This document shows positions 1-64,000 of a DNA stretch of 64,000 nucleotides, in pieces. The stretch's first letter is position 1, and the number at the start of each line of letters is the position of its first letter. This stretch comes from Nonomuraea soli (GTDB lineage Bacteria > Actinomycetota > Actinomycetes > Streptosporangiales > Streptosporangiaceae), in assembly GCF_013761175.1 (NCBI RefSeq), contig NZ_JACDUR010000002.1:626816-690815 (forward strand), given 5' to 3'. The translations under genes and the position numbers were made by a program. Under the pieces are notes generated by a model. That model saw only the letters and a program-made list of their open reading frames with translations, searched no databases and was not told the DNA's origin.

Positions 1-6
1 GTCACG

Positions 7-762
7 TCAGGCGCGGCGGCGCAGGCCCAGCGCACCGATCACGACGCCGACCACTCCCACGACCAGCCCGGCGACGCCGAGCAGCCGGGCGGTGCCGTCG
101 GTGGCACCGTCGGCGCCGTCTGCGGTGGCGGCCACGGGCGTCACCGAGGGCCCGGACGCCGGGGGAGACGCCTGCGGAGAGGTCTGGCCGGCGGGAGCGG
201 TCGTGGCGGTAGCGGCCCCGTGGCCGTCGCCGGTGGCCGGGGTGAGCTTCAGCACGGGAGCCGGATGCTCGGCCTCGGAGCCGTCGGCGGCGGGCGGGTC
301 GGCCCACTTGACGACCTCGCCGCTGGAGTAGGTCTGGGTGGCGGGGAAGATCAGCTGGTCGACGCCGGTGGGCAGGCGGCCCATCGAGACCTCGAACTCC
401 TGGAACTCACCGGGGTTGATCTTCCCGCCCGTCCAGACGACCTTGGTGACCGCCTCCTCGAGCTCGCCGTCCTCGACCTTGACCGGGGCGGGCAGCTTGC
501 TCTCGACGACCTCGGCCTTCCAGCCGGGCAGCGGCTTCACCGAGACGAACGCCAGCGGGTGGTCGGCCGGGAACGACACCTCCAGCTTGACCGTGCCGGC
601 GTCGTCGCGTTCGTTCGGCACCCGGAAGGCGACCTTGGTGAAGCCGCCCTGCGGGGCGGTGCCGGGCTGGATGGTGACGTGGGCCAGCGCGGGCATCGCC
701 AGGCCGAGCGTGAGAGCGGTGGTGGCGGCGAGCACGCTCGCGCCACGGCGGATGAAGGACAT
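7..762 (-). CDS. YcnI-type secreted copper-associated protein (DUF1775)
   Basis: A protein of about 251 residues, probably exported and held at the outer face of the membrane. It has an N-terminal signal peptide ending near ALAHV, a DUF1775 domain of about 150 residues beginning HVTIQPG, a Pro/Thr/Ala-rich linker, and a C-terminal hydrophobic helix followed by RRR. The family (YcnI of Bacillus) binds copper with the mature N-terminal histidine, and a His directly follows the predicted cleavage site here. I start at the internal Met (MSFIRRG), which opens the signal peptide, and not four codons upstream. The next minus-strand gene upstream is 44 bases away and likely shares the transcript. Confidence 0.85.
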   Translation of the reverse strand: MSFIRRGASVLAATTALTLGLAMPALAHVTIQPGTAPQGGFTKVAFRVPNERDDAGTVKLEVSFPADHPLAFVSVKPLPGWKAEVVESKLPAPVKVEDGELEEAVTKVVWTGGKINPGEFQEFEVSMGRLPTGVDQLIFPATQTYSSGEVVKWADPPAADGSEAEHPAPVLKLTPATGDGHGAATATTAPAGQTSPQASPPASGPSVTPVAATADGADGATDGTARLLGVAGLVVGVVGVVIGALGLRRRA

Positions 763-806
763 GAAAAACTCCACTGGGAGAGATACGCGAACGGGGTGTC
801 AGGGGA

Positions 807-1334
807 TCAGGCGGGCAGTGGAGGACCGCGCCTGCTGACGATGTGCCGCAGCTCGCTCGGACGCGCGGGCACCGGCAGGGGAAGGATCGGAGCCTGCCGC
901 GTGACGGGCAGGCCGGGCAGGACGAACAGCGCCAGGCGCAGGAACAGCCGCCGCAGCAGCGACCACAGCGTGTTCTCGCCGCGCGCCAGCCACCATCCGG
1001 TGACCAGGGTGGCGCCCAGATGTGCCAGGAGCATGCCGGCGCTGACGCTCAGCCCTCCGCCGCCGTGGTGGGCGGGCAGGTAGTCGGTCTGGGTGCCGAA
1101 CAGCTCGTGCAGCCCCAGCTGCGTGGCGCCGAGCGCCACGGTGAGGACCGGCTGGCCGCGCTCGGCCCCGCCCAGCAGCAGTGCCAGGACGAAGACCGCG
1201 CCGGCGCCCAGACCAAGCGTGCCCGTGGTGGGCGCCGCACCGCCCGCGACCAGGTGCGCGAGGGCGGCGAGCAGCACGCACACGGCCGAGAAGGCCGCCG
1301 CGCGGAGTGCTCGCAAGGGGGCGTGTGCGTTCAT
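807..1334 (-). CDS. multi-pass membrane protein next to YcnI
   Basis: A hydrophobic protein of 175 residues with about four predicted membrane helices and a His-rich loop (PAHHGGGG) near its middle, then a basic, proline-rich C-terminal tail. I chose the start at MNAHAP; the frame stays open farther upstream, but that part would be antisense to the next gene. It lies immediately upstream of the YcnI gene on the same strand, so an operon is likely. A role in copper handling is inferred only from this neighbour and from the histidines. I do not recognise a named family. Confidence 0.7.
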   Translation of the reverse strand: MNAHAPLRALRAAAFSAVCVLLAALAHLVAGGAAPTTGTLGLGAGAVFVLALLLGGAERGQPVLTVALGATQLGLHELFGTQTDYLPAHHGGGGLSVSAGMLLAHLGATLVTGWWLARGENTLWSLLRRLFLRLALFVLPGLPVTRQAPILPLPVPARPSELRHIVSRRGPPLPA

Positions 1335-1419
1335 GGGCGAACCCATGCTCTCACGTGTACCTTGCCGTGCAATCCCTGGCCGATATGTGCGCTTTGTCGC
1401 TAGGGTCGGAGCAGAGGTG

Positions 1420-1899
1420 ATGTTCGTGCGGCATTTCGCAGGTTTGCTCGTCGGGCTGGTGGTAAGCGCCATCCTGCTCGGCGGGGGCGGCTGGGCTGTG
1501 TACCAGGCGACGGCCAGCGCGCTGGCCAGTCCGCCCGGGGGACGGCCCATGTGGATAGCCCTGGGCGCCATGGCCGCGGTCGGCCTGGTGCTCGGACTGG
1601 TGATGTCGGGGCGGATCTCCCCGCTGGCCACCTTCGTGCCGTCGATGGTCCTGCTCGCCTGGACCGTCGTCTACGTGCTCGACATCAACCGCGCCCTGTC
1701 CTTCATCCCCAAGGAGCCGTCGGTGCACCAGCTCCTGCGGGAGGCGGGCCTGGGGAACCAGACCCTGCTGACGACCGGCGTCTACGCCCTGCTCGGCGTC
1801 GCCCTCTTCCTGCCCGTGCTGATGCCCTCACGCTGGGCACGCCGTGACGAGGACCTGGAAGAGGACGACTACGAGTCCACCCAGGGCGCGTACTACTGA
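1420..1899 (+). CDS. four-helix membrane protein of unknown function
   Basis: A 159-residue integral membrane protein beginning MFVRHFAG, with about four hydrophobic segments (near residues 5-27, 43-60, 65-85 and 120-140) and an acidic C-terminal tail containing DEDLEEDD. A purine-rich GCAGAGG precedes the ATG. It runs divergently from the gene at 807-1334 and its last seven bases overlap the end of the convergent ABC ATPase gene. I cannot assign a function; small actinobacterial membrane proteins of this layout are usually annotated as hypothetical. Confidence 0.65.
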   Translation: MFVRHFAGLLVGLVVSAILLGGGGWAVYQATASALASPPGGRPMWIALGAMAAVGLVLGLVMSGRISPLATFVPSMVLLAWTVVYVLDINRALSFIPKEPSVHQLLREAGLGNQTLLTTGVYALLGVALFLPVLMPSRWARRDEDLEEDDYESTQGAYY

Positions 1900-2630
1900 A
1901 GAGAGCCGGTGTAGAGCCGGGTGACGACCTCCTCCAGTGAGGACTGCCCGGCCATCAGATCCTCCAGCGTGCCGTCGAACCCGAGGCGTCCGTGGTCGAT
2001 CACCATCACCCGGCGGCACAACCGTTCGATGTCGCCCAGGTCGTGGGTGGTGAGCAGGACCGTCGTTCCCCGCTCGGCATTGGTCCGCTGCAGGAAGTCG
2101 CGGATGCCCGCCTTGCTCACCACGTCCAGGCCGATGGTCGGCTCGTCCAGGACCAGCAGGTCGGGCCCGTGCAGCAGAGCGGCGGCCAGGTCGCCGCGCA
2201 TGCGCTGTCCGAGGCTGAGCTGGCGCACCGGCCGGGCGAGGAACTCCGCCAGGTCCAGCGTCTCCACCATCTCCTCCAGCCGGGAGGCGAACAGCTTGCG
2301 ATCTACTTTGTAAAGGAGCCGGATCAGTTCGAAGCTGTCCTTGAGCGGCAGGTCCCACCACAACGTCGTGCGCTGCCCGAAAACCACGCCGATGCGCCTG
2401 GCCAGCGTCGTGCGCTTGCGTGAGGGATCCAGCCCGGCCACCCGCACCCGCCCGGAGGTCGGGGTGAGGATGCCGCACAACATCTTGATCGTGGTCGACT
2501 TCCCGGCGCCGTTGGGCCCCAGGTAGCCGACGAACTCGCCCGGCTCCACGCGGAACGTCAGATCCTGTACGGCATGCACGACCTGCCGTTTGACCTTGAA
2601 GGAGCGCCCCGCGCCCTGTAGCTCGATCAT
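1893..2630 (-). CDS. ABC-2 type exporter, ATP-binding subunit
   Basis: A 245-residue ABC ATPase. Walker A is GPNGAGKST at residues 38-46, the signature is LSLGQ near 147, and Walker B is LLVLDEPT near 165, followed by a switch His in TTHD. The long Q-loop segment (VVFGQRTTLWWD) is typical of the uncharacterised COG4586 group, whose members work with two ABC2_membrane_6 permeases. Both permeases are encoded just upstream on the same strand (2635-3417 and 3410-4195), with a gap of four bases and an overlap. The three proteins should form one inner-membrane exporter. The substrate is unknown. Confidence 0.92.
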   Translation of the reverse strand: MIELQGAGRSFKVKRQVVHAVQDLTFRVEPGEFVGYLGPNGAGKSTTIKMLCGILTPTSGRVRVAGLDPSRKRTTLARRIGVVFGQRTTLWWDLPLKDSFELIRLLYKVDRKLFASRLEEMVETLDLAEFLARPVRQLSLGQRMRGDLAAALLHGPDLLVLDEPTIGLDVVSKAGIRDFLQRTNAERGTTVLLTTHDLGDIERLCRRVMVIDHGRLGFDGTLEDLMAGQSSLEEVVTRLYTGSLQ

Positions 2631-2634
2631 CTTC

Positions 2635-3417
2635 TCAGCTCCCCGTCGATCGGTAGTGGCGGATGCCCTGGCGCCAGGCGAGTCCTGACAGCGCGAGCAG
2701 GATGAGCGCCGCGGCGGGCGCCAGCAGCCCGGCCCAGGAGGGCAGGCCGAGCGGGTCCCGGCGGCCCAGGACGTACAGCCCCGGCAGCCAGTTGACGAAG
2801 GCCAGCGGCAGGACGAACGTGGTCGCCCTCACGAGCTCCTTGCCGTAGATGCTCAGCGGGTGCTGCACGTAGGCGCCGCTGCCGTAGGTGAAGGCGTTGA
2901 CCACCTCGGGCGCGTCGGTGAGCACGAACTGCAGCGCCCCCGCGAAGGTCCACAGCGCCGCGAAGATCACCAGACCGCACACGACCATCAGCGGGACCAT
3001 CCACAGCCGCTCCAGCTCCAGCGCGGCCACGGCGTACCACAGCACCGCGGCGGCCTGCAGGACGCGCCCGATGCGGGCCGGGAAGAACCGGTCGGTCGCC
3101 AGCTGGATCCAGGCGCTGACCGGCCGGATGAGCACGGTGTCGAGGCTGCCCGCCCTGATGTGCTGGCTGACCCTGTCGAGGTTGCTGAACAGCAGGTCGG
3201 CCAGGGTGAAGGCGAGCGAGGCCGTGCCGTACAGGAACAGCACCTCCTCCCGGCCGAACCCGCCGAGCGAGGTGGTGTTGGCGAAGATGATGAGGATCAC
3301 GGCCAGGTCCATGCCGGCCACGACGAGGCCGAACACCGTCATGAGGGCGAAGGAGACAGGGTAGGCCGTCGCGGCCCTGGTCCAGGTCCACGCGAGCAGG
3401 ACGTAGCTCCTAACCAC
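2635..3417 (-). CDS. ABC-2 type exporter permease (COG4587/COG3694-like)
   Basis: A 260-residue membrane protein with six predicted helices. It begins MVRSYVLLAWTWTRAATAYP and contains the family-type stretch IRAGSLDTVLIRPVSAWIQ after the second helix. It overlaps the upstream permease gene by eight bases and ends four bases before the ATPase gene, so translation is probably coupled. The family pairs two different permeases with one COG4586 ATPase. Some family members export drugs or lipids, but the cargo cannot be read from this sequence. Confidence 0.88.
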   Translation of the reverse strand: MVRSYVLLAWTWTRAATAYPVSFALMTVFGLVVAGMDLAVILIIFANTTSLGGFGREEVLFLYGTASLAFTLADLLFSNLDRVSQHIRAGSLDTVLIRPVSAWIQLATDRFFPARIGRVLQAAAVLWYAVAALELERLWMVPLMVVCGLVIFAALWTFAGALQFVLTDAPEVVNAFTYGSGAYVQHPLSIYGKELVRATTFVLPLAFVNWLPGLYVLGRRDPLGLPSWAGLLAPAAALILLALSGLAWRQGIRHYRSTGS

Positions 3418-4195
3418 CCTGGATCACCACCTTGTGGCGCACCAGGCGGGTGCCGGCCGCGCCGAGCGCGAGCAGGACCGCGGCCCACAGCACCTGGAAG
3501 GCCAGGCCGTCGCCCTTGCCGAGGTAGACGTCGATCGGGACCTGGACCATGGCGGCGAACGGCAGCGAGCGGGCCAGTTCGCCGAGCCAGCCGGGGAAGA
3601 TGGTCAGCGGCAGGGCCAGGCCGCTGAAGAAGGTCATCAGGATCATCGAGACGGTGGCCACGCCGCGCTCGTCGATCAGCCAGCAGACCGACAGCGCCAC
3701 CAGGTAGCGCCAGGCGAAGCTGACGACGACGCCGAGCAGGAACGACAGGCCGAACAGCGCCCAGCGGTCGGGCCCGTCGGGGTGGGTCAGGCCGAACAGC
3801 AGGGCGCCCAGGAGGGTGGGCGGCAGCCCGCGCACGACCAGCAGGTAGGCGGCCCTGCCCAGGTCCTCGGCCAGCGTCCAGGCCTGCAGCGAGGCGGGCC
3901 TGACCAGGTCGAGGGCGATGTCGCCGCTGCGGATGCGCTCGGGGATGCCCAGGCCGCCGCCGAACAGCTGCATGGGGCCGATCATGGCCTGGGTGACGAA
4001 GCAGAAGGTGACGGCGTCGACCACGTCGTAGCCGCCCAGGTGCGGTCTGGCCTGCCACAGGGCGATGAGGACGTAGGCGCGCAGGATGCCGAAGACGGAG
4101 TTGGTGAAGGCTCCGGCCAGAGCGGCCCAGACGTAGGTGGCGTGCTTGCGGAAGCCGTACAGGATGAGGGTGGGATAGAGGTAGATGGCGGTCAC
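3410..4195 (-). CDS. ABC-2 type exporter permease, first gene of the exporter operon
   Basis: About 261 residues with six membrane segments. It carries the paired motif IPERIRSGDIALDLVRPASLQ, matching the equivalent segment of the neighbouring permease, so the two are distant homologues. The frame is open for more than a kilobase upstream, but that part is antisense to the esterase at 4337. I place the start at the GTG at 4195 (VTAIYLYPTL), although a GGAGG directly abuts it and a start a few codons away is possible. Divergent from the esterase gene, with a 141-base gap that holds the promoters. Confidence 0.82.
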   Translation of the reverse strand: MTAIYLYPTLILYGFRKHATYVWAALAGAFTNSVFGILRAYVLIALWQARPHLGGYDVVDAVTFCFVTQAMIGPMQLFGGGLGIPERIRSGDIALDLVRPASLQAWTLAEDLGRAAYLLVVRGLPPTLLGALLFGLTHPDGPDRWALFGLSFLLGVVVSFAWRYLVALSVCWLIDERGVATVSMILMTFFSGLALPLTIFPGWLGELARSLPFAAMVQVPIDVYLGKGDGLAFQVLWAAVLLALGAAGTRLVRHKVVIQGG

Positions 4196-4336
4196 CTCCG
4201 GAGCGTGAGGGAACGACAACAGCCCGTGCCCACAGGTGGGCACGGGTCGACCTGCGCGATTATCCGCGCGGCGGTCGCGGGCCGGCAACCCGATTAAGAC
4301 GATGTTCTGGGGGAAACCCTCCTTATGGAGGCTCGC

Positions 4337-5293
4337 ATGCTCGACCAGGACCTCTTTCCCCGTCACCCCCTCAGCTGGCAGGCTCGCGCGCTCACCCACG
4401 TGCTGCGCGGGGCGGTCAAGCCGATCGGATCCCTGTTCCTGCGCCACCCGCTCGCGCTGACGGCGTGCTCGCTGCTCAAGGCCGTCCCGATGCGCCCGCC
4501 GAGCCATGTCGGCATCGTGCCGCACCGCTTCCCGCGCTGCGGCGGCGAGTGGGTGCGTGCCGGGCTGGGCCTGGACGAGCGCAAGGCGCTGCTGTACTTC
4601 CACGGCGGCGGCTACTTCTCCTGCTCGCCCGCCACCCACCGGCCCATCACGTGGCGCCTGTCGGTGGCGGCCAGGAGACCGGTGCTGGCGCTCGACTACC
4701 GTCAGGGGCCGGTGCATCCGCTGAAGGCCTCGCTGGAGGACGCGCTCGACGCCTACGAGTGCCTGCTGGAACGCGGCCACGAGCCGGGCGACATCCTGCT
4801 CGCGGGCGATTCGGCCGGCGGGCACCTGACCCTGGCCACGCTGCTGGCGCTGCGCGACCGGCGCAGGCCGATGCCCGCGGGCGCGATCTGCCTGTCGCCG
4901 TGGGCGGACCTGACCGACTTCCCCCGCCGGGCCAACCGGTGGCAGGACCCGATGTTGTCGGCCTCGCGGGTGCGGTGGCTGGCCAGGCGGTGGACGGCGG
5001 GGCTGGACCCGCGCGACCCGCTCGTCTCGCCGGTGCTGGGCGACTACGCGGGGCTGCCGCCCCTGATGATCGTCACGGGGTCGACGGAGGTGCTGCGCGA
5101 CGAGGACCGGCGGGTGGCCGAGCGGGCCCGCGCGGCCGGGGTGCCGGTGCGCTACGAGGAGTGGGACCGCATGCCGCACGTCTTCCCCATGCTGGCCGAT
5201 GTGCTGCCCGAGGCCAGGCGGGCCTACCGGCACATCGCGGAGTTCGTCGCCGATCTCGGGGCCGCCGATTCGGCACCCGCTGCCGCCGCCTGA
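4337..5293 (+). CDS. alpha/beta hydrolase, hormone-sensitive-lipase-like esterase
   Basis: A cytoplasmic esterase of 318 residues. It has the oxyanion-hole motif HGGG at residues 89-92 and the nucleophile elbow GDSAGGH at 157-163 (Ser159). The C-terminal part contains GSTEVLRDEDRR, with an acid residue, and HVFPML, with the catalytic His. These define the HSL / family IV esterases, which hydrolyse short acyl esters. I choose the second ATG because a GGAGG sits five bases upstream of it. The stop codon TGA touches the iron box that controls the next gene. Confidence 0.9.
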   Translation: MLDQDLFPRHPLSWQARALTHVLRGAVKPIGSLFLRHPLALTACSLLKAVPMRPPSHVGIVPHRFPRCGGEWVRAGLGLDERKALLYFHGGGYFSCSPATHRPITWRLSVAARRPVLALDYRQGPVHPLKASLEDALDAYECLLERGHEPGDILLAGDSAGGHLTLATLLALRDRRRPMPAGAICLSPWADLTDFPRRANRWQDPMLSASRVRWLARRWTAGLDPRDPLVSPVLGDYAGLPPLMIVTGSTEVLRDEDRRVAERARAAGVPVRYEEWDRMPHVFPMLADVLPEARRAYRHIAEFVADLGAADSAPAAAA

Positions 5294-5311
5294 TAAGTTA
5301 GGGTTACCTAA
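5293..5311 (+). promoter_or_regulatory. candidate IdeR/DtxR-type iron box
   Basis: The 19-base site matches the actinobacterial iron-box consensus TTAGGTTAGGCTAACCTAA at 15 of 19 positions by direct comparison. It contains inverted arms AGTTAGG and CCTAACT (5296-5302 and 5307-5313) separated by four bases. It sits 22 bases before the ATG of a siderophore-interacting protein gene, the expected place for iron-dependent repression. Confidence 0.7.
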
Positions 5312-5332
5312 CTAGTTCTGTGGGGGTTCAGG

Positions 5333-6136
5333 ATGGCACACCGAGGTGTCGTGTTGCGGACCGAGCGGATCACGCCGCACATGATCCGCGTGGTGCTCGG
5401 CGGTGACGGGCTGTCCGGCTTCGCCACGTCGGGCCTCACCGACCACTACGTGAAGCTGGTCTTCCTCCAGGAGGGCGTCGACTACCCCGAGCCCTTCTCC
5501 ATCGACGCCTGCCGCGAGAGCGTGGCCCGCGAGTTCTGGCCGAAGCTGCGCACCTACACCGTGCGCGCCTGGGACGCCGACGCGGGCGAGCTCACCCTCG
5601 ACTTCGTCTACCACGGCGACGAGGGCCTGGCCGGCCCGTGGGCGGCCGCCGCGCAGCCCGGTGACGAGATCTACATGCTGGGCCCCGGCGGCGGCTACGC
5701 GCCTTCGGCCGAGGCCGGCTGGCACCTGCTGGCGGGCGACGAGAGCGCGCTGCCGGCGATCGCCGCCGCGCTGGAGAGCCTGCCGGAGGATGCGCTCGTG
5801 CACGCCTTCATCGAGGTCGAGGATCCGGCCGAGGAGCAGAAGCTCGACCCCAGGGTGACGTGGCTGCACCGCGGCGACGCGCCGGTGGGGGAGCGGCTCG
5901 TCGACGCGGTGCGGGCCCTCGACCACCCCGAGGGGCAGGTCCACGCCTTCGTCCACGGCGAGGCGGGCTTCGTCAAGGTGCTGCGCCGCCACCTGCGCGT
6001 CGAGCACGGGCTGCCGATGGCGCAGTTGTCGATCTCGGGCTACTGGCGGCTCGGCGTCGACGACGAGGGCTGGCGCCAGGTCAAGCGCGACTGGAACCAG
6101 ACGATCGAGGCCGAGGAGGCCGCGGCCCTGTCCTGA
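5333..6136 (+). CDS. siderophore-interacting protein (ViuB/SIP-type ferric reductase)
   Basis: A 267-residue FAD/NAD(P)H-dependent ferric-siderophore reductase of the cytoplasm that releases iron from imported siderophores. An N-terminal FAD-binding beta-barrel carries KLRTYTVR near residues 64-71, the equivalent of the family RPRTYTVR motif that contacts the flavin. A C-terminal SIP domain follows, with HAFVHGEA and a C-terminal GYWRLGVDDEGW segment typical of the family. The start ATG follows GGGGG at a good distance. Regulation by iron is indicated by the upstream iron box. No siderophore synthesis or uptake genes lie in this window. Confidence 0.92.
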   Translation: MAHRGVVLRTERITPHMIRVVLGGDGLSGFATSGLTDHYVKLVFLQEGVDYPEPFSIDACRESVAREFWPKLRTYTVRAWDADAGELTLDFVYHGDEGLAGPWAAAAQPGDEIYMLGPGGGYAPSAEAGWHLLAGDESALPAIAAALESLPEDALVHAFIEVEDPAEEQKLDPRVTWLHRGDAPVGERLVDAVRALDHPEGQVHAFVHGEAGFVKVLRRHLRVEHGLPMAQLSISGYWRLGVDDEGWRQVKRDWNQTIEAEEAAALS

Positions 6137-6140
6137 GGGG

Positions 6141-6479
6141 TCACTGCGTGCAGAACGGTGTCGGCCGGAAGTCGATCTGCCAGAAGTAGGCCGTGCGGTA
6201 GGCGGCCGGCACCTCCCGCGTGCCCTGGCACAACTCCAGCGTGCCGCCGGTGGTCAGCAGTTTGACCTGGCATCCCGGCGGCGGGTGGTTGCGGTAGGAG
6301 CCGACGGCGCGCCCCGGCACCGGGTTGATGAAGTCGACGCACTCGGTGAGCTCGTGGGAGACGACCGGGTTGGCGAACCCGGTGTCCGAATAGAGGGTGA
6401 AGCCGTACTTCTCGGCGCCGGCGGGCGAGGCTCCGATGAGGAGCACCAAGGCGGCCAGCGCTGCTGCCACAACTCTCAT
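6141..6479 (-). CDS. small secreted protein, unknown function
   Basis: A 112-residue protein with a clear signal peptide (MRVVAAALAALVLLIGASPAGA) and a mature part of about 90 residues with four cysteines, which could form two disulfides outside the cell. It is convergent with the siderophore-interacting protein gene, five bases apart. I recognise no domain. The mature protein is rich in aromatic residues and prolines. Confidence 0.65.
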   Translation of the reverse strand: MRVVAAALAALVLLIGASPAGAEKYGFTLYSDTGFANPVVSHELTECVDFINPVPGRAVGSYRNHPPPGCQVKLLTTGGTLELCQGTREVPAAYRTAYFWQIDFRPTPFCTQ

Positions 6480-6542
6480 GGCGACAGGATGCCGACCCGG
6501 CGTGCCGGGAGTCCTTGGCGCACGACGGCCTGTTGCGTGCAG

Positions 6543-7244
6543 TCAGCGCACTGACTGGCGGTAAAGGCTCGGAGGCATGCCGTAGGCCGAACGGAAGGCG
6601 CGGCTGAACTGCGCGGCATCGCGGAAGCCCCACCGGGCGGCGACGGCGGCGATCGAAGGGTCTCCGCCGGCCAGGTCGCGGCGGCAGCGCTCCAGGCGCC
6701 TGCGCCTGATCATCCCCGACACGGTGCCGCCCTCGCGCTGGAAGAGGCGGTGCAGGTAGCGGGTGGAGATGCTGCAGGCGGCCGCCACCTGACCGGGTGT
6801 CAGGGCCGGATCGTGCAGATGCGCCTCGATGTGGGCGTACGCCTGCCGTACGAGAGGGTGAGTGGCGTCGCCGGGGGCGTGCTCGATGACGGCGGCCAGC
6901 AGGTCCATCAGCACCGCGGTCAGCCGGGGCGCGTCGGCCTCGGTGAGCTCGCGGCCGTGGGCGGCCAGCGTCAGCACGAACTGCGTCAGCAACGCGCCCA
7001 CCCCGCGATCGCCCGGGAGCCTGAGCGGGACCAGCGGCCTGACCCGCCTCTCCGGCAGCGGCAGCAGCGCGCGCGGGAAGGCCAGCAGCAGCCCGCACGG
7101 CGCCAGGAGCGGGCGCGAGGCGTCGTCGAGCACCAGCTCGCCCGGCCCCAGCCAGAGCTGGTAGATCCCGGGCCCGCCGGTGCGCGGACGCGGAGCGCGG
7201 CCGGTCCTGTGGACCAGCACGGAACCGACCCTCGTTGTGTGCAC
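6543..7244 (-). CDS. AraC-family transcriptional regulator
   Basis: A 233-residue DNA-binding regulator. The N-terminal half looks like the AraC-binding-like (cupin) domain of the AraC/NimR group (LWLGPGELVLDD). The C-terminal half holds two helix-turn-helix motifs from about residue 130: TPGQVAAACSISTRYLHRLF, then WGFRDAAQFSRAFRSAYGMPP, which is the classical AraC/XylS signature with its terminal P. The target is unknown; the nearest gene on either side has no obvious functional link. Confidence 0.9.
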   Translation of the reverse strand: MHTTRVGSVLVHRTGRAPRPRTGGPGIYQLWLGPGELVLDDASRPLLAPCGLLLAFPRALLPLPERRVRPLVPLRLPGDRGVGALLTQFVLTLAAHGRELTEADAPRLTAVLMDLLAAVIEHAPGDATHPLVRQAYAHIEAHLHDPALTPGQVAAACSISTRYLHRLFQREGGTVSGMIRRRRLERCRRDLAGGDPSIAAVAARWGFRDAAQFSRAFRSAYGMPPSLYRQSVR

Positions 7245-7292
7245 GTCGCCGTCCCCCGGGCCAGTGCCAGTCCGCGACGTTGGCTGCGCGGT

Positions 7293-7424
7293 ATGGTGCC
7301 CCTTCCGCGCCGTTTCGTCGCCGGTCTCATCATCGCCGCCGTGGTCGCGGCTGTCATCGTCTTGGCCGTTTTCGTCGGACAGGTCGACCTGCGGCCCGCG
7401 CCGCCTCGCTGGCTCCGTGAGTAG
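7293..7424 (+). CDS. possible small single-span membrane protein
   Basis: A 43-residue frame with a basic N-terminus (MVPLPRRF), one strongly hydrophobic stretch of about 20 residues (GLIIAAVVAAVIVLAVFVG) and a short proline-rich tail. This is the composition of genuine small membrane proteins. No good ribosome-binding site precedes the ATG, and the frame lies between a divergent AraC gene and the kinase gene, so it may be chance. Confidence 0.35.
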   Translation: MVPLPRRFVAGLIIAAVVAAVIVLAVFVGQVDLRPAPPRWLRE

Positions 7425-7575
7425 CCTGTTTGCGCAGGTGTCACAGGCATTTACTTACCTTTGAGAAAGATGTCGCTTACCCGCCATACCGCATAGGAAA
7501 GTCCGGAGAAATCGGCCTCCCGTCGGGGTCAGAGTGTGCCTTGTCGTGCACATCGACCGGAGGGGCGAAGACCGG

Positions 7576-9144
7576 ATGGCGCGAGGCGGATCGGGTGAGG
7601 GCATGCCGCCCGGCGTGCGGCCGCTCACGGTGGGCGATCCCGTCATCATCGGCCGGTACCTGCTGCTGGGCCGGCTCGGTGTCGGCGGCATGGGCGTCGT
7701 GTACCTGGCCGAGCACCCCCGCGGCGGGCTGGTCGCGCTCAAGACGCCCCACGCGGTCCACCTCAACGACGCGACCCTGCGCGCCCGCTTCGCCGAGGAG
7801 ATCTCCTCCTCGCGGCGCATCGTGCCCTTCTGCACCGCGGCCGTGCTCGAGGACGGGCTCGACCGCGACCGGCCCTACCTGGTCACCGAGTACATCCGCG
7901 GGCCCGCACTCAACCAGGTGGTCTCCGAACGCGGGCCGCTCACCCCCGACCTGGCCTACGGCGTCGCCCTGGGCACCGCCGCCGCCCTGGTCGCCGTGCA
8001 CGACGCGGGACTGGTGCACCGCGACCTCAAGCCGGCCAACGTGCTGCTGTCGCCGCGCGGGCCCTGGGTGATCGACTTCGGCATCGCCCGCGACCTGCAC
8101 GGCTCCGGGGGCGACTCCGACCCGCTCACCCAGGCCGGGCAGGTCATGGGCAGCCCCGGCTGGGTGGCGCCCGAGCGGCTCACCGGCGGCCCCGCCGTAC
8201 CCGCCTCTGACGTCTTCTCCTGGGGCTGCCTGGTCGCCTACGCCGTCACCGGCCACCACCCGTTCGGCTCGGGCGAGCAGGAGACGCTCATCCGCCGCAT
8301 GCTGCTGGAGGCGCCGCGGCTGGCCGGAGTGCCGGAACTGCTGCGGCCCGCCGTCAGTGCGGCGCTGGCCAAGGCGCCGCAGGACCGGCCCAGCTCGGCC
8401 GACCTGCTGCGGGCGCTGCTGGCCGCCGGGGGCGTCGGCGACCCCTGGGACCTGCGCGAGGCCGTCGCCCGGGTGCTGGGCGAGATCTGGACCGCCGTGC
8501 CCGCCGTATCGGTGTCGCAGCCGCCCGGGCGGGAGGAACGGCAGACCGGCCAGACCGCGCCGCGCCGCCGCCGGGCCCGGCAGAGCGCACACCTGTCGCA
8601 CGCCAGCTTCGCGGCGCTGGCCACGGTCTCCATCGCCGCGCTCACCGTGGCCGCGGCCTCGGGCGGCGTCACCGGGTTCGGCGCCGGGTCCGCTCCGGAG
8701 ACGGTGCCCATCATCCGGCCGCACGGGTCGGCCGAGTCGACCATCCGGCCGATCGTCGCGGGCACCTCGCAGATCGCCACGCCGTCGGCGCCGGGCTCCG
8801 GCGAGCCCACGATCATCGTGACCAGGACGACCACGGTCAAGCCGTCGTCCGTGGTCAGCAGCAGGTCGATGCCCGGCTTCGAGGACGGCACGCCGCGCGG
8901 CGACGGCCGCGACGACGAGCGGCCACCCGACGGGTGCCTGAACCCGGCCGGCAACCGGCGGGGGAACTCGAAGCGGTGCCCCGAGCCGTCGTCGAGCATC
9001 AGCACGATTCCGCAGGAGGGGCCGGGCGAGGAGTCGCCCACGCCGACGCCCAGCGGGTCGATCACCACGATCCCGCAGGAGGGGCCGGGGGAGGAGTCCC
9101 CGGTCCCGACGACCTCCACCGTCCCGTCGGCCAGCGGATCGTGA
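7576..9144 (+). CDS. membrane-anchored Ser/Thr protein kinase
   Basis: A 522-residue Hanks-type kinase. The glycine loop is GVGGMG at residues 35-40, the ATP lysine is K56 (VALK), the catalytic loop is HRDLKPAN from 148, the metal motif is DFG at 167-169, and an APE-like GWVAPE follows. After a basic linker there is one membrane helix near residues 341-363, then an extracellular Thr/Ser/Pro-rich tail with no PASTA repeats. The tail ends in two copies of a 20-residue-scale unit around TIPQEGPGEESP. The chosen ATG has GGAGGGG ten bases upstream; a GTG 14 codons earlier is less likely. No substrate is obvious in the neighbourhood. Confidence 0.93.
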   Translation: MARGGSGEGMPPGVRPLTVGDPVIIGRYLLLGRLGVGGMGVVYLAEHPRGGLVALKTPHAVHLNDATLRARFAEEISSSRRIVPFCTAAVLEDGLDRDRPYLVTEYIRGPALNQVVSERGPLTPDLAYGVALGTAAALVAVHDAGLVHRDLKPANVLLSPRGPWVIDFGIARDLHGSGGDSDPLTQAGQVMGSPGWVAPERLTGGPAVPASDVFSWGCLVAYAVTGHHPFGSGEQETLIRRMLLEAPRLAGVPELLRPAVSAALAKAPQDRPSSADLLRALLAAGGVGDPWDLREAVARVLGEIWTAVPAVSVSQPPGREERQTGQTAPRRRRARQSAHLSHASFAALATVSIAALTVAAASGGVTGFGAGSAPETVPIIRPHGSAESTIRPIVAGTSQIATPSAPGSGEPTIIVTRTTTVKPSSVVSSRSMPGFEDGTPRGDGRDDERPPDGCLNPAGNRRGNSKRCPEPSSSISTIPQEGPGEESPTPTPSGSITTIPQEGPGEESPVPTTSTVPSASGS

Positions 9145-9174
9145 GCCGTACGGCCGGCGCTGTGTTCTGCGGCG

Positions 9175-10443
9175 TCAGCCGATCCTGAGTGGCAGCGTGC
9201 GCGGCCCTCTGACCTGTCCGGTCGCCCAGGTCACCCGCTCCGGGTCGGCCAGCTCGAAGTCCGGGAAACGCTCCAGCCAGACCTCCAGCGCCACCCGCAG
9301 CTCCATACGCGCCAGGTGCGAGCCGACGCAGCGGTGGATGCCCAGCCCGAAGGCGGCGTGCCGGTTGACCTCGCGGTCGATCACCACCTCGCCCGCCCGG
9401 TCGAAGTGCGCGGGATCGCGGTTGGCCGCCGGGAACGACAGCAGGATCCAGTCGTCTGCCTTCATGTCGACGCCGCGCCAGTTCATGTCGTGCTTGACCA
9501 GCCGGGCCATCGTGACGGGCGCGAAGGCGCGCAGCAGCTCCTCCATCGCCGTGGGCAGCAGATCCGGCTGCGAGACCAGCCGCCGGCGGTCGGCCGGGGT
9601 CTTGGCCAGGTGCCAGAGCGAGGCGCCGATCGCGCTCCACGTGGTGTCGATCCCGGCGATGAGCAGCAGCGCCATCGTGCCGGCCACGTGGTTCGGCTCC
9701 AGCTTCCTGCCGAAGATCTCCGCGTCGATCAGGTAGGTCGTCAGGTCGTCGCGCGGGTTGTCCAGGTGGTCGTGGATCTGCTTCATCAGGTAGTCGAACA
9801 GCTCGTTCGAGCTCTGCAGCCGCTGCTCCGGGGGGAGGTTGATGCCCTCCAGGGCGCTCTCCACGAACTCGCGGAACTGCGGGCCGTCCTCGGGCGGGAA
9901 GCCGAGCATGTCGGCGATCACCCGCATCGGGATGTGCTGGGCGTAGTCGTGGGCGGCGTCCACGACCTCCTGCCCCTGCAGCTTGTCGATCAGGCCGTGG
10001 CAGAAGGCCCGGGTGGCCGGCTCCAGCGCCGCGACCCGCGTCTTGGTGAAGGCGGGCAGCAGCAGCTTGCGCGCGTGCTGGTGGAAGGGCGGGTCGGAGG
10101 AGATCGGCGGGACGGCGCCCATGGGGGCCAGGTCGAGCGACGGGCGCACGTTGCTGACGATGATCGCCCTGGAGGAGAAGTTCTCGGTGTCGTAGGCGAT
10201 CGCCGAGACGTCCTCGTAGCGGGTGGGCAGCCAGGCGCCGCCGAACCGGTCGGTGTGCGCGATGGGGCAGCGCTGCCGCAGGTCGTCCTGGATGGGGTAG
10301 GGGTCGGCGGCCCATTCCGGCTCGGCGTGGGAGAAGTCGGTCGCCCAGTCGGAGACCGGGCCGGTGACGACCTCGTTGATGATGGCCGGCATGCGGTCGT
10401 CCGGCTCCTTGCTGAGCTGGGTGAAGCGGTCATCCACGGTCAT
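9175..10443 (-). CDS. cytochrome P450 monooxygenase
   Basis: A 422-residue soluble bacterial P450. The heme-binding motif is FGLGIHRCVG with Cys372. The K-helix ExxR is EELLR, and the I-helix oxygen-activation motif is AGIDTTWSAIG. Length and motifs match the class I P450s of actinobacteria, which take electrons from a small ferredoxin. That ferredoxin gene lies eight bases upstream on the same strand, and a TetR repressor gene heads the operon. The substrate is not evident; similar operons act on fatty acids, terpenoids or sterols. Confidence 0.95.
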   Translation of the reverse strand: MTVDDRFTQLSKEPDDRMPAIINEVVTGPVSDWATDFSHAEPEWAADPYPIQDDLRQRCPIAHTDRFGGAWLPTRYEDVSAIAYDTENFSSRAIIVSNVRPSLDLAPMGAVPPISSDPPFHQHARKLLLPAFTKTRVAALEPATRAFCHGLIDKLQGQEVVDAAHDYAQHIPMRVIADMLGFPPEDGPQFREFVESALEGINLPPEQRLQSSNELFDYLMKQIHDHLDNPRDDLTTYLIDAEIFGRKLEPNHVAGTMALLLIAGIDTTWSAIGASLWHLAKTPADRRRLVSQPDLLPTAMEELLRAFAPVTMARLVKHDMNWRGVDMKADDWILLSFPAANRDPAHFDRAGEVVIDREVNRHAAFGLGIHRCVGSHLARMELRVALEVWLERFPDFELADPERVTWATGQVRGPRTLPLRIG

Positions 10444-10451
10444 GGGGGCTC

Positions 10452-10643
10452 CTAGACGATCTCGATGGAGCGCTCGGGACAGTTGGCGACCGCCAGCCGG
10501 GCCGTACGCTCCAGCCCGTCGGGCACCTCGCCGGCGGCCAGGACCCTGCCGTAGCCCTCGTCGTCCTCACCGAACAGCTCGGAGGCGAGGTCGTAGCAGC
10601 GGCCGTGGCCCTGGCATCGTTCGCTGTCGATGCGCACTTTCAT
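10452..10643 (-). CDS. 3Fe-4S-type ferredoxin
   Basis: A 63-residue ferredoxin with cysteines at 10, 16 and 55 (CQGHGRC and NCP). The spacing leaves only three ligands, as in the single-cluster 3Fe-4S ferredoxins that feed P450s. The start ATG overlaps the stop of the TetR gene by four bases and has GGAG seven bases before it. It should pass electrons to the P450 encoded just downstream. No ferredoxin reductase gene is nearby. Confidence 0.93.
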   Translation of the reverse strand: MKVRIDSERCQGHGRCYDLASELFGEDDEGYGRVLAAGEVPDGLERTARLAVANCPERSIEIV

Positions 10644-11242
10644 TCGTGGCTCCGTGGTGGTGGTGCGAGAGCGGACACGAGACGGCCGAGCAGCGCACTC
10701 CAGTCGGCGTCGGACACCTCGTGCAGGTCGGGGGTGACGAGGGCGCTGCCCATCGCGAGCAGCAGGCAGAAGTGCGCCAGCGCCTCCGGCGACAGCCCGG
10801 AGTCGAGCTCGCCCGCGCTCTGCGCGACCTGGACCAGCCCGGCCAGCCAGTCGGTGCGCTCGCCGACGTAGCCGCGCATCGGGGCGGCGACCTCCTCGTC
10901 GCGGCGCGCGGCGACCAGGGCTTCGACGATCAGATAGCCGGCCGCCTCGCGCCGCCTGGGCAGGCACCTGCCGACCACGAGCAGCAGCTCGGTGATCGAG
11001 CGGCTGGGGTCGGCGGCGAACAGGTCGGCCAGCAGGCCGGGACCGTGCCTGCGCAGGGCGGCGACCATCAGTTCGGCCTTGGAGCCGAAGTGGGAGTAGA
11101 GCGCGCCGTTGCTCACCCCGGCGGCGGCCGCGATGTCCGCCACCCGGGTCCCGTCGTAGCCTCGCTCCGCGAAGACCTCGGCGGCGGCCTGTAACAGCCG
11201 CTCTCGGGTTTCCGCTGCGGTCACACCGGCGATACGCCCCAT
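10640..11242 (-). CDS. TetR-family repressor of the P450 operon
   Basis: A 200-residue regulator. The N-terminal helix-turn-helix is ADIAAAAGVSNGALYSHFGS, with the TetR-type YSHF recognition helix at about residues 36-55. The C-terminal ligand domain has no named subtype. It is the first gene of a TetR-ferredoxin-P450 operon with coupled translation. A 32-base inverted repeat (11244-11275) touches its start codon, so autoregulation of the operon is likely. Confidence 0.92.
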   Translation of the reverse strand: MGRIAGVTAAETRERLLQAAAEVFAERGYDGTRVADIAAAAGVSNGALYSHFGSKAELMVAALRRHGPGLLADLFAADPSRSITELLLVVGRCLPRRREAAGYLIVEALVAARRDEEVAAPMRGYVGERTDWLAGLVQVAQSAGELDSGLSPEALAHFCLLLAMGSALVTPDLHEVSDADWSALLGRLVSALAPPPRSHE

Positions 11243-11243
11243 G

Positions 11244-11275
11244 GACGAATTAAATGAGTGTTCATTTCATTCGTC
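11244..11275. promoter_or_regulatory. inverted repeat, probable TetR operator
   Basis: Two 14-base arms (GACGAATTAAATGA and TCATTTCATTCGTC) are separated by GTGT and differ at one position. The site begins one base upstream of the TetR start codon and lies 40 bases before the divergent DUF4180 gene, so one repressor could control both directions. Confidence 0.65.
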
Positions 11276-11315
11276 AACGGTAAGGTGACATTTCCTGATC
11301 AGCTGGGGGTTCGCA

Positions 11316-11672
11316 GTGCCCATCGCCGTCACTCACGGAGTCCGCGTGCTCACCGTCCCGGCCGACGGGCCGCCGATCGCGGGCGAGCAGGACGCTCTCG
11401 ACCTCATCGGCGACGCGTTCGGCGAGCAGGCCGAGATGGTGGTCATCCCCGTCGAACGGCTCGGGCCCGGCTTCTTCCGGCTCTCGACGCGGCTGGCGGG
11501 GGAGATCACGCAGAAGTTCGTCAACTACCGGCTGCGGCTGGTCGTGATGGGGGACATCGCCGCCCACGTGGCGGGAAGCACGGCGCTGCGCGACTACGTG
11601 TACGAGGCCAACCAGGGCAGCCACCTGTGGTTCGTGGCCGACGAGGCGGAGCTGGCCGGCCGCCTGGGCTGA
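11316..11672 (+). CDS. DUF4180 domain protein
   Basis: A 118-residue protein that starts at GTG after CTGGGGG. The fold is one compact domain; EITQKFVNYRLRLVVMGD and YVYEANQGSHLWFV are the recognisable DUF4180 segments. The biochemical role of the family is not established. It diverges from the TetR-ferredoxin-P450 operon and may share its operator. Strong hairpins follow its stop codon. Confidence 0.78.
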   Translation: MPIAVTHGVRVLTVPADGPPIAGEQDALDLIGDAFGEQAEMVVIPVERLGPGFFRLSTRLAGEITQKFVNYRLRLVVMGDIAAHVAGSTALRDYVYEANQGSHLWFVADEAELAGRLG

Positions 11673-11686
11673 CCTCCCGGCAGCGG

Positions 11687-11715
11687 AAGGCCCGGACCGG
11701 TGCGGTCCGGGCCTT
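11687..11715 (+). terminator. perfect hairpin terminator after the DUF4180 gene
   Basis: Arms AAGGCCCGGACC and GGTCCGGGCCTT pair over 12 bases around a five-base loop, 14 bases after the stop codon. No T-tract follows, as is common for terminators in GC-rich actinobacteria. Confidence 0.7.
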
Positions 11716-11741
11716 CGGGTGCAGATGGGGTGGCCATCTGA

Positions 11742-11820
11742 CTTCCGCGGGCCGGTTCCCTGGGCGGGTCCGCGGAAGCGTCTGTTGATGCACCCCCGGC
11801 TGACGTGGACAGCCGGGGGT
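11742..11820. terminator. two further hairpins between DUF4180 and isocitrate lyase
   Basis: CTTCCGCGG (11742-11750) pairs with CCGCGGAAG (11770-11778), and ACCCCCGGCTG (11792-11802) pairs perfectly with CAGCCGGGGGT (11810-11820). They lie between convergent genes. The second is 35 bases past the end of the isocitrate lyase gene and probably ends that transcript. Confidence 0.55.
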
Positions 11821-11854
11821 GCGAACCCTCCTCAGCCCAGGAGGGAGCCTGTTT

Positions 11855-13141
<1,287 letters not shown>

Positions 13142-13232
13142 GTTCGCTCCTTATGTCGTCCCCTGGGTGCTTGTTGATGAGTGTGTGTCCCCGTGCAACC
13201 CCCTGACACCCCCTCGGATGGAGCGAAGAACG

Positions 13233-13345
13233 TAGAAAATTCTGCTAGAGAAAATACCCACGGGTATTCCAAAGAGAAAAACTCGCAACTTTTCCTGTTG
13301 GCCTAGACCAATCCGGCGACGTCTGGAAGAACCGCAGAATTTCTG
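13233..13345. promoter_or_regulatory. aceA/ramB divergent control region with candidate sites
   Basis: The A/T-rich centre of the intergenic region holds three kinds of element. AATACCC-AC-GGGTATT is a perfect 7-base inverted repeat (13253-13268). AAAACTCGCAACTTTT (13278-13293) resembles the A/T-flanked GCAA core reported for RamB sites. GCAGAATTTTCTA (minus strand, 13233-13245) and GCAGAATTTCTG (13334-13345) are near copies in opposite orientation, one near each gene. Which one binds a regulator is not decided by sequence alone. Confidence 0.45.
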
Positions 13346-13359
13346 TCTATGATGCGGAC

Positions 13360-14823
13360 ATGGCCTCCTTGCTCAGCGAAGAACCGTTGTCTTTGACGCA
13401 GGAGCTGGATCTGATCGCCTTCGGTCAAAGGCTGCGCCACCTGCGCAAACAGCGCGGCCTGACGCTGTCCGACCTGGGCGAGCGGGTCGGGCGCGCACCC
13501 TCGCAGTTGTCCCTGCTGGAAAACGGCAAACGCGAGCCGAAGCTGACGCTGCTCAAGGGTCTGGCCGCCGCGCTGAACGTGCCGGTGGAGGAGCTGCTAC
13601 GCCGCCAGGCGCCCAACCGCCGCGCCCAGCTCGAGATCGCGCTCGAAGAGGCACAACGCGACCCCCTCTACGCCGGCCTCGGCCTGCCCCGCCTGAAGGT
13701 CTCCGCCCGCGTCCCCAACGACGTGCTGGAGCACATCCTCGGCCTCTACGGCGAGCTGCGCTCACGCCAGGCCCGCGGCACCGCCACTCCCGAGGAGGCC
13801 CGCGCCGCCAACGCCGAGCTGCGCCGCCGGCAGCGCGAACTGGGCAACTACTTCCCCGAGATCGAGCTGGCCGCCGCCGAGGCCCTGGCGTCGGTCGGCT
13901 ACCGCGCGGGCGCGCTGTCGCAGTCGACCGTGCAGGCGCTGGTCACCCACTTCGGCTACACCGTGCACACCGCCCAGGACCTGCCCCGCTCGGTGCGCTC
14001 CATCGCCGACACCCGCAACCGGCGCATCTACGTCAAGAACGAGCAGCTGGGCATGCACACCCCGCGCACCATCCTGCTGCAGACCATCGGCCACCTGGCG
14101 CTCGGCCACGGCAAGCCGCGCGACTTCGCCGACTTCCTGCGCCAGCGCACCGAGGCCAACTACTTCGCCGCAGCCGTGCTCGTGCCGGAGAAGGCCGCCG
14201 CCTCCTTCCTGACCGAGGCCAAGCACGACAGGGCGCTGTCGGTGGAGGACCTGCGCGACGTCTTCGCCGTCTCCTACGAGATGGCCGCCCACCGCTTCAC
14301 CAACCTGGCCACCACCCACCTCGGGCTGGTCTGCCACTTCGTCCGCAACGACGCGGGCGGGATCATCTACAAGGCCTACGAGAACGACGGCATCGTCTTC
14401 CCCGCCGACGAGCAGGGAGCCATCGAGGGGCAGCGCATGTGCCTGCAGTGGTCGGGCCGGCAGGTGTTCCTGTCACCCGACCGCTTCTCGGTCTTCTACC
14501 AGTACTCCGACTCCCCGACCGGGACCTACTTCTGCGTGGCCCACGTCGACCCCTCGCGCGAGCGCGACTTCGCCATCACGCTCGGCGTGCCGTACAAGGA
14601 GTCGCGCTGGTTCCGCGGGCGCGAGACCACCAACCGCACCAAGTCGACCTGCCCCAGCGGCGAGTGCTGCCGCCGGCCGCCGGTCGAGCTGGCCGAGCGC
14701 TGGGACGGCTACGCGTGGCCGTCTGCGCGGGCCAACTCGCACGTGCTGGCCGCGCTGCCACCCGGCTCCTTCCCCGGCGTCGACGAGGCCGACGTCTACA
14801 CCTTCCTGGAGCGTCACGCGTGA
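13360..14823 (+). CDS. ramB: RamB-type acetate/propionate metabolism regulator (XRE + IrrE-like + DUF2083)
   Basis: A 487-residue transcription factor. An XRE helix-turn-helix lies at residues 21-80 (LSDLGERVGRAPSQLSLLEN). A middle ImmA/IrrE-like domain carries TIGHLALGH around residues 240-250, which lacks the full HExxH metalloprotease motif. A C-terminal DUF2083 domain ends with a Cys-rich segment (STCPSGECC) near 428-436. This is the architecture of RamB and PrpR, which sense CoA-type metabolites and control glyoxylate or methylcitrate genes. Its position divergent from isocitrate lyase supports RamB over PrpR. Confidence 0.88.
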   Translation: MASLLSEEPLSLTQELDLIAFGQRLRHLRKQRGLTLSDLGERVGRAPSQLSLLENGKREPKLTLLKGLAAALNVPVEELLRRQAPNRRAQLEIALEEAQRDPLYAGLGLPRLKVSARVPNDVLEHILGLYGELRSRQARGTATPEEARAANAELRRRQRELGNYFPEIELAAAEALASVGYRAGALSQSTVQALVTHFGYTVHTAQDLPRSVRSIADTRNRRIYVKNEQLGMHTPRTILLQTIGHLALGHGKPRDFADFLRQRTEANYFAAAVLVPEKAAASFLTEAKHDRALSVEDLRDVFAVSYEMAAHRFTNLATTHLGLVCHFVRNDAGGIIYKAYENDGIVFPADEQGAIEGQRMCLQWSGRQVFLSPDRFSVFYQYSDSPTGTYFCVAHVDPSRERDFAITLGVPYKESRWFRGRETTNRTKSTCPSGECCRRPPVELAERWDGYAWPSARANSHVLAALPPGSFPGVDEADVYTFLERHA

Positions 14824-14868
14824 GCCCCTATCCTGGACACTGATCAGGGTGTCGGGGGAGGGGCGGGC

Positions 14869-15795
14869 GTGCTGCCTGAGGTTGAGACGTGGCTGCGCGA
14901 CCGGAGCTTCTCGGCGTCCGACTGGTCGCTTCCCCGCCTCCACGAGCTGAAGGGCTCCACCACGGTCAGCGTCGTGCTGCCCGCGCGCGACGAGAGCGCG
15001 ACCGTGGGCGAGATCGTCCGCGTCATCCGGCGCGAGCTGGCCGGGCTGGTCGACCAGGTGGTCGTGATCGACTCGCGCTCCACCGACGACACCGCCGCCG
15101 TGGCCGCGCGCGCCGGGGCCGAGGTCCACGCGCAGGACGAGATCCTGCCCTCGCTCAAACCCCTCGACGGCAAGGGCGAGGCGTTGTGGAAGTCGCTGGC
15201 CGTCACACACGGCGACCTGATCGTCTTCATCGACGCCGACCTGCGCGACTTCCGGTCCTCGTTCGTCTCCGGGCTGCTCGGGCCGCTGCTGGCCGACCCT
15301 CGCGTGCACTACGTGAAGGGCCACTACGACCGCCCGCTCGGCAACGCCCCCACCGGCGGCGGCCGGGTGACCGAGCTCGTCGCCCGGCCGCTGCTCAACC
15401 TGCACTGGCCCCTGCTGTCGGGATTCATGCAGCCGCTGGCCGGCGAATACGCCGGGCGCCGCTCCGTCCTGGAGCGCGTGCCGTTCGTCACCGGCTACGG
15501 CGTCGAACTCGGGCTCCTGGTCGACCTGCTGGAGCTGTCGGGGCTCGACGCGCTCGCCCAGGTCGACCTGGGCTCGCGCGCCCACTCCCACCAGTCGACC
15601 GAGGCGCTGGGCGGCATGGCGGCGCAGATCATGCTCGCCGCCTGGTCACGGCTCGACCGTCAGGGCAAGGCCCTCATGCTGGAAGAACCGTCCGTACGGC
15701 TGACGCAGTTCCATCGGAGCGCCTCGGGGCACCGGGTGGTCGACCGCGACGTCTCCATCGCCGAGCGCCCCCCGATGATCACGATCACCCGCTGA
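14869..15795 (+). CDS. gpgS: glucosyl-3-phosphoglycerate synthase
   Basis: A 308-residue family GT81 glycosyltransferase. It joins NDP-glucose to 3-phosphoglycerate, the first step to glucosylglycerate and, in mycobacteria, methylglucose lipopolysaccharide. Visible features are the N-terminal VSVVLPARDESATV, the metal-binding DAD in FIDADLRDF near residue 122, and the acceptor-side segment GYGVELGLLVDL. It starts at GTG 45 bases after ramB. The partner phosphatase gene (gpgP) is not adjacent. Its last 11 bases overlap the convergent SDR gene. Confidence 0.92.
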   Translation: MLPEVETWLRDRSFSASDWSLPRLHELKGSTTVSVVLPARDESATVGEIVRVIRRELAGLVDQVVVIDSRSTDDTAAVAARAGAEVHAQDEILPSLKPLDGKGEALWKSLAVTHGDLIVFIDADLRDFRSSFVSGLLGPLLADPRVHYVKGHYDRPLGNAPTGGGRVTELVARPLLNLHWPLLSGFMQPLAGEYAGRRSVLERVPFVTGYGVELGLLVDLLELSGLDALAQVDLGSRAHSHQSTEALGGMAAQIMLAAWSRLDRQGKALMLEEPSVRLTQFHRSASGHRVVDRDVSIAERPPMITITR

Positions 15796-16510
15796 TCCCT
15801 CCGTCGCTCTTGAGCAGCTGGCCGTTGATCCAGCCGCCCTCCGGGGAGCACAGGAAGGCCACCAGGTCGGCGCTGTCCTTCGGCACGCCCAGCCGGCCCA
15901 GCGGCGTGGACTCCACGATGTGCTTCTTCAGGGCCTCGTCCATCCAGCCGGTGTCATTGGGGCCCGGATTGACGACGTTGGCGGTGATGCCCATCTCGGC
16001 GAACTCGCGGGCCGCGGCCAGCGTGATGCGGTCGAGCGCGCCCTTGCTCGCGCCGTAGGGCAAGTTGTGGACCGTGTGGTCGCTGGTGAAGGCGATGATC
16101 CGGCCCTCGCCGAAGGGGACGGCATGGCGCGTGCCGTACTCCTTGATCAGCAGCCACGTCGCCCGCGCGTTGACCGCGAAGTGCAGGTCGAAGCTCTCCA
16201 CACTGGTGGTCAGGATCGAGGAGTCGACCGACTCGCAATGGCACATCACCAGGGCCGTGACCTTGCCAAGCGTGCTCTCCACCCGGTCGAAGATCCTCGC
16301 CGGCGCTTCAGGGTCGGACAGGTCCGCCTCGATCGCCAGATCGGCGTCCTTCGCGCCGTCGTCACTGCCCCACGGCATGCGGTCGTCGTAGGGATGCCAG
16401 TAGGTCGCCGCCGTCGCCCACCCCTGCTCCGCCAACCGGCGCACCACCGCCGCGCCGATGCCCGCCGTCCTGCCGACACCCGTGACCAGTACTGTCTTCT
16501 TCTCCGTCAT
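15785..16510 (-). CDS. short-chain dehydrogenase/reductase (SDR)
   Basis: A 241-residue Rossmann enzyme. The cofactor loop is TGVGRTAGIG (residues 10-19) and the active-site motif is YGASK near residue 160. The C-terminus (WINGQLLKSDGG) is typical of classical SDRs such as 3-oxoacyl-ACP reductases. An unusual insertion after the second strand (YWHPYDDRMPWGSDDGAK) suggests a specific group whose substrate I cannot name. It is convergent and overlapping with gpgS, and divergent from the hydrolase gene by 53 bases. Confidence 0.88.
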   Translation of the reverse strand: MTEKKTVLVTGVGRTAGIGAAVVRRLAEQGWATAATYWHPYDDRMPWGSDDGAKDADLAIEADLSDPEAPARIFDRVESTLGKVTALVMCHCESVDSSILTTSVESFDLHFAVNARATWLLIKEYGTRHAVPFGEGRIIAFTSDHTVHNLPYGASKGALDRITLAAAREFAEMGITANVVNPGPNDTGWMDEALKKHIVESTPLGRLGVPKDSADLVAFLCSPEGGWINGQLLKSDGGISG

Positions 16511-16563
16511 CCCACCATGATCCTTTCAAGATTCTGTCGGTGGACGACCCTAGAGTGCCGGGC

Positions 16564-17274
16564 ATGACTGCCGCACCCGTAATTCTGGTCCCCGGATCCT
16601 GGCTCGGCGCCTGGGCGTGGGACGAGGTCGCCACCCAGCTGCGCTCCGCCGGCCACCAGGTCACGGCGATCACGCTGCCCGGCCTCGAGTCCCCCGACGC
16701 CGACCGGTCGGCCATCACCATGGACGACCACGTCGAGGCCGTCTGCGCCGCCGTCCGCGAAGCCGGCCGTCCCGTGGTCCTCGCCGTGCACAGCAGCTCG
16801 GGCGCGCCCGGCTACGCCGCCAGCGACCGGGTGCCCGAGCTCGTCGCGGCGATGGTCTACGTCGACTCGGCGCCCGCCAAGGGGGCGCTCGACCCGTCGT
16901 TCGAGGGGGTGGAGCACGCGCTGCCGTCCTTCGAGGCGCTGAGGGAAGACGGCGAGAACCTCGACGGGCTGACGGAGGAGCAGCTGGCGCGGTTCCGCGA
17001 GCGCGCCGTGCCGCAGCCCGCGTGCACGCTGCGGGAGGCGGCGGAGCTGGGCAACGACGCGCGGCTCGACGTGCCGTCCGTGGTCGTCTGCACGGGGTTT
17101 CCCTCCGAGCGGGTCAAGGGGGCCGCGGAGGAGGGGTATGCCTGGGTGGCGGGGTTGCGGGAGCTGCGGCAGGTGACGTATGTCGACCTGCCGACGAGCC
17201 ACTGGCCGATGTGGTCGCGGCCGCAGGAGCTGGCGGCGATCATCGGCGATGTGGCGAAGGGTCATGGCGCTTGA
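16564..17274 (+). CDS. alpha/beta hydrolase (esterase/hydroxynitrile-lyase-like)
   Basis: A 236-residue single-domain hydrolase starting MTAAPVILVPGSW. The oxyanion region is VPGSWLGAWAW, the nucleophile lies in AVHSSSGAPG (a degenerate GxSxG), and the C-terminal catalytic His is in TSHWPMW. This pattern fits the plant-esterase-like PF12697 group common in actinobacteria. The substrate is unknown. Its stop codon lies inside the first unit of a tandem repeat (17260 onward), so repeat changes leave the protein intact. Confidence 0.85.
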   Translation: MTAAPVILVPGSWLGAWAWDEVATQLRSAGHQVTAITLPGLESPDADRSAITMDDHVEAVCAAVREAGRPVVLAVHSSSGAPGYAASDRVPELVAAMVYVDSAPAKGALDPSFEGVEHALPSFEALREDGENLDGLTEEQLARFRERAVPQPACTLREAAELGNDARLDVPSVVVCTGFPSERVKGAAEEGYAWVAGLRELRQVTYVDLPTSHWPMWSRPQELAAIIGDVAKGHGA

Positions 17275-17400
17275 GGGTCATGGCGCTTGAGGGTCATGGC
17301 GCTTGAGGGTCATGGCGCTTGAGGGTCATGGCGCTTGAGGGTCATGGCGCCTGAGGGTGCGGCGTCTGGGGGTGCGGCGTCTGGGGGTGCGGCGTCTGGG
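17260..17400. repeat. compound tandem repeat of 16-bp and 15-bp units
   Basis: Five exact copies of GGTCATGGCGCTTGAG (17260-17339) are followed by one copy with a single change (17340-17355) and then three exact copies of a 15-base unit GGTGCGGCGTCTGGG (17356-17400). The array lies between the hydrolase stop and the winged-helix gene. Near-perfect identity implies recent slippage or expansion. Confidence 0.95.
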
Positions 17401-17470
17401 GGCCGCGGCACCCCGGTGGCACGGCTGCGCGCGGTGTTTTCGGTCCGCCTATCGACAGGGAGACGATCAC

Positions 17471-18592
17471 GTGGCCTTGACCATGCGGCAGCTCAACCGG
17501 GCGACGCTCGCCCGGCAGCTGCTCCTGAGCCGTGAGCCCCTGCCGGTGCCCGAGGCCGTCCGGCGCGTCGCCGCGCTGCAGGCGCAGGAGGCCGCCTCGC
17601 CGTACCTCGCCCTGTGGACCCGGCTCGCCGGGTTCGACCCCGCCGACCTCGACGCCGCCTTCGCCTCTCGCGAGGTGGTCAAGGCCACGCTGATGCGCAT
17701 CACCCTGCACGCCGTCCACGCCGGCGACTACCCGGCCCTGCACAACGCCATGGTGCCCAGCCTGCGCGGCTCCCGCCTCTACGACCGCCGCTACACCGGC
17801 GCCGGGCTGACCGTCGCCGACGCCGACGCGTTCCTGCCGCACCTGCTCGACTTCGCTGCCACCCCGCGGGTGAAGGCCGAGATGGAGGAGCTGATCCGCG
17901 AGCGCCTGGGCAACGACCAGCCCCGCCTGTGGTGGGCGCTGCGCACCTTCGCGCCGATCCACCACATCCCGACCGGCGGCCCCTGGTCGTTCGGCCCGCG
18001 CGGCTCCTACGCCGCCACCCGCCTGCCGAGCCTGCCCGACGAGAGCAGGCAGGAGTCGGTGCGGTGGCTGGTCCGGCGCTACCTGGAGGCGTTCGGTCCT
18101 GCCTCGGTGCTCGACATCGCGCAGTTCAGCCTGCTGGGCAGGGCGGTGGTCCGCGAGGCGGTGGCGGGCCTCGACACGCTCGAAGGCCCCGGCGGTGCCG
18201 TGCTGTACGACGTGCCCGGCGGCCTGCTGCCCGGCGAGGAGGCGCAGGCGCCCGCCCGGTTCCTGCCCATGTGGGACAGCGTCCTGCTCGCCTACTTCGA
18301 CCGCAGCCGCGTGATCCCGCCCGACCTGCGGCGGCTGGTGATCCGGCAGAACGGCGACGTCCTGCCGGCCCTGCTCGTCGACGGATACGTGGCAGGGGTG
18401 TGGCGGCCCGTCGAGGGCGGCATCGAGGCGACCGCCTTCCGCCCGATCGATGATCGGGGGTGGGCGGAGCTCGAGGCGGAGGCCAAGGCTCTAGTCGCGT
18501 TCCTGGCCGGGCGCGATCCGGCGGTCTACCGCCGCTACGCCCACTGGTGGGGCAAGCTGCCGGAAGGGGAGGTGCGCCTGCTCGGCGGCTGA
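17471..18592 (+). CDS. winged-helix DNA-binding domain protein (HTH_42 / AlkZ-like)
   Basis: A 373-residue protein of the PF06224 family. It begins MALTMRQLNRATLARQLL and continues with LQAQEAASPYLALWTR, then VVKATLMRITLHAV, a family hallmark. The central GSYAATRLPSLPDE and the late FLPMWDSVLLAYFDRSRVIPP are also typical. AlkZ members are DNA glycosylases that unhook crosslinks, but most actinobacterial homologues are untested. I start at GTG 17471 because GGGAGA lies about eight bases upstream; the frame is open farther back through the tandem repeat, which I treat as non-coding. Confidence 0.83.
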   Translation: MALTMRQLNRATLARQLLLSREPLPVPEAVRRVAALQAQEAASPYLALWTRLAGFDPADLDAAFASREVVKATLMRITLHAVHAGDYPALHNAMVPSLRGSRLYDRRYTGAGLTVADADAFLPHLLDFAATPRVKAEMEELIRERLGNDQPRLWWALRTFAPIHHIPTGGPWSFGPRGSYAATRLPSLPDESRQESVRWLVRRYLEAFGPASVLDIAQFSLLGRAVVREAVAGLDTLEGPGGAVLYDVPGGLLPGEEAQAPARFLPMWDSVLLAYFDRSRVIPPDLRRLVIRQNGDVLPALLVDGYVAGVWRPVEGGIEATAFRPIDDRGWAELEAEAKALVAFLAGRDPAVYRRYAHWWGKLPEGEVRLLGG

Positions 18593-18600
18593 TCCGAAGT

Positions 18601-18696
18601 TTTACGAGGGCGGGATGGGCGGGGCTCCGAAGTTTACGAGGGCGGGATGGGCGGGGCTCCGGGGTTTACGAGGGCGGGAGCGGCGGGGCTCCGGAG
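18601..18696. repeat. three tandem 32-bp repeats overlapping the 3' end of a TetR gene
   Basis: Units at 18601-18632, 18633-18664 and 18665-18696 share TTTACGAGGGCGGG and GGGGCTCCG, with few differences in the third unit. The third unit holds the stop codon and last codons of the minus-strand TetR gene, so the array looks like serial duplication of that gene's terminal sequence. Confidence 0.9.
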
Positions 18697-19286
18697 TCGT
18701 GCCGCCCGCCGGCCGTCGACAAGGCGGCCGCGGTGAACGCGCTGACGTGCTCCCGGAGCGCCTCGTGCTCCCCGTCCCCCTCCCCGACCATGATCCGGGC
18801 CAGCTGCGGCAACATCGACGGCAGCAGCGCCAGCCCCGTCAGCACGAACAACGTGCGAGCCGTGCCCGCCGACGGCTCCTGGCCCAGCCCCTCGGCCAGC
18901 GAGGCGTTCTTGCGCCGGCACCGCTCCACCCGGGTCTCCTGCCCGGGCAGCAGTTCCTGCCCGCGATAGTTGAGCGCCTCCCACATCAGCAGCCGCACCA
19001 CCTCGGGATGCTTGTCGTAGTAGGCGCTCAGCCGCGTGACGTAGTCGACCGGATCGGCTCCCGGCAGGGCGATCTGCGCGGTGAGGTCGTCGAGCGCGTC
19101 GGTGATCACCGCGTCGAAGAGCTTCTCCTTGTTGCCGAAATGCCCGTAGATGCGCTCCTTGTTGACTCCTGCCAGCTCGGCGATGCGGTCGACGCGGGCG
19201 CCGGCGATGCCGTGGGCGGCGAACTCGCGCCGGGCGGCGTCGAGGAGGGCGGCGCGGGTGGCGGAGGTGGAGTCCTTGGGCGGCAT
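18666..19286 (-). CDS. TetR-family regulator of a divergent MFS pump
   Basis: A 206-residue repressor with helix-turn-helix VDRIAELAGVNKERIYGHFGNKEKL at about residues 31-55 (seen in two overlapping parts, ending YGHFGN). The ligand domain is unassigned. It is divergent from an MFS transporter, with two CCAACT-type palindromes in between. Its last codons and stop lie in a 32-base repeat, which suggests the C-terminal tail (GGRHDSGAPPLPPS) is a recent addition. Confidence 0.9.
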   Translation of the reverse strand: MPPKDSTSATRAALLDAARREFAAHGIAGARVDRIAELAGVNKERIYGHFGNKEKLFDAVITDALDDLTAQIALPGADPVDYVTRLSAYYDKHPEVVRLLMWEALNYRGQELLPGQETRVERCRRKNASLAEGLGQEPSAGTARTLFVLTGLALLPSMLPQLARIMVGEGDGEHEALREHVSAFTAAALSTAGGRHDSGAPPLPPS

Positions 19287-19304
19287 GAGGCCATCCTAGC
19301 GCTA

Positions 19305-19335
19305 CCAACTAGTTGGTTGACAGCCAACTGGTTGG
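19305..19335. promoter_or_regulatory. paired palindromes, probable TetR operators
   Basis: CCAACTAGTTGG (19305-19316) is a perfect 12-base palindrome. CCAACTGGTTGG (19324-19335) is a near copy 19 bases away, followed by another TTGG. They occupy the 69-base gap between the TetR and MFS start codons, the normal site for control of both. Confidence 0.7.
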
Positions 19336-19355
19336 TTGGCTAGCGTCCGTGAACC

Positions 19356-20543
19356 ATGAAGACCGCCACACATGCGCAACCACGGCACGCCAGAACGGCG
19401 CCGACCCTGATCCTCTTCGTGTTGACCGCCTTGATCGTCTCCGGCCAGCTGTATCTCGTGATCCCCCTCTTGCCGGCCATGGCCGACGGCTGGGGAGGAG
19501 GCGCCGGCGGGCTCACCTGGCTCGTCACCGCCTTCGCGCTCGGGTACGGCGCCGGGTTCCTGCTGTTCGGACCGCTTTCCGACCGGTACGGCCAGCGCCG
19601 GGTACTGACGTGGGGCATGCCCCTGGCCGCCCTGGCCACCGCCTTGGTCGCCGCCAGCCCAGGACCGGAGGCCGCGATCGCCCTGCGCGTGCTGCAGGGA
19701 CTCCTCGTCGCCGTCTTCCCGCCTGTCGGCATGGCCTACCTGGCCACCCGCCTGGACCCGCGCCACCGCACGGTCGCCCTCTCCGCCGTGACCGGCGCCT
19801 TCCTCGCCTCCGCGGTGCTGCTGCAGATCGCCGCCCAGACCCTGAACGGCTTGATCGGCTGGCGTGGCCTGTTCCTGCTGTCGGCCGCCGGACTCGCCGC
19901 GGCGACCGCCGCACTGCCCGCGGTCATGCTCCCCGACGTGCCGCCCACCCGGGCGCGCTCGATCTGGGCCACCTACCGCATCATGCCGTCGCTGCTGGCC
20001 AGCCGTACCCTCGGCCCGCGTTACCTGGCCAGCCTCCTGCTGCTGGCAGGATTCGTGGCGGTCTACACCGGCTTGCAGCTCTCGGGCGTCATGTCGTCAG
20101 CCGAGGAGTTGTTGTGGTTGCGGGCGGCGGGGCTGCCGTCCATGATTCTGGTCCCGCTGCTGATGCCGTTCGTGCGCGACGTGCGGGCGCCTCGCCGCGC
20201 GGTCGTGTTCCTGCTGGCCGCGGGCGTCGCGCTGGCGCTCACCGGATGGATCATGCCGGGCACGGTGGGACTGGCGGTGCTGCTGGCCCTCTACATCGCG
20301 GCGATCACCGCGGGGCTGCCGTCGCTCAACGAGTCCGTCTCGGAGGGCGCCGGGTCGGCGCGCGGAACCGCCATCGCCCTGTTCTCGGCGTCGATCGCGG
20401 CAGGCGGCGCGCTCGGACCGCAGGTCGCGGCGATGTTCCCGGGGTTCGCCTGGCTCATGTACGGCCTGGCGGCGCTCATGGTGACGGCGGCGCTTGCCGT
20501 ACTGGCGACCACGCGCACAGCGGCACCCGCCACGCGGCCCTGA
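19356..20543 (+). CDS. MFS transporter, probable drug efflux
   Basis: A 395-residue membrane protein with about 12 helices. The loop 2-3 motif is GPLSDRYGQRRVL, the MFS motif A. Helix 4 has the arginine typical of the family (ALRVLQGLLVAVFPPVG). The length and lack of large loops suit proton-driven multidrug exporters of the 12-helix group. Being divergent from a TetR gene with shared operators suggests ligand-induced efflux. The cargo is unknown. Confidence 0.9.
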   Translation: MKTATHAQPRHARTAPTLILFVLTALIVSGQLYLVIPLLPAMADGWGGGAGGLTWLVTAFALGYGAGFLLFGPLSDRYGQRRVLTWGMPLAALATALVAASPGPEAAIALRVLQGLLVAVFPPVGMAYLATRLDPRHRTVALSAVTGAFLASAVLLQIAAQTLNGLIGWRGLFLLSAAGLAAATAALPAVMLPDVPPTRARSIWATYRIMPSLLASRTLGPRYLASLLLLAGFVAVYTGLQLSGVMSSAEELLWLRAAGLPSMILVPLLMPFVRDVRAPRRAVVFLLAAGVALALTGWIMPGTVGLAVLLALYIAAITAGLPSLNESVSEGAGSARGTAIALFSASIAAGGALGPQVAAMFPGFAWLMYGLAALMVTAALAVLATTRTAAPATRP

Positions 20544-20545
20544 CC

Positions 20546-21655
20546 TCATCGCGGCGGCTTCACCAGCCCGCCAAGCGTCAGATCGGCCTTCTCTCCGGGC
20601 TCGTCCCGTGCGACCAGCCCGGAGAGGTCGATCCCGGCGGAGCCGAGCGCGCGCCCGAGCGGGTTGAGCGGCTCCAGCAGCGGCTCGCACTGCGAAGGCG
20701 GCGTGCCGAGCGAGTAGGCCAGCGAGCACAACCACATCGCCATGTCGTCGGTCTGGCCGTTGAGATCGATCCGCGCCCGGAACGTCCCCGATCGCGGATC
20801 GTAGGCGTTGCTCGCGTTGTTGATCGCCAGCGGCGCCGTACTCAGAAAGGCCTCGATCGAACGGCGATGCCTGGCCAGCAGCCCCGTGATCCTCGACAGA
20901 TCCTTCACGTTCGCCCTGATCTCACCACGGTTGTCCTCGACGAACCCGGCCACCCGCGTCAGCGTGCCCGACAGGGCCACCAGCATGGCGCGCAACTCCT
21001 CGCGATCGCCCTCGAGCTGCCCCGACACCGCGGCCAGATCTCCCATGAACCGGCGGATCCCGGCGTCGTCGCGCGCCATCGTCTCGGTGATCGCCGCCAG
21101 GTTGCGCACGGTCTGCCCGAACTCGTCCCGCCCGGCTGTCAGCGCCTCCGCCGCCAGCGCGAGCCCTTGAACGGTCTCGGCGGCCTTGCCTCCCTGGCCC
21201 TCGAACGTCTCGGCCGAAACCCCCAGCAACCCGGCGAGCGCCCCGCCACTGCCCGGCCCCAGCGCCCGCGCCAGCTCGTCGAAGGCGGCCATCGCCTCGT
21301 CGATCTCCACCGGCACCCGGGTCCGCCTGACCGTTCCGCCGTCGGCCAGCACCGGCCCCGAGGTGTACGGCGGAGCCAGCTGCACGTAACGGTCGGCCAC
21401 CACGGACCTGGCCACCAGCACCGCCTCGGCATCGGCGGGCACCTTGCCGTCGTACTCCATCACGACCCGCACCCGCGTCCCCATCGGCGCCACCTCGGCC
21501 ACCCGGCCCACCTTCACGCCGAGCACCCGCACGTCGGAGCCCGGATACAGGCCCACCGCACTGTCGAACCAGGCCGTCGCCCGCGTGGCGTCGTGACCCG
21601 GCAGCAGCAGGAATCCGGCTGCCAGGGCGAGCAGGGCGACGATCGAGCGCTTCAT
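20546..21655 (-). CDS. orphan MCE-family protein (MlaD domain)
   Basis: A 369-residue protein with an N-terminal membrane anchor (MKRSIVALLALAAGFLLLPG) and an MCE/MlaD domain at about residues 35-110 (VGLYPGSDVRVLGVKVGRV and VARSVVADRYVQL). An alpha-helical stretch up to about residue 290 follows, which in this family forms a tunnel for lipids. A disulfide is possible between the two late cysteines. Actinobacterial Mce proteins normally occur as six genes with two YrbE permeases; none of those are present here. It is divergent from an acyl-CoA dehydrogenase gene. Confidence 0.85.
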   Translation of the reverse strand: MKRSIVALLALAAGFLLLPGHDATRATAWFDSAVGLYPGSDVRVLGVKVGRVAEVAPMGTRVRVVMEYDGKVPADAEAVLVARSVVADRYVQLAPPYTSGPVLADGGTVRRTRVPVEIDEAMAAFDELARALGPGSGGALAGLLGVSAETFEGQGGKAAETVQGLALAAEALTAGRDEFGQTVRNLAAITETMARDDAGIRRFMGDLAAVSGQLEGDREELRAMLVALSGTLTRVAGFVEDNRGEIRANVKDLSRITGLLARHRRSIEAFLSTAPLAINNASNAYDPRSGTFRARIDLNGQTDDMAMWLCSLAYSLGTPPSQCEPLLEPLNPLGRALGSAGIDLSGLVARDEPGEKADLTLGGLVKPPR

Positions 21656-21697
21656 GAGTGACGGCCATGTTACTCACAGCAAGGCTTCTCCGGGGCT

Positions 21698-21732
21698 CCT
21701 ACCGGCCGGTAGGGTGTTACCCGAAGTAACAC
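21698..21732. promoter_or_regulatory. two adjacent inverted repeats between MCE and acyl-CoA dehydrogenase genes
   Basis: CCTACCGGCCGGTAGG (21698-21713) is a perfect 16-base palindrome. Directly after it, GTGTTAC-CCGAA-GTAACAC (21714-21732) has perfect 7-base arms. Both lie 15-50 bases upstream of the dehydrogenase start and could bind one or two repressors. No regulator gene is adjacent. Confidence 0.6.
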
Positions 21733-21747
21733 GTGAGGAGTCCCCCC

Positions 21748-22956
21748 ATGACCGGCTTCAACCCGGAACTCAGCGCCGACGTCATCGAGGTCCGCGATTG
21801 GGTGCGCACCTTCGCCCGCGACGTGATCCGCCCCGCCGGCGCCGAATGGGACGAACGCGAAGAGACCCCGTGGCCCGTCATCCAGGAAGCGGCCAAGATC
21901 GGGCTCTACTCGCTCGACTTCTTCGCCACCCAGTGGTTCGAGCCCTCGGGCCTGGCGCTGCCGGTCGCCTTCGAGGAGATCTTCTGGGGCGACGCCGGGA
22001 TCGGCCTGTCCATCGTCGGCACCGGCCTGGCCGCCGCGGCCCTGTCCGCGAACGGCACCAACGAGCAGATGGGGGAGTGGCTGCCGCGCATGTTCGGCAC
22101 CCCCGACGACGTGAAGCTCGGAGCCTTCTGCGCCTCGGAACCCGACTCCGGATCGGATGTCGGCGCCATCCGGACGCGTGCCGTACGAGACGGCTCCGAC
22201 TGGGTGCTCAACGGCGTCAAGACCTGGGCCACCAACGGCGGCATCGCCGAGGTCCACGTGGTCGTGGCCTCGGTCGACCCGTCGCTCGGCACCCGCGGGC
22301 AGGCGACCTTCGTCATCCCGCCCGGCACGCCCGGACTCTCGATGGGACAGAAGTTCCGCAAACACGGCATCCGCGCCTCCCACACGGCCGAGGTCGTCCT
22401 CGAAGACGTCCGGGTGCCCGAATCATGCCTGCTCGGCGGCCCCGACAAGCTCGAAGCACGCCTCGCCCGCGCCCGCGCCGGCGAACGCACCGGCCACCAG
22501 GCGGCCATGCGCACCTTCGAGACCACCCGCCCCTCCGTCGCCGCCATGGCCGTCGGCATCGCCCGCGCCGCCTTCGAGTACGCCCGCGACTACGCCAGGG
22601 AGCGCGAGCAGTTCGGCCGCAAGATCGGCGAGAACCAGGCCATCGCCTTCCTCCTGGCCGACATGGCGACGCGCGTGGACGTGGCACGGCTGCTGACGTG
22701 GCGGGCGGCCTGGATGGCGCGCAACGGGCGGCAGTTCGACCAGGCGGAGGGGTCGATGTCGAAGCTGGTGGCGGGGGAGACGGCGGTGTGGGTGACGGAG
22801 CAGGCTGTGCAGATCCTGGGTGGGGCGGGGTATACGCGGGAGCATCCGGTGGAGAGGTTTCATCGGGATGCGAAGATTTACACCATTTTCGAGGGGACGT
22901 CGGAGATTCAGCGGTTGATCATCGGGCGTGCGGTCACCGGGCTGCAGGTTCGCTGA
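21748..22956 (+). CDS. acyl-CoA dehydrogenase
   Basis: A 402-residue FAD enzyme that forms 2-enoyl-CoA from acyl-CoA. The substrate-side motif is LGAFCASEPDSGSD, the FAD segment is WVLNGVKTWATNGG, and the C-terminal TIFEGTSEIQRLIIGRA carries the catalytic Glu of the short-chain class. The ATG is preceded by GAGGAG at seven bases. Third codon positions become less G/C-rich near its end, coinciding with the boundary of the next region. Its partner redox protein (ETF) is not in the window. Confidence 0.93.
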   Translation: MTGFNPELSADVIEVRDWVRTFARDVIRPAGAEWDEREETPWPVIQEAAKIGLYSLDFFATQWFEPSGLALPVAFEEIFWGDAGIGLSIVGTGLAAAALSANGTNEQMGEWLPRMFGTPDDVKLGAFCASEPDSGSDVGAIRTRAVRDGSDWVLNGVKTWATNGGIAEVHVVVASVDPSLGTRGQATFVIPPGTPGLSMGQKFRKHGIRASHTAEVVLEDVRVPESCLLGGPDKLEARLARARAGERTGHQAAMRTFETTRPSVAAMAVGIARAAFEYARDYAREREQFGRKIGENQAIAFLLADMATRVDVARLLTWRAAWMARNGRQFDQAEGSMSKLVAGETAVWVTEQAVQILGGAGYTREHPVERFHRDAKIYTIFEGTSEIQRLIIGRAVTGLQVR

Positions 22957-23178
22957 AGATGTCCGTTTTCCGGAAGGCGTCTTTGAAGTTCTGGTCCGTG
23001 GCTGGTCCGTGACTGTCACGGGTGGGGAAGGCTCGGGGTCCGGAGCCGCCCGGCGTGTGACGACAGAGAGTGACAGGGGTGGCCTACCGTGTACCGGGGC
23101 TGAGTCCCAGGCTCGTAGACGGGTTGGACGGGTCATATCGGGTCGAAGAGGCCGATTGGGGCATGGAACGATGGGCGT

Positions 23179-24714
23179 GTGAGGGGCATCAAGCAAGGGT
23201 TCAAGCAGGTCAACGCGCCCGATGATCTGCTTGTTGACTCGATCGCACGGCTGGTCCTGCCGAGTGCCCGAGGGCACCGCTACGCCAGCGACGACCTGGC
23301 TCGCGCCTTGTTCAGCGTGGTCTCCGATGCTGCGCCGGCAGGGGAGGCTCTCGATGTCCTGTCGGCGGCGGGGCCACGCCTGTGGATCGAGCTGGACGCG
23401 GCGATGCGACCGTGGCTGTTCGAATATGGCGATCCGCGTATCACGCGTGCGCCCGCCGTACACGAGATGTCCAACCCGCTCGCGGTCGCGCTCGCGGCTT
23501 GTTCGACCGACGGTCGCGTGCGGGAGAAGGCGGTCGGGCATCCGCTCATGATCTCGGATGCGCGCCTGGCGTCCGTCCTGGCTGTCCGGGCCGTTGACTG
23601 GGCGCCAGCCGTACAGCGCAAGGCACTGAAGGTGCTGTCGGAGGTCCTGGCTCGACCCGACGCGGCTGTGCTGGAGGCGGTGGTGCCGGTGACGGTGCGG
23701 CTCGCGGACCGGCGGCGCGCCGATGAAGCTGTGAAGCTGATCCGGCAGGCGCTGCTGCGGGCCGACGACGAGACGCTGAGCGCCGTACGGCGATGCGAAG
23801 ACCTGCGCGGGCGGCGGTTCGCCTTCGAGGTGTCTCTTGCCGGTGGACGGATGGATGAGCGGCAGCTCGCCGACGCGGCGCTGGGCGAGTCCGACACCGT
23901 CTCCCGGGCCCGGTGCGCCGAGGCGCTGGCCGAGCGGGCGATCGTCGACAACCGGCCGGAACTGGTCGAGGAACTCCTGGGGGCAGGTTCGGCGCGGGTG
24001 CGCGTGCAGGCGATGACGACTTTGGTACGGCTGGGCCGCGCCGAGGCAGGACCTCGCTTTCTGGCCGATTCGGCGTCCATGACGCGGCTGATCGCGCAGT
24101 GGGCGGTTCGCCAAGCGGGCGATGACCCGGCTGAGCGCTACCGGCGGCAGTTGGCGTCACCTCCGGGCCTGGGCGCACGAGGGCTGCTGGCCGGGCTCGG
24201 CGACTGTGGCTCGACCGCGGATGCCGATCTGGTGCTGCCGTATCTGCGTGACCCGAGGCCGCGGGTCCGGGCGGAGGCGGTGCGCACGCTGCGAAGGTTG
24301 GGGGCGCAGACGGACCTCAGCGGGCTGCTGGAGGATCCGGCGCCGGTGGTGGTCCGCCACGTCGTCGACGCGGTGCGCGCGGCCGGGCCGGGAGTGCCGG
24401 TGGAGCGGCTGTGGGTCCTGCTCGGGCCGGACCGGCCCTCTCATGTACGGCAGGCCGCGCACCGGCTGCTCGTCGCCCGTGACGTGTGGACCCGGATCCG
24501 GGCGGACCTTTCCCTGGCCACCGACGAGGACGAGGTGCTGAGGCGGCGCGCGCGCACCGATCTGGATGTCTGGCGGGTGCGAGACTCGGCGACCACTTAC
24601 CAAAGGTGCTCTGATGAGCAGCGGATTGGGCTGCTCGATCTGCTGGAACGCGCTGAGCCGGCGGTGGAGGAGCGTACGGCGCGCGCACTACGCTGGCGGT
24701 TGTCTGGGTCCTGA
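23179..24714 (+). CDS. HEAT-repeat-like helical protein, unknown function
   Basis: A 511-residue protein made of repeated helical pairs. Units such as DPRPRVRAEAVRTLRRLGAQ and DPAPVVVRHVVDAVRAAG near residues 350-400 are HEAT/PBS-lyase-like, and the N-terminal part has looser repeats. There is no enzyme motif, signal peptide or membrane helix, so it is probably a cytoplasmic scaffold. It starts at GTG. Codons ending in T or A are more common than in genes on either side, which suggests acquisition by transfer. The next gene starts 34 bases later. Confidence 0.7.
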   Translation: MRGIKQGFKQVNAPDDLLVDSIARLVLPSARGHRYASDDLARALFSVVSDAAPAGEALDVLSAAGPRLWIELDAAMRPWLFEYGDPRITRAPAVHEMSNPLAVALAACSTDGRVREKAVGHPLMISDARLASVLAVRAVDWAPAVQRKALKVLSEVLARPDAAVLEAVVPVTVRLADRRRADEAVKLIRQALLRADDETLSAVRRCEDLRGRRFAFEVSLAGGRMDERQLADAALGESDTVSRARCAEALAERAIVDNRPELVEELLGAGSARVRVQAMTTLVRLGRAEAGPRFLADSASMTRLIAQWAVRQAGDDPAERYRRQLASPPGLGARGLLAGLGDCGSTADADLVLPYLRDPRPRVRAEAVRTLRRLGAQTDLSGLLEDPAPVVVRHVVDAVRAAGPGVPVERLWVLLGPDRPSHVRQAAHRLLVARDVWTRIRADLSLATDEDEVLRRRARTDLDVWRVRDSATTYQRCSDEQRIGLLDLLERAEPAVEERTARALRWRLSGS

Positions 24715-24748
24715 TCGCCTCTGAACTCAACACGGATAGGCTTCCACC

Positions 24749-25462
24749 GTGCGATCGGCGATCGAACTCCGGGAACGCTGGCTTGAGACCGTTCCCCTGA
24801 TTCTGGTGCGCGCGGGCATGTACGCCTGTGACGGCCGGGAGATGGAGACGGTGAGTCGGACTCTCCTGGAGAACCTCTGCTTCGTTGATGAGCGGGAGGA
24901 CGAGTGCGCCGCCGTCAGTCGGATGCTCGGCGCTCGGTATGGAAAGTACGGCGTTCAGGGTCCGTTCGCGGCGATGTTCGGGGCCGGCAGCAGATGCGTT
25001 GAGGAGGTGGCCTCGGTCTACGCCGAGCAGTTCCACCGGCTTGGATTTCTCCAGGTGACGCGCAGGCTTGACGCGGGCCCTTGGGCAGACCTGCTCGGTA
25101 TGGTTCAGAACCGGTGGGCGGGGCGGGATCTCCGGCTCAGCGAGATCCAAGGCTCCTTCGGGACACCGGGGCTCATAGTCGGCAAGCGCATCCTCTGTTA
25201 CGTGTCGGCCAAGGGCGACTGGGCGTTCTTCGACTGCTGGGACGACCCTCCGAAGCGTTATGTTGCGGGCGAGGGAACCTACGAGTCCCTCGGGGAGGAC
25301 GATCCGCTGGTCCGGTCGATCCGCATTCCGGCCGCCGATTTCGAGAGCGGCCTCGTCCTCACCCTGTACGGCAAGGTCCTGAGGTGGGGAACCGGCTGGT
25401 GGATCCACCAGCCGAGCACTGACGATCCTTCGACCGAACTGGCCCCAACGAAACGGGACTGA
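24749..25462 (+). CDS. conserved-looking protein of unknown function
   Basis: A 237-residue soluble protein beginning MRSAIELRERWLETVPLILV. The first half is helical (VSRTLLENLCFVDEREDE), and the second half looks beta-rich (IVGKRILCYVSAKGDWAFFDCWDD, here in two overlapping parts). I see no catalytic motif and recognise no family. It follows the HEAT-repeat gene by 34 bases and is convergent with the Lon-WD40 gene. Confidence 0.55.
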   Translation: MRSAIELRERWLETVPLILVRAGMYACDGREMETVSRTLLENLCFVDEREDECAAVSRMLGARYGKYGVQGPFAAMFGAGSRCVEEVASVYAEQFHRLGFLQVTRRLDAGPWADLLGMVQNRWAGRDLRLSEIQGSFGTPGLIVGKRILCYVSAKGDWAFFDCWDDPPKRYVAGEGTYESLGEDDPLVRSIRIPAADFESGLVLTLYGKVLRWGTGWWIHQPSTDDPSTELAPTKRD

Positions 25463-25477
25463 AGAACCTCCTCCCTG

Positions 25478-25496
25478 GGACGCGCGCAACGCGTCC
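25478..25496. terminator. hairpin between convergent genes
   Basis: GGACGCG and CGCGTCC pair perfectly around CGCAA, 16 bases past the stop of the plus-strand gene and 45 bases past that of the minus-strand gene. ACCTCCTC upstream and GAGGAGGT downstream could pair around it to extend the stem. It may end both transcripts. Confidence 0.45.
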
Positions 25497-25540
25497 ATCG
25501 GGCGGCAGCTCGTCGTCGGGTGAGGAGGTGGGCCTCAGAC

Positions 25541-28500
25541 TCAGGCCGGGCAGGACGTCGAGTCGGTTTCCCGCGTCAATGCGCAGATGGCGCGAAGGGG
25601 ATCATCGGGGATGTTCAGGCGCCAGATCTCCACGCCGGAATCGGTGGCGACCGCCAACTGTTCGCCCGTGGGGCTGAAGGCCAGGCCGGTGACGCCGCCC
25701 GGCACGCGGAGCGGAGGAGCCAGCAGCCCGCCGTATTCGACGTTCCAGACATGCACCTCGCCGTTGCTGGTTCCGGCGGCCAGCATCCGCGCGTCGGAAC
25801 TGAACGCGAGGTGATAGATCGGGGACGTGGTGACCACGAAGTCTCGCAGACGTCGGTGGGTGCCGGCATCCCAGATGCCGACGCGCCCGGTCTGGCCCTC
25901 GGCTGCGGCCACCAGTTCGCCGTCGTCGCTGACATCGACGTCGGAGACGCGGGACCATCCTGTCTTCAGGATCGCGCCAGGCCTTTCCGGTTCGCGAGTC
26001 GTCCTGAGTTCGACGGTGCCGGAATGTGCCAGCGCCAGGGTCTCGCCGCCTACTGCCAGGCCGAGGATTCCTTTGCCGAACGGCTTGGTCAGGGGTTGGG
26101 CGCTGGCGGCATCCCATATCTGCGCCTGTCCGCTGCCACCGGTCGCGATGATCTTGCCGTCCTGGCTGTAGGCGAGGTCTCTGTAGATCGCGGAGGTGGC
26201 AGGTGAGACCGCCTTCACCGCGCCGTCCGACCATAGCCGGAGGTTGTCCTTCCGGCCGGTGGTGGCCAGCGTGCGCCCGTCGGGACTGACGGCCACGGCC
26301 CTGACCTGCTCCGGATGAACATACGACGTGTGGGTTCCAGCGGGCAGATCCCACACGTGGACCTCGTTGCCGTCGGCAACGGCTAATCGCCCATCTGGGT
26401 GGTAGGTCACAGCTGGCTGGTTGTGCCGGGTAGGCAGCAGTTTTCCCTCCGGCTGCCAGGAGGCCGTATCCCACAGCCGCACGGTTCCCCCCGCGACAGC
26501 TGTAGCCAGAGTTCGGCCGTCAGGGGCGAGCGCCACAGCGGTGAGGTATCGCCCCTGGCCGTCGAACGCCGCGCCGCGCTGCCGTAAGGTCTCCATATCC
26601 CACAGCCGGGCTGTCATGTCGGTGCTCGACGAGGCCAGAGTCTTACCGTCGGCGCTGAAGGCCAGACCCGTGACGCTTCGGTCGTGACGGAACGTGGCGA
26701 GGGTTTTCCGGGTGCCGACGTCCCATACCGTGATCGCATAGTCGGTCCCGCCGGCTGCCAGCGTGGCACCGTCTGGGGCGAAGGTCACCGCGTTGACGAT
26801 CGAGTTGCCTTCGGTCAACGTCTTGATCAGCCGGCGTGTGCCGAGGTCCCACAGCTGAACCTTGCCGTCGTTGCCGCCGGTGGCCAGGGTGTCGCCGCGA
26901 GGGCTGAGCGCGACGATGGTGGTCTGCCCGGTCGGCTTCGTCCTCAGCGGTGGCATGGACAGGCGGCGCCGCTCAACATCCCACAGGCGAACTGTCCCCT
27001 CCTCGGTCACGGTGGCGAGGCTTCGGCCGTCACGGCTGAAGGACACCGACAGAACCGGGCTGTCGTGCCGTAGCGGCTCTGTCAGCGGACGCAGGGTCGT
27101 GGGGTCGAGGAGCACCGCGCTCTTGTCGGAGAGGGCGACCGCCAGTCTGGCGCCGTCCGCGCTGAACGACAGCCCACGAACCTTGGCGCCGGGGAAGCGC
27201 GTGGTGACTGCGTTGTCGCCGGTATGCGAATCCCACAGTTCGAGCACGCCGCTTCTTTCCCCTGCGGTCGCGAGGCGGGTGTTGTCCGGGCTGAACGCGA
27301 TGACGATCTTCGAGTCGTCGACTGGCAAGACCGCCCGGAGCCGAGTGGTGATCGTCCGGAGCATTCGGTATCGGGCCGCGGGTGTTTGCGTGAGGGCCCA
27401 GGACCGCGCGGCCAGGTGCCCGGCGAGCACAGGATCCCGCTGCCATGCGTCGTCGCTCTGGCGCAACAGTGCGGCCGCCCCAGCGGCGACGACGTTGTCG
27501 TGGAGGACATAGGCGCCGCCGCTGGAGGCCAGCAGTACGAGCGACGCTGTAAGTGTCTTCCATGTGTGGGGGCGGCGGGCCTGACGGGCCGCGTGCTGCC
27601 AGGTTCGTGCCTTTCGCACCTTGAGTCGTGGCGGTGTAAGCGTCTTCACCGCAGCGAAGTCCTGCTCTGGGACGACAAGGCGCCGGATGCCCGCAGCGGC
27701 CGTGACCTTCTGCTCATACCCTCCGACGGACGCGAGGGTGCCATCCTCTTTGAGGTCTCCGATGATCGCCACGTGCGAGCGTGGGTTGAACCACGTCAAC
27801 GTGTGCAGCCGACGGTGCCTTCGCTCCAGTTCGTTCAGGACGAAGGCGAATGCCGTGCTCAAGGAGCCGCCGACGATACGTGGCATGGGTCCGGCCACCA
27901 GCTCGCTGGTCTGCGACTCGATCGTCCACAGCACCTGTCCGCGCAGCTTTCCTCCCGCGTGCCGCCATGCGATTTCCAGTCCGCGCCGGAACGCTTTGTC
28001 GGCGGAGAAGAACGTCATCTGCGATGGATCGGGGGCTAGGCCTGGTGGGCGGTCAGGGATCAGGCGCGCGGAGAGCCGGCCCTGCAGGCCGCTGTTGTCC
28101 TGCCCGTTGTTGTTGATCGCGAACAGGACGCGTATCGCGGCCTCCGCCGCGGTGCCAGGATCTTCGTTGGACAGCCAGGCCAACGCGGCGTCGGTGCCCG
28201 CCCGCCCGGGAATGGGGGTGGCGTACGCGCGCTGCTGCCAGTCCTGCCACGCCTCCATGCGCTGCTCGCGCGCGCTTGGGTCAGATATGGACAAGGCCAG
28301 GCCGGCGAACCGGCGGGCCGCGATGATCGCGGATGGCACCGGCGTCTCGCCCTCCAAGAAACGCGGATAGAAGACGTGCGGCAGCTGCCCGAGGAGATCT
28401 TCGAGGAGGGTTCCGCCCTTCTCGATCCGGGTGAGAAGCTCCACATCCCCGGAACCGACGCACGTCTTGACGAATGTCGTGAACGGCGCGCCGGATCCCA

Positions 28501-28570
28501 CGAGATCGACAGCGTGGCAATCGACGGGAACAGACCCCTCGATGAGCTTTTTGATGTCTTCGTGGTTCAC
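25541..28570 (-). CDS. Lon-like (S16) domain / transmembrane / WD40 repeat protein
   Basis: A 1009-residue protein starting at GTG. Residues 1-190 are a helical region I do not recognise. Residues about 190-305 resemble the Lon proteolytic domain: GGSLSTAFAF aligns with the DGPSAG nucleophile region (Ser236), and IIGDLKEDGTLASVGGYEQK aligns with the Lon segment carrying the catalytic lysine (Lys288). A single membrane helix lies near 338-358. From about 400 to the end are some 14 WD40 blades (LAFSADGKTLASSSTDMTAR style), enough for two propellers. There is no AAA+ or STAND NTPase domain, unlike Lon or most bacterial WD40 signalling proteins. It overlaps the upstream 411-residue gene by GTGA. 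Confidence 0.75.
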   Translation of the reverse strand: MNHEDIKKLIEGSVPVDCHAVDLVGSGAPFTTFVKTCVGSGDVELLTRIEKGGTLLEDLLGQLPHVFYPRFLEGETPVPSAIIAARRFAGLALSISDPSAREQRMEAWQDWQQRAYATPIPGRAGTDAALAWLSNEDPGTAAEAAIRVLFAINNNGQDNSGLQGRLSARLIPDRPPGLAPDPSQMTFFSADKAFRRGLEIAWRHAGGKLRGQVLWTIESQTSELVAGPMPRIVGGSLSTAFAFVLNELERRHRRLHTLTWFNPRSHVAIIGDLKEDGTLASVGGYEQKVTAAAGIRRLVVPEQDFAAVKTLTPPRLKVRKARTWQHAARQARRPHTWKTLTASLVLLASSGGAYVLHDNVVAAGAAALLRQSDDAWQRDPVLAGHLAARSWALTQTPAARYRMLRTITTRLRAVLPVDDSKIVIAFSPDNTRLATAGERSGVLELWDSHTGDNAVTTRFPGAKVRGLSFSADGARLAVALSDKSAVLLDPTTLRPLTEPLRHDSPVLSVSFSRDGRSLATVTEEGTVRLWDVERRRLSMPPLRTKPTGQTTIVALSPRGDTLATGGNDGKVQLWDLGTRRLIKTLTEGNSIVNAVTFAPDGATLAAGGTDYAITVWDVGTRKTLATFRHDRSVTGLAFSADGKTLASSSTDMTARLWDMETLRQRGAAFDGQGRYLTAVALAPDGRTLATAVAGGTVRLWDTASWQPEGKLLPTRHNQPAVTYHPDGRLAVADGNEVHVWDLPAGTHTSYVHPEQVRAVAVSPDGRTLATTGRKDNLRLWSDGAVKAVSPATSAIYRDLAYSQDGKIIATGGSGQAQIWDAASAQPLTKPFGKGILGLAVGGETLALAHSGTVELRTTREPERPGAILKTGWSRVSDVDVSDDGELVAAAEGQTGRVGIWDAGTHRRLRDFVVTTSPIYHLAFSSDARMLAAGTSNGEVHVWNVEYGGLLAPPLRVPGGVTGLAFSPTGEQLAVATDSGVEIWRLNIPDDPLRAICALTRETDSTSCPA

Positions 28571-29802
28571 AGGACATCCCCAGAGAGACGGTCCAGCAGA
28601 GCGTGCAGAGCATGATCGTGGGACATCATGGCGGCGAGCTCGCGCCAGCGCCGCAACGCGGGGAGCGGCAGATTCGCAGGTAAGGAGGGTATGAGGTGCT
28701 CCTCGCGCAAGTCGGCCACCTCGGAGGCCCCGATAGCGGGCATGGTCACATCCACGTCGAACTCGTCGGACGGAAGCCGGACAGGGAGCATGCCGGAGAA
28801 CTCGTCCGCACGCTGTTCCAGCGGTATGAGGAAGGTGCGGGGGCCTACGTCCACGCGCATGACCACGACGCCGTACACCTCGGCGACGGAACCGGCGCGC
28901 CCAGGATCGAGCCGCGCGGCCACACTCAGCTCCAGAACTCCACTGCTCGTGACCACGGCCTCGACCTCGAAGGGAGGCTTACGCAGCCGGTCGGGTCTGC
29001 GACGCACGCCGAGCGTGTCGGCGGCGGGAGCAAGCATGGTCTGCACCCGCGTCGGCTCCTCGCCCGGGTCGGATGACTCCATCAGCTTCCGCGCGCCCCG
29101 CGAGGCGAACGGTGTCAGCAACGGATCACGGCCAGGAAGATCTCGAAGGAGGAGGGACATCGCCTCACGGGTGGAAGAGGGAACCCGGGCCGCCTCCAGC
29201 TCGGAGATCCGGCCGCACAACGCGGTGGCGCCTACCCGCGCGGCTATGGCGTCGCCGAAACGCAGGCCGGCCGCGAGCTGATCCAGCGCCGCGGTGAAGC
29301 GGGACCCGGCGGGGGCGAACCAGTGCCGTAGCAAGGTGTCGGGAACAGACGCAGGCCCTCTCAGCGTCGCCCGTATCTGTCCTGCCAACCGGGTCACCAG
29401 CTCCCACGGAAGCACATGGAAGAGGTGCGGAGGCGGGTCGCCCTCTGCCACGAGCCGCGCCAGCAGCAGGTATCGCAGCGGCCGCTCCTCTCCGGCCAAC
29501 ACGGAGATCGACTCCGCGTCCCAGGGCGCATGCGGCCACATGTCCTCCAGCCGCCGCAGCACGCGCACCCCTTCCCGCGTAATCCGAATCGGCGTGGCCG
29601 TCTCGTCCACCTCGACGAGCGTCGTGCCGGTGCGCTCATGCACAAGCACGAGTGCCCCGTCCGCGCGGTCGTGCCGCCATCCGTGCGCGAAGTACGGCAG
29701 ATGCCGCGCATCCGCCCTCTCATCCCCGTCGTTGACGTTGGCATGCAGGTCAGTGGATGGTCTCACCCAATTGCTGAGCGGCCTAGCCGGCATGACGGCC
29801 AC
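28567..29802 (-). CDS. unknown protein, middle gene of the Lon-WD40 operon
   Basis: A 411-residue soluble protein with no motif I can name. The N-terminal 130 residues contain a beta-hairpin-rich part (GALVLVHERTGTTLVEVD), the middle is helical, and residues about 280-370 look like a beta-sandwich (FEVEAVVTSSGVLELSVAAR). The start overlaps the nucleotidyltransferase gene by 20 bases (a Met three codons in is an alternative), and the stop overlaps the Lon-WD40 gene by four bases. Such coupling implies that the three products act together. Confidence 0.6.
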   Translation of the reverse strand: MAVMPARPLSNWVRPSTDLHANVNDGDERADARHLPYFAHGWRHDRADGALVLVHERTGTTLVEVDETATPIRITREGVRVLRRLEDMWPHAPWDAESISVLAGEERPLRYLLLARLVAEGDPPPHLFHVLPWELVTRLAGQIRATLRGPASVPDTLLRHWFAPAGSRFTAALDQLAAGLRFGDAIAARVGATALCGRISELEAARVPSSTREAMSLLLRDLPGRDPLLTPFASRGARKLMESSDPGEEPTRVQTMLAPAADTLGVRRRPDRLRKPPFEVEAVVTSSGVLELSVAARLDPGRAGSVAEVYGVVVMRVDVGPRTFLIPLEQRADEFSGMLPVRLPSDEFDVDVTMPAIGASEVADLREEHLIPSLPANLPLPALRRWRELAAMMSHDHALHALLDRLSGDVL

Positions 29803-30847
29803 CCCATCGCACCGCGTGGATCAGTGTCCCGGCCACGGTCCCCAGCCGTTGCACCGCTCGCATCGCTGCTGGTGCCTGCTCCTCGGGGATGCATTTCCCC
29901 CAGAAGCCAAGAAGACTTCTCCGCATGTCGGCGGGCAGGTCACAGGCCAGGTCGACAAGATGGCGATCTACCCACGCGGCCGCCTCCGACATGTCAGCGT
30001 CCGGTGAGCGGACGGCGAACTTCACCGTTCGAATCACGACCTTTGCGCACTCGAGAGGGTCACCACCCGTGTAGACGGGCGCCAGTGTCCGTGGCTTGGC
30101 GCGAAGATGCCGCACCCCCCGGCCGGACGGATCGATCAGGACGTGCCTGCGTAAGTCGTAGTAGAGGCCATTGATCGTCAGATCACGCGTGCCGACGTCG
30201 TCGAGTAGATCGCCGCCCGAGGCGGGAAAGTGGAACCCGTGCTGCGACAGCGCCTTGTACTCGATGATGCGCTCGGTATCGGGCATACCGCCCATGACGG
30301 AAAGGACGCGACCGGGTGAGAGGTGAGGGCGATGGTCTCCAAGACCGTTGATGGCAAGCATGTCAGGAGCCAGGCTGTGAAGCTCACCGGGCAGCATCGT
30401 GCCGGCGAAGTCCAGGTCGTTGACCGGCGCCGCCGGGTCGGCCACAAGATCCCGAACGGCTCCGCCGATCAGCCATATGGCGCAGTCCCGGCGGGTGAAC
30501 TCCTCAACCAGTGATCCCACGAACCGGCCCGGCCCGGGACGCAGGCCGATGGCTCTGCTCACCGCCGCGCGAAGCCCTGGCGTGATGTCGTCCGCATCCG
30601 TCACATCCCTCGCGGCAAGCCGGTGGGCGACCTGCGGACCGCACCGCCTGATGCCCGGATGCTCGCGCGCCGGGATCGGCCGCGTCGGGATCTGTGGGCT
30701 GACCTCATCGCCCGCCAAGAGCAGTCTGTCGTCGGGAACGGGACCGGTAGTAGTGGCGAACCCCGCCACCGGCGCCCCACCCACATGGTCGCCCTTGACC
30801 AGCGGACCGTCGACCTGCCGCTCATAGAGCATGCGTAAATCGGCCAT
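29783..30847 (-). CDS. truncated class II CCA-type nucleotidyltransferase
   Basis: A 354-residue protein with a Pol-beta-superfamily head. The motif GGAVRD lies at residues 128-133, the metal-binding Asp pair at 144 and 146 (NDLDF), and RDLTINGLYYDL at 221-232 matches the RRDFTINA motif of tRNA CCA-adding enzymes and poly(A) polymerases. It has a 100-residue N-terminal extension and only about 120 residues after the head, so the tRNA-binding body and tail domains are mostly missing. A housekeeping role is therefore unlikely. It heads the three-gene operon and is divergent from a putative regulator. Confidence 0.75.
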   Translation of the reverse strand: MADLRMLYERQVDGPLVKGDHVGGAPVAGFATTTGPVPDDRLLLAGDEVSPQIPTRPIPAREHPGIRRCGPQVAHRLAARDVTDADDITPGLRAAVSRAIGLRPGPGRFVGSLVEEFTRRDCAIWLIGGAVRDLVADPAAPVNDLDFAGTMLPGELHSLAPDMLAINGLGDHRPHLSPGRVLSVMGGMPDTERIIEYKALSQHGFHFPASGGDLLDDVGTRDLTINGLYYDLRRHVLIDPSGRGVRHLRAKPRTLAPVYTGGDPLECAKVVIRTVKFAVRSPDADMSEAAAWVDRHLVDLACDLPADMRRSLLGFWGKCIPEEQAPAAMRAVQRLGTVAGTLIHAVRWGGRHAG

Positions 30848-30953
30848 GCGCTGAGCTCACCTGCCCTAAGTCTCATGTTTCGTCCGAATGGCACGACTGG
30901 CCGGCGAGCAGGGCGGCTATCCTGCCGACACGGCCGTGAAGGGCCCATAGAAG

Positions 30954-30963
30954 CAGACGTCTG
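30954..30963. promoter_or_regulatory. 10-bp palindrome in the divergent region of the Lon-WD40 module
   Basis: CAGACGTCTG is a perfect palindrome 41 bases before the GTG start of the putative regulator and 107 bases from the nucleotidyltransferase start. It is the only clear symmetric element in this 147-base gap, but ten bases is short. Confidence 0.3.
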
Positions 30964-30994
30964 TCGCTGATAGATCGCATCCAGAGGTGCCATC

Positions 30995-31885
30995 GTGGCA
31001 AGGGAGCCCGTCCCCACCGGGGCAGAGCACGCCGGGCAGCTACTGCGAGACCTGCTGCTCAACCGGCCGGATTACCGTCGGCGCTGGCAGCGCCTTCAGC
31101 AGCGGCGTACAGCGTCGAATCTCCCCAGCAATCGCGCAGTCGCCAACGTCGTGGCTGCTCACCTGGTCGAGAAGGGACTCCTGCCGGACGCGATCGAGGA
31201 TCCCGGAAGGATGTTGAAGGACCGCATCGGTCGCGCCCTGGCCGGCGTGATCGTCAGCCCCGACACCATCACCATGCTCGTAGACGCCTTCGAGATGAGC
31301 CACGAGGACGAAAGCGCTCTGAGGGAAGCGCTCACAAACCCGCCACCAGCGGGGATTCGAGCCCCACAGCCGCTCCCCGTGCGACAACGCCACCGCACGC
31401 TGATGCTCTTCGAACACCGCACCATCGACGCCCATGGGCGGGCCGTCGCTCACCACTCCACGAAAACCATCCGTGCCTGCGAGGACAGGATCGACTGCTA
31501 TCCGTGCTTCCTGTCGCCGAGAACCGCCACTGTCGAGACCATCCACGAGGTCCGCATGGAACCGCCGATGATGAAGATCCTTCTACCGAGACCTTTGCTG
31601 ACGGGCGAGGACACCGTCGTGGAATATCGCCGTACCTTTCTCCCGCAAGGGGAGCCCGACACGGAATACCGCAGGGTCTTCCACGCCCGCGCCGAAAGCG
31701 TCAGCATCATGGTGCAGTTCCACGGCGAGCGGCTGCCGCGGTACACGTGGTGGTCGACCTGGGACCACTACCGTGCCGGCACTCTCGTCGCCGAGGAGCC
31801 TGTGGCGCTGGACAGCCTTCATCGCGTGCACCGTTACTTCCCTGCACTGGAGAACGTGGCGACAGGCTTCCGCTGGGCATGGTGA
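30995..31885 (+). CDS. putative helix-turn-helix regulator with unknown C-terminal domain
   Basis: A 296-residue protein starting at GTG with AGAGG before it. Residues about 15-110 are helical, with a pattern (AVANVVAAHLVEKG, then VSPDTITMLVDAFEMSHED) like the all-helical XRE-type modules found beside actinobacterial signalling genes. Residues about 130-296 form a beta-rich domain (RHRTLMLFEHRTIDAHGR, YTWWSTWDHYRAGTLV) with no family I know. It is divergent from the nucleotidyltransferase operon, which suggests that it controls or senses for it. Confidence 0.55.
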   Translation: MAREPVPTGAEHAGQLLRDLLLNRPDYRRRWQRLQQRRTASNLPSNRAVANVVAAHLVEKGLLPDAIEDPGRMLKDRIGRALAGVIVSPDTITMLVDAFEMSHEDESALREALTNPPPAGIRAPQPLPVRQRHRTLMLFEHRTIDAHGRAVAHHSTKTIRACEDRIDCYPCFLSPRTATVETIHEVRMEPPMMKILLPRPLLTGEDTVVEYRRTFLPQGEPDTEYRRVFHARAESVSIMVQFHGERLPRYTWWSTWDHYRAGTLVAEEPVALDSLHRVHRYFPALENVATGFRWAW

Positions 31886-32119
31886 TTCCACTAACCGCCA
31901 CGGGCGTGGTGCTGCTGTTGTCGGCGCGATCGCCAGCGTCTGCGTCGTGGTGGGAGAGTAACGGTCGTAGGCGACGTAATCTCTCGCGCCTTGGCCGCTT
32001 TCGTTGCATAGGGCGCTTCGTCGGCGCCGAGTCCTTCGTCGGCTATGACCGCGCAGGTCGTCCCGGGGCGCGGCCCCGTGCCAGCGGTGTACAACGTCCA
32101 CACAGGGATGCACGACCAA

Positions 32120-33391
32120 TCACGATCCTTGGCCTTCGCCCACGGGCGTCGGCTCGGGGGTGCCGCGCAGCCGGTCCAGATAGCGCATGACCGGAGTGGC
32201 GGTGATGCCGTGCAGGACGACCGAGGCCAGCACCGTGAAAGCGACCACCGCCCACACCTCCTCTGCCGGGACGCCGAAGTCGGCGTGCCCCAGCGCGTAG
32301 GCCAGGTAGTACATCGAGCCGATGCCGCGGATGCCGAACACCGAGATGACGGCCCGCTCACGGGGACCGGCGGGGCCGCGCAGCTGGGCCAGCCAGCCGG
32401 TCAGCGGCCGGATGACGAGCAGCAGCAGGAGCGCGACCGCGATGCCGCGCCAGGTGAGCGCGGCCAGTCCGCCTGTCGCGATGAAGCCGCCGAGCAGGAG
32501 CAGGAGCCAGGCGGTGAACAGCCGCTCGATCTGCTCGATGAAGCCGTGCAGGATGCCGTTGTAGCCGTGGTCGCGCTCGGCGTTGCGGATCGTGCACGCG
32601 GTCACGAAGACCGCGATGAAGCCGTAGCCCTGCACGAGTTCGGTCAGCCCGTAGGCGAGGAAGGTGGCGGCGAGGGCGACGAAACCGTCACGGTGCTCGG
32701 CCAGGCGCAGGTTCTCGGTGCTGGCGTGGAAGAACAGCCTGCCGAGCAGGCGTCCGATCACCAGCCCGCCGACCACTCCTGCGGCCACCCGGTAGAGCAC
32801 ATCGGTCAGCGCCCATTCCCCTGTCCAGGCCAGGCCTCCCACGGTGGCGAGCGCGATGGCGGCGTAGACCACGGGGAAGGCCAGGCCGTCGTTCAGCCCG
32901 GCCTCGGAGGTCAGGGCGAAGCGGACTTCGTCGTCGGCGTTCTCGGCGTCCACGGGCTCTCCGACCTGGACGTCGGAGGCCAGGACCGGGTCGGTGGGAG
33001 CGAGAACCGCACCGAGCAGCAGGGCCGCGGCCGGAGGCCAGCCCAGCAGCCAGAACGCCAGCAGCGCGACCGCGGTGATGGTCAGCGGCATCGTCCAGCC
33101 GAGCAGCCGCCAGGTCGAGGACCAGCGGCGCAGGCCGATGCGACGGTTGAGCGCCAGGCCCGCGCCCATGAGTGAGATGACCACGCAGATCTCGGTGACG
33201 TGCTCGAGGGCGCTCCGGTGGGCGATGGGGTCGGGCTCGGCCAGCGGCACCGGCAGCCAGAACAGCAGCATCCCGCCGATCAGGCAGGCCAGGGGCAGGG
33301 AGAAGGGCAGACGGCGCAGCACCCCGGGCAGTACTGCGGCCGAGATGGCGCCCACACCGGCCAGGGCGAAGACGAGATCGACATTGGTCAC
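32120..33391 (-). CDS. CPA1-family monovalent cation/proton antiporter
   Basis: A 423-residue membrane protein with 12 or so helices. The ion-binding region reads LAPTDPVLASDVQV, and the second conserved segment is TSEAGLNDGLAFPVV with the ND pair typical of Na+/H+ or K+/H+ antiporters. A late FGIRGIGSMYYLAYALG segment also matches the family. It exchanges cytoplasmic Na+ or K+ for protons. I start at GTG 33391 because GGAGGG lies five bases upstream; the frame extends farther without a better start. Confidence 0.9.
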   Translation of the reverse strand: MTNVDLVFALAGVGAISAAVLPGVLRRLPFSLPLACLIGGMLLFWLPVPLAEPDPIAHRSALEHVTEICVVISLMGAGLALNRRIGLRRWSSTWRLLGWTMPLTITAVALLAFWLLGWPPAAALLLGAVLAPTDPVLASDVQVGEPVDAENADDEVRFALTSEAGLNDGLAFPVVYAAIALATVGGLAWTGEWALTDVLYRVAAGVVGGLVIGRLLGRLFFHASTENLRLAEHRDGFVALAATFLAYGLTELVQGYGFIAVFVTACTIRNAERDHGYNGILHGFIEQIERLFTAWLLLLLGGFIATGGLAALTWRGIAVALLLLLVIRPLTGWLAQLRGPAGPRERAVISVFGIRGIGSMYYLAYALGHADFGVPAEEVWAVVAFTVLASVVLHGITATPVMRYLDRLRGTPEPTPVGEGQGS

Positions 33392-33754
33392 TCGTCCCTC
33401 CTGCCCCGCTGACCAGAAAAGTGCAGGAAAACGGCCAAGTCGCTTGAAAGTCGGGCGAAAGGAGACCGGGCTGGTGTTCAGTATGGTGGACATGCATTCG
33501 GCCCAAGCCCTGATCCGAGACGCGGCGCTGGAGCTGACGGATCATCGGCGGAACGCCGTCCTCCGTCCAGCTGTGTGCCCCTCGAGGAGGGGCTCGCGGA
33601 GATCCCCCGGCTGGGCATGTGGCCGGGTCGCCGGACTCTTGCACTGAGCAACGGCCTGTTAAACTCAGGGCCCTGGTGTGCCGGGAAGACTGGTCGGCGT
33701 CCGACCTCACCGTGCCTGAAAGCGCGGTGGCAACGCTACCGAGGACGCCATCAC
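33392..33754. other. intergenic region between antiporter and STAS genes
   Basis: These 363 bases separate divergent genes and should hold both promoters. I see no convincing gene, repeat or RNA. One plus-strand frame is continuous with the STAS gene from 33575, but it lacks a ribosome-binding site and has the composition of chance coding. Confidence 0.4.
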
Positions 33755-34102
33755 ATGGACACGCTCACCATCACCATCGACCGACACGGCTACATCGTGA
33801 TCATCCGCTTACGGGGCGAGCTGGACATGGTCACCGCGCCGAGCCTGCGCGACTGCCTCACCCTGGCGCTGATCGAATTCGAGTCGCCCATGGTGGTCAT
33901 CGACGCCGCCGAGCTCACCTTCTGCGACAGCAGCGGGCTTTCCGCCCTGCTCAGCGGCACCTCGTTGACCGAGGCGGCCGGCGGGAGCCTCGTGTTGAGC
34001 GCGGTGAACGGGCATCTGCGGCGGCTCCTTCATCTCACCGGCCTGTCGGAGCGCTTCCAGATCTTCCCGACCGTGCAGGAGGCTGTCGCTCACCTGGGAT
34101 GA
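33755..34102 (+). CDS. STAS-domain anti-sigma factor antagonist
   Basis: A 115-residue single STAS domain. The phosphorylation loop is FCDSSGLSAL with serines 59 and 60, as in SpoIIAA and BldG. Such proteins, when unphosphorylated, bind an anti-sigma kinase and free a sigma factor. I start at MDTLTITIDRHG with GAGGA nine bases upstream. No kinase gene is adjacent; the nearest is at 43862 beside a second STAS gene. Confidence 0.9.
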   Translation: MDTLTITIDRHGYIVIIRLRGELDMVTAPSLRDCLTLALIEFESPMVVIDAAELTFCDSSGLSALLSGTSLTEAAGGSLVLSAVNGHLRRLLHLTGLSERFQIFPTVQEAVAHLG

Positions 34103-34267
34103 GATGCCCGCCGCCCTGTGGCTCAAGGGCCTGGCCGCCGGCAATCCCACCTGGAGATGGCAGCCGCGTCATCTGGTGCGCGGGCCGCGGCGCTGTTAAC
34201 GTCGTCAATGGAGCGCCGGGAAGCCTGGTCGGCAACGTCATACCCGACCGACCTCAGGGAGGCGCCC

Positions 34268-35148
<881 letters not shown>

Positions 35149-35152
<4 letters not shown>

Positions 35153-36735
35153 CCGGCACGATGGCGCTGGTACGGCTGGCGCTGCGCCGTGACCGCTCCC
35201 TGCTGCCGGGCTGGATCCTGGTCATCGTGGGTGTCGTGGCAGGCACCGCCTCCGCCATCGCCGAGCTGTATCCGGGCATGGACGACCGGCTCGCCCTCGG
35301 CCTCACGATCGGCTCCACCCCGGCCCTGCAGGCGATCACCGGGCCGGTCTACGACCCCGCCTCGGTCGGCGGGCTGACGGCCTGGCGCGCGACCACGATC
35401 GCGGCTGTCCTGGCCGCGCTCATGAGCCTGCTGCTGGTCACCCGGCACACCCGCGCCGAGGAGGAGAGCGGCAGGGCCGAGCTGGTCGGCGCGTGCGCGG
35501 TGGGACGGCACGCCTTCCCCGCCGCCGCGCTCGTCGTCGCCGGCGGCGCCAACCTGCTCATCGCCGCGCTGATCACCGCGGCTCTGACCGCGCAGGGCCT
35601 GCCGGTCTCCGGCGCGCTCGCCTTCGGGCTGGCGATCGCCGGCACGGGATGGATCTTCGCCGGGGTCGCGGCGGTCACCGCGCAGCTCACCGAGCACGCC
35701 CGCACCGCCAACGGCCTCGCGGCAGCCGTACTCGGCGCGGCGTTCCTGCTGCGCGCCGCGGGTGACGCGGGCGGGTGGGAGGCGCTGTCGTGGGCGTCGC
35801 CGCTGGGCTGGGCCCAGCGGGTGCGGGCCTTCGCCGACGAACGCTGGTGGGTGATCGGGCTCGCGCTGCTGACCGCGGTGACGCTGGTCCTCGTCGCGGC
35901 AGCGCTGATCAGGCGGCGGGACCTGGGCTCCGGCGTGCTGCCGCCCCGCACCGGTCCCGCCGACGCCCCGCCGTACCTGAGCAGCGCACTGGGCCTGGCC
36001 TGGCGGCTGCACCGTGGCGGCGTCCTCGGCTGGGCGGCCGGCTTCGCCGTCATGGGCGCCCTGTTCGGGGCCCTGGCGCACAGCGCGGGGCAGATCCTGG
36101 GAGGCAACCCGCAGCTGGCCGCCATCCTGGAACGGCTGGGCGGCGAGAGCACGCTGGTCGACACCTTCCTGGTGACCGTCTTGGGCATGATGGGGCTGGT
36201 CGCAGGGGCTTTCGCCGTCCAGGCCGTGCTGCGGCTCCAAGGCGAGGAGGCTGCCCTGCGCGCCGAACACGTGCTCAGCGCGGCCGTGACCCGCCCCCGA
36301 TGGGCCCTCGCCCACCTCCTCATGGCCTGGGCCGGAAGCGCGGCGGTCCTCGGCATGGGCGGCCTCGCGATCGGCGCAGCGCACGGCATCCGCACCGGCG
36401 AGCCGGGCCAGGTCATCCGGCTCGCCGCGGCGGCCTGGGTGCAGCTGCCCGCCGTGTGGGTGGCGGCCGGGCTGACCATGCTGCTGTACGGCCTGCTGCC
36501 GCGGCTCACCGCACTCGCCTGGGCCATGCTCCTGAGCTTCGCCCTCCTCGGACAGCTGGGCGAGGTGCTCCAGCTCCCTGAGTGGATGCAGCGCCTGTCG
36601 CCTTACTCGCATCTGCCGCAGGCGCCCGGAGGGGAGCTCGATCCAGCTCCGCTCATCTGGCTCGCCGTGCTCGCCCTGGTCCTGGCCGGAGTCGGTGTGG
36701 CCGCCTTCCGCCGTCGTGACCTGACGGGAGCCTGA
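35149..36735 (+). CDS. ABC exporter permease, polyketide-antibiotic exporter family
   Basis: A 528-residue membrane protein with about 12 helices in two similar halves, each opening with a basic segment and a long first helix ([18 protein letters not shown], then [18 protein letters not shown]). This duplicated layout marks the permeases annotated as exporters of polyketide antibiotics, such as TipA-region or tetronasin transporters. The start is GTG 35149 overlapping the ATPase stop, or the ATG four codons later. The frame is open far upstream but is only antisense-like there. Confidence 0.9.
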
Positions 36736-36774
36736 CCGGCCTCGCCCCCGTCGTGATCGCGCAGCACGTTCAGG

Positions 36775-36999
36775 ACGGAGGCGGGGGAGGGATGATGGCG
36801 CGGAGGCCCCGGGACGCCGAGGCCCTCCTCACCGCCGACGCCGACCTGATCTCGCTCGGCCGTACCTTCCTCGCCAACCCGGACCTCGTCACCAGGCTTC
36901 GCCGCGGTGCCCACTCAACCCCGTCCGCGACGCCTACCTGATGTACGTCGGCGGCGCCGCCGGCTACACGGACTACCCCACCCTCACTTCGGCAAGCTG
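36775..36999 (+). pseudogene. decayed C-terminal end of an old yellow enzyme (NADH:flavin oxidoreductase)
   Basis: One frame reads DADLISLGRTFLANPDLVTR, the phosphate-binding end of old yellow enzymes. A second frame shortly after reads PLNPVRDAY and then AAGYTDYPTL, the usual last residues of the same family. A frameshift near 36913 separates them, and the N-terminal 300 residues are absent. The gene is therefore a remnant. Confidence 0.75.
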
Positions 37000-37549
37000 A
37001 ACGAACCGCATGAAGGACCCACCTGGTAGCCGATGCTCACGACACGGCGCCTGGCACCCCCAGTTTCAGACCAGGAGCAGAGCCTGTCCACGCGCCTTCG
37101 TGGACGGGCTCTGGACCCTCCGAGCCCCGTCCAGTCGCCCCTCTCCACCGGTGCTAACGGGCCACGTGGACGTCATTACAGTCCCACCAGGACGCGGTGC
37201 GAAGACCGGTGCCGTGTACGCGGCTGTCATCAGCCGCCATTCGGCAGGTGACCTGGTGTTTAGCGGGTACGGCGTCGCGGCGCGAGGTGTTCGGTGACGG
37301 CGGCGATGGCCTTCGGCCCGGGTTTGACGTAGCGCCGGGGCTTTGGCGGGCGATGGGGTGTTCGACGTGCGGCAGGCCGGTGGGGTCGAGCAGGTCCACG
37401 GTCACGGCGTCGGTGACGGGGCCGACGATGGTGTTGGTGTCCATGTCGAGGGCCCGACTGCAGCTTTATTGCAGTGATCTGGGATATGGAAGTGCTCCTG
37501 TGAGTTGTGATCACATGGCAGCACTCAATAGTCCATCGAAAGGGTATCG
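37000..37549. other. gene-poor stretch with a possible frameshifted small frame
   Basis: Nothing clearly functional is visible. On the minus strand, 37444 down to about 37340 reads MDTNTIVGPVTDAVTVDLLD, and a different frame from there to 37262 continues KPRRYVKPGPKAIAAVTEHL and stops. Both pieces have coding-like composition, so a small protein of about 60 residues may have been broken by a frameshift. I cannot name it. The 3' part holds the promoter of the next gene, which is A/T-rich near 37475-37550. Confidence 0.3.
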
Positions 37550-38032
37550 ATGCGCACACGCACGTTACAGCCTGCGAAAGCCCTCATCCTGTCCACCGCC
37601 CTCGTCTCCGCCGCCGTCCTCGCCAACCCGGGACCGGCGCAGGCGGCGGCCTACACCCCGGAGGCCGCCTGCACCGAGACAGCGGGTTACGGTGGCTGGG
37701 GCAGACTGGACAGCCGTCCCGTCACGCTCGGCACCAGCACGTGGGGCAGGGTCTTCCTGCTGTGGAACGGCTCGCGCGGCACCAACTGTGTGGCCACGAT
37801 CAAGACAAGCTTCGTCGGGGTGGCGACTTACACGCAGGCCACGCTCGCGATCGAAGGCGTCGGAATCTACAGAGACCCGCCGACGCTCACCGCCCGGAAA
37901 TACAAGTACTACGCCGCCATCGTGAAGGCTGCCGCTGGCAAGTGTGTCGCCTTCGCCGGCGAAATCGCCGACACCCGTCTCGACTACTCGACCGCCTATG
38001 GCAGCCGCGGATGGGGCAACTGCGGCTCATGA
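37550..38032 (+). CDS. SapA-like secreted protein (spore-associated protein A family)
   Basis: A 160-residue exported protein. A signal peptide runs to about PAQAAA, and the mature domain has the SapA pattern: WGRVFLLWNGSRGTNCVATI, a Gly-rich centre, then GKCVAFAGEI and a final WGNCGS. The cysteines are paired as in the Streptomyces protein found on spores. Function is not established for the family. A strong hairpin follows the stop. Confidence 0.8.
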   Translation: MRTRTLQPAKALILSTALVSAAVLANPGPAQAAAYTPEAACTETAGYGGWGRLDSRPVTLGTSTWGRVFLLWNGSRGTNCVATIKTSFVGVATYTQATLAIEGVGIYRDPPTLTARKYKYYAAIVKAAAGKCVAFAGEIADTRLDYSTAYGSRGWGNCGS

Positions 38033-38038
38033 ACCGTT

Positions 38039-38075
38039 CCGGGGGCGCCGTACGAGCGAGTGCGGCGACCCCCGG
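38039..38075 (+). terminator. long hairpin terminator after the SapA-like gene
   Basis: CCGGGGGCGCCG (38039-38050) pairs with CGGCG and CCCCCGG (38063-38075), with one bulged A. It begins seven bases past the stop and is followed by TTTCGTGTTT. Confidence 0.7.
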
Positions 38076-38329
38076 TTTCGTGTTTCGGCAAGCTCTCAGC
38101 CGCGGCTTCTCGGAACACGACCCGATTCTCGTGTGCCAAAGCGTGAACCGTCGGATCGGTTCAGACATAGGGCGGGACGGCCAAGCCGGCTGCGCCAAAT
38201 CTTGATCACTCAAGTGATCGAAACCATCATCTGGATGGGCGACGCACAGGGGAAGTTGGGCGCACGGGTCCGGAAGACGGTTGGCGATCTACCTCGGCGC
38301 CGCCGTAAGGCCGGCCCACCCTGCCGAGC

Positions 38330-40174
38330 TCACCAGCGGCGGCTGGGTTTCCTGTAGACGAGGCCGAGCTTCTCGGCGGCGTCCTTGCTTCCGCCGATCA
38401 TCTCGGCGGTGGACTTCGGGTCGGTGTTCCTCATCGACTCGATCAGCTCGGCAGCCAAGATCTCCGGAGGTCGGTCCCGGACGTCGATGACGAGCCCGAA
38501 CTGCAGCTCGGGAGCGTCGAACGAGTCCGTGCGCGCCGGATGGTGGAACGTCAGGCGCGCGGTGTCGAACTCCTGCAACCAGGCCGTACACCAGCCGGCC
38601 GAGCAGTCCCACCGGCCCAGGATCGTGGGGTCGGCGCGGAACCGTTCCGCCACCAGCCGGGCCACTGTCCTGGCGGGCCACTCCCACTGATGGTCCTGCT
38701 CGGCTCGGGCGAGCTCCCGGTCGTATTCGGACGCGTCGAAGCGCACCTCCGGCGGGGCAGCGCCCGGTGTCGAGGAGCGCCAGTCCTTCCAGACGACCTG
38801 CGGTCCCTCGCGCACGATCGTGACGTGGAGCCCGCCGCAGCACCCCTCGGTGCAGTACGCCTCGGCCAGCCGCACTTCCTTCGGCTCGTCCGTTGCCCTG
38901 AGCAGCCCGCTGGAGACCAACTGCTCGGGGCCTTCGGCCGGACCCTTGTCGAAGGCCGCCGCGACGACCGGCATCCCGTCGATCATGATCCTGGCCTCCA
39001 CCTGAGGATGGCCGACCGGATCCGGATCGGGTACGACGACCCGGATGGCGAACCTTCCCTCCGGGGCGCCCTCCCTGGACAGCTCTTTGATGATCCACGC
39101 GGCCCGTCTGGCCTCGACCGGATCATCCGAGCACGCGCCGCGGTCCAGCATCTCGGTCCACGGCCGGTCGGCCAGCACACGCTTGAGCCGGTCGATGAGA
39201 CCTCGTCGAAGCTCGCCGACCACCGGGGCCGCCGGGCCCGAGAGCAGGTCCTCGGCGACCATGGTCAGTAAGGCGGCCCGCGCCACCGTGGCCGGTCTGT
39301 GCCCGGCGAGCGCGACCCAGCGCTGATAGAGGGCCGAGGCGTGCTCGTAGCGGCTGATCTCGGTGCGATAGTTGCGGGTGCTGGTCATCGCGAGCAGGAG
39401 GGTTCCGGCCTGGTCCCACAGCAGGTCATCGACGACCGGCCGGTTGAGGAGCTCGGCCAGCTCGCATCCCTCGGCGATCTGCCGCGCCAGGTCGCTCGAC
39501 AGCAGGTCTCCTGGTGCCGACCGTACCCATGCGCGGGCGAGTGGATCCGGGTCCCCGGCCAGCGCCCTGATGGCGGTGATCCGGGCGTGGCGCCGTACAC
39601 GGTCGGCGAGCCAGATGAGGTCCCGCGTCGCGCCGGGGATCTTCGCCAGCGCCTCGACGGCGGGCTGATCGGCGAAGGAGAGCAGCCCGATCATCTTGAG
39701 CGTGGGGATGTCGCGTTGTACGGCGCTGCCGTTCAGCAGCCCCAGGCCGACGACGACGGCGCGCTGGTTTGTGCCGTTCTCGATGAGCCAGCGGGCGGTG
39801 TCGAGCAGCCTTGGTGAAGGGGCGGGGGTGAGTTCTTGGAGGACTCGGGTCACGTCCCAGGCGTCGAACGCCAGGTGGGCGCATCGGTCGTGGAGATCTT
39901 GGGCGGTCAGGGCTGGATCGCCGATGAATTCCCGCAGCAGGGCCGCCAGGGCGCCCCCTCGTTTCGAGGGCGGGACGTAGGGACGCCGGCCGCCGCCGGG
40001 AAACGGGCGGCCACTGTCGGGGAGTGGCCCATCCGGGTTGAGCTGGTGGAGACGCTGCGCGTGTTCGAGCAACGAGACCGGGCGGTCGAGCGCACCGCGC
40101 TCGCGGGCCACGCTCACCAGTCGGAGGAGGACTCGATTCTCTTCGTCATATGCGAACAGTACACGTCCGATCAT
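38330..40174 (-). CDS. 614-residue protein of unknown function
   Basis: A large soluble protein I do not recognise. Residues about 1-360 are helical with Leu/Ala-rich repeats that could be HEAT-like. The C-terminal 250 residues look mixed alpha/beta (FAIRVVVPDPDPVGHPQVEAR) and contain two Cys clusters, CTEGCCGG and WDCSAGWC, which could bind metal. It begins MIGRVLFAYDEENRVLLRLV. It lies in a stretch with other unassigned genes and fewer G/C-ending codons. Confidence 0.6.
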   Translation of the reverse strand: MIGRVLFAYDEENRVLLRLVSVARERGALDRPVSLLEHAQRLHQLNPDGPLPDSGRPFPGGGRRPYVPPSKRGGALAALLREFIGDPALTAQDLHDRCAHLAFDAWDVTRVLQELTPAPSPRLLDTARWLIENGTNQRAVVVGLGLLNGSAVQRDIPTLKMIGLLSFADQPAVEALAKIPGATRDLIWLADRVRRHARITAIRALAGDPDPLARAWVRSAPGDLLSSDLARQIAEGCELAELLNRPVVDDLLWDQAGTLLLAMTSTRNYRTEISRYEHASALYQRWVALAGHRPATVARAALLTMVAEDLLSGPAAPVVGELRRGLIDRLKRVLADRPWTEMLDRGACSDDPVEARRAAWIIKELSREGAPEGRFAIRVVVPDPDPVGHPQVEARIMIDGMPVVAAAFDKGPAEGPEQLVSSGLLRATDEPKEVRLAEAYCTEGCCGGLHVTIVREGPQVVWKDWRSSTPGAAPPEVRFDASEYDRELARAEQDHQWEWPARTVARLVAERFRADPTILGRWDCSAGWCTAWLQEFDTARLTFHHPARTDSFDAPELQFGLVIDVRDRPPEILAAELIESMRNTDPKSTAEMIGGSKDAAEKLGLVYRKPSRRW

Positions 40175-40382
40175 GATCCTGACGAGCAGGGAAGCCCGTG
40201 GCGATCGCCAGGGGGGCGCACTCGGACTGGATAGGGGACGATCCGGAGTCGGCCGAGGCGCGGCAGGTCCCGGCCGGCCGGGGTGGTCGCCGACCGGGCT
40301 GCCGGCGTGCGTCCCGGGTCCGGAGCCCTTGCCGTCGTCTGGACGGCATGCCGCTTCGCGGGACCGCAGCGCCGGATTCCGC

Positions 40383-41027
40383 TCACCTCGGTCTGGGAAT
40401 ACCCCCGCACAGGTAAATGGACTCCTGCAGCAGTTGCGGCGTCATCGTGATCCCGGTGAGGCGCTCGGCCAGAAGGAACGCCGGCCCTTCGTAGGGGTCG
40501 AGGCACGACGGGTAGACGACGTCGATCCGCTCCATGGTCTCGGCCAGTTCGTCCGGCATCTCCTGCGAGCCTTCCTGCGGTGGGAACCTGAGTTGGATCC
40601 TTCCGTCTTCGATCCAGTGGGAGTAACCGTCGTCGCGCGCGAACTCGAACCGGACCGCTCCGTCCTCGATCCAGTAGAAGTGGTCCATGCTCTTGACCTC
40701 GAGGTAGAAGTGGGAGACGAGACGGGTTCCCGCCGACAGCGGCAGGATGATCTCTTCCGTGATGCCGAGCAGGCCGTTGGCCTCGACCATGAGCACCCAA
40801 TCTCCGACCGCGACGGCACCGAAGCTCTCCCGCTGGTGAAAGCCTGTGCGGGAATGCCGGAGCAGCTCTTCGAGCGTCATGCGAGAGCAGTCGTCGACCT
40901 GGACGCCGAGTCGGGTCACCAGTTCCTCGGGCGTCAGGCCGCGGACATAGGTGAGGCAGTAGGCGTCCGCCAGCTCGGGGAAGCGCCCGCGGGAGAACCA
41001 GGAAAAGTCGTCAGGAGTCGCGATCAC
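40383..41027 (-). CDS. DUF6461-like protein
   Basis: A 214-residue protein with the N-terminal pattern FSWFSRGRFPELADAYCLTY followed by VRGLTPEELVTRLG, as in the DUF6461 proteins of actinobacteria. The middle has GAVAVGDWVLMVEANG and the family-type IEDG pairs. The function is unknown; these proteins are often present in several copies per genome. It is on the same strand as the 614-residue gene, 208 bases away. Confidence 0.65.
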   Translation of the reverse strand: MIATPDDFSWFSRGRFPELADAYCLTYVRGLTPEELVTRLGVQVDDCSRMTLEELLRHSRTGFHQRESFGAVAVGDWVLMVEANGLLGITEEIILPLSAGTRLVSHFYLEVKSMDHFYWIEDGAVRFEFARDDGYSHWIEDGRIQLRFPPQEGSQEMPDELAETMERIDVVYPSCLDPYEGPAFLLAERLTGITMTPQLLQESIYLCGGIPRPR

Positions 41028-41277
41028 CCGGTCATACTCGCAGTGGCTACCGACACAGCGACAACCAGAACGATGGCGGGTCCGCCTGGAGCGAGTTCCG
41101 GCGCGGGTGCGAGGCGCCGGTGAAGTCGACGCCTGTCGACAAGGACACGGAACCTAGGATCTGGACGGCTCCGGGGATCGCCGCGACCGATGAGCCTTGA
41201 ACGCCACCCGAAGGGCGAGCGGCAATCAAGGCCATCACCGGCCGGCACAGACAGTGCGAACTCCGCTACCGAGCCGC

Positions 41278-41922
41278 CTATGAGGCGATGCGGCGCAGGG
41301 TGAACCAGAAGGTCGGGACCGAGTTGGTGCCCGGTGTCACGTCGAGCAGGTCCCAGCCGGTGAACCTGGCGCGGAGTTCGTCGGCTGTGACGCCCTCCGC
41401 CCATGACTTGACCTGGGGTGCCGGGTTGCCGGCCGGCTCGGGGCCGTACCCGAACATCAGCAGCCGGGCTCCGGGGGTGGCCCGCTGGGTGAGGCCGGCG
41501 GCGTAGGCGTCGCGTCGGTGCAGGGGGATCCCGCAGTAGCAGCTCAGGTCGAAGAACAGGTCGAACGGGCCGGGAACGTCCAGGTCGTCGAGGCGGGTGG
41601 CGTCGCCGTGCAGGAGGTGTATCGGCGTTCCCGCCGTCTCGGCCTTCTGCCTGGCCTGGTCGATGGCGCTGTCGATCAGGTCGACGGCGGTCACGTCCCA
41701 GCCGTGTTGTGCGAGGTAGACGGCGTTCGTGCCGGTGCCGCAGCCGAGTTCGAGTGCGCGTCCGGGAGGCAGGGCGCCGTGGCCTTCCACCAGGGTGACC
41801 AGCTCGGGGGGCGTCACGCCTGTGTCCCATGGTGCCTTGCCGGCGCGGTAGAAGCCCTGCAGCGCGCGGTGCACGGACTCCTCTTCCCGCTCTTCCACTT
41901 GGGCGGTGTCGGGCTGGTTCAT
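41278..41922 (-). CDS. class I SAM-dependent methyltransferase
   Basis: A 214-residue enzyme. Motif I is ALELGCGTGTNAVYLA, and the acidic second motif is VTAVDLIDSAIDQAR. The segment FYRAGKAPWDTGVTPPEL at the N-terminus resembles thiopurine- and tellurite-type methyltransferases. The ATG at 41922 follows GGAGGAG and is preferred over an in-frame TTG. It is divergent from a TetR gene with inverted repeats between, which suggests induction by the substrate, perhaps a toxic compound. Confidence 0.88.
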   Translation of the reverse strand: MNQPDTAQVEEREEESVHRALQGFYRAGKAPWDTGVTPPELVTLVEGHGALPPGRALELGCGTGTNAVYLAQHGWDVTAVDLIDSAIDQARQKAETAGTPIHLLHGDATRLDDLDVPGPFDLFFDLSCYCGIPLHRRDAYAAGLTQRATPGARLLMFGYGPEPAGNPAPQVKSWAEGVTADELRARFTGWDLLDVTPGTNSVPTFWFTLRRIAS

Positions 41923-41938
41923 CGTCTCCTCCAAGAAA

Positions 41939-41970
41939 TTAGAGTTGAACTCTAGTGATGAAATCTAGAG
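41939..41970. promoter_or_regulatory. overlapping inverted repeats between methyltransferase and TetR genes
   Basis: TAGAGT-TGA-ACTCTA (41940-41954) is perfect. CTCTAG (41950-41955) also pairs with CTAGAG (41965-41970). The repeated AGAGTT/CTCTAG half-sites suggest a TetR dimer pair covering both promoters. Confidence 0.6.
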
Positions 41971-41983
41971 ATACACTTGAGAG

Positions 41984-42622
41984 ATGGACAGAGTCAAGCG
42001 GCCCGACAAGCGAGCGGAGCGCTCACGCCGTACCCACGAAAAGATCGTCGCGGCGGCTCGCGAGCTGTTCGTCGTGCAGGGTTACGGGGCGACGAGCCTG
42101 CAGGAGGTCGCGGACCGGGCGGGCGTGGCCGTCCAGACGGTGTACTTCGTCTTCCGCAACAAGCGCACGCTGTTCAAGGACGTCGTCGACGCGACCATCG
42201 CCGGGGACACCGAGCCGGTCGCCACCATGGACCGTGAGTGGTTTCGCGGCGCGTGCGCCGAGCCCACCGCGGCCGGGCACCTGCGCGCGCACGTGCATGG
42301 CACCCGCCAGGTTCTGGGGCGGGTCGCGCCGATCATGCCGCTGATCGCGGCTGCAGCGGCCACCGATCCTGAGATCGCCGCGTTGTGGCCGGCCGGACCT
42401 GACCCGCGTTACACCGTGCAGTACGGGGCGGCCGAAGCCCTGGTCGGCAAGCCTGACGCCCGTCCTGGCCTGTCCGTCGAGACAGCGGCGGATCTGCTGT
42501 TCGGCCTGCTCAGCCCGGAGCTGTATTTGCTGTTCGTCCGCGATCGTGGCTGGTCGCCGGATGCGTGGGAGGAGTGGGCGCGCACCACCCTGACGTCCCA
42601 GCTCTGTGTCGAATCCAGCTGA
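41984..42622 (+). CDS. TetR-family regulator
   Basis: A 212-residue repressor. The helix-turn-helix is LQEVADRAGVAVQTVYFVFR, with YFVF in place of the common YxHF. The basic N-terminal arm (DRVKRPDKRAERSRRTHEK) probably contacts the minor groove. It is divergent from the methyltransferase and 30 bases before the phosphotransferase-like gene, so it may control both. Confidence 0.9.
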   Translation: MDRVKRPDKRAERSRRTHEKIVAAARELFVVQGYGATSLQEVADRAGVAVQTVYFVFRNKRTLFKDVVDATIAGDTEPVATMDREWFRGACAEPTAAGHLRAHVHGTRQVLGRVAPIMPLIAAAAATDPEIAALWPAGPDPRYTVQYGAAEALVGKPDARPGLSVETAADLLFGLLSPELYLLFVRDRGWSPDAWEEWARTTLTSQLCVESS

Positions 42623-42652
42623 GCGACTCCGGCAGCGAAAGGCATCTAACAC

Positions 42653-43504
42653 GTGAAGGACACCGAGATCCCCAGGGCTGTGGCCGCGGCCGTCGGCACG
42701 GCCGCCATGTACGGCCTGGGCGGCGACGACGCCACGGTGCTGCACAACTCGAACCGGATCGCCGTACGGCTGCGGCCCAGTGGTGTGCTCGCGCGGGTCG
42801 CGCCGCTCGCGCAGCGTCCCGACTTCGAGGTCGAGGTGGCCCGGCGCCTCGCCGGGACCGGCAGCCCGGTGGCGGGTCTCGATCCCAGGGCCGAGCCGCG
42901 CGTCCATGTCCGCGACGGCTTCGCCGTGACTCTCTGGACCTACCACGAGCCCACCGCCGCGCCCGAGGACCACCCGCCCGCCGCCTACGCCGGCGCCCTG
43001 GCCCGGTTGCACGCCGGCCTGCGCGGCGTCGACCTCGCCGCGCCGTCCTTCACCGATCGCGTCGCCGATGCCCTCCGGGTGGTCGAGGACCCGGCCGTGA
43101 GCCCGGCCCTCGGCGCCGGGGAACGCGCGCTGCTGACCGGCACCCTGTACGGCATCAGCCGCGCCATCCTGGAGCGCCGCCCGCGACAACAGCTCCTGCA
43201 CGGCGAACCGCACCCCGGCAACCTGCTCGCCACCGCTGACGGACCACTCTTCACCGACCTGGAGACCGTCTGCCGGGGGCCTGTCGAGTTCGACCTCGCG
43301 CATGCTCCGGAGGGCGTCGCCGCGCACTATCCGGGCGCCGACGCCGGGCTGCTCGCCGACTGCCGGATCCTCAGCCTCGCCCTCGTGGTGTCCTGGCGTT
43401 GGGATCGCGACGACCAACTGCCCGACGGGCGTCGACGGGGCCGGGAGTGGCTCGCCCAGCTGCAGGACGCTCTCCACCGCCGGGAGCGCGGTGCCGGAGG
43501 CTGA
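42653..43504 (+). CDS. aminoglycoside-phosphotransferase-like protein
   Basis: A 283-residue APH-fold protein. The catalytic loop reads HGEPHPGN near residue 183, so the usual catalytic Asp (HGDxxxxN) is Glu. The metal motif is TDLE. The N-terminal lobe is short, with AVRL carrying the likely ATP-contact region but no clear Lys. Family members phosphorylate antibiotics or small alcohols; the changed residue leaves activity open. It follows the TetR gene by 30 bases. Confidence 0.8.
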   Translation: MKDTEIPRAVAAAVGTAAMYGLGGDDATVLHNSNRIAVRLRPSGVLARVAPLAQRPDFEVEVARRLAGTGSPVAGLDPRAEPRVHVRDGFAVTLWTYHEPTAAPEDHPPAAYAGALARLHAGLRGVDLAAPSFTDRVADALRVVEDPAVSPALGAGERALLTGTLYGISRAILERRPRQQLLHGEPHPGNLLATADGPLFTDLETVCRGPVEFDLAHAPEGVAAHYPGADAGLLADCRILSLALVVSWRWDRDDQLPDGRRRGREWLAQLQDALHRRERGAGG

Positions 43505-43861
43505 GCCCGGGCGTTGAGGGATCGTTGTCGGGCAGCGCTCTGCGTACCATCTGCCGTCATGGTCCGGTCGGGGCAGCCACGCCGGGGGATCGGAGATTTG
43601 CGTGTCGGTGTGTCGGATGTCAGCCGGGGAGGTGCGCGCCGCCGGGATGGCGGAGACCTGCGTACGGCGGGGCCGGGAGGCAGCCGACATGCGGCGAGAA
43701 TGGCTCTCGCCTTGTCCCCACGGGCGGAAAGCTGGTGAAATGGGGCGCCGTGTCCGAGCCGAGGGTCGATGGGGCCCGGCGAGGGTAGAGGCAGCAGCAA
43801 GGATGCCACCCGCCTTGATCATGTTGCCGTTCCGCTGGAGAAGCAGGGGTGGTGGGGAACG
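43505..43861. other. intergenic region before the anti-sigma gene
   Basis: These 357 bases contain no gene I can support. Frames here are short and lack start signals. The end supplies GGTGGGGAACG, the ribosome-binding site of the next gene. Confidence 0.4.
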
Positions 43862-44275
43862 ATGAAACTGGGTCCGGGAGCGGAACCGCTTGGGCTGGTC
43901 AGCGCCGGGGTGACTCTGGCGCAGCTGACGGACGTGCGTGAGCTGGCAGCGGCCACCGCGTACCAGCTGGGCATGCGGGCAGATGCCGTACCCGACGTCC
44001 TGATCGCCATCAACGAGATCGCCACCAACGCCGTCACCCACGGCCGTGCTCCGGCCCGGGTGCGCATCTGGCGCGAGTCCTCCGACCTGGTCGTCGAGGT
44101 GCGCGATGCGGGCCACTGGCCTGGCGCTGCCCGGGCCGAGTTGCCCTCCGATCTGCCGCCTGAGACCGTCCCCGGCGGCCGGGGGTTGTGGATCGCCCGC
44201 GCTGTCGCCCGGACGCTGGCCGTGGACACCGACCGCTCCGGCACCCGGGTCACCCTGAGATTCGCCCTGAACTGA
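43862..44275 (+). CDS. anti-sigma regulatory factor (RsbW/SpoIIAB-like HATPase)
   Basis: A 137-residue GHKL ATPase domain. The N box is AINEIATNAVTHG (residues 49-61), G1 is DAG at 82-84 and G2 is GGRGLW at 105-110. Such single-domain proteins bind and inactivate sigma factors and phosphorylate STAS antagonists. A STAS gene follows 86 bases later, a natural partner. I start at ATG 43862 (MKLGPGAEP) with GGGGAA before it; the frame is open upstream without a good start. No sigma factor gene is adjacent. Confidence 0.88.
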   Translation: MKLGPGAEPLGLVSAGVTLAQLTDVRELAAATAYQLGMRADAVPDVLIAINEIATNAVTHGRAPARVRIWRESSDLVVEVRDAGHWPGAARAELPSDLPPETVPGGRGLWIARAVARTLAVDTDRSGTRVTLRFALN

Positions 44276-44361
44276 TCGCTGCTTTCACCAATCCGCTCCG
44301 GCTACTGATCATGACGCCCGACTGAGCGTAAGCTGGGCAGCGAGATCACCGGGAGGCCGAC

Positions 44362-44700
44362 GTGGAGTACTCGCTGCGCGAGATCGGCGACGTCACCGTC
44401 GTGACGGCCAGCGGCGAGATCGACGCGGCCACGTTGCCCCCGCTGAGTGCCGAGGTGCTCAAGCTGCTGCGTCGCCCCCGCCCGCGCCTGATCATCGATC
44501 TGTCGACGGTGGCCTTCCTGGATTCCACCGGGCTGGCCCTGCTGGTCAAGGCCACCAACCAGAGCAGGGACAACGGCGGAAGGCTGGCCGTCATCGGCGC
44601 CGACCCCGTCCGGCTGCGGGTGATCTGGCTGACGCACCTCGACAAGTTCCTGCCGCTGCAGGACAGCCTGGAAGCGGCTCTGGAGCAGGTTCAGGCGTAG
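44362..44700 (+). CDS. STAS-domain anti-sigma factor antagonist
   Basis: A 112-residue STAS protein starting at GTG after GGGAGG. The phosphoacceptor loop is FLDSTGLALL with Ser55. It most likely partners with the HATPase encoded just upstream in a partner-switching pair. A second STAS gene lies at 33755 with about 30 percent-like resemblance by eye only in the loop, so the two are not recent copies. Confidence 0.9.
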   Translation: MEYSLREIGDVTVVTASGEIDAATLPPLSAEVLKLLRRPRPRLIIDLSTVAFLDSTGLALLVKATNQSRDNGGRLAVIGADPVRLRVIWLTHLDKFLPLQDSLEAALEQVQA

Positions 44701-44711
44701 GACCGACGCCT

Positions 44712-44751
44712 GCCCGCCGGTGGCCCCTTCGTCGTGACGGCCAAGGCGGGC
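44712..44751 (+). terminator. nested-stem terminator after the STAS gene
   Basis: GCCCGCC (44712-44718) pairs with GGCGGGC (44745-44751), and inside it TGGCC pairs with GGCCA. TGATCCTTT follows. It begins 12 bases after the stop codon. Confidence 0.6.
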
Positions 44752-44810
44752 TGATCCTTTGAGTAGGGGCTACTCATGCCGCCGGTCGGGGGCTCGGACA
44801 CGCTGAGCGG

Positions 44811-45596
44811 GTGAGTACCCGAGCCCGTAACCTTCTCGTCGGTGCGGTGTTCTCCGTCGTCTTCGCCTTCGGCGTCTTTCTCGCCGTCCGGCCGGCGTTC
44901 ACCACCGAGCCGCCGCCGTTGGAGTCCACCCAGACCGCACCCGCCCCGGAGAGATCCGCCTCGGAGGAACCCGGCGTCGAAGAGCCCGAACAGACGAAGA
45001 CCACCGTCATCGGCGGTCCGACGATGGACAACTACTACCCGGTCCTCAACTTCGGAGCCTCCTTCCCCGGGACGACGTGTGCGATCTTCGGAGCGGAGCG
45101 CGCCGACCGTCCGCTGGTCATCGACAGCGTCACGGTCAGCCCCGGCGGCGAGTGGCGCCTGCACGACTGCGGCTCCGCCTCCACCCCGCCAGGCTCCTAC
45201 AACCAGGACGGCATCGAGACCATCGGGATCGCTCCCTGCCAGGCGGGCCTGACGATCGAACCGAGCTCGGCGAGCGATGTGCGGAACGGCTGCTGGATCG
45301 GGGTGGAGACGACGGGCGGCGCGCCCGCGCAGGGGCTGCTGACCCTGAGCGCGCGCTGGCAGTGCGGGGCGGGCGAGACGTGCCGGGCGAAGCAGCGCCA
45401 CTTCCGGCTCACCAGCCAGGGAACCGGCGAACCCGGCCCGACCGAGGACCCCACGCGGACCCCGGACGAGCCCACCGGCGAACCCACCGCCGAACCCACC
45501 GCCGAACCCACCGAGGAGCCGTCCAGCCGGCCCACCGAGGAGCCGCTCGACGAGCCCACCCAGATCCCCGGTGCCGAAGAGACCCCCGCGTCGTGA
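44811..45596 (+). CDS. membrane-anchored extracellular protein with Pro/Thr/Glu repeat tail
   Basis: A 261-residue protein starting at GTG. An N-terminal anchor (NLLVGAVFSVVFAFGVFLAV) is followed by an acidic linker, a beta-rich domain of about 140 residues with six or so cysteines (GTTCAIFG, LHDCGS, RNGCWIG), and a low-complexity tail of EPTAEPTAEPTEEP type. It is probably on the outer face, with the tail spanning the wall. Function is unknown. It overlaps the next membrane protein gene by GTGA, so the two are likely partners. Confidence 0.7.
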   Translation: MSTRARNLLVGAVFSVVFAFGVFLAVRPAFTTEPPPLESTQTAPAPERSASEEPGVEEPEQTKTTVIGGPTMDNYYPVLNFGASFPGTTCAIFGAERADRPLVIDSVTVSPGGEWRLHDCGSASTPPGSYNQDGIETIGIAPCQAGLTIEPSSASDVRNGCWIGVETTGGAPAQGLLTLSARWQCGAGETCRAKQRHFRLTSQGTGEPGPTEDPTRTPDEPTGEPTAEPTAEPTEEPSSRPTEEPLDEPTQIPGAEETPAS

Positions 45597-46501
45597 CCGC
45601 GACCTCGGAGGCGCAGCAGCCTCAGACGATGCTCGGCCACCTGACCGCCTACAGCAGCATCGTCGCGCCGACGACCCTGGTGACGGCGCTGCTGTTCTAC
45701 TTCGGCTACCTGGCCACCCGCGCCAGGTTCGAGTACTTCGGCGTCTACCTCGACCTGGTGAACCTGTCCACCGCCGACCTGCTGCTGTACGGCTCCGAAG
45801 TGGTCTACGTGCCGGTCGTCCTGGTCGCGCTGACGGCCCTGGCCGCGGCCGGCCTGCGCATGGGCACCCAGCGGCTGGTGTCGGACCCGGGCCGCGACCC
45901 GCTCTCACGATGGGTCACCCGGGCGGTGGCAGGCGTCGGCGTCATCCTGCTGGTGAGAGCCCTGGTCGGCATCCTGGTCCCGGCGGTGTCGCAGCGCGAG
46001 CAGCCTGCCACCACCGCCCTGTGCCTGACCGGCGGTGTGCTGCTCCTTCGGCACGCAGGCACCCTGTGGGAGACACTCAGGAGACGGCGCGCCGAGCCGG
46101 GCTGGGCGCCACCTGACAGCGCGGTCACCGTCGCCCGCTGGTCGATCATCGCGCTGGCCGTCTGCGGCCTGTTCTGGGCCGCCAACAGTTTCGCCGCCTC
46201 CTACGGCGCCGGACGAGCCCAGGGGGACGCCGCCACGATCGGACGGCGGCCGGAGGTGCATCTGGAGACCGCCGAGCCCCTGAGCGCGCTGCCCGCCGGC
46301 GTCGGTCATGCGGTGCTGCCGGGCGGGGGCAAGTTCAAGCACCGCTACACGAAGCTGCGGCTTCTCGTCGAGTCCGGCGGGCACCTGTATCTCGTGCCCG
46401 CCCCGTGGCAGCCGGGCACCAGCCGGACCATCGTCCTGGCCCACTCGGGCGACGTGCGGTTGCAACTCCAGCCGAGGGTGACCGCTTCAAGGTCACCCTG
46501 A
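45593..46501 (+). CDS. multi-pass membrane protein, partner of the preceding gene
   Basis: A 302-residue protein with about five membrane helices in the first 215 residues (APTTLVTALLFYFGYLATRA is the first) and a C-terminal soluble part of about 90 residues (YTKLRLLVESGGHLYLVPA). I do not recognise the family. The GTG start overlaps the stop of the preceding gene. The frame is open upstream but there it is antisense-like to that gene. Confidence 0.7.
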   Translation: MTATSEAQQPQTMLGHLTAYSSIVAPTTLVTALLFYFGYLATRARFEYFGVYLDLVNLSTADLLLYGSEVVYVPVVLVALTALAAAGLRMGTQRLVSDPGRDPLSRWVTRAVAGVGVILLVRALVGILVPAVSQREQPATTALCLTGGVLLLRHAGTLWETLRRRRAEPGWAPPDSAVTVARWSIIALAVCGLFWAANSFAASYGAGRAQGDAATIGRRPEVHLETAEPLSALPAGVGHAVLPGGGKFKHRYTKLRLLVESGGHLYLVPAPWQPGTSRTIVLAHSGDVRLQLQPRVTASRSP

Positions 46502-46525
46502 CGAGGCGGGACGCGCGAGGCTTCG

Positions 46526-47014
46526 TTACATCTTGAAGTGGGTCCAGCCCGCCCGCCACGTTCCGTACGTCTTGGCGCCCGGCGGAAGGCAGCCGCCGGA
46601 GTGGCACAGCGCGGTGCTCTTGGTGAGGCGGCTCACCTTTCCAGACTCGGCGCCATAGGCGATGGTCTGCCAGTAGTACTGGTTCTTGCCCGTTTGGTAT
46701 CGCCTGCCGCATGGTTCCTCGACAGCCGCGACCTGGAAGGCCCGCTCCCGGGAATAGCTGACCATTCTGTCGGGCGTCGGCTTCACATTCTTGACGAATA
46801 CCGTGTCGTAGGTGCGTCGAGGGTTGAGGTGAAGGTTGTACTTCCTCATCTTGGAGCCCTTGGTGCAGGTCTCGTTCTTCCACTTCGCATAGAGGAAGTA
46901 CGCGGGCGATGCGGCGGCAGGAAGGGGAATGACCGCTACGACGCCGGTGGTCAGCATGGAAGCTGCCAGACAGATTCCCAGCCTTCGTATGCCATGTAAG
47001 GCGGCTGTCTTCAC
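46526..47014 (-). CDS. secreted protein of unknown function
   Basis: A 162-residue protein with a signal peptide (to about AAASP) and a mature domain containing four cysteines, many Lys/Arg and aromatic residues (AKWKNETCTKG, YYWQTIAYG). It is basic and compact, like small exported actinobacterial proteins. There is no family I can name. Convergent with the preceding membrane protein gene. Confidence 0.65.
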   Translation of the reverse strand: MKTAALHGIRRLGICLAASMLTTGVVAVIPLPAAASPAYFLYAKWKNETCTKGSKMRKYNLHLNPRRTYDTVFVKNVKPTPDRMVSYSRERAFQVAAVEEPCGRRYQTGKNQYYWQTIAYGAESGKVSRLTKSTALCHSGGCLPPGAKTYGTWRAGWTHFKM

Positions 47015-47113
47015 TGGCGTCCCTTCTTCGAGGTGTGCAGACAGCGCAGACGGTAGAGATCGTGGGTATGTTCCGGGTATGGCATGGCCGTGACCGGGGA
47101 TGTCTTCGAAGGG

Positions 47114-48037
47114 TCACGCACCGCTGGTCGGCGCCGGGTCGACACCGGTGAGCTCGGCGGACCGTGACCAGAGTCGCCTGGCGAGACCGTGGTCGGAGGC
47201 CGGGCGGGACAGGCTCTCGAAGGTCGGGCGGGCCGGGCGCAGCGGGCGGCCCGGTCCGATGTGGAGGCCGGTGGGCGCCGCGGCCTCGGTGGCCGCGTAG
47301 AGGATCGGCGCGACCGCCTCGGCGATCGGACGACGGAACAGGACGCCCAGCACCGCCGCCATCACCCGGGCCGAGGCGGGTGCGTTCCGATCCAGTTCGG
47401 TCCTGGCCATCCCGGGATGCGCGAGCAGGCTGCGCACCGGCGACGCGGCGGCGCGCAGCCTGCGGTCGAGCTCCAGGCCGAACAGCACGTTGGCGAGTTT
47501 GGAGGCCGCGTAGGCGCCGCCGGGTGAGTATCCGCGTTCGGCGGCCAGATCGTCCAGGTCGAGGCGGCCCAGCCGGTAGAGGCTGGACCCTACGGTCACC
47601 ACGGCCGGGTCGCGTCCTGCCGCCAGACGGTCGAGGAGGAGGCCGGTGAGGGCGAAGTGTCCCAGGTGATTGGTCGCGAACTGGCTCTCCACGCCCTGCG
47701 GACTGAGCCGTCGTGGCACGGTGCCGATGCCGGCGTTGTTGACGAGCACGTCGATGGCGGTTGCTTCGGCGTGGAGCTCGTCGGCGAAGCGGCGCACGCT
47801 GTCGAGATCGAGCAGGTCGAGCTGGTGGACGGCGAGGTCGGCCTTCACCTCGTCCGCACGCAGCCGGTCGCGGACCCAATGGCCCTTGGCGGTGTCGCGG
47901 ACCGCCATGATGACCCGGCCGCCGCGCGCGGCGAGACGGCGGGTGATCTCCGTGCCGAGGCCGCTGCTGGCACCGGTGACGACGAATGTCCGGCCGGTCT
48001 GGTCCGCGAGTTGATCGATCTTCCACACGGGGGACAT
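47114..48037 (-). CDS. SDR oxidoreductase, retinol-dehydrogenase-like
   Basis: A 307-residue short-chain dehydrogenase. The cofactor loop is TGASSGLG, NNAG follows the fourth strand, and the active site is YAASK. The additional C-terminal 60 residues match the retinol dehydrogenase/WW-oxidoreductase-like group common in actinobacteria. I start at ATG 48037 because GGAGGA precedes it and an in-frame TTG four codons earlier is weaker. It is divergent from a TetR gene across two matched operators. Confidence 0.9.
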   Translation of the reverse strand: MSPVWKIDQLADQTGRTFVVTGASSGLGTEITRRLAARGGRVIMAVRDTAKGHWVRDRLRADEVKADLAVHQLDLLDLDSVRRFADELHAEATAIDVLVNNAGIGTVPRRLSPQGVESQFATNHLGHFALTGLLLDRLAAGRDPAVVTVGSSLYRLGRLDLDDLAAERGYSPGGAYAASKLANVLFGLELDRRLRAAASPVRSLLAHPGMARTELDRNAPASARVMAAVLGVLFRRPIAEAVAPILYAATEAAAPTGLHIGPGRPLRPARPTFESLSRPASDHGLARRLWSRSAELTGVDPAPTSGA

Positions 48038-48048
48038 GGGTTCCTCCA

Positions 48049-48107
48049 ATAAACGGATAAGTCATCCGATTAGACTCGACTGCTAAGCGGATTGTCAATC
48101 CGCTTAG
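48049..48107. promoter_or_regulatory. two matched 25-bp operators between SDR and TetR genes
   Basis: CTAAGCGGATT-GTC-AATCCGCTTAG (48083-48107) is a perfect inverted repeat. A second site, ATAAACGGATA-AGT-CATCCGATTAG (48049-48073), has the same 11-3-11 layout and the same CGGAT/ATCCG core. Centres are 34 bases apart. The near site touches the SDR leader, and the perfect one lies 14 bases before the TetR start. Confidence 0.8.
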
Positions 48108-48120
48108 GTAGAGTGCCGGT

Positions 48121-48684
48121 ATGACCTCCATGCGTGCCGACGCCGTCCGCAACCGCGACCTCGTTCTGGCGACGGCACGCCGGGCGATGGCGGAGGGAGA
48201 CATGTCGCTGCAGCTCAACGACCTCGCCCGCAGAGCCGGGATCGGTGTCGGGACGGTCTATCGGCACTTCCCGACCCGCCGCGCGCTTCTGGAATCCCTC
48301 GCCGAGCCCGCCTTCACCGCCCTGCTCGACGACGCGCGGGTCGCGAGCCTGCGCGAGGACGCCTGGACCGGTCTGCGGCAGATCCTGCGAACACTGCTCG
48401 TCCAGCAGCTGTCCGATCCGGCCTTCACCGAGGTGATATCCACCAGCCCGGCCCTGGACGCCTCCCCGGACACCACCTCGCACCGCGAGGCCTTCGCGGA
48501 TCTGGCGCAAGCCGTACTCGAACGGGCCCGGCAGGCAGGTGCGCTGCGCCTCGACCTCACCCCCGACGACCTGCACCACCTGGTCTGCGGCACCGCGTTC
48601 GCCCTGCGCCTGACGCCCGACCCGAACGCATGCCTCGACCGCTACCTGCAGGTCCTCTTCGACGGGATCAGGACCACGGCCTGA
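48121..48684 (+). CDS. TetR-family regulator of the divergent SDR
   Basis: A 187-residue repressor. The helix-turn-helix is LNDLARRAGIGVGTVYRHFP, a strong TetR recognition helix. The ligand domain resembles the group with a C-terminal SBD (PF21597-like), a tentative call. The two 25-base operators just upstream probably bind it, giving autoregulation and control of the SDR. Confidence 0.9.
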   Translation: MTSMRADAVRNRDLVLATARRAMAEGDMSLQLNDLARRAGIGVGTVYRHFPTRRALLESLAEPAFTALLDDARVASLREDAWTGLRQILRTLLVQQLSDPAFTEVISTSPALDASPDTTSHREAFADLAQAVLERARQAGALRLDLTPDDLHHLVCGTAFALRLTPDPNACLDRYLQVLFDGIRTTA

Positions 48685-48703
48685 TCCTGACTCCGTTCCT
48701 GAA

Positions 48704-49330
48704 CTACGGCCAGTACGGCACCGCCAGCTGGGCGGCGGCCGCGATGGCCGCGCCGTCCAGTTCGACGATGCTCAGCTCGATCCCGCCGACGGGCCACTCC
48801 ACGGCGAGCTCGAAGTTCTCCGGGGGAGGTGAGGGCCACAACCACAGGCCCCAGGTCATCACGCCCGCGTCCTCGTCGCCGCTGCGCATGGACATGCCGG
48901 GCAGCAGCATGGACAACTGCGGGCCCGGCGGCGGATCCTGCCGGAGTTGTGTCCTGTCCAGGTTCTGCCCGACGGTGGTGGCCTTGGTGCCGTCGGCGAA
49001 GCGCACACCGAAGCGCAGCAGCTGGTCCGGCAGCGGCTGGTCGGCCTTCACCCCGGTGACCATGTGAGGGAACGCGGACAGCTGGAGGGACTGGAAGTCT
49101 TCGGGGGACAGAGTGTGCCGTCGGGTGACGATGTCCACGTTGATCAGGCAGCCGGTGCTGAAGACCTGGATGGTCGGCACGGTGATGGCGACGTTCGGGA
49201 CGCGGGCCAGCACCTGTGCGGTGATCATCACGGCGCCCATCTCTTCCGCCGGCGGGGCGGCCCAGGCGGGCCATCCGGGGTTGGGTGGGCGAGTCGACTC
49301 TTCTCGGGCTTGCGGGGGATCGAAGAACAC
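48704..49330 (-). CDS. conserved-type protein of unknown function
   Basis: A 208-residue protein with a proline-rich N-terminal 30 residues and a beta-rich body (ITAQVLARVPNVAITVPTIQ; FELAVEWPVGGIELSIVELD). It resembles the uncharacterised actinobacterial proteins that carry an immunoglobulin-like sandwich, but I cannot name it. The start is set at GTG 49330. Its start region faces away from the TetR gene at 48121 and follows the ArsR-type gene by 143 bases. Confidence 0.6.
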   Translation of the reverse strand: MFFDPPQAREESTRPPNPGWPAWAAPPAEEMGAVMITAQVLARVPNVAITVPTIQVFSTGCLINVDIVTRRHTLSPEDFQSLQLSAFPHMVTGVKADQPLPDQLLRFGVRFADGTKATTVGQNLDRTQLRQDPPPGPQLSMLLPGMSMRSGDEDAGVMTWGLWLWPSPPPENFELAVEWPVGGIELSIVELDGAAIAAAAQLAVPYWP

Positions 49331-49473
49331 GCTTTCACGGTACGGAAATTCTGCGGGCTGCGTGGCGTGTGGGGGTGGTAGAGGAGGGGCCGATCGGGCG
49401 ACGTGGCCGGCGCGGAGTGGCTCGCCGGAGATCCTGGCACCAGGAGAAGACGCCAGTGGCTCACGCAGGCTCC

Positions 49474-50553
49474 TCAGCGCAGCACCGCCGTCAGCACGTC
49501 GGCGCCCAGCGCCGTCAGGTCGGGCAGGTTCACGCTGTAGCGAACGTAACGCCCCTCCCGCCGCCCCGTGAGCAGCCCCGCGCGACGCAGGACCGCGAGG
49601 TGGCGTGACACCTCCGGCGGCGTGAGCCCCCAGGCGTGGGCGAGCTCGCCCGTCGTGTGCGGGCCGCGGGCGAGGGTGCGCAGCAGGCGCAGCCGTACCG
49701 GATGCGCGAGCGCCTCCAGCCGGAGCGTGACCGTCTCCAGCGACACCGGTTCCGCCGTCTCCGCCACGGGGTACTGCACCACCGGACGCCATCCGGGCGC
49801 GTGGATCACCACCAGGTGCGGCCGTCCGAAGACGCTGGGAAGGAAGGTGACGCCGCCGTCGTGGGCGGCGGTCGCGTTGTCCTGCAGCTTGTCCACGACG
49901 ATGGCGCTGCCGTCGGGGGAGAGGGTGACGGCGCCGGAGACCGAGGCGAGTGCCGCGCCGACGCCCTGCCGTTTGAGCAGGTCGTTCTTCAGGCGGACGT
50001 CGGTGGCGAGGTGCGGCGCGGCGCCCGCCCAGGCGGCGTCGAAGAAGGCCGCGGCGCACTGTTCGAGCGTGTGGCGCACCCGCGCCCGCACAGCTGACGG
50101 GTCGGCGAGCAGCCGTTCGGCGAAGGCCTCCTGGAGCGGGCCGCGGGCCTGGGCCAGGTCAAGGGCCCGCTCTCGCGCGGCCTGGTCGGCGAGCGGCGAG
50201 GGCGCGCCGAAACGGACCCGGTTGCTGCCGCACGTCGTGATGAGCGCGGCGGCCACATAGGTCTCGTCGTCGATCCGGTCCACGTCGTCGAGCTCGTCGG
50301 CGAGGGTCTGCCGGGGCCGGGCGGGGACGAGGAAGTCGGCTCGTGACGAACGCCAGAGGAACTCCGCCTCCCGCAGCCGCTCGGCCAGTTCCGGCGGCAG
50401 GCCGGCCCAGACGTCGGCGGCCCAGCCGGCGAGCTGCGGGTGATGGCCGGGTTCCGCCAGCACGTGCAGCATCGCCGTCAGCTCGGCCAGCGGGGAGGCG
50501 GCGAACCGCAGTCGCCCGTGCGGCGGGCCGCCGATGTCGATCCTCAACGTCAT
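49474..50553 (-). CDS. ArsR-type regulator with N-terminal DUF5937-like domain
   Basis: A 359-residue transcription factor. The C-terminal winged helix is TTGELAHAWGLTPPEVSRHL followed by LLTGRREGRYVRYSV, the ArsR wing. The N-terminal 270 residues match the DUF5937 proteins of actinobacteria (LAGWAADVWAGLPPELAERL), probably a sensor domain. No cysteine metal site of the ArsR/SmtB type is visible, so the signal is likely organic. It is divergent from an MFS transporter gene with a 35-base inverted repeat between them. Confidence 0.85.
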   Translation of the reverse strand: MTLRIDIGGPPHGRLRFAASPLAELTAMLHVLAEPGHHPQLAGWAADVWAGLPPELAERLREAEFLWRSSRADFLVPARPRQTLADELDDVDRIDDETYVAAALITTCGSNRVRFGAPSPLADQAARERALDLAQARGPLQEAFAERLLADPSAVRARVRHTLEQCAAAFFDAAWAGAAPHLATDVRLKNDLLKRQGVGAALASVSGAVTLSPDGSAIVVDKLQDNATAAHDGGVTFLPSVFGRPHLVVIHAPGWRPVVQYPVAETAEPVSLETVTLRLEALAHPVRLRLLRTLARGPHTTGELAHAWGLTPPEVSRHLAVLRRAGLLTGRREGRYVRYSVNLPDLTALGADVLTAVLR

Positions 50554-50585
50554 CCCACCATCTTCGCTGGTCGGGCGGCCGAAGC

Positions 50586-50620
50586 CCGCGTCAGTTGACG
50601 GGGTCCGTCAACTGACGCGG
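50586..50620. promoter_or_regulatory. 35-bp perfect inverted repeat between ArsR-type and MFS genes
   Basis: Two 16-base arms, CCGCGTCAGTTGACGG and CCGTCAACTGACGCGG, are perfect reverse complements separated by GGT. The core TCAGTTGACGG is repeated as GTCAACTGA. It lies 32 bases from the regulator start and 23 bases from the MFS start. Confidence 0.8.
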
Positions 50621-50643
50621 CGTCCGCGGCCGAGGGACGCATC

Positions 50644-51861
50644 GTGGGCGCCATGGCAACAACCACTAAGATCCGGACGCGGATGCTCGTCCGTGCCTCC
50701 GGCGGGCCCCGCTACGCCGTCGCCCTGGCCGTGGACGCGCTCGGCACCGGCCTGCTACGGCCCTTTCTGCTGATCTACGGCGTGATGGTGCTGGAGCTGT
50801 CGGCGCCGGCCACGGGGGTCGCCATGACGGCGGGGACCGTCACGGCCCTGGTCTGCATGCCCGCGGTCGGCCGCTGGCTGGACCGGGGCGCGCGCAGCAC
50901 GGTCGTGGCGGCGTCGATGCTCGTGCGCGTGCTGGGTGTGGCGCTGCTGCTGGCCGCCCCGGCGGGGCACGTGTGGCTGTTCGGCGCGGCGTCGCTCTTC
51001 CTCGGCATCGGCAACCAGGCCTGGCCCGCCGCCCACGCGGCCCTGGTGGCGACCGTCGCCCGGGGGCGGGAACGCGACGCCGCCCTCGCGGGAGGCCGCG
51101 CCCTGCGCAACGCCGGCCTCGGCGCGGGCGGCCTCCTGGCCACCGCGTGCCTGGCGGGCGGCACGACCGTGTTGCAGGCGCTGGCAGCGGCCACCGGCGC
51201 GGCCTACCTGGTCGCGGCGGCTCTGGCGTGGTCGGTTCACGTGCGCGCGGATCCGGCCGCCGCGACTGCGGAGGGTGGGCCCGCGCCGCGGATGCGGACG
51301 TTGCTGGCCGCCAACGTGGTCTACGTCTTCTGCCTCAACGTCACCGAGGTCGCGATCCCGCTGGTCCTGATGACCCAGTTGCACGCGTCCCCGATGTGGA
51401 CGGCGGGCATCTTCGTGGCCAACACCGTCCTGGTGGTGACGCTGCAGGTCCCGGTCACCGTCGGGATGTCCCGCTTCTCCCGGCGGGCCGTACTGGCTCT
51501 GGCGGGCGTGGTGATCGCCGCGTCCTATCTCGGCTTCCTCGCGGCCGCGTCCCTGGGGCCCGCCTGGGGCGCACCGGCGGTCGCCGCCGTGTCGGTGGTC
51601 TGCACAGTCGGGGAGATCCTCTACGCCGGCAGCGCCACCGCGCTCGTCGCCGCCCTGGCACCGGCGCACCTCGTGGGGCGGGCCATGGCGCGCTTCCAGA
51701 TCTCTACGGGCTTCGGCCTGGCCGTCTCGCCCGCGGTGATCACCGCTCTGGCGTCGTACGGCTCCGCGGCGCTCTGGGGCGGCCTCGCCGGTGCGACCCT
51801 CCTGTCCGCCTCCGCCGTCGCGACCGAGAAGGGCGATCGGCATCTGGCTACCAAGCGTTAA
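50644..51861 (+). CDS. MFS transporter under ArsR-type control
   Basis: A 405-residue membrane protein with about 12 helices. The first loop carries AVGRWLDRGARSTVV, a weak motif A. The helix 4 segment is FLGIGNQAWPAAHAALVATV. The GTG start has GAGGGA six bases upstream; an ATG three codons later is also possible. The pairing with a divergent regulator and a strong operator suggests inducible export of a small molecule. Confidence 0.88.
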   Translation: MGAMATTTKIRTRMLVRASGGPRYAVALAVDALGTGLLRPFLLIYGVMVLELSAPATGVAMTAGTVTALVCMPAVGRWLDRGARSTVVAASMLVRVLGVALLLAAPAGHVWLFGAASLFLGIGNQAWPAAHAALVATVARGRERDAALAGGRALRNAGLGAGGLLATACLAGGTTVLQALAAATGAAYLVAAALAWSVHVRADPAAATAEGGPAPRMRTLLAANVVYVFCLNVTEVAIPLVLMTQLHASPMWTAGIFVANTVLVVTLQVPVTVGMSRFSRRAVLALAGVVIAASYLGFLAAASLGPAWGAPAVAAVSVVCTVGEILYAGSATALVAALAPAHLVGRAMARFQISTGFGLAVSPAVITALASYGSAALWGGLAGATLLSASAVATEKGDRHLATKR

Positions 51862-51970
51862 TCGTCGTCGTCGGCGCGGGCGCTCGCCGAGCGAGGCCAC
51901 GACGTCACCGTCCTGGAGGCCAGGGAGCGAGGAGGCGGCCGGACCTGGACCACGACTCCGGGTCGCGCGA
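51861..51970 (+). pseudogene. remnant of an FAD-dependent amine oxidase-type protein
   Basis: One frame reads LIVVVGAG, the start of a dinucleotide-binding fold. From about 51880 another frame continues ALAERGHDVTVLEARERGGG and then RTWTT, the standard continuation in FAD amine oxidases and phytoene dehydrogenases. The residues normally between (about AGLSAAR) are missing, and nothing of the rest of the protein remains. It follows the MFS stop directly. Confidence 0.75.
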
Positions 51971-52055
51971 GGCGACGCCTGCCTTCACCGGCCGCCGTCG
52001 ACGGAGACGCCGCAGCGGCAGCAACGGGAGACGGCTCTGGGCGCGCGAGCGCGGG

Positions 52056-52508
52056 CTAGCCTTCCAGCCGCATCTCGTCGATGAGGGTGCGCTGCACGCA
52101 CACCCCGTCCCTGATCCACTGCCAGACCCTGCTGCGGTGCCTGCCGTCCCGGCTGAGCACGATGAGCTCGAACAGCTGCAGGTCCTGCCCTTCGGCCCGG
52201 TAGATCCAGTGCAGGTAGATGGCCTGGCCGTCGAGCTCCCAGGTCTCGCCCTTGATGCGCTCGGTGTCGAAGGCCATGCGGCCGCCGCCCAGGTAGCGGC
52301 CGGGGAAGCGGTGCTCCTCTGTGCGCCCGTCGTCCCAGGTGTAGCGGTTGACCTGGTAGTAGTCGTGGGAGCCGTCCGAGGGGAACGAGCACGTCAGGTG
52401 GGAGCGGTGGCGGTCGGTCACCTTCCCTTCCGGGTCGACGACGGTGTAGGTGCCCTCCCATTCGCCCTCGTGCCGGGCGAGCAGGGGCATGTCCTGCTTG
52501 ATGCTCAT
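52056..52508 (-). CDS. DUF3598-like lipocalin-fold protein
   Basis: A 150-residue protein starting MSIKQDMPLLARHEGEW. The alternating strands (GTYTVVDPEGKVTDRHRSHL; RFPGRYLGGGRMAFDTERI) match small barrels of the DUF3598 type. The family is uncharacterised, though barrels like this bind hydrophobic ligands. It is the last gene of the minus-strand group with aldehyde dehydrogenase and nitrilase, 14 bases after the former, and may take part in the same catabolism. Confidence 0.65.
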   Translation of the reverse strand: MSIKQDMPLLARHEGEWEGTYTVVDPEGKVTDRHRSHLTCSFPSDGSHDYYQVNRYTWDDGRTEEHRFPGRYLGGGRMAFDTERIKGETWELDGQAIYLHWIYRAEGQDLQLFELIVLSRDGRHRSRVWQWIRDGVCVQRTLIDEMRLEG

Positions 52509-52522
52509 GGGGTCATCACTCC

Positions 52523-53890
52523 TCAGGGGGCGGGGTGCCACCAGGGGTCGGGGTCGGTGGAACGGTTGATCAGATAGGAGGTGCGCCGCAGGAAGCGCTG
52601 GAGCGCGGCGGGGCCCATGCGGGAGCCGCCGAGCCCGGAGAGCTTCGCGGCGTTCTTCTCGCCCTCCTGGATGATCGCGGTGAGGCCGGCGTCGTTGATG
52701 CTGACCGCTCCGGTCTCGAGGCGTGCGGCCACCGCCAGCGCGTCCTGCTCCGTCGGCCCGAAGACGGCCGCGGACAGGCCGTAGGCGGAGTCGTTGGCCA
52801 GGGCCACGGCCTCGTCGGTGGTGGTGAACGGCATGACCGGCAGGAGCGGGCCGAAGGTCTCCTCGGTCATCACGAGCATGCGGTGGTCGACGCCGGTGAG
52901 CACGGTGGGGCGGCACCAGCGGCCGCCGCCGTGGTGTTCGATGAGGCCGCCGGTGAGCACGGCCGCGCCGCGCGTGACGGCGTCGGCCAGGTGGCGCTCG
53001 ATCACGTCGGCCTGCGCGGGGTCGATGAGCGGTCCGATCGGTCCGCCTTCGCAGGTCAGACCCACTTTCGCGGCCTTGGCCGCCAGCAGGCCGACGAACG
53101 GCTCGTAGATCGCCTGGTGCACGTAGACCCGCTCGATGGACAGGCAGGACTGGCCGGCGTTGGCGGTGCCGCCCCACAGGACGGCCGAGGTGGCCCGGTC
53201 CAGGTCGCAGCCGTCGAGCACGATCGCCGGGTCCTTGCCGCCGAGTTCCAGGAAGGCGGGGACGAACGCGCGGGCGGCGGCCTCGGCGACCCGCCTGCCG
53301 GTGGGCACCGACCCGGTGAAGGCGACGGCGTCGACCAGTTCCACCATGGCCGCGCCCGTGGAGCCGTCGCCCTCGATCACGCGCAGGGGCAGCTCGGGCG
53401 GGACGAGCCGCATGAGGGGCTCGATGAAGCGGGGGGTCACCTCGCTGGGTTTGACCAGGACGGAACAGCCGGCGGCCAGCGCGGGGACGGCGTCGATGAG
53501 GCCGAGCAGGAGGGGGAGGTTCCACGGGCTGATCACGCCGACCAGCTCGTAGGGGCGCCAGGCGCCGTCCAGGACCACCGAGGGGACGACGGCCGAGGGT
53601 GTCTGGCCCCGGGATTCCATCGTCGCCGCGGACCAGCGTTCGATCATGCCCGCGACGAGCCGTACCTCCAGCTCCGACTCCGTGCGCCGCCCGGTGTCGG
53701 CGACCAGGGCCTCCAGCAGCGCGGCGTCCGCGGCGAGCGCGCGCCCGAACCGCCGCAGGACCTCGCCGCGGTCGGCGGCGGCCCAGGCGGCCTGCGCCGC
53801 CCGGAGCCCCGCCACGATCGGGGCGAGATCGGCGGGGGGCGCCAGTTCCCGCTCGATCCGGCCGGTCAGGGGGTCGCGTACGTGGGTCAT
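52523..53890 (-). CDS. aldehyde dehydrogenase (NAD(P)+)
   Basis: A 455-residue ALDH that oxidises an aldehyde to the acid. The active-site Glu is E215 in LELGGKDP and the nucleophile is C249 in NAGQSCLS. The cofactor motif is FTGSVPTGRR at 191-200, and SPWNLPL at 121-127 is also conserved. It overlaps the nitrilase gene by four bases (ATGA). It may oxidise the aldehyde released by the putative retro-aldolase encoded in the divergent operon; that link is inference. Confidence 0.93.
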   Translation of the reverse strand: MTHVRDPLTGRIERELAPPADLAPIVAGLRAAQAAWAAADRGEVLRRFGRALAADAALLEALVADTGRRTESELEVRLVAGMIERWSAATMESRGQTPSAVVPSVVLDGAWRPYELVGVISPWNLPLLLGLIDAVPALAAGCSVLVKPSEVTPRFIEPLMRLVPPELPLRVIEGDGSTGAAMVELVDAVAFTGSVPTGRRVAEAAARAFVPAFLELGGKDPAIVLDGCDLDRATSAVLWGGTANAGQSCLSIERVYVHQAIYEPFVGLLAAKAAKVGLTCEGGPIGPLIDPAQADVIERHLADAVTRGAAVLTGGLIEHHGGGRWCRPTVLTGVDHRMLVMTEETFGPLLPVMPFTTTDEAVALANDSAYGLSAAVFGPTEQDALAVAARLETGAVSINDAGLTAIIQEGEKNAAKLSGLGGSRMGPAALQRFLRRTSYLINRSTDPDPWWHPAP

Positions 53891-54924
53891 GGCCGGGTCC
53901 TGTCGATGATGTCCTGCTGCCGCCGGGTGAACCAGGCACGATCGGGGACGTCATGAGCCAGCCCGTTGGGCCGCTCCACGTCGTGCCTGCCGTACTCCTG
54001 CGCCCAGAGGGCGGTCTTGACCCGTGCGGGCAGGTTCCCCATGCCGGGCCGCGAGCGAGCGCGCCGCACGGCGGCCAGGTCCAGCTCGGCGGCGGCCACG
54101 ATCGACTCGCCGCTTCCCGCCTGCGCCAGCAGGCGCCCCTCGAAGTCGAGCAGCTCGGAGCCGCCGTTGGTGGAGTCGCGGGGGATCGGGATGCCGTCGA
54201 GCCCGCCGGAGTTGGCCGAGACGACGTAGGCGAGGTTCTCGATGGCGCGGGCGCGCCGCGCGACGGCCTTGGGGGTCAGCGACGGGGAGGCGATCTCCGA
54301 GGTGGAGTGGCAGAAGACCTCGGCGCCGCGCAACGCCAGCGCGCGGGCCAGCTCCGGGTAGAGGATCTCCTCGGAGGCGATGCAGGCCAGCGCGCCGATC
54401 TCGGTGCGGGCGACGGGGAACACCGCGTCGATCCCGTAGATCTCCAGGTAGCGGTCCCAGACGTCGTACGGCGACGGCGAGTACATCGAGTGCAGCCGCC
54501 GGTACCGCAGGATCACCTCGCCCGCCGGGCCGAGGATGAAGGAGGTCTGGAAGTACAGCTCCGGGAAGTGCGGGTCGCTCTCGTAGGCGTTGCCCGAGAG
54601 GAAGATCTGGTGGCGGGAGGCGATCTCGCCGAGCGCCGCGTATTCGGGGCCGTCCGGGGCGATCGCCGCCAGGTCGCGCCATCGCGCCACGCTCTCGCCC
54701 ATCGGGAAGCCGGTGAGGAAGTACTCGGGCAGCACGACGAGCCGCAGCTCGGGTCCGGCCCAGGCGCGGGCTCCCGCGACGGCGGTGCCCGCCCTGCCGA
54801 TGGCCCGCATGATCTCCGCGCGCGGGTCCGCCGTCCCGTTGACCGCCTTCGTCGCGATCTGCAGGGCCAGGGCCCGGAAAGCGGAGACCTCAGTCTTGAA
54901 ACGCCGTTCCACGTGTTGGAACAT
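53887..54924 (-). CDS. carbon-nitrogen hydrolase (nitrilase superfamily)
   Basis: A 345-residue enzyme of the nitrilase fold, which hydrolyses nitriles, amides or carbamoyl groups. The catalytic Glu is E67 in LPEYFLTGF, and the Cys is C181 in ACIASEE. The usual lysine of YRKxH is Arg143 in YRRLH, which is unusual. A C-terminal extension (EYGRHDVERPNGLAHDVPDR) goes beyond the core fold. I start at MFQHVERRF; earlier starts have no signal. It is the first gene of the minus-strand group, divergent from the CoA-catabolic operon. Confidence 0.85.
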   Translation of the reverse strand: MFQHVERRFKTEVSAFRALALQIATKAVNGTADPRAEIMRAIGRAGTAVAGARAWAGPELRLVVLPEYFLTGFPMGESVARWRDLAAIAPDGPEYAALGEIASRHQIFLSGNAYESDPHFPELYFQTSFILGPAGEVILRYRRLHSMYSPSPYDVWDRYLEIYGIDAVFPVARTEIGALACIASEEILYPELARALALRGAEVFCHSTSEIASPSLTPKAVARRARAIENLAYVVSANSGGLDGIPIPRDSTNGGSELLDFEGRLLAQAGSGESIVAAAELDLAAVRRARSRPGMGNLPARVKTALWAQEYGRHDVERPNGLAHDVPDRAWFTRRQQDIIDRTRP

Positions 54925-54961
54925 AGCCCCGTGCCTGCAGCCGCGCAAGCATTGACGCCAA

Positions 54962-54996
54962 AAACGTCAGACCATTAGCTTAATGGTCAGACGTTT
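54962..54996. promoter_or_regulatory. 35-bp inverted repeat, probable operator of both catabolic transcripts
   Basis: Two 16-base arms around GCT (AAACGTCAGACCATTA and TAATGGTCAGACGTTT) pair with a single mismatch. The core ACCATTA-GCT-TAATGGT resembles TetR-family sites. It lies 37 bases from the nitrilase start and 19 bases before the MaoC start, so it could silence both directions. The regulator is not encoded nearby in the window. Confidence 0.75.
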
Positions 54997-55015
54997 CGCG
55001 ATCCCAGGAGTGACC

Positions 55016-55534
55016 GTGACCGTGCACGAGGCCAGCATCGGCCGATACTTCGAGGACTTCACGGTCGGCGACATCCACCAGCACGCGCTCGGCCGCACCA
55101 TCACCGAGGCGGACAACACGTGGTTCACGTTGCTGACCATGAACACCAACCAGAACCACTTCAACGCCCACTTCGCCGAACGTGCCCCCTACGGCAGGAT
55201 CATCGCCAACTCGGGGCTGACCGTCGCCGTCGTGCTGGGGCTGTCGGTCATGGACATGAGCCAGACGGCCATCATGAACCTCGGCTGGGACGAGATCAAG
55301 CTCACCCACCCGGTCTTCGTGGGTGACACGATCTACGCCGAGTCGCTGGTCGTGGACAAGCGCGAGTCCGCCTCGCGGCCTTATGCCGGGATCGTCTCCT
55401 GCCGCACCAGGGGCCTGAACCAGGACGGCGACGAGATCATGTCGTGGAAGCGCACGGTCATGGTCTACCGGCGCGACGCGCCCCACGACAAGGGCTACTT
55501 CCCGCAGGCCAAGACCGGGCCGCTGACCGCATGA
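55016..55534 (+). CDS. MaoC-like hydratase/dehydratase, first gene of the catabolic operon
   Basis: A 172-residue hotdog-fold protein (MaoC-like dehydratase). The active-site helix reads MNTNQNHFNAHFAE, with the Asn/His arrangement of the mesaconyl-CoA hydratase-like branch. AGIVSCRTRGLNQDG is a conserved C-terminal strand. The GTG at 55016 follows AGGAG and clears the operator; an ATG 11 codons upstream lies inside the operator and is less likely. It overlaps the next gene by ATGA. Probably hydrates an enoyl-CoA. Confidence 0.88.
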   Translation: MTVHEASIGRYFEDFTVGDIHQHALGRTITEADNTWFTLLTMNTNQNHFNAHFAERAPYGRIIANSGLTVAVVLGLSVMDMSQTAIMNLGWDEIKLTHPVFVGDTIYAESLVVDKRESASRPYAGIVSCRTRGLNQDGDEIMSWKRTVMVYRRDAPHDKGYFPQAKTGPLTA

Positions 55535-56517
55535 GGATCACCTACGGGCCGTGGGGCGAGAGCCTGGAGGAGCTGACCTCGGCCGCCAGGGCCGCCGAGG
55601 AGGCGGGCGCCGAGCTCATCTGGGTGCCCGAGCTGCACCGCAGCGCCACCGTCACCGCCGCCGCCGTGGCCTCCGCCACCACCCGGGCGGGGGTCGGCAC
55701 CGCCATCGCGCTCGCCTTCACCCGCAGCCCGATGATCACCGCGCTGGAGGCGCTCGACCTCGACGAGCTGACCGGCGGCCGGTTCGTCCTCGGACTCGGC
55801 TCCGGCGCGCGCAGGCTCAACGAGAACTGGCACAACGCCCGCTGGGACAAGCCCCTGGCCCAGCTGCGGGAGACCGTCGAGGTCATCAGGACCATCGTCG
55901 CCGCCTCCCACACCGGGCAGCCGCTGGAGTACGAGGGGGAGTGGCAGCGCCTGAGCGTGCGCGGCTTCCGCCGGCCGTACCAGCCGGTCCGCACCGAGAT
56001 CCCGATCTACCTGGCCGCGGTCGGACCGCAGCTCACCCGGATGGCGGCGCGGATCGCCGACGGGTGGATCTCCCACGAGCTGTGCTCCCCCGCCTACCTG
56101 CGCGAGCACGTGCTGCCGAACCTGGCGGGCAGGCGCGACGGCTTCGACGTCGTCGTCTCGGGCTGCTGCTCGATCGACCGGGACCCCGCGCTCGCCCGCG
56201 AGCGGGCCTCGGGCGTGCTCGCCTTCTACGCCTCGGTCGCCACCTACAAGGACTTCTTCGCCTTCCACGGCCTGGCCGACGAGCACGCCCGGATGGTCGA
56301 GGCCTTCCGCGCCGGACGCAAGGCCGAGGTGCCGGGCCACATGGTCGACCCCCTCGTGCTCACCGGCACGCCGGACCAGGTGGCCGAGAGGATCGCCGCG
56401 TACGAGGGCTTCGCCGACACGATCAAGCTCACGCCCGCCGTGTACGGCAACAGCCCGGCGCAGATCCGCGAGAACCAGGCCCGCCTCATCACGCTCATCA
56501 GGGAGCTGACCGCATGA
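55531..56517 (+). CDS. LLM-class F420/flavin-dependent oxidoreductase
   Basis: A 328-residue luciferase-like TIM-barrel enzyme. It starts MRITYGPWGESLEEL and has LIWVPELHRSATVTAAAVA, then VGTAIALAFTRSPMITALEA and LGLGSGARRLNENW, all typical of the F420-dependent reductase/monooxygenase group (TIGR03559-like). It may hydroxylate or reduce the substrate before CoA chemistry. It is coupled to both neighbours by ATGA overlaps. Confidence 0.9.
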   Translation: MRITYGPWGESLEELTSAARAAEEAGAELIWVPELHRSATVTAAAVASATTRAGVGTAIALAFTRSPMITALEALDLDELTGGRFVLGLGSGARRLNENWHNARWDKPLAQLRETVEVIRTIVAASHTGQPLEYEGEWQRLSVRGFRRPYQPVRTEIPIYLAAVGPQLTRMAARIADGWISHELCSPAYLREHVLPNLAGRRDGFDVVVSGCCSIDRDPALARERASGVLAFYASVATYKDFFAFHGLADEHARMVEAFRAGRKAEVPGHMVDPLVLTGTPDQVAERIAAYEGFADTIKLTPAVYGNSPAQIRENQARLITLIRELTA

Positions 56518-57710
56518 GACCGCTGCAGGACGTCCGGATCATCAGCCTGGAGCAGTACGGCGCCGGACCCTTCGGCACCGTGCACCTGGCCGACCTCGGC
56601 GCCGAGATCATCAAGATCGAGGACCCGCGCGCCGGTGGCGACGTCGGCCGCTACGTGCCGCCCTACACCGAGGGCGAGGACTCGCTGTTCTTCGAGACGT
56701 TCAACCGCAACAAGAAGTCGCTCTCCCTGGACCTCGCGACGCGGGCCGGACGCGAGGTCTTCGAGGACCTGGTACGGCACGGCGACGCCGTCTACTCCAA
56801 CCTGCGCGGCGACGTCCCGGCCAAGATGCGGATCACCTACGCCGATCTGAAACACCTCAACCCGGCGATCGTCTGCTGCTCGCTGACCGGCTTCGGCATG
56901 ACGGGCCCGCGCGCGGCCGAACCCGGCTACGACTACATCCTGCAGGGCCTGGCCGGCTGGATGGAGCTCACCGGCGACCCGGCGGGCCCGCCCACCAAGT
57001 CGGGCCTGTCGCTGGTGGACTACTCCGGCGGCTTCGTGGCGGCGATCGCGCTGCTGGCGGCGCTGCACGCGGCGCGCCGCGACGGCGTGGGCATGGACTG
57101 CGACCTGTCGCTGTACGACACCGCGATCAGCATGCTCACCTATGTCGGCACGTGGGCGCTCAACACCGGCTACCGGCCCGCCCGCACGCCGCACTCGGCC
57201 CACCCGTCGCTGGTGCCGTTCCAGAACTTCGCCGCCAAGGACGGCTGGCTGGTGGTGGGGTGCGCGAAGGAGAAGTTCTGGCAGCGCCTGGCCGCCATCC
57301 TCGGGCCGGAGTTCGCCGAGGAGCGTTACGCCACCTTCGCCCAGCGCCGCGAGCTCGCCGGTGAACTGCTGCCCCGGCTGGCCGAGATCTTCCTGACCAG
57401 GACCGTGGCCGAGTGGCTGGCGGTGCTGACGCCGGCGGGCATCCCGTGCGGGCCCGTCAACGACGTGACGCAGGCGCTCGCCGAGGAGCACACGGCCGCG
57501 CGCGGGCTGATCGCCGAGACCGACCACCCCAGGTACGGCAGGCTGCGGCAGCTCGCCTCGCCGGTGCGGGTGGGAGCCGAGCCGGTCGAGCACCGGCGGG
57601 CGCCGCAGCGCGGTGAGCACTTCGAGGAGGTCGTCGGCGGCCTGCTCGGCTACTCGGCCGAGCGCGTCGACGCGCTGACGTCGGCGGGTGCCTTCGGGAC
57701 GCCGCGATGA
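56514..57710 (+). CDS. CaiB/BaiF family CoA-transferase
   Basis: A 398-residue class III CoA-transferase. It begins with VRIISLEQYGAGPFGTVHLADLGAE-like segments (residues 7-31), and the family motif around the catalytic Asp reads PGYDYILQGLAGW (residues 137-149). SLYDTAISML and IPCGPVNDV near the end are also characteristic. It should move CoA from a donor thioester to the free acid that enters the pathway, or between carboxyl groups. ATGA overlaps link it to both neighbours. Confidence 0.93.
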   Translation: MRPLQDVRIISLEQYGAGPFGTVHLADLGAEIIKIEDPRAGGDVGRYVPPYTEGEDSLFFETFNRNKKSLSLDLATRAGREVFEDLVRHGDAVYSNLRGDVPAKMRITYADLKHLNPAIVCCSLTGFGMTGPRAAEPGYDYILQGLAGWMELTGDPAGPPTKSGLSLVDYSGGFVAAIALLAALHAARRDGVGMDCDLSLYDTAISMLTYVGTWALNTGYRPARTPHSAHPSLVPFQNFAAKDGWLVVGCAKEKFWQRLAAILGPEFAEERYATFAQRRELAGELLPRLAEIFLTRTVAEWLAVLTPAGIPCGPVNDVTQALAEEHTAARGLIAETDHPRYGRLRQLASPVRVGAEPVEHRRAPQRGEHFEEVVGGLLGYSAERVDALTSAGAFGTPR

Positions 57711-58990
57711 CCGCGGCCGAGCGGCTGGCCGGATGGGCCCTGGAGCTGAGCCTGGAGCAGGTGCCCGAGGCGGCCGTCGAGGCGGCGCTGCGCCACCTGC
57801 TCGACGGCCTGGGCTGCGCCGTCGCCGCCGGGACCGACCTGCCCGCGATCACGGTCGCCCGTGAACTGGGCGGCCCCGCCGAGGCGACCATCCTCGGCAC
57901 CCCCTGGCAGGTCGGCGCCCCCGCCGCGGCGCTGGCCAACGGCATGCTCGTGCACGCGCTCGACTTCGACGACACCCACGCGGGCGGCCTCGTGCACGCG
58001 ACCGCGCCTGTGCTCCCCGCCGCCTTCGCCGTGGGCGAGGAGATCGGCGCGAGCGGCGCCGAGGTGCTGGCGGCGGCCCTGACCGGCTACGAGACGATCT
58101 GCCGGCTGGGCGCCGCCGTACCGCACGGCTTCCACGCCCGCGGCCTGCACGCCACCGCGACCTGCGGGGTGTTCGCCGCCGCCCTGGCAGCCGCCCGGTT
58201 GTACGGCCTGACCCACGCCGAGACCGTGGACGCGCTCGGCATCGCGGGAAGCCAGGCGGGCGGGCTGCTGGAGTTCCTGAACACCGGCTCCTCCACCAAG
58301 CAGCTCCACCCCGGCTTCGCCGCTCAGGCCGGGGTCCTGGCCGCCCGGCTGGCCAGGGCCGGAGCCTCCGGGCCCGCCACCGTGCTGGAAGGACCGTACG
58401 GCCTCTACGGCGCCCTGCTCGGACTGCCCGGCCTCGACCCGGTCACGGAGCTCGGCGAGCGCTGGGAGGTCACCAGGATCGGCGTCAAGCCGTACCCCGC
58501 CTGCCAGCTCCTGCACGCCAGCCTCGACGCGGCCCGCGGCCTGACGGGCGACATCGAGGAGATCGTCGCCGAGGTGCATCCCGACACCGCGCCGATCGTC
58601 TGCGGGGAGGGCAAGGACCGTCCGCGCACGCCGTACGACGCCAAGTTCAGCCTCCCGTGGAGCGTGGCCGCGATGATCGTGGACGGGGAGGTCACCGTGC
58701 GCACCTACGCCGACGTCGACCGGCCGGAGGTCGCGGCACTGGCCGCGCGGATCCGGCACGAGGTCGTGCCCTTCCCCGGGGTCGCCGCCGCCCAGCCGGG
58801 ACGGCTGCGCATCAGGTTCGCCGACGGGACCTCGACCGTGGCGCAGGCCCCGCCCGGCCTGGCGGGCGTCGCCGAGGCGGTCCGGGCCAAGGCCCTCGGC
58901 AACGGGCTGAGCGAGCGCGCGATCGGCCTGGTCCTCGACCTGGCCAGCCTGCCCACCCTCCAGCCCCTGATCCAGGAGTTGATCGTATGA
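57707..58990 (+). CDS. MmgE/PrpD family protein
   Basis: A 427-residue protein of the 2-methylcitrate dehydratase / aconitate decarboxylase family. It has LDGLGCAVAAG near residue 35 and ANGMLVHALDFDDTH (residues 77-91), the hallmark segment with acidic and His residues. Later GSSTKQLHPGFAAQ and KPYPACQLLHASLDA match the family. It acts on tri- or dicarboxylic acids by dehydration or decarboxylation, though distant members do other reactions. In this operon a dehydration of a hydroxy acid is plausible. Confidence 0.9.
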   Translation: MTAAERLAGWALELSLEQVPEAAVEAALRHLLDGLGCAVAAGTDLPAITVARELGGPAEATILGTPWQVGAPAAALANGMLVHALDFDDTHAGGLVHATAPVLPAAFAVGEEIGASGAEVLAAALTGYETICRLGAAVPHGFHARGLHATATCGVFAAALAAARLYGLTHAETVDALGIAGSQAGGLLEFLNTGSSTKQLHPGFAAQAGVLAARLARAGASGPATVLEGPYGLYGALLGLPGLDPVTELGERWEVTRIGVKPYPACQLLHASLDAARGLTGDIEEIVAEVHPDTAPIVCGEGKDRPRTPYDAKFSLPWSVAAMIVDGEVTVRTYADVDRPEVAALAARIRHEVVPFPGVAAAQPGRLRIRFADGTSTVAQAPPGLAGVAEAVRAKALGNGLSERAIGLVLDLASLPTLQPLIQELIV

Positions 58991-59973
58991 CCGTACGGCT
59001 GCCGGCCGTGACCGGCGCCACCGCGCAGGAGGCCTACGCCCGAGCCCTGGGCGACCTGGAGCGGGCCGGCTTGTCCGCCGACGACATCGTCCAGGTGGTG
59101 CAGTACGTGACCGACCCCGCGGACGCCTGCGCGCCCGACGGTGTGACCGTCTCGACGGTGTCCGTGGAAGCACTCCTGGACGGCGCGGCGGCGATCGAGC
59201 TGACGGCGCACCCCGGCGGCGGCGAGCGCATCCCGACCCCGGACGGCGTCGTCACGGTCGCCGACGAGATCGTCTACCTGCCGGGCATCCTGCCCGCCGA
59301 CCTGACGGCGGGCTTCCGCGAGCAGTACCGCTCCTGCCTGGAGGTCGCCGGCGAACTGCTCAAGGCGGCCGGGACCGGCCTCGACGCGCTGGTGCAGACC
59401 ACCGACTACACCGCCACCGCCACCCGGGCCGAGTACCCCCGCTGCGGCCGTCCGCGCCGCGAGCTGCTCGGCGGCACCGGCACCGACGGGCTGGCGGTCC
59501 ATCCAGGAGCGGCGGGCATCCTGGTCGACCGGCCGCCGGTGCCGGGCGCGATGGTCTGGCTCGACGCGGTCGCCTCCCGCAGCCCGCTGCGCACGGTCAA
59601 CCCGGGCTGGAGGCGCTACGAGACGCTCACCTACAAGCCGGGCGTGGCGGCGGGCGACACGCTGTTCATGTCGGGCTTCGGAGCGCTGGAGCCGGCGACG
59701 CAGCGGGCCATCTTCGACGGCGACCTGGAGGCGCAGGCGGAGTTCACCTACGCGGCGATCGCCACCGTGCTGCGCGAGGCGGGGCTGACGGGGGAGTCGG
59801 TGGTGCGGCTCGTCGAGTACGTCACCCCTGACGGTGTGGCGAAATATCCGGAGATCGCGGCCATCCGCGAGCGGTACTTCCCCGGCCGGCCGGCCCTCAC
59901 CTCGGTGGTGTGCTCGGCGCTCCTGCGCCCGGAGTTCCTGATCGAGGTCGTGCCCACGGCGGTGTTCCGATGA
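58987..59973 (+). CDS. fusion of three Rid (RidA/YjgF-like) domains
   Basis: A 328-residue protein that reads as three successive Rid-like units. The first is about residues 12-80 (AYARALGDLERAGLSADDIV, incomplete). The second is 83-195 (DEIVYLPGILPADLTAG, CLEVAGELLKAAGTGLDALV). The third is 205-328 (DTLFMSGFGALEPATQ, AIATVLREAGLTGESVVR, EFLIEVVPTAV). Single Rid proteins hydrolyse enamines and imines. The arginine of RidA that holds the substrate carboxylate (in PAR-S/T) is PALT in the third unit and not evident in the others, so the chemistry may differ. ATGA overlaps on both sides. Confidence 0.75.
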   Translation: MTVRLPAVTGATAQEAYARALGDLERAGLSADDIVQVVQYVTDPADACAPDGVTVSTVSVEALLDGAAAIELTAHPGGGERIPTPDGVVTVADEIVYLPGILPADLTAGFREQYRSCLEVAGELLKAAGTGLDALVQTTDYTATATRAEYPRCGRPRRELLGGTGTDGLAVHPGAAGILVDRPPVPGAMVWLDAVASRSPLRTVNPGWRRYETLTYKPGVAAGDTLFMSGFGALEPATQRAIFDGDLEAQAEFTYAAIATVLREAGLTGESVVRLVEYVTPDGVAKYPEIAAIRERYFPGRPALTSVVCSALLRPEFLIEVVPTAVFR

Positions 59974-60431
59974 ACGACGACGTGAGCGGTGGTCCGGCTG
60001 ACGAAGAGGTGAGTTACACCGCCCCAGAGGAGCTCGGCAAGGCCGCGATCCGCTACTTCGCCCAGGCCGTCGGCGACGCCAACCCGCTCTACACCGACGA
60101 CGCCTACGCCCGCGAGCACGGCTACGACGGCGTGATCGCCCCGCCGACCCTGATCTGCGAGACCAACCAGTACACCGGCCTGCCCAGGGACGAGCACGGC
60201 TACCCCGGACACAGCTGGCCCCAGGAGTACCCCGGCCGCCGCCAGGTCAGGGGAGGCAACAGCTACGAGTTCCACCAGCCGGTACGGCCCAGCGACGTGG
60301 TCACCGCGACCTGGCGCGTCGAGAAGGTCGAGGAGAAGGCGGGCAAGATCTTCGTGACCTCCCGCGCCACCTACACCAACCAGCACGGCGAGCTGCTGGC
60401 CGTCAACGAGGAGGTGGTGGTGTGGATCTGA
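59970..60431 (+). CDS. MaoC-like dehydratase subunit (N-terminal type)
   Basis: A 153-residue hotdog protein. The motif GDANPLY replaces the hydratase GDxNPxH, so the catalytic His is lost. GVIAPPTLICETNQY and GGNSYEFHQPVRPSDVV are typical of the FAS1-dehydratase-like half. Such proteins work with a second hotdog subunit carrying the His, and the next gene supplies one with a 10-base overlap. The two together should hydrate a branched enoyl-CoA, as ChsH1/ChsH2 do in steroid breakdown. Confidence 0.88.
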   Translation: MNDDVSGGPADEEVSYTAPEELGKAAIRYFAQAVGDANPLYTDDAYAREHGYDGVIAPPTLICETNQYTGLPRDEHGYPGHSWPQEYPGRRQVRGGNSYEFHQPVRPSDVVTATWRVEKVEEKAGKIFVTSRATYTNQHGELLAVNEEVVVWI

Positions 60432-60787
60432 TCCCGCCGCTGGAGCGCCGCATCGAGCTCCCCGACATGATCGCCTACGCGGGGGCAACCTGGGACTGGC
60501 ACCGCCTGCACTACGCCCCAGAAGGCCTCGACCGCCCGGTCGTCGACGGCCAGCTCTTCGGCGCCCTGCTCGCCGAGCAGCTCCAGGACTGGCTCGGTCC
60601 CGGCCACCGCATCACCCGCCTGCACTTCCGCTTCCGCAGCATGGTCTTCGCCGGCGAGACGGTCCGCTGCACCGGCCGGGTCGTCGGCCGCGACAACGGC
60701 GTCATCACCGTGGAGCAGCAGGTCGAGGTCGTAGAGGACGGCCGCGTCGCGGTGGCGCCCGCCGGGGCCACGGTGGTGCCGCGATGA
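60422..60787 (+). CDS. MaoC-like hydratase subunit (catalytic partner)
   Basis: A 121-residue hotdog protein starting at GTG. The motif TWDWHRLHYAPE supplies the Asp and His that the preceding subunit lacks. VVDGQLFGALLAEQLQDWLG and FRFRSMVFAGETV complete the fold. It should form a heteromeric enoyl-CoA hydratase with the product of the preceding gene. It overlaps the thiolase-fold gene by ATGA. Confidence 0.88.
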   Translation: MDLIPPLERRIELPDMIAYAGATWDWHRLHYAPEGLDRPVVDGQLFGALLAEQLQDWLGPGHRITRLHFRFRSMVFAGETVRCTGRVVGRDNGVITVEQQVEVVEDGRVAVAPAGATVVPR

Positions 60788-61908
60788 GCGTGGCCGTCGT
60801 CGGAGCCGCCGAGTCCGAGCTGGGCGTGACCGGCAAGACCATCATGGAGCTGCAGACCCAGGCCATCACCGGCGCCCTGGCCGACGCCGGGCTGAGCCTC
60901 GCCGACGTCGACGGGCTGGCCACCGCCGGGGTCTCCCGCTTCTCGGCCACCCAGGTGGCCGACTACCTCGGGATCCGGCCCGCCTGGACGGACTCGACGT
61001 TCGCCGGAGGCTCGGCGTTCGAGATGTACGTCGCCAGGGCCGCGCAGGCGATCGAGGCGGGGCAGTGCACCACCGTGCTGATCTCCTACGGCTCCAACCA
61101 GCGCAGCGCACGCTCGCGGTCGCTGGCGGGCGTGCTGGAGCCGCACACGCCGGAGACGGAGTTCGAGTCGCCGTACGGGCCGCTCTACCCGATCTCCTAC
61201 TACGCGATGGCCGCCCAGCGGTACCTGCACGCGCACGGCGCCAAGCGGGAGGACCTGGCCGAGGTCGCCGTCGCCGCCCGCGAATGGGCGCTGCTCAACC
61301 CCCGCGCCTACCGGTACGAAGCCGGTCCGCTCACCGTCGACGACGTGCTCGCCTCGCCCATGGTCTCCTCGCCGCTGACGGTCGCCGACTGCTGCCTGGT
61401 GACCGACGGCGGCGGCGCGATCATCCTGACGAGCCTCGAACGGGCCCGCGACCTGCGGCGCCCGCCCGTCGTGGTGCTCGGGTACGGCGAGGCCACCACC
61501 AACACCGGCATGGCCTCGGCCGGCGACCTGCTGGAGCCGGGCTCGATCATGTCGGGCCGGCGCGCCTACGCCATGGCGGGGCTGGGGCCGCAGGACGTGG
61601 ACGTGGCGCAGCTCTACGACTCCTTCACGATCACCGTCCTGCTCACCCTGGAAGGGCTGGGCTTCTGCGGTCCGGGAGAGGCGGGCGACTTCGTGCGCCG
61701 CCGCGCGCTGCCGTACAACACCAACGGGGGCGGCCTGTCCTACTGCCACCCCGGCATGTACGGCCTGCTGCTCCTCGTCGAAGCCGTCAGGCAGCTGCGC
61801 GGCGAGTGCGGGCCGCGCCAGGTCGACGGCGCGCAGGTCGCCCTCGCGCACGGCACGGGCGGCATCCTGTCCACCCACGCCACCGTCCTGCTGGGGGTGG
61901 ACCGATGA
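60784..61908 (+). CDS. thiolase-fold protein without Cys nucleophile (Ltp2-like, probable aldolase)
   Basis: A 374-residue thiolase superfamily protein. The place of the CxSG nucleophile loop reads STFAGGSAFE (residues 71-80), with no cysteine. The late loop reads GGGLSYCHPG, which keeps a His. These are features of the lipid-transfer-protein branch (Ltp1/Ltp2), which with a DUF35 protein splits beta-hydroxyacyl-CoA by retro-aldol cleavage. The DUF35 partner is encoded next, overlapping by ATGA. Normal thiolysis is unlikely. Confidence 0.85.
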   Translation: MSVAVVGAAESELGVTGKTIMELQTQAITGALADAGLSLADVDGLATAGVSRFSATQVADYLGIRPAWTDSTFAGGSAFEMYVARAAQAIEAGQCTTVLISYGSNQRSARSRSLAGVLEPHTPETEFESPYGPLYPISYYAMAAQRYLHAHGAKREDLAEVAVAAREWALLNPRAYRYEAGPLTVDDVLASPMVSSPLTVADCCLVTDGGGAIILTSLERARDLRRPPVVVLGYGEATTNTGMASAGDLLEPGSIMSGRRAYAMAGLGPQDVDVAQLYDSFTITVLLTLEGLGFCGPGEAGDFVRRRALPYNTNGGGLSYCHPGMYGLLLLVEAVRQLRGECGPRQVDGAQVALAHGTGGILSTHATVLLGVDR

Positions 61909-62258
61909 CCCCCTGGTGGGAGGCCACCCGCGAAGGGCGGCTGCTCCTGCAACGCTGCGAGGGCTGCGGCCACCTGCAGCACTACCCGCGCGCGCTCTGC
62001 ACCGGCTGCGGCGGCACTGACCTGGGCTGGCAGGAGTCGGCCGGGCGCGGCGCGGTCGACTCCTTCACCGTGGTCCACCGCTCGCCCTCGCCCGAGCACG
62101 CGCCGCCCTACGTCGTGGCCCGCGTGCGCCTGGACGAGGGACCGATCCTGCTGACCAACCTCGTCGGCGACGCCGACTGGCACTGCGACCAGCGTGTACG
62201 GCTGGCCTGGCGGACCCTGGACGACGGCCGCCGCCTGCCCGTGTTCGAACAGGAGTGA
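61905..62258 (+). CDS. Zn-ribbon OB-fold protein (DUF35), partner of the thiolase-fold protein
   Basis: A 117-residue protein. A rubredoxin-like zinc ribbon (CEGCG with CTGCG, spacing C-x2-C-x10-C-x2-C) near residues 18-35 is followed by an OB-fold domain (VDSFTVVHRSPSPEHAPPYV). DUF35 proteins bind CoA esters and dock with thiolases; in Ltp2-ChsH2 the domain is needed for retro-aldol activity. ATGA overlap upstream and a one-base gap to the dehydrogenase gene. Confidence 0.92.
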   Translation: MTPWWEATREGRLLLQRCEGCGHLQHYPRALCTGCGGTDLGWQESAGRGAVDSFTVVHRSPSPEHAPPYVVARVRLDEGPILLTNLVGDADWHCDQRVRLAWRTLDDGRRLPVFEQE

Positions 62259-62259
62259 G

Positions 62260-63414
62260 ATGGACTTCGAGCTGAACGACGAGCAGCGCGCCTTCCGCGA
62301 GACGCTGCGCGACTTCGTCGACAAGGAGATCGTGCCCGTCGCGGGCGAATGGGAGCGCTCCGGCCGCTACCCCACCGAGATCGTCGACAAGATAAAGCGG
62401 ATGGGCCTGTTCGGGCTGACCGTGCCGGAGGAGTACGGCGGGCTCGGCGTCGACCTGGTCTCCTTCGCCCTGGTCTTCGAGGAGATCGCGCGCGGCTGGA
62501 TGGGCGTGGCCGGCGTGCTCGGCTCGCACTCGCTGTCGTGCGGCATGATCGCCCGGTACGGCACGCCCGAGCAGAAGGCCGCCTACCTGCCCGACCTGGC
62601 CACCGGTGCCCGCCGTACCGGCATCGCCCTGACCGAGCCCGGCGCTGGAACCGACCTGCAGGGCATCACCACCACCGCCCGCCGCGACGGCGACCACTAC
62701 ATCGTGCGCGGCACCAAGACGTGGATCACCAACGCCCGCCACGCCAGCCCGCTGCCGGTGCTGGTCAAGACCTCGTCCACCGAGCCCGCGCACAAGGGCA
62801 TGTCGGTGCTGCTGGTCGAGGAGGGCTTCTCCGTCAGCCGCGACCTGCCCAAGCTCGGCTACAAGGGCACCGAGTCGTGCGAGGTCGTGCTCGACGACGT
62901 GCGCGTGCCGGTGGCGAACCTGCTCGGCGGCGTCGAGGGGCGCGGCCTGCAGCAGGTGCTGTCGGGGCTGGAGAGCGGCCGCATCAACGTCGCCGCCCGG
63001 GCGATCGGCATCGCGCAGGCCGCCTACGACGCCGCGCTGGCCTACTCCCAGCAGCGCACCGCCTTCGGGCAGCCGATCTCCGGCTTCCAGGCGATCCAGC
63101 TCAAGCTCGCCGACATGGCCACCGAGATCCAGGCGGCGCGGCTGCTCACCTACTGGGCCGCCTCGCGGGCCGATTCCGGCCTGCGGGTCGACATGGAGTC
63201 GGGCATGGCCAAGTACTTCGCCTCCGAGGCCGCGATCAAGGCGTCGCTGGAGGCGATGCGCATCCACGGAGGGTACGGCTACTCGCAGGAGTACGTCGTC
63301 GAGCGGCTCTACCGGGACGCGCCGCTCATGGCCATCGGCGAGGGCACCAACGACGTGCTGCGCATGGTCATCGCGCGGTCGCTGCTGGCGGGCAAGGGCC
63401 GGGTGGGCTGGTGA
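62260..63414 (+). CDS. acyl-CoA dehydrogenase
   Basis: A 384-residue FAD enzyme starting MDFELNDEQRAFRETLRDFV. The motif IALTEPGAGTDLQGI and the FAD segment YIVRGTKTWITNA are clear. The catalytic Glu lies in IGEGTNDVLRMVIAR. IHGGYGYSQEYVVERLYRD is the usual C-terminal signature. It should make the enoyl-CoA for the MaoC pair. AGGAG lies four bases before the ATG. It overlaps the next gene by GTGA. Confidence 0.95.
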   Translation: MDFELNDEQRAFRETLRDFVDKEIVPVAGEWERSGRYPTEIVDKIKRMGLFGLTVPEEYGGLGVDLVSFALVFEEIARGWMGVAGVLGSHSLSCGMIARYGTPEQKAAYLPDLATGARRTGIALTEPGAGTDLQGITTTARRDGDHYIVRGTKTWITNARHASPLPVLVKTSSTEPAHKGMSVLLVEEGFSVSRDLPKLGYKGTESCEVVLDDVRVPVANLLGGVEGRGLQQVLSGLESGRINVAARAIGIAQAAYDAALAYSQQRTAFGQPISGFQAIQLKLADMATEIQAARLLTYWAASRADSGLRVDMESGMAKYFASEAAIKASLEAMRIHGGYGYSQEYVVERLYRDAPLMAIGEGTNDVLRMVIARSLLAGKGRVGW

Positions 63415-64000
63415 GGTCCGCGCTGTACGTGCCGGGTGACCAGCCGGGCAAGCTGGCCAAGGCGCTGGAGCGCGGCGCCGACGCCCTCATCGTCGACCTG
63501 GAGGACGCGGTCGCGCCCGCGGCCAAGGACCGGGCCCGCGCCGAGGTCGCCGGCTGGCTGCGGAGCACGCCCGCCACCGGCGGCTGCGAGATCTGGGTGC
63601 GGATCAATCCCGGCGAGCTCGGGCACGCCGACCTGCGGGCGGTGGCGCTGCCCGCGGTCGCGGGGGTGTGCGTGGCCAAGACGGAGTCTGCCGACGAACT
63701 GGTGGCGATCGACAAGCTGCTGGGGGACGCCCCCTGGATCAAGGTCTGCCCGCTGCTGGAGAGCGGCGCCGCCGTCCTGGCCGCGGAGCGGATCGCCCGG
63801 GCGCCCCGGGTGAGCAGGCTCCAGCTCGGCGAGGCCGACCTGCGGGCCGACCTGGGCGTCGAGCCGGGACCCGACGAGCGCGAGCTGCTGGGGGCCCGCT
63901 CGCAGGTGGTCCTGGCCAGCGCCGCTGCCCGCATCGGGCCGCCGCTCGGACCGGTCAGCACCGACTTCCGTGACCTGGACCGCCTGCGCGCCTCGACCGA
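63411..64000 (+). CDS. HpcH/HpaI aldolase, CitE-like lyase (partial, runs off window)
   Basis: The first 196 codons of a TIM-barrel CoA-ester lyase, starting at GTG within the dehydrogenase stop. Conserved parts are SALYVPGDQPGKLAKAL, the DLEDAV metal/substrate segment near residue 30, VRINP, PLLESGAAV and the late GEADLRADLG metal motif. Relatives cleave malyl-, citramalyl- or beta-methylmalyl-CoA. The end lies beyond position 64000, as probably does the rest of the operon. Confidence 0.9.
   Translation, partial: MRSALYVPGDQPGKLAKALERGADALIVDLEDAVAPAAKDRARAEVAGWLRSTPATGGCEIWVRINPGELGHADLRAVALPAVAGVCVAKTESADELVAIDKLLGDAPWIKVCPLLESGAAVLAAERIARAPRVSRLQLGEADLRADLGVEPGPDERELLGARSQVVLASAAARIGPPLGPVSTDFRDLDRLRAST

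Follow-up and report, generated by a model that had tools for sequence, protein, structure and literature searches.

Four neighbouring genes in a 64,000-nucleotide stretch of the Nonomuraea soli genome (the window) are best explained as a whole, judging from sequence comparisons, as one functional module, which is probably a stress or virus alarm of this soil actinobacterium that has not been described previously. The reading that we favour, with a probability of about 0.45, is a nucleotide-triggered, membrane-anchored proteolysis system that would act in conflict with phages or plasmids or in envelope-stress signalling. The genes and their parts are as follows.

25541-28570, minus strand: LonWD gene, Lon-like protease/transmembrane/WD40 protein, 1009 aa
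25622-27301, minus strand: WD40 propeller region, then a C-terminal cysteine pair (Cys996, Cys1007)
27500-27556, minus strand: membrane helix, residues about 339-357, weak in the window copy
27566-28147, minus strand: Lon proteolytic domain, residues 142-335, predicted fold
27863-27865 and 27707-27709, minus strand: putative catalytic dyad, Ser236 and Lys288, conserved in alignments
28567-29802, minus strand: middle gene, 411 aa
28567-29079, minus strand: C-half of the middle protein, residues 242-411, Ig-like beta-sandwich and helices (predicted structure), tracks Lon
29080-29802, minus strand: N-half of the middle protein, residues 1-241, small beta unit and helical bundle (predicted structure), tracks the nucleotidyltransferase
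29783-30847, minus strand: nucleotidyltransferase (NTase) gene, CCA/PcnB type, 354 aa, head domain alone with an N-terminal extension of ~110 aa
30095-30478, minus strand: NTase catalytic head, residues 124-251, with GGxxRD, DLD and RDxxxN motifs
30951-30980, plus strand: operator-like DNA element, 30 bp, AAGCAGnnnnnTGTCGCwGnTnTGTCGCAt
30995-31885, plus strand: divergent regulator-like gene, 296 aa

Recurrence and layout of the gene set

Gene coordinates, strands and lengths re-read from the 64-kb window matched the earlier listing exactly. As annotated, the LonWD and middle genes overlap by 4 bases and the middle and NTase genes by 20 bases, or by 11 bases should the middle protein begin at the methionine conserved in relatives (residue 4). 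The arrangement given in the preliminary description, three overlapping minus-strand genes and one divergent gene, is real and recurs; as the same set is found elsewhere, the overlaps are not a product of chance.

A search of 345 genomes belonging to the order detected the middle-gene family in 12, ten of which also have the NTase within that cluster; in a phylum sample the family was detected in 1 of 256 genomes, that one being the window's own genome. One genome outside the order also has the NTase in the cluster, with the genes permuted to LonWD-NTase-middle, and a Streptomyces megaplasmid locus contains LonWD, lipoprotein-like, NTase, middle and SLATT genes. The first search round yielded three loci with all four genes and further loci were found later, with L019 (genome G063) merged with L004, which has the same contig and gene lengths, and counted once. 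In total, the gene set spans at least two orders and six genera: four genera within the order searched, Streptomyces and the genus to which G573 belongs. Gene order varies and flanking genes differ between loci; this is the conserved synteny at unrelated positions that the preliminary description had proposed to look for. All 12 loci with the N-half of the middle gene have the NTase and the middle gene in one cluster, directly joined in 11 and separated by the regulator gene in L021. The divergent regulator gene is present in 8 of the 12 full-module loci and absent from the stretch fetched for the other 4, and at L026 and L027 both NTase and regulator are missing. The third gene of L025 is cut by the contig end; its visible codons resemble, by eye, the divergent Lon gene of L024.

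If the genes were unrelated neighbours overlapping by chance, homologues should occur singly, as had been pointed out beforehand, and this is partly what was seen: more distant homologues of the divergent regulator also stand alone, and the Lon-TM-WD40 protein is also found with other partners. For the NTase and middle gene no such lone homologues emerged, and their presence in one cluster at every N-half locus despite varying order and flanks, together with the domain-wise covariation of the middle protein's halves described below, leaves chance a negligible probability. For the set of NTase, middle and Lon genes, it is refuted by recurrence.

Relaxed codon use had also been attributed to this DNA. 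The four genes have a GC3 of 0.76-0.81 compared to 0.89-0.93 for the nearby acyl-CoA dehydrogenase, antiporter and ABC genes, but the adjoining HEAT (0.82), 237-aa (0.80) and STAS (0.83) genes are alike, so codon use is weak evidence and nothing special to the module. An Rfam scan of 21000-36000 yielded no structured RNA above cut-offs, and repeats in 24000-34000 comprised just short, diverged families. Within the genus, the Na/H antiporter that adjoins the module is common (28 of 54) and the 237-aa neighbour rare (3 of 54, own genome included). As the antiporter is the only gene that the 20 kb around it in four congeners has in common with the window, no empty site could be demonstrated; two of those congeners contain a 243-base match of 68-70% to window positions 17492-17732.

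A nucleotidyltransferase with a head domain alone

The first enzyme had been described as a truncated CCA-type nucleotidyltransferase, and the database comparisons bear this out. It matches the PolyA_pol head domain (PF01743) in Pfam above cut-off (E 3.7e-10), its family profile matches E. coli PcnB (3aqm) at E 4.9e-11, and profile comparisons aligned the head alone, with no RNA-binding body or tail domain. Nine motif residues (G128, G129, R132, D133, D144, D146, R221, D222 and N226) are invariant in 10 of 10 aligned NTases, and the L036 and L080 enzymes also carry GG..RD, DLD and RD...N. PolyA_pol, CCA and PcnB models were the only matches up to E 1, with no CD-NTase model among them, and the NCBIfam scores were below cut-off for both PcnB (29.1 against 305.65) and the CCA equivalog (15.8 against 438.8). 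No PADLOC model matches the NTase or the regulator. A class search yielded four further NTase matches at E 1e-12 to 1e-14, and five phage records, all annotated as tRNA nucleotidyltransferase, match at E 4e-4 to 7e-4.

As an ordinary CCA enzyme is encoded elsewhere in the same genome (G000:C3:618244-619602), the module NTase is not the housekeeping CCA enzyme. An enzyme of the CCA/PcnB kind could also serve RNA repair or tail-making without signalling, with the NTase mending RNA ends and the protease acting in quality control. This account is improbable given the missing body and tail domain, the ordinary enzyme already present and a distribution too sporadic for repair.

A two-part middle protein

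The 411-residue middle protein, earlier called unrecognised, has no family match in Pfam, NCBIfam or PADLOC. Its AlphaFold2 model (pLDDT 78.6, pTM 0.78) matched nothing at E 0.001 in Foldseek, and the best VIA match (Z 5.2) was a generic sandwich match over residues 269-362. A phage origin was rejected, as phage records contained no match to this protein and the 30 pattern matches in viral contigs yielded no confirmed relative.

Part-HMM scores at four loci revealed a double dissociation, in which the N-half co-varies with the NTase and the C-half with the Lon protease. L024 and L025 score 255 and 249 bits for the NTase and 217 and 209 for the N-half, with the C-half at 6.1 and 8.7 and the L024 Lon protein at 11.6. 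Conversely, L026 and L027 score 94.5 and 73.3 for the C-half and 295 and 355 for Lon, with the N-half at 4.9 and -1.4; their genomes contain no module NTase, the best E values (1.9e-8 and 2.2e-7) belonging to 501- and 534-aa frames. Since each half follows a different partner, the middle protein is probably a two-part adaptor between NTase and Lon protease.

Alternatively, the genes could operate like a toxin-antitoxin system, with the NTase as the toxin, adding tails or caps to tRNA or other RNA. The middle protein would inhibit it, and Lon would free it under stress by degrading the middle protein. Lon degradation of antitoxins is established, the genes overlap, the NTase has no RNA-binding body of its own and the N-half tracks it in an antitoxin-like manner. 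However, the middle protein exceeds the NTase in length, and its C-half tracks the protease and persists without a module NTase, features not expected of a plain antitoxin. In addition, the protease domain precedes a membrane helix and propeller, and relatives of this protein lie near CATRA/EAD1 genes. We consider this arrangement unlikely.

A Lon-like protein with a predicted membrane anchor

The Lon-like and WD40 domains previously assigned to the third protein both stand. WD40 is certain in Pfam (E 3.1e-69). Lon is just hinted at by single-sequence HMM (Lon_C, E 0.008, 16.2 bits against a cut-off of 21.1), and the predicted domain aligns with human LONP1 (6x27_D) in VIA-align at Z 19.9 and rmsd 2.1 over 163 residues and with 3k1j in Foldseek at E 9.3e-9. 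With S236 and K288 invariant in two alignments (11 of 11 and 13 of 13 sequences), the protein is predicted to have a Lon Ser/Lys proteolytic fold. Residues 1-134 are helical and are followed by the Lon domain and the membrane helix, the remainder being WD40; the first 399 residues match Lon_C alone in Pfam, with no AAA+ motor of the LonA or LonB type on the chain. The PADLOC model HEAT-ARM_XIII matches this protein at E 1.6e-21 over the repeats only. In the class search, most matches listed cover no more of the Lon profile than its TM-and-following-helix segment and lie in frames of ~1000-1500 residues.

The proposed membrane anchor is weak in the window copy, where the best 19-residue mean hydropathy is 1.25 against an applied threshold of 1.6, and strong in relatives, where the best segment of 13 of 13 other proteins reaches 1.73-2.56 and lies C-terminal to the Lon domain. 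K/R balance favours a topology with the protease inside for 11 of the 14 proteins (1 tie, 2 contrary), and the protease domain is probably inside with the propeller outside. In L021 and L080, the Lon gene is followed by genes whose products resemble, by eye, secreted lipoproteins.

The divergent gene and its DNA element

The divergent gene is real, and its suggested helix-turn-helix was not confirmed by Pfam or profile comparison. The protein has no Pfam match, its N-terminal region is XRE-like by eye only and its C-terminal domain belongs to no recognised family. An hhalign comparison with 14 HTH_31 domains of the same genome gave a non-significant probability of 2.9% (E 0.015, 27 columns), and those with other module parts gave E 0.33-0.65.

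The operator-like element is a direct repeat with an 11-bp period located in the divergent promoter region, with 14 bp between its end and the regulator start; a sigma-70 promoter scan of this region found none. First chosen by eye in five loci, with its 30-base matrix tested against single-base shuffles only, it has a left-one-out PWM score of 33.3 compared to 10.0 for the second best site in the window and 17.7 for the best in 20 shuffled windows. The short 18-base pattern, allowing 2 mismatches, occurs once in the window (expected 0.37) and at least once in 32 of 100 shuffles, and by itself is not significant there, unlike the 30-base matrix. All 8 module loci that have the regulator gene carry the element at it, and no copy was found in the 4 that lack the gene. 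Its second repeat overlaps the annotated start codon in L005 and L021, it lies inside the annotated reading frame in L024 and L025, and L021 has a second copy directly before the relocated NTase. Among ten regulator-only genes, from which L076-L078 (weak matches) and L073 (half-gene only) were left out, the element is strong at three (L068, L074 and, on the other strand, L072), weak at three (8.4-9.1) and absent at four; the maximum of the random-stretch control, 27.6, equals the L074 site's own score. The exact core is also present in L073 at 1236, downstream of the regulator half-gene. The protein encoded by the divergent gene is probably an autorepressor that binds DNA at the TGTCGC direct repeat.

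Proposed mechanism

The resemblance to conflict or signalling systems noted in the preliminary description is supported by the company that these genes keep. The SLATT_4 match in the Streptomyces megaplasmid locus scores 97 bits against a cut-off of 55 and an EAD8-trypsin gene adjoins L036, one locus each, and 3 of the 6 loci with related Lon-TM-WD40 genes have CATRA-N/C and EAD1 genes nearby (Pfam on some neighbours). This company, and the 4 of 12 full modules without a regulator gene in the stretch fetched, speak against a pure envelope sensor, in which the propeller would sense an extracytoplasmic signal, Lon would cleave the divergent repressor to induce the operon and the NTase would just modify a component, for instance by nucleotidylating the middle protein, with no phage role. 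The post-protease helix of the 13 other copies, the higher K/R before the helix than after it in 11 of 14 proteins, the C-terminal cysteine pair, the lipoprotein-like genes and the operator-like element accompanying the regulator are what such a sensor would have, and we regard it as possible, if rather unlikely.

In the nucleotide-triggered proteolysis system that we favour, the NTase would, on a trigger, transfer nucleotides, either building a small signal molecule from them or attaching them to protein or RNA. The middle protein would relay this output to the membrane-anchored Lon-like protease, which would cut a protein of the cytosol, perhaps a housekeeping one or else the regulator or the middle protein, leading to a transcriptional or abortive response. 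Binding of the divergent autorepressor to the TGTCGC direct repeat would keep the genes silent, and the propeller, which probably lies outside, could have a sensing or docking role at the envelope. More tentatively, the signal-making or target-marking enzyme may have been recruited from the CCA/poly(A)-polymerase family, and not from CD-NTases, Cas10 or GGDEF enzymes, with the two-part adaptor linking it to interchangeable membrane Lon proteases.

Enzymes of the CCA-adding and poly(A)-polymerase type are regarded as makers of RNA tails. If the proposal is true, a body-less enzyme of this kind, working with an adaptor and a membrane protease, would mean that signalling or immunity has recruited this family too. 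The two halves of the adaptor yield a direct prediction, namely that the N-half binds the NTase and the C-half the protease, and the direct repeat provides a ready-made assay for the regulator. As proteases of the same type occur near CATRA-EAD1 genes, work on this module would also bear on uncharacterised conflict systems of multicellular actinobacteria.

Comparison with known systems

The portions of the literature covered by our search contain no description of this gene set, in line with the preliminary description, whose author knew of no described system with it. The module NTase has the head and the GGxxRD, DLD and RDxxxN motifs in common with the CCA-adding enzyme and poly(A) polymerase I (PcnB) but lacks the tRNA-binding body and has ~110 extra N-terminal residues. 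Actinobacterial STAND/trypsin/caspase-TM-WD40 proteins are a known type; here, a Lon protease would replace the STAND NTPase and the trypsin or caspase. The logic of a nucleotidyltransferase and an effector is shared with CBASS, and one module locus has a SLATT gene, a predicted nucleotide-responsive pore according to the part of the source consulted (PMC7159879). However, the NTase matches no CD-NTase model and no CBASS model was matched; CBASS membership was rejected, there being no SMODS-type synthase and no PADLOC match for the NTase.

Related Lon-TM-WD40 proteins lie, at 3 of the 6 loci, near the CATRA-N/C (PF20269/PF20270) and EAD1 genes of CATRA systems, termed caspase-dependent ternary conflict systems in the consulted part of PMC8195603. 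The window module has no CATRA-N/C or EAD match and has an NTase and a bipartite middle protein instead, and CATRA membership was rejected on the middle protein's missing CATRA-N and CATRA-C Pfam matches. The CalpL/CalpT/CalpS locus of type III CRISPR, as far as the excerpts of PMC12751052 and PMC11417357 describe it, likewise combines a Lon-type protease, nucleotide chemistry and transcription control, CalpL being a Lon protease that a nucleotide signal activates (PMC12751052). In contrast, the protease here precedes a membrane helix and propeller, the nucleotide enzyme is of the CCA/PcnB kind and no sigma/anti-sigma pair was seen with the module. Calp membership was rejected as no SAVED match was found in the N-terminal 399 residues of the Lon protein, the remainder being WD40 (among the best 25 of 59 families). 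The module is most likely akin to both CalpL and CATRA while being a member of neither.

Organization and recurrence of the module

The module lies in a window (G000:C2:626816-690815) of a 10-Mb genome, and a coordinate check bore out the reading frames given in the preliminary description.

25541-28570, minus strand, Lon-like protein with WD40 repeats (LonWD, 1009 aa)
28567-29802, minus strand, middle protein (411 aa)
29783-30847, minus strand, CCA-type nucleotidyltransferase (NTase, 354 aa)
30951-30980, plus strand, direct-repeat DNA element (TGTCGC repeat) in the divergent promoter region
30995-31885, plus strand, divergent gene, putative regulator (296 aa)

In Pfam searches, the 354-aa protein matched a poly(A)-polymerase/CCA head domain (E 3.7e-10), the 1009-aa protein showed the WD40 repeats already proposed for it, and the 411-aa and 296-aa proteins had no match. 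NCBIfam returned weak PcnB/CCA and LonB matches, all under cut-off, and the single PADLOC match aligned the WD40 repeats with a HEAT-ARM model.

A sequence search matched the middle protein in three of 59 relatives, counting the window's own genome, and a named relative carrying the full module is Acrocarpospora pleiomorpha (Streptosporangiaceae). The middle-protein profile matched 12 of 345 genomes of the order, in four of 70 genera; ten of these 12 carry the NTase within the cluster, and in nine of the ten it adjoins the middle gene directly, the NTase of locus L021 residing beyond the regulator gene. Loci L026 and L027 yielded just the Lon protein and the C-terminal half of the middle protein. 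When 394 genomes sampled across the class were searched with the NTase profile, three matches were of module grade, with E values of 4e-79 or lower (G000, which is the window's own genome, G098 and G573), and four further ones fell at 1e-12 to 1e-14. G573, which is outside the order, has the gene order LonWD, NTase, middle gene (locus L036); among the 35 genomes searched in its family, no other has the middle gene. The Streptomyces megaplasmid NZ_CP109179.1 (locus L080) carries LonWD, a lipoprotein-like gene, the NTase, the middle gene and a SLATT gene. A 256-genome sample of the phylum contained the window's own copy only. The window's flanking genes had no match inside the three first loci compared, and flanks vary from locus to locus; the conserved gene set amid differing flanks that had been proposed as a check was found across genera, outside the order and on a megaplasmid.

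With every locus counted once, the NTase and a middle gene bearing the N-terminal half occur together at 12 loci. The divergent gene is present at eight (the window, L004, L005, L006, L020, L021, L024 and L025), and none was seen in the fetched stretch of the other four (L022, L023, L036 and L080). Most gene joints in these loci are tight, with some gene starts picked by the analyst: the middle and Lon genes overlap by 4 bases in the window, L004, L005, L006, L020, L021 and L024, the NTase and middle genes overlap by 4 bases in L022, L023, L024 and L025, and the NTase-to-middle-gene gap is 5 bases in L036 and 1 base in L080. As judged from gene order and sequence comparison, the module genes are linked.

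Several neighboring genes were also observed. A pentapeptide-repeat gene (L021 8991-11048) overlaps the end of the relocated NTase gene. In the regulator-less loci L022 (5605-6342) and L023 (10481-11218), a gene lies upstream of and divergent from the module; the former matches DUF7873 and the latter is alike by eye. Beside the module in the window (23179-25462, plus strand) are a HEAT-repeat gene and a 237-aa gene, the latter found in three of 54 genomes of the genus, its own counted, with a GC3 as low as the module's.

A head-only nucleotidyltransferase and a bipartite middle protein

Residues G128, G129, R132, D133, D144, D146, R221, D222 and N226 of the NTase are invariant in all ten aligned sequences, and the motifs are likewise present in L036 and L080. 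The best solved relatives found with the family profile were E. coli poly(A) polymerase I (E 4.9e-11) and CCA enzymes. In these enzymes, the body binds RNA. No such body was recognisable on comparison of the NTase with the solved PcnB/CCA enzymes; essentially the head alone aligns, in keeping with the truncated enzyme first described, and it is preceded by an unassigned stretch of about 110 residues. An ordinary CCA enzyme is encoded elsewhere in the same genome (776.9 bits, above cut-off). The alignments show the predicted NTase to be head-only, with its motifs.

The core alignment of the middle protein (eight rows) was cut at residue 241 and each half was scored on the divergent loci. L024 and L025 retain the N-terminal half (217 and 209 bits) along with the NTase (255 and 249 bits), whereas their C-terminal half is barely there (6.1 and 8.7 bits) and the Lon protein of L024 is divergent. 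L026 and L027, in contrast, retain the C-terminal half (94.5 and 73.3 bits) and the usual Lon protein (295 and 355 bits) and lack the N-terminal half (4.9 and -1.4 bits); searching their genomes turned up no module NTase, only frames of 501 and 534 aa (E 1.9e-8 and 2.2e-7). These opposite patterns show that the middle protein is bipartite by sequence, one half tracking the NTase and the other the protease, and it is proposed to serve as an adaptor between them. Both halves are present in L036 and L080. The predicted fold (pLDDT 78.6, pTM 0.78) agrees with a two-part layout, a small beta unit with a helical bundle followed by an Ig-like sandwich, and a search for structural relatives found none with confidence.

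A predicted membrane-linked Lon-like protease

Profile search with the first 400 residues of LonWD reached Lon structures (1xhk, E 1.7e-4). In the predicted model (mean pLDDT 78.0, pTM 0.64), residues 142-335 adopt the Lon proteolytic fold suspected from the sequence, superimposing on human LONP1 with Z 19.9 and an rmsd of 2.1 across 163 residues. All 13 aligned sequences keep Ser236 and Lys288, the putative catalytic dyad of this predicted fold. No AAA+ motor was seen in LonWD. The third gene of L024 is strongly diverged, scoring just 11.6 bits against the core Lon profile, and keeps GGPSAGGAM and the lysine.

The proposed membrane anchor holds for the family, with a helix after the Lon domain in all 13 other proteins (best-segment hydropathy 1.73-2.56), but is weak in the window copy (1.25). 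Lysine and arginine are commoner before than after the helix in 11 of 14 proteins (one tie, two contrary), and a cysteine pair spaced 11-30 residues apart is found near the propeller end in 14 of 14; L036 continues some 160 residues beyond this pair. Taken together, helix, charge balance and cysteine pair favor an orientation with the protease probably inside and the propeller probably outside. A version of the module serving as an envelope sensor is less likely than nucleotide-coupled proteolytic signaling, the preferred reading of the module.

Additional genes were noted after the Lon gene. In L024 (884-4093), a second membrane-helix/propeller gene lies in tandem after the divergent Lon gene, its product perhaps carrying a degenerate Lon-like domain by eye. 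A gene resembling a secreted lipoprotein by eye directly follows the Lon gene in L080 (7304-8926) and L021 (501-2012), the L080 product being propeller-like with a weak Pfam match.

A direct repeat accompanies the divergent gene

The direct repeat was first noticed by eye in divergent promoter regions, and a matrix was built from five loci. Left-one-out scores for these loci were 25.8-35.9, and three loci outside the matrix scored 34.7 (L004), 35.4 (L024) and 27.1 (L025). The next best score in the eight loci was at most 11.5, aside from a second L021 site (18.0) just upstream of the NTase, which is there apart from the middle gene; 20 shuffled versions of the 64-kb window (single-base) reached 17.7 at most. 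No site was found in the regulator-less loci L022 (7.6), L023 (6.0), L036 (8.2) and L080 (9.6), and the best scores in L026 and L027 (12.9 and 15.2) are away from their genes. Of 152 loci, 19 contain the exact core, at eight distinct places once repeats are merged, and each of the 19 also has a regulator-family gene. With two mismatches allowed, a short 18-base pattern has a single occurrence in the window (0.37 expected by chance), and 32 of 100 dinucleotide shuffles likewise contained one. The second repeat shares bases with the annotated start codon in L005 and L021, and the direct repeat falls inside the annotated frame in L024 and L025. Across the loci scored, this candidate element accompanies the divergent gene.

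A 20-base matrix from all eight loci was applied to genes of the regulator family found without the module. Strong sites lie upstream of three of ten (L074 27.6, L072 23.4, L068 21.5), a weak site at three and none at four; in 400 random 470-base stretches the 99th percentile was 12.4 and the maximum, 27.6, was the L074 score itself. The helix-turn-helix attributed to the divergent protein was not confirmed. This unnamed family of actinobacterial proteins may be autoregulated.

The same repeat is upstream of the stand-alone regulator-family genes at L068 10066, L072 8960 and L074 9580. In L065-L071, the lone regulator family sits beside amino-acid metabolism genes, as judged by eye, and in L073 an exact core, a possible further target, lies at 1236-1252, downstream of a regulator half-gene and some 640 bases away from it.

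Genomic company, proposed mechanism and known systems

On the megaplasmid, the gene after the middle gene encodes SLATT_4 (97 bits against a cut-off of 55); SLATT proteins are predicted pores that respond to nucleotides (PMC7159879). An EAD8-trypsin gene is upstream of the L036 module. The Lon profile matches 81 genomes of the class at E 1e-6; among the matches listed, most cover the membrane-helix segment only and a few the Lon domain. In three of six fetched loci (L140, L141 and L144), a gene for a Lon-TM-WD40 protein has CATRA-N/C and EAD1 genes no more than about 1 kb away, and in L143 a TIR gene lies some 5 kb from one. The CATRA neighbors suggest Lon as a possible protease of CATRA-type loci, and the CATRA/EAD1, TIR, SLATT and EAD8-trypsin company places the protease type in the actinobacterial conflict-system network.

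In the proposed mechanism, nucleotide transfer by the NTase would be the trigger, the middle protein would relay it, the Lon-like protease would then act, and the divergent protein would repress through the direct repeat. A toxin-antitoxin version of the same gene set is less likely. The module is most likely a form of nucleotide-coupled proteolytic signaling. No description of this gene set was found in the searchable literature, which lies largely outside subscription journals. In a whole-word search, neither Lon nor CCA appeared in the main text of two EAD/conflict-system papers (PMC8195603, PMC7159879). Membership in Calp, CATRA and CBASS was rejected by the features tested. CalpL is a Lon protease that a nucleotide signal switches on to cleave an anti-sigma factor (PMC12751052); it is the nearest worked example for the nucleotide-to-Lon route proposed here.
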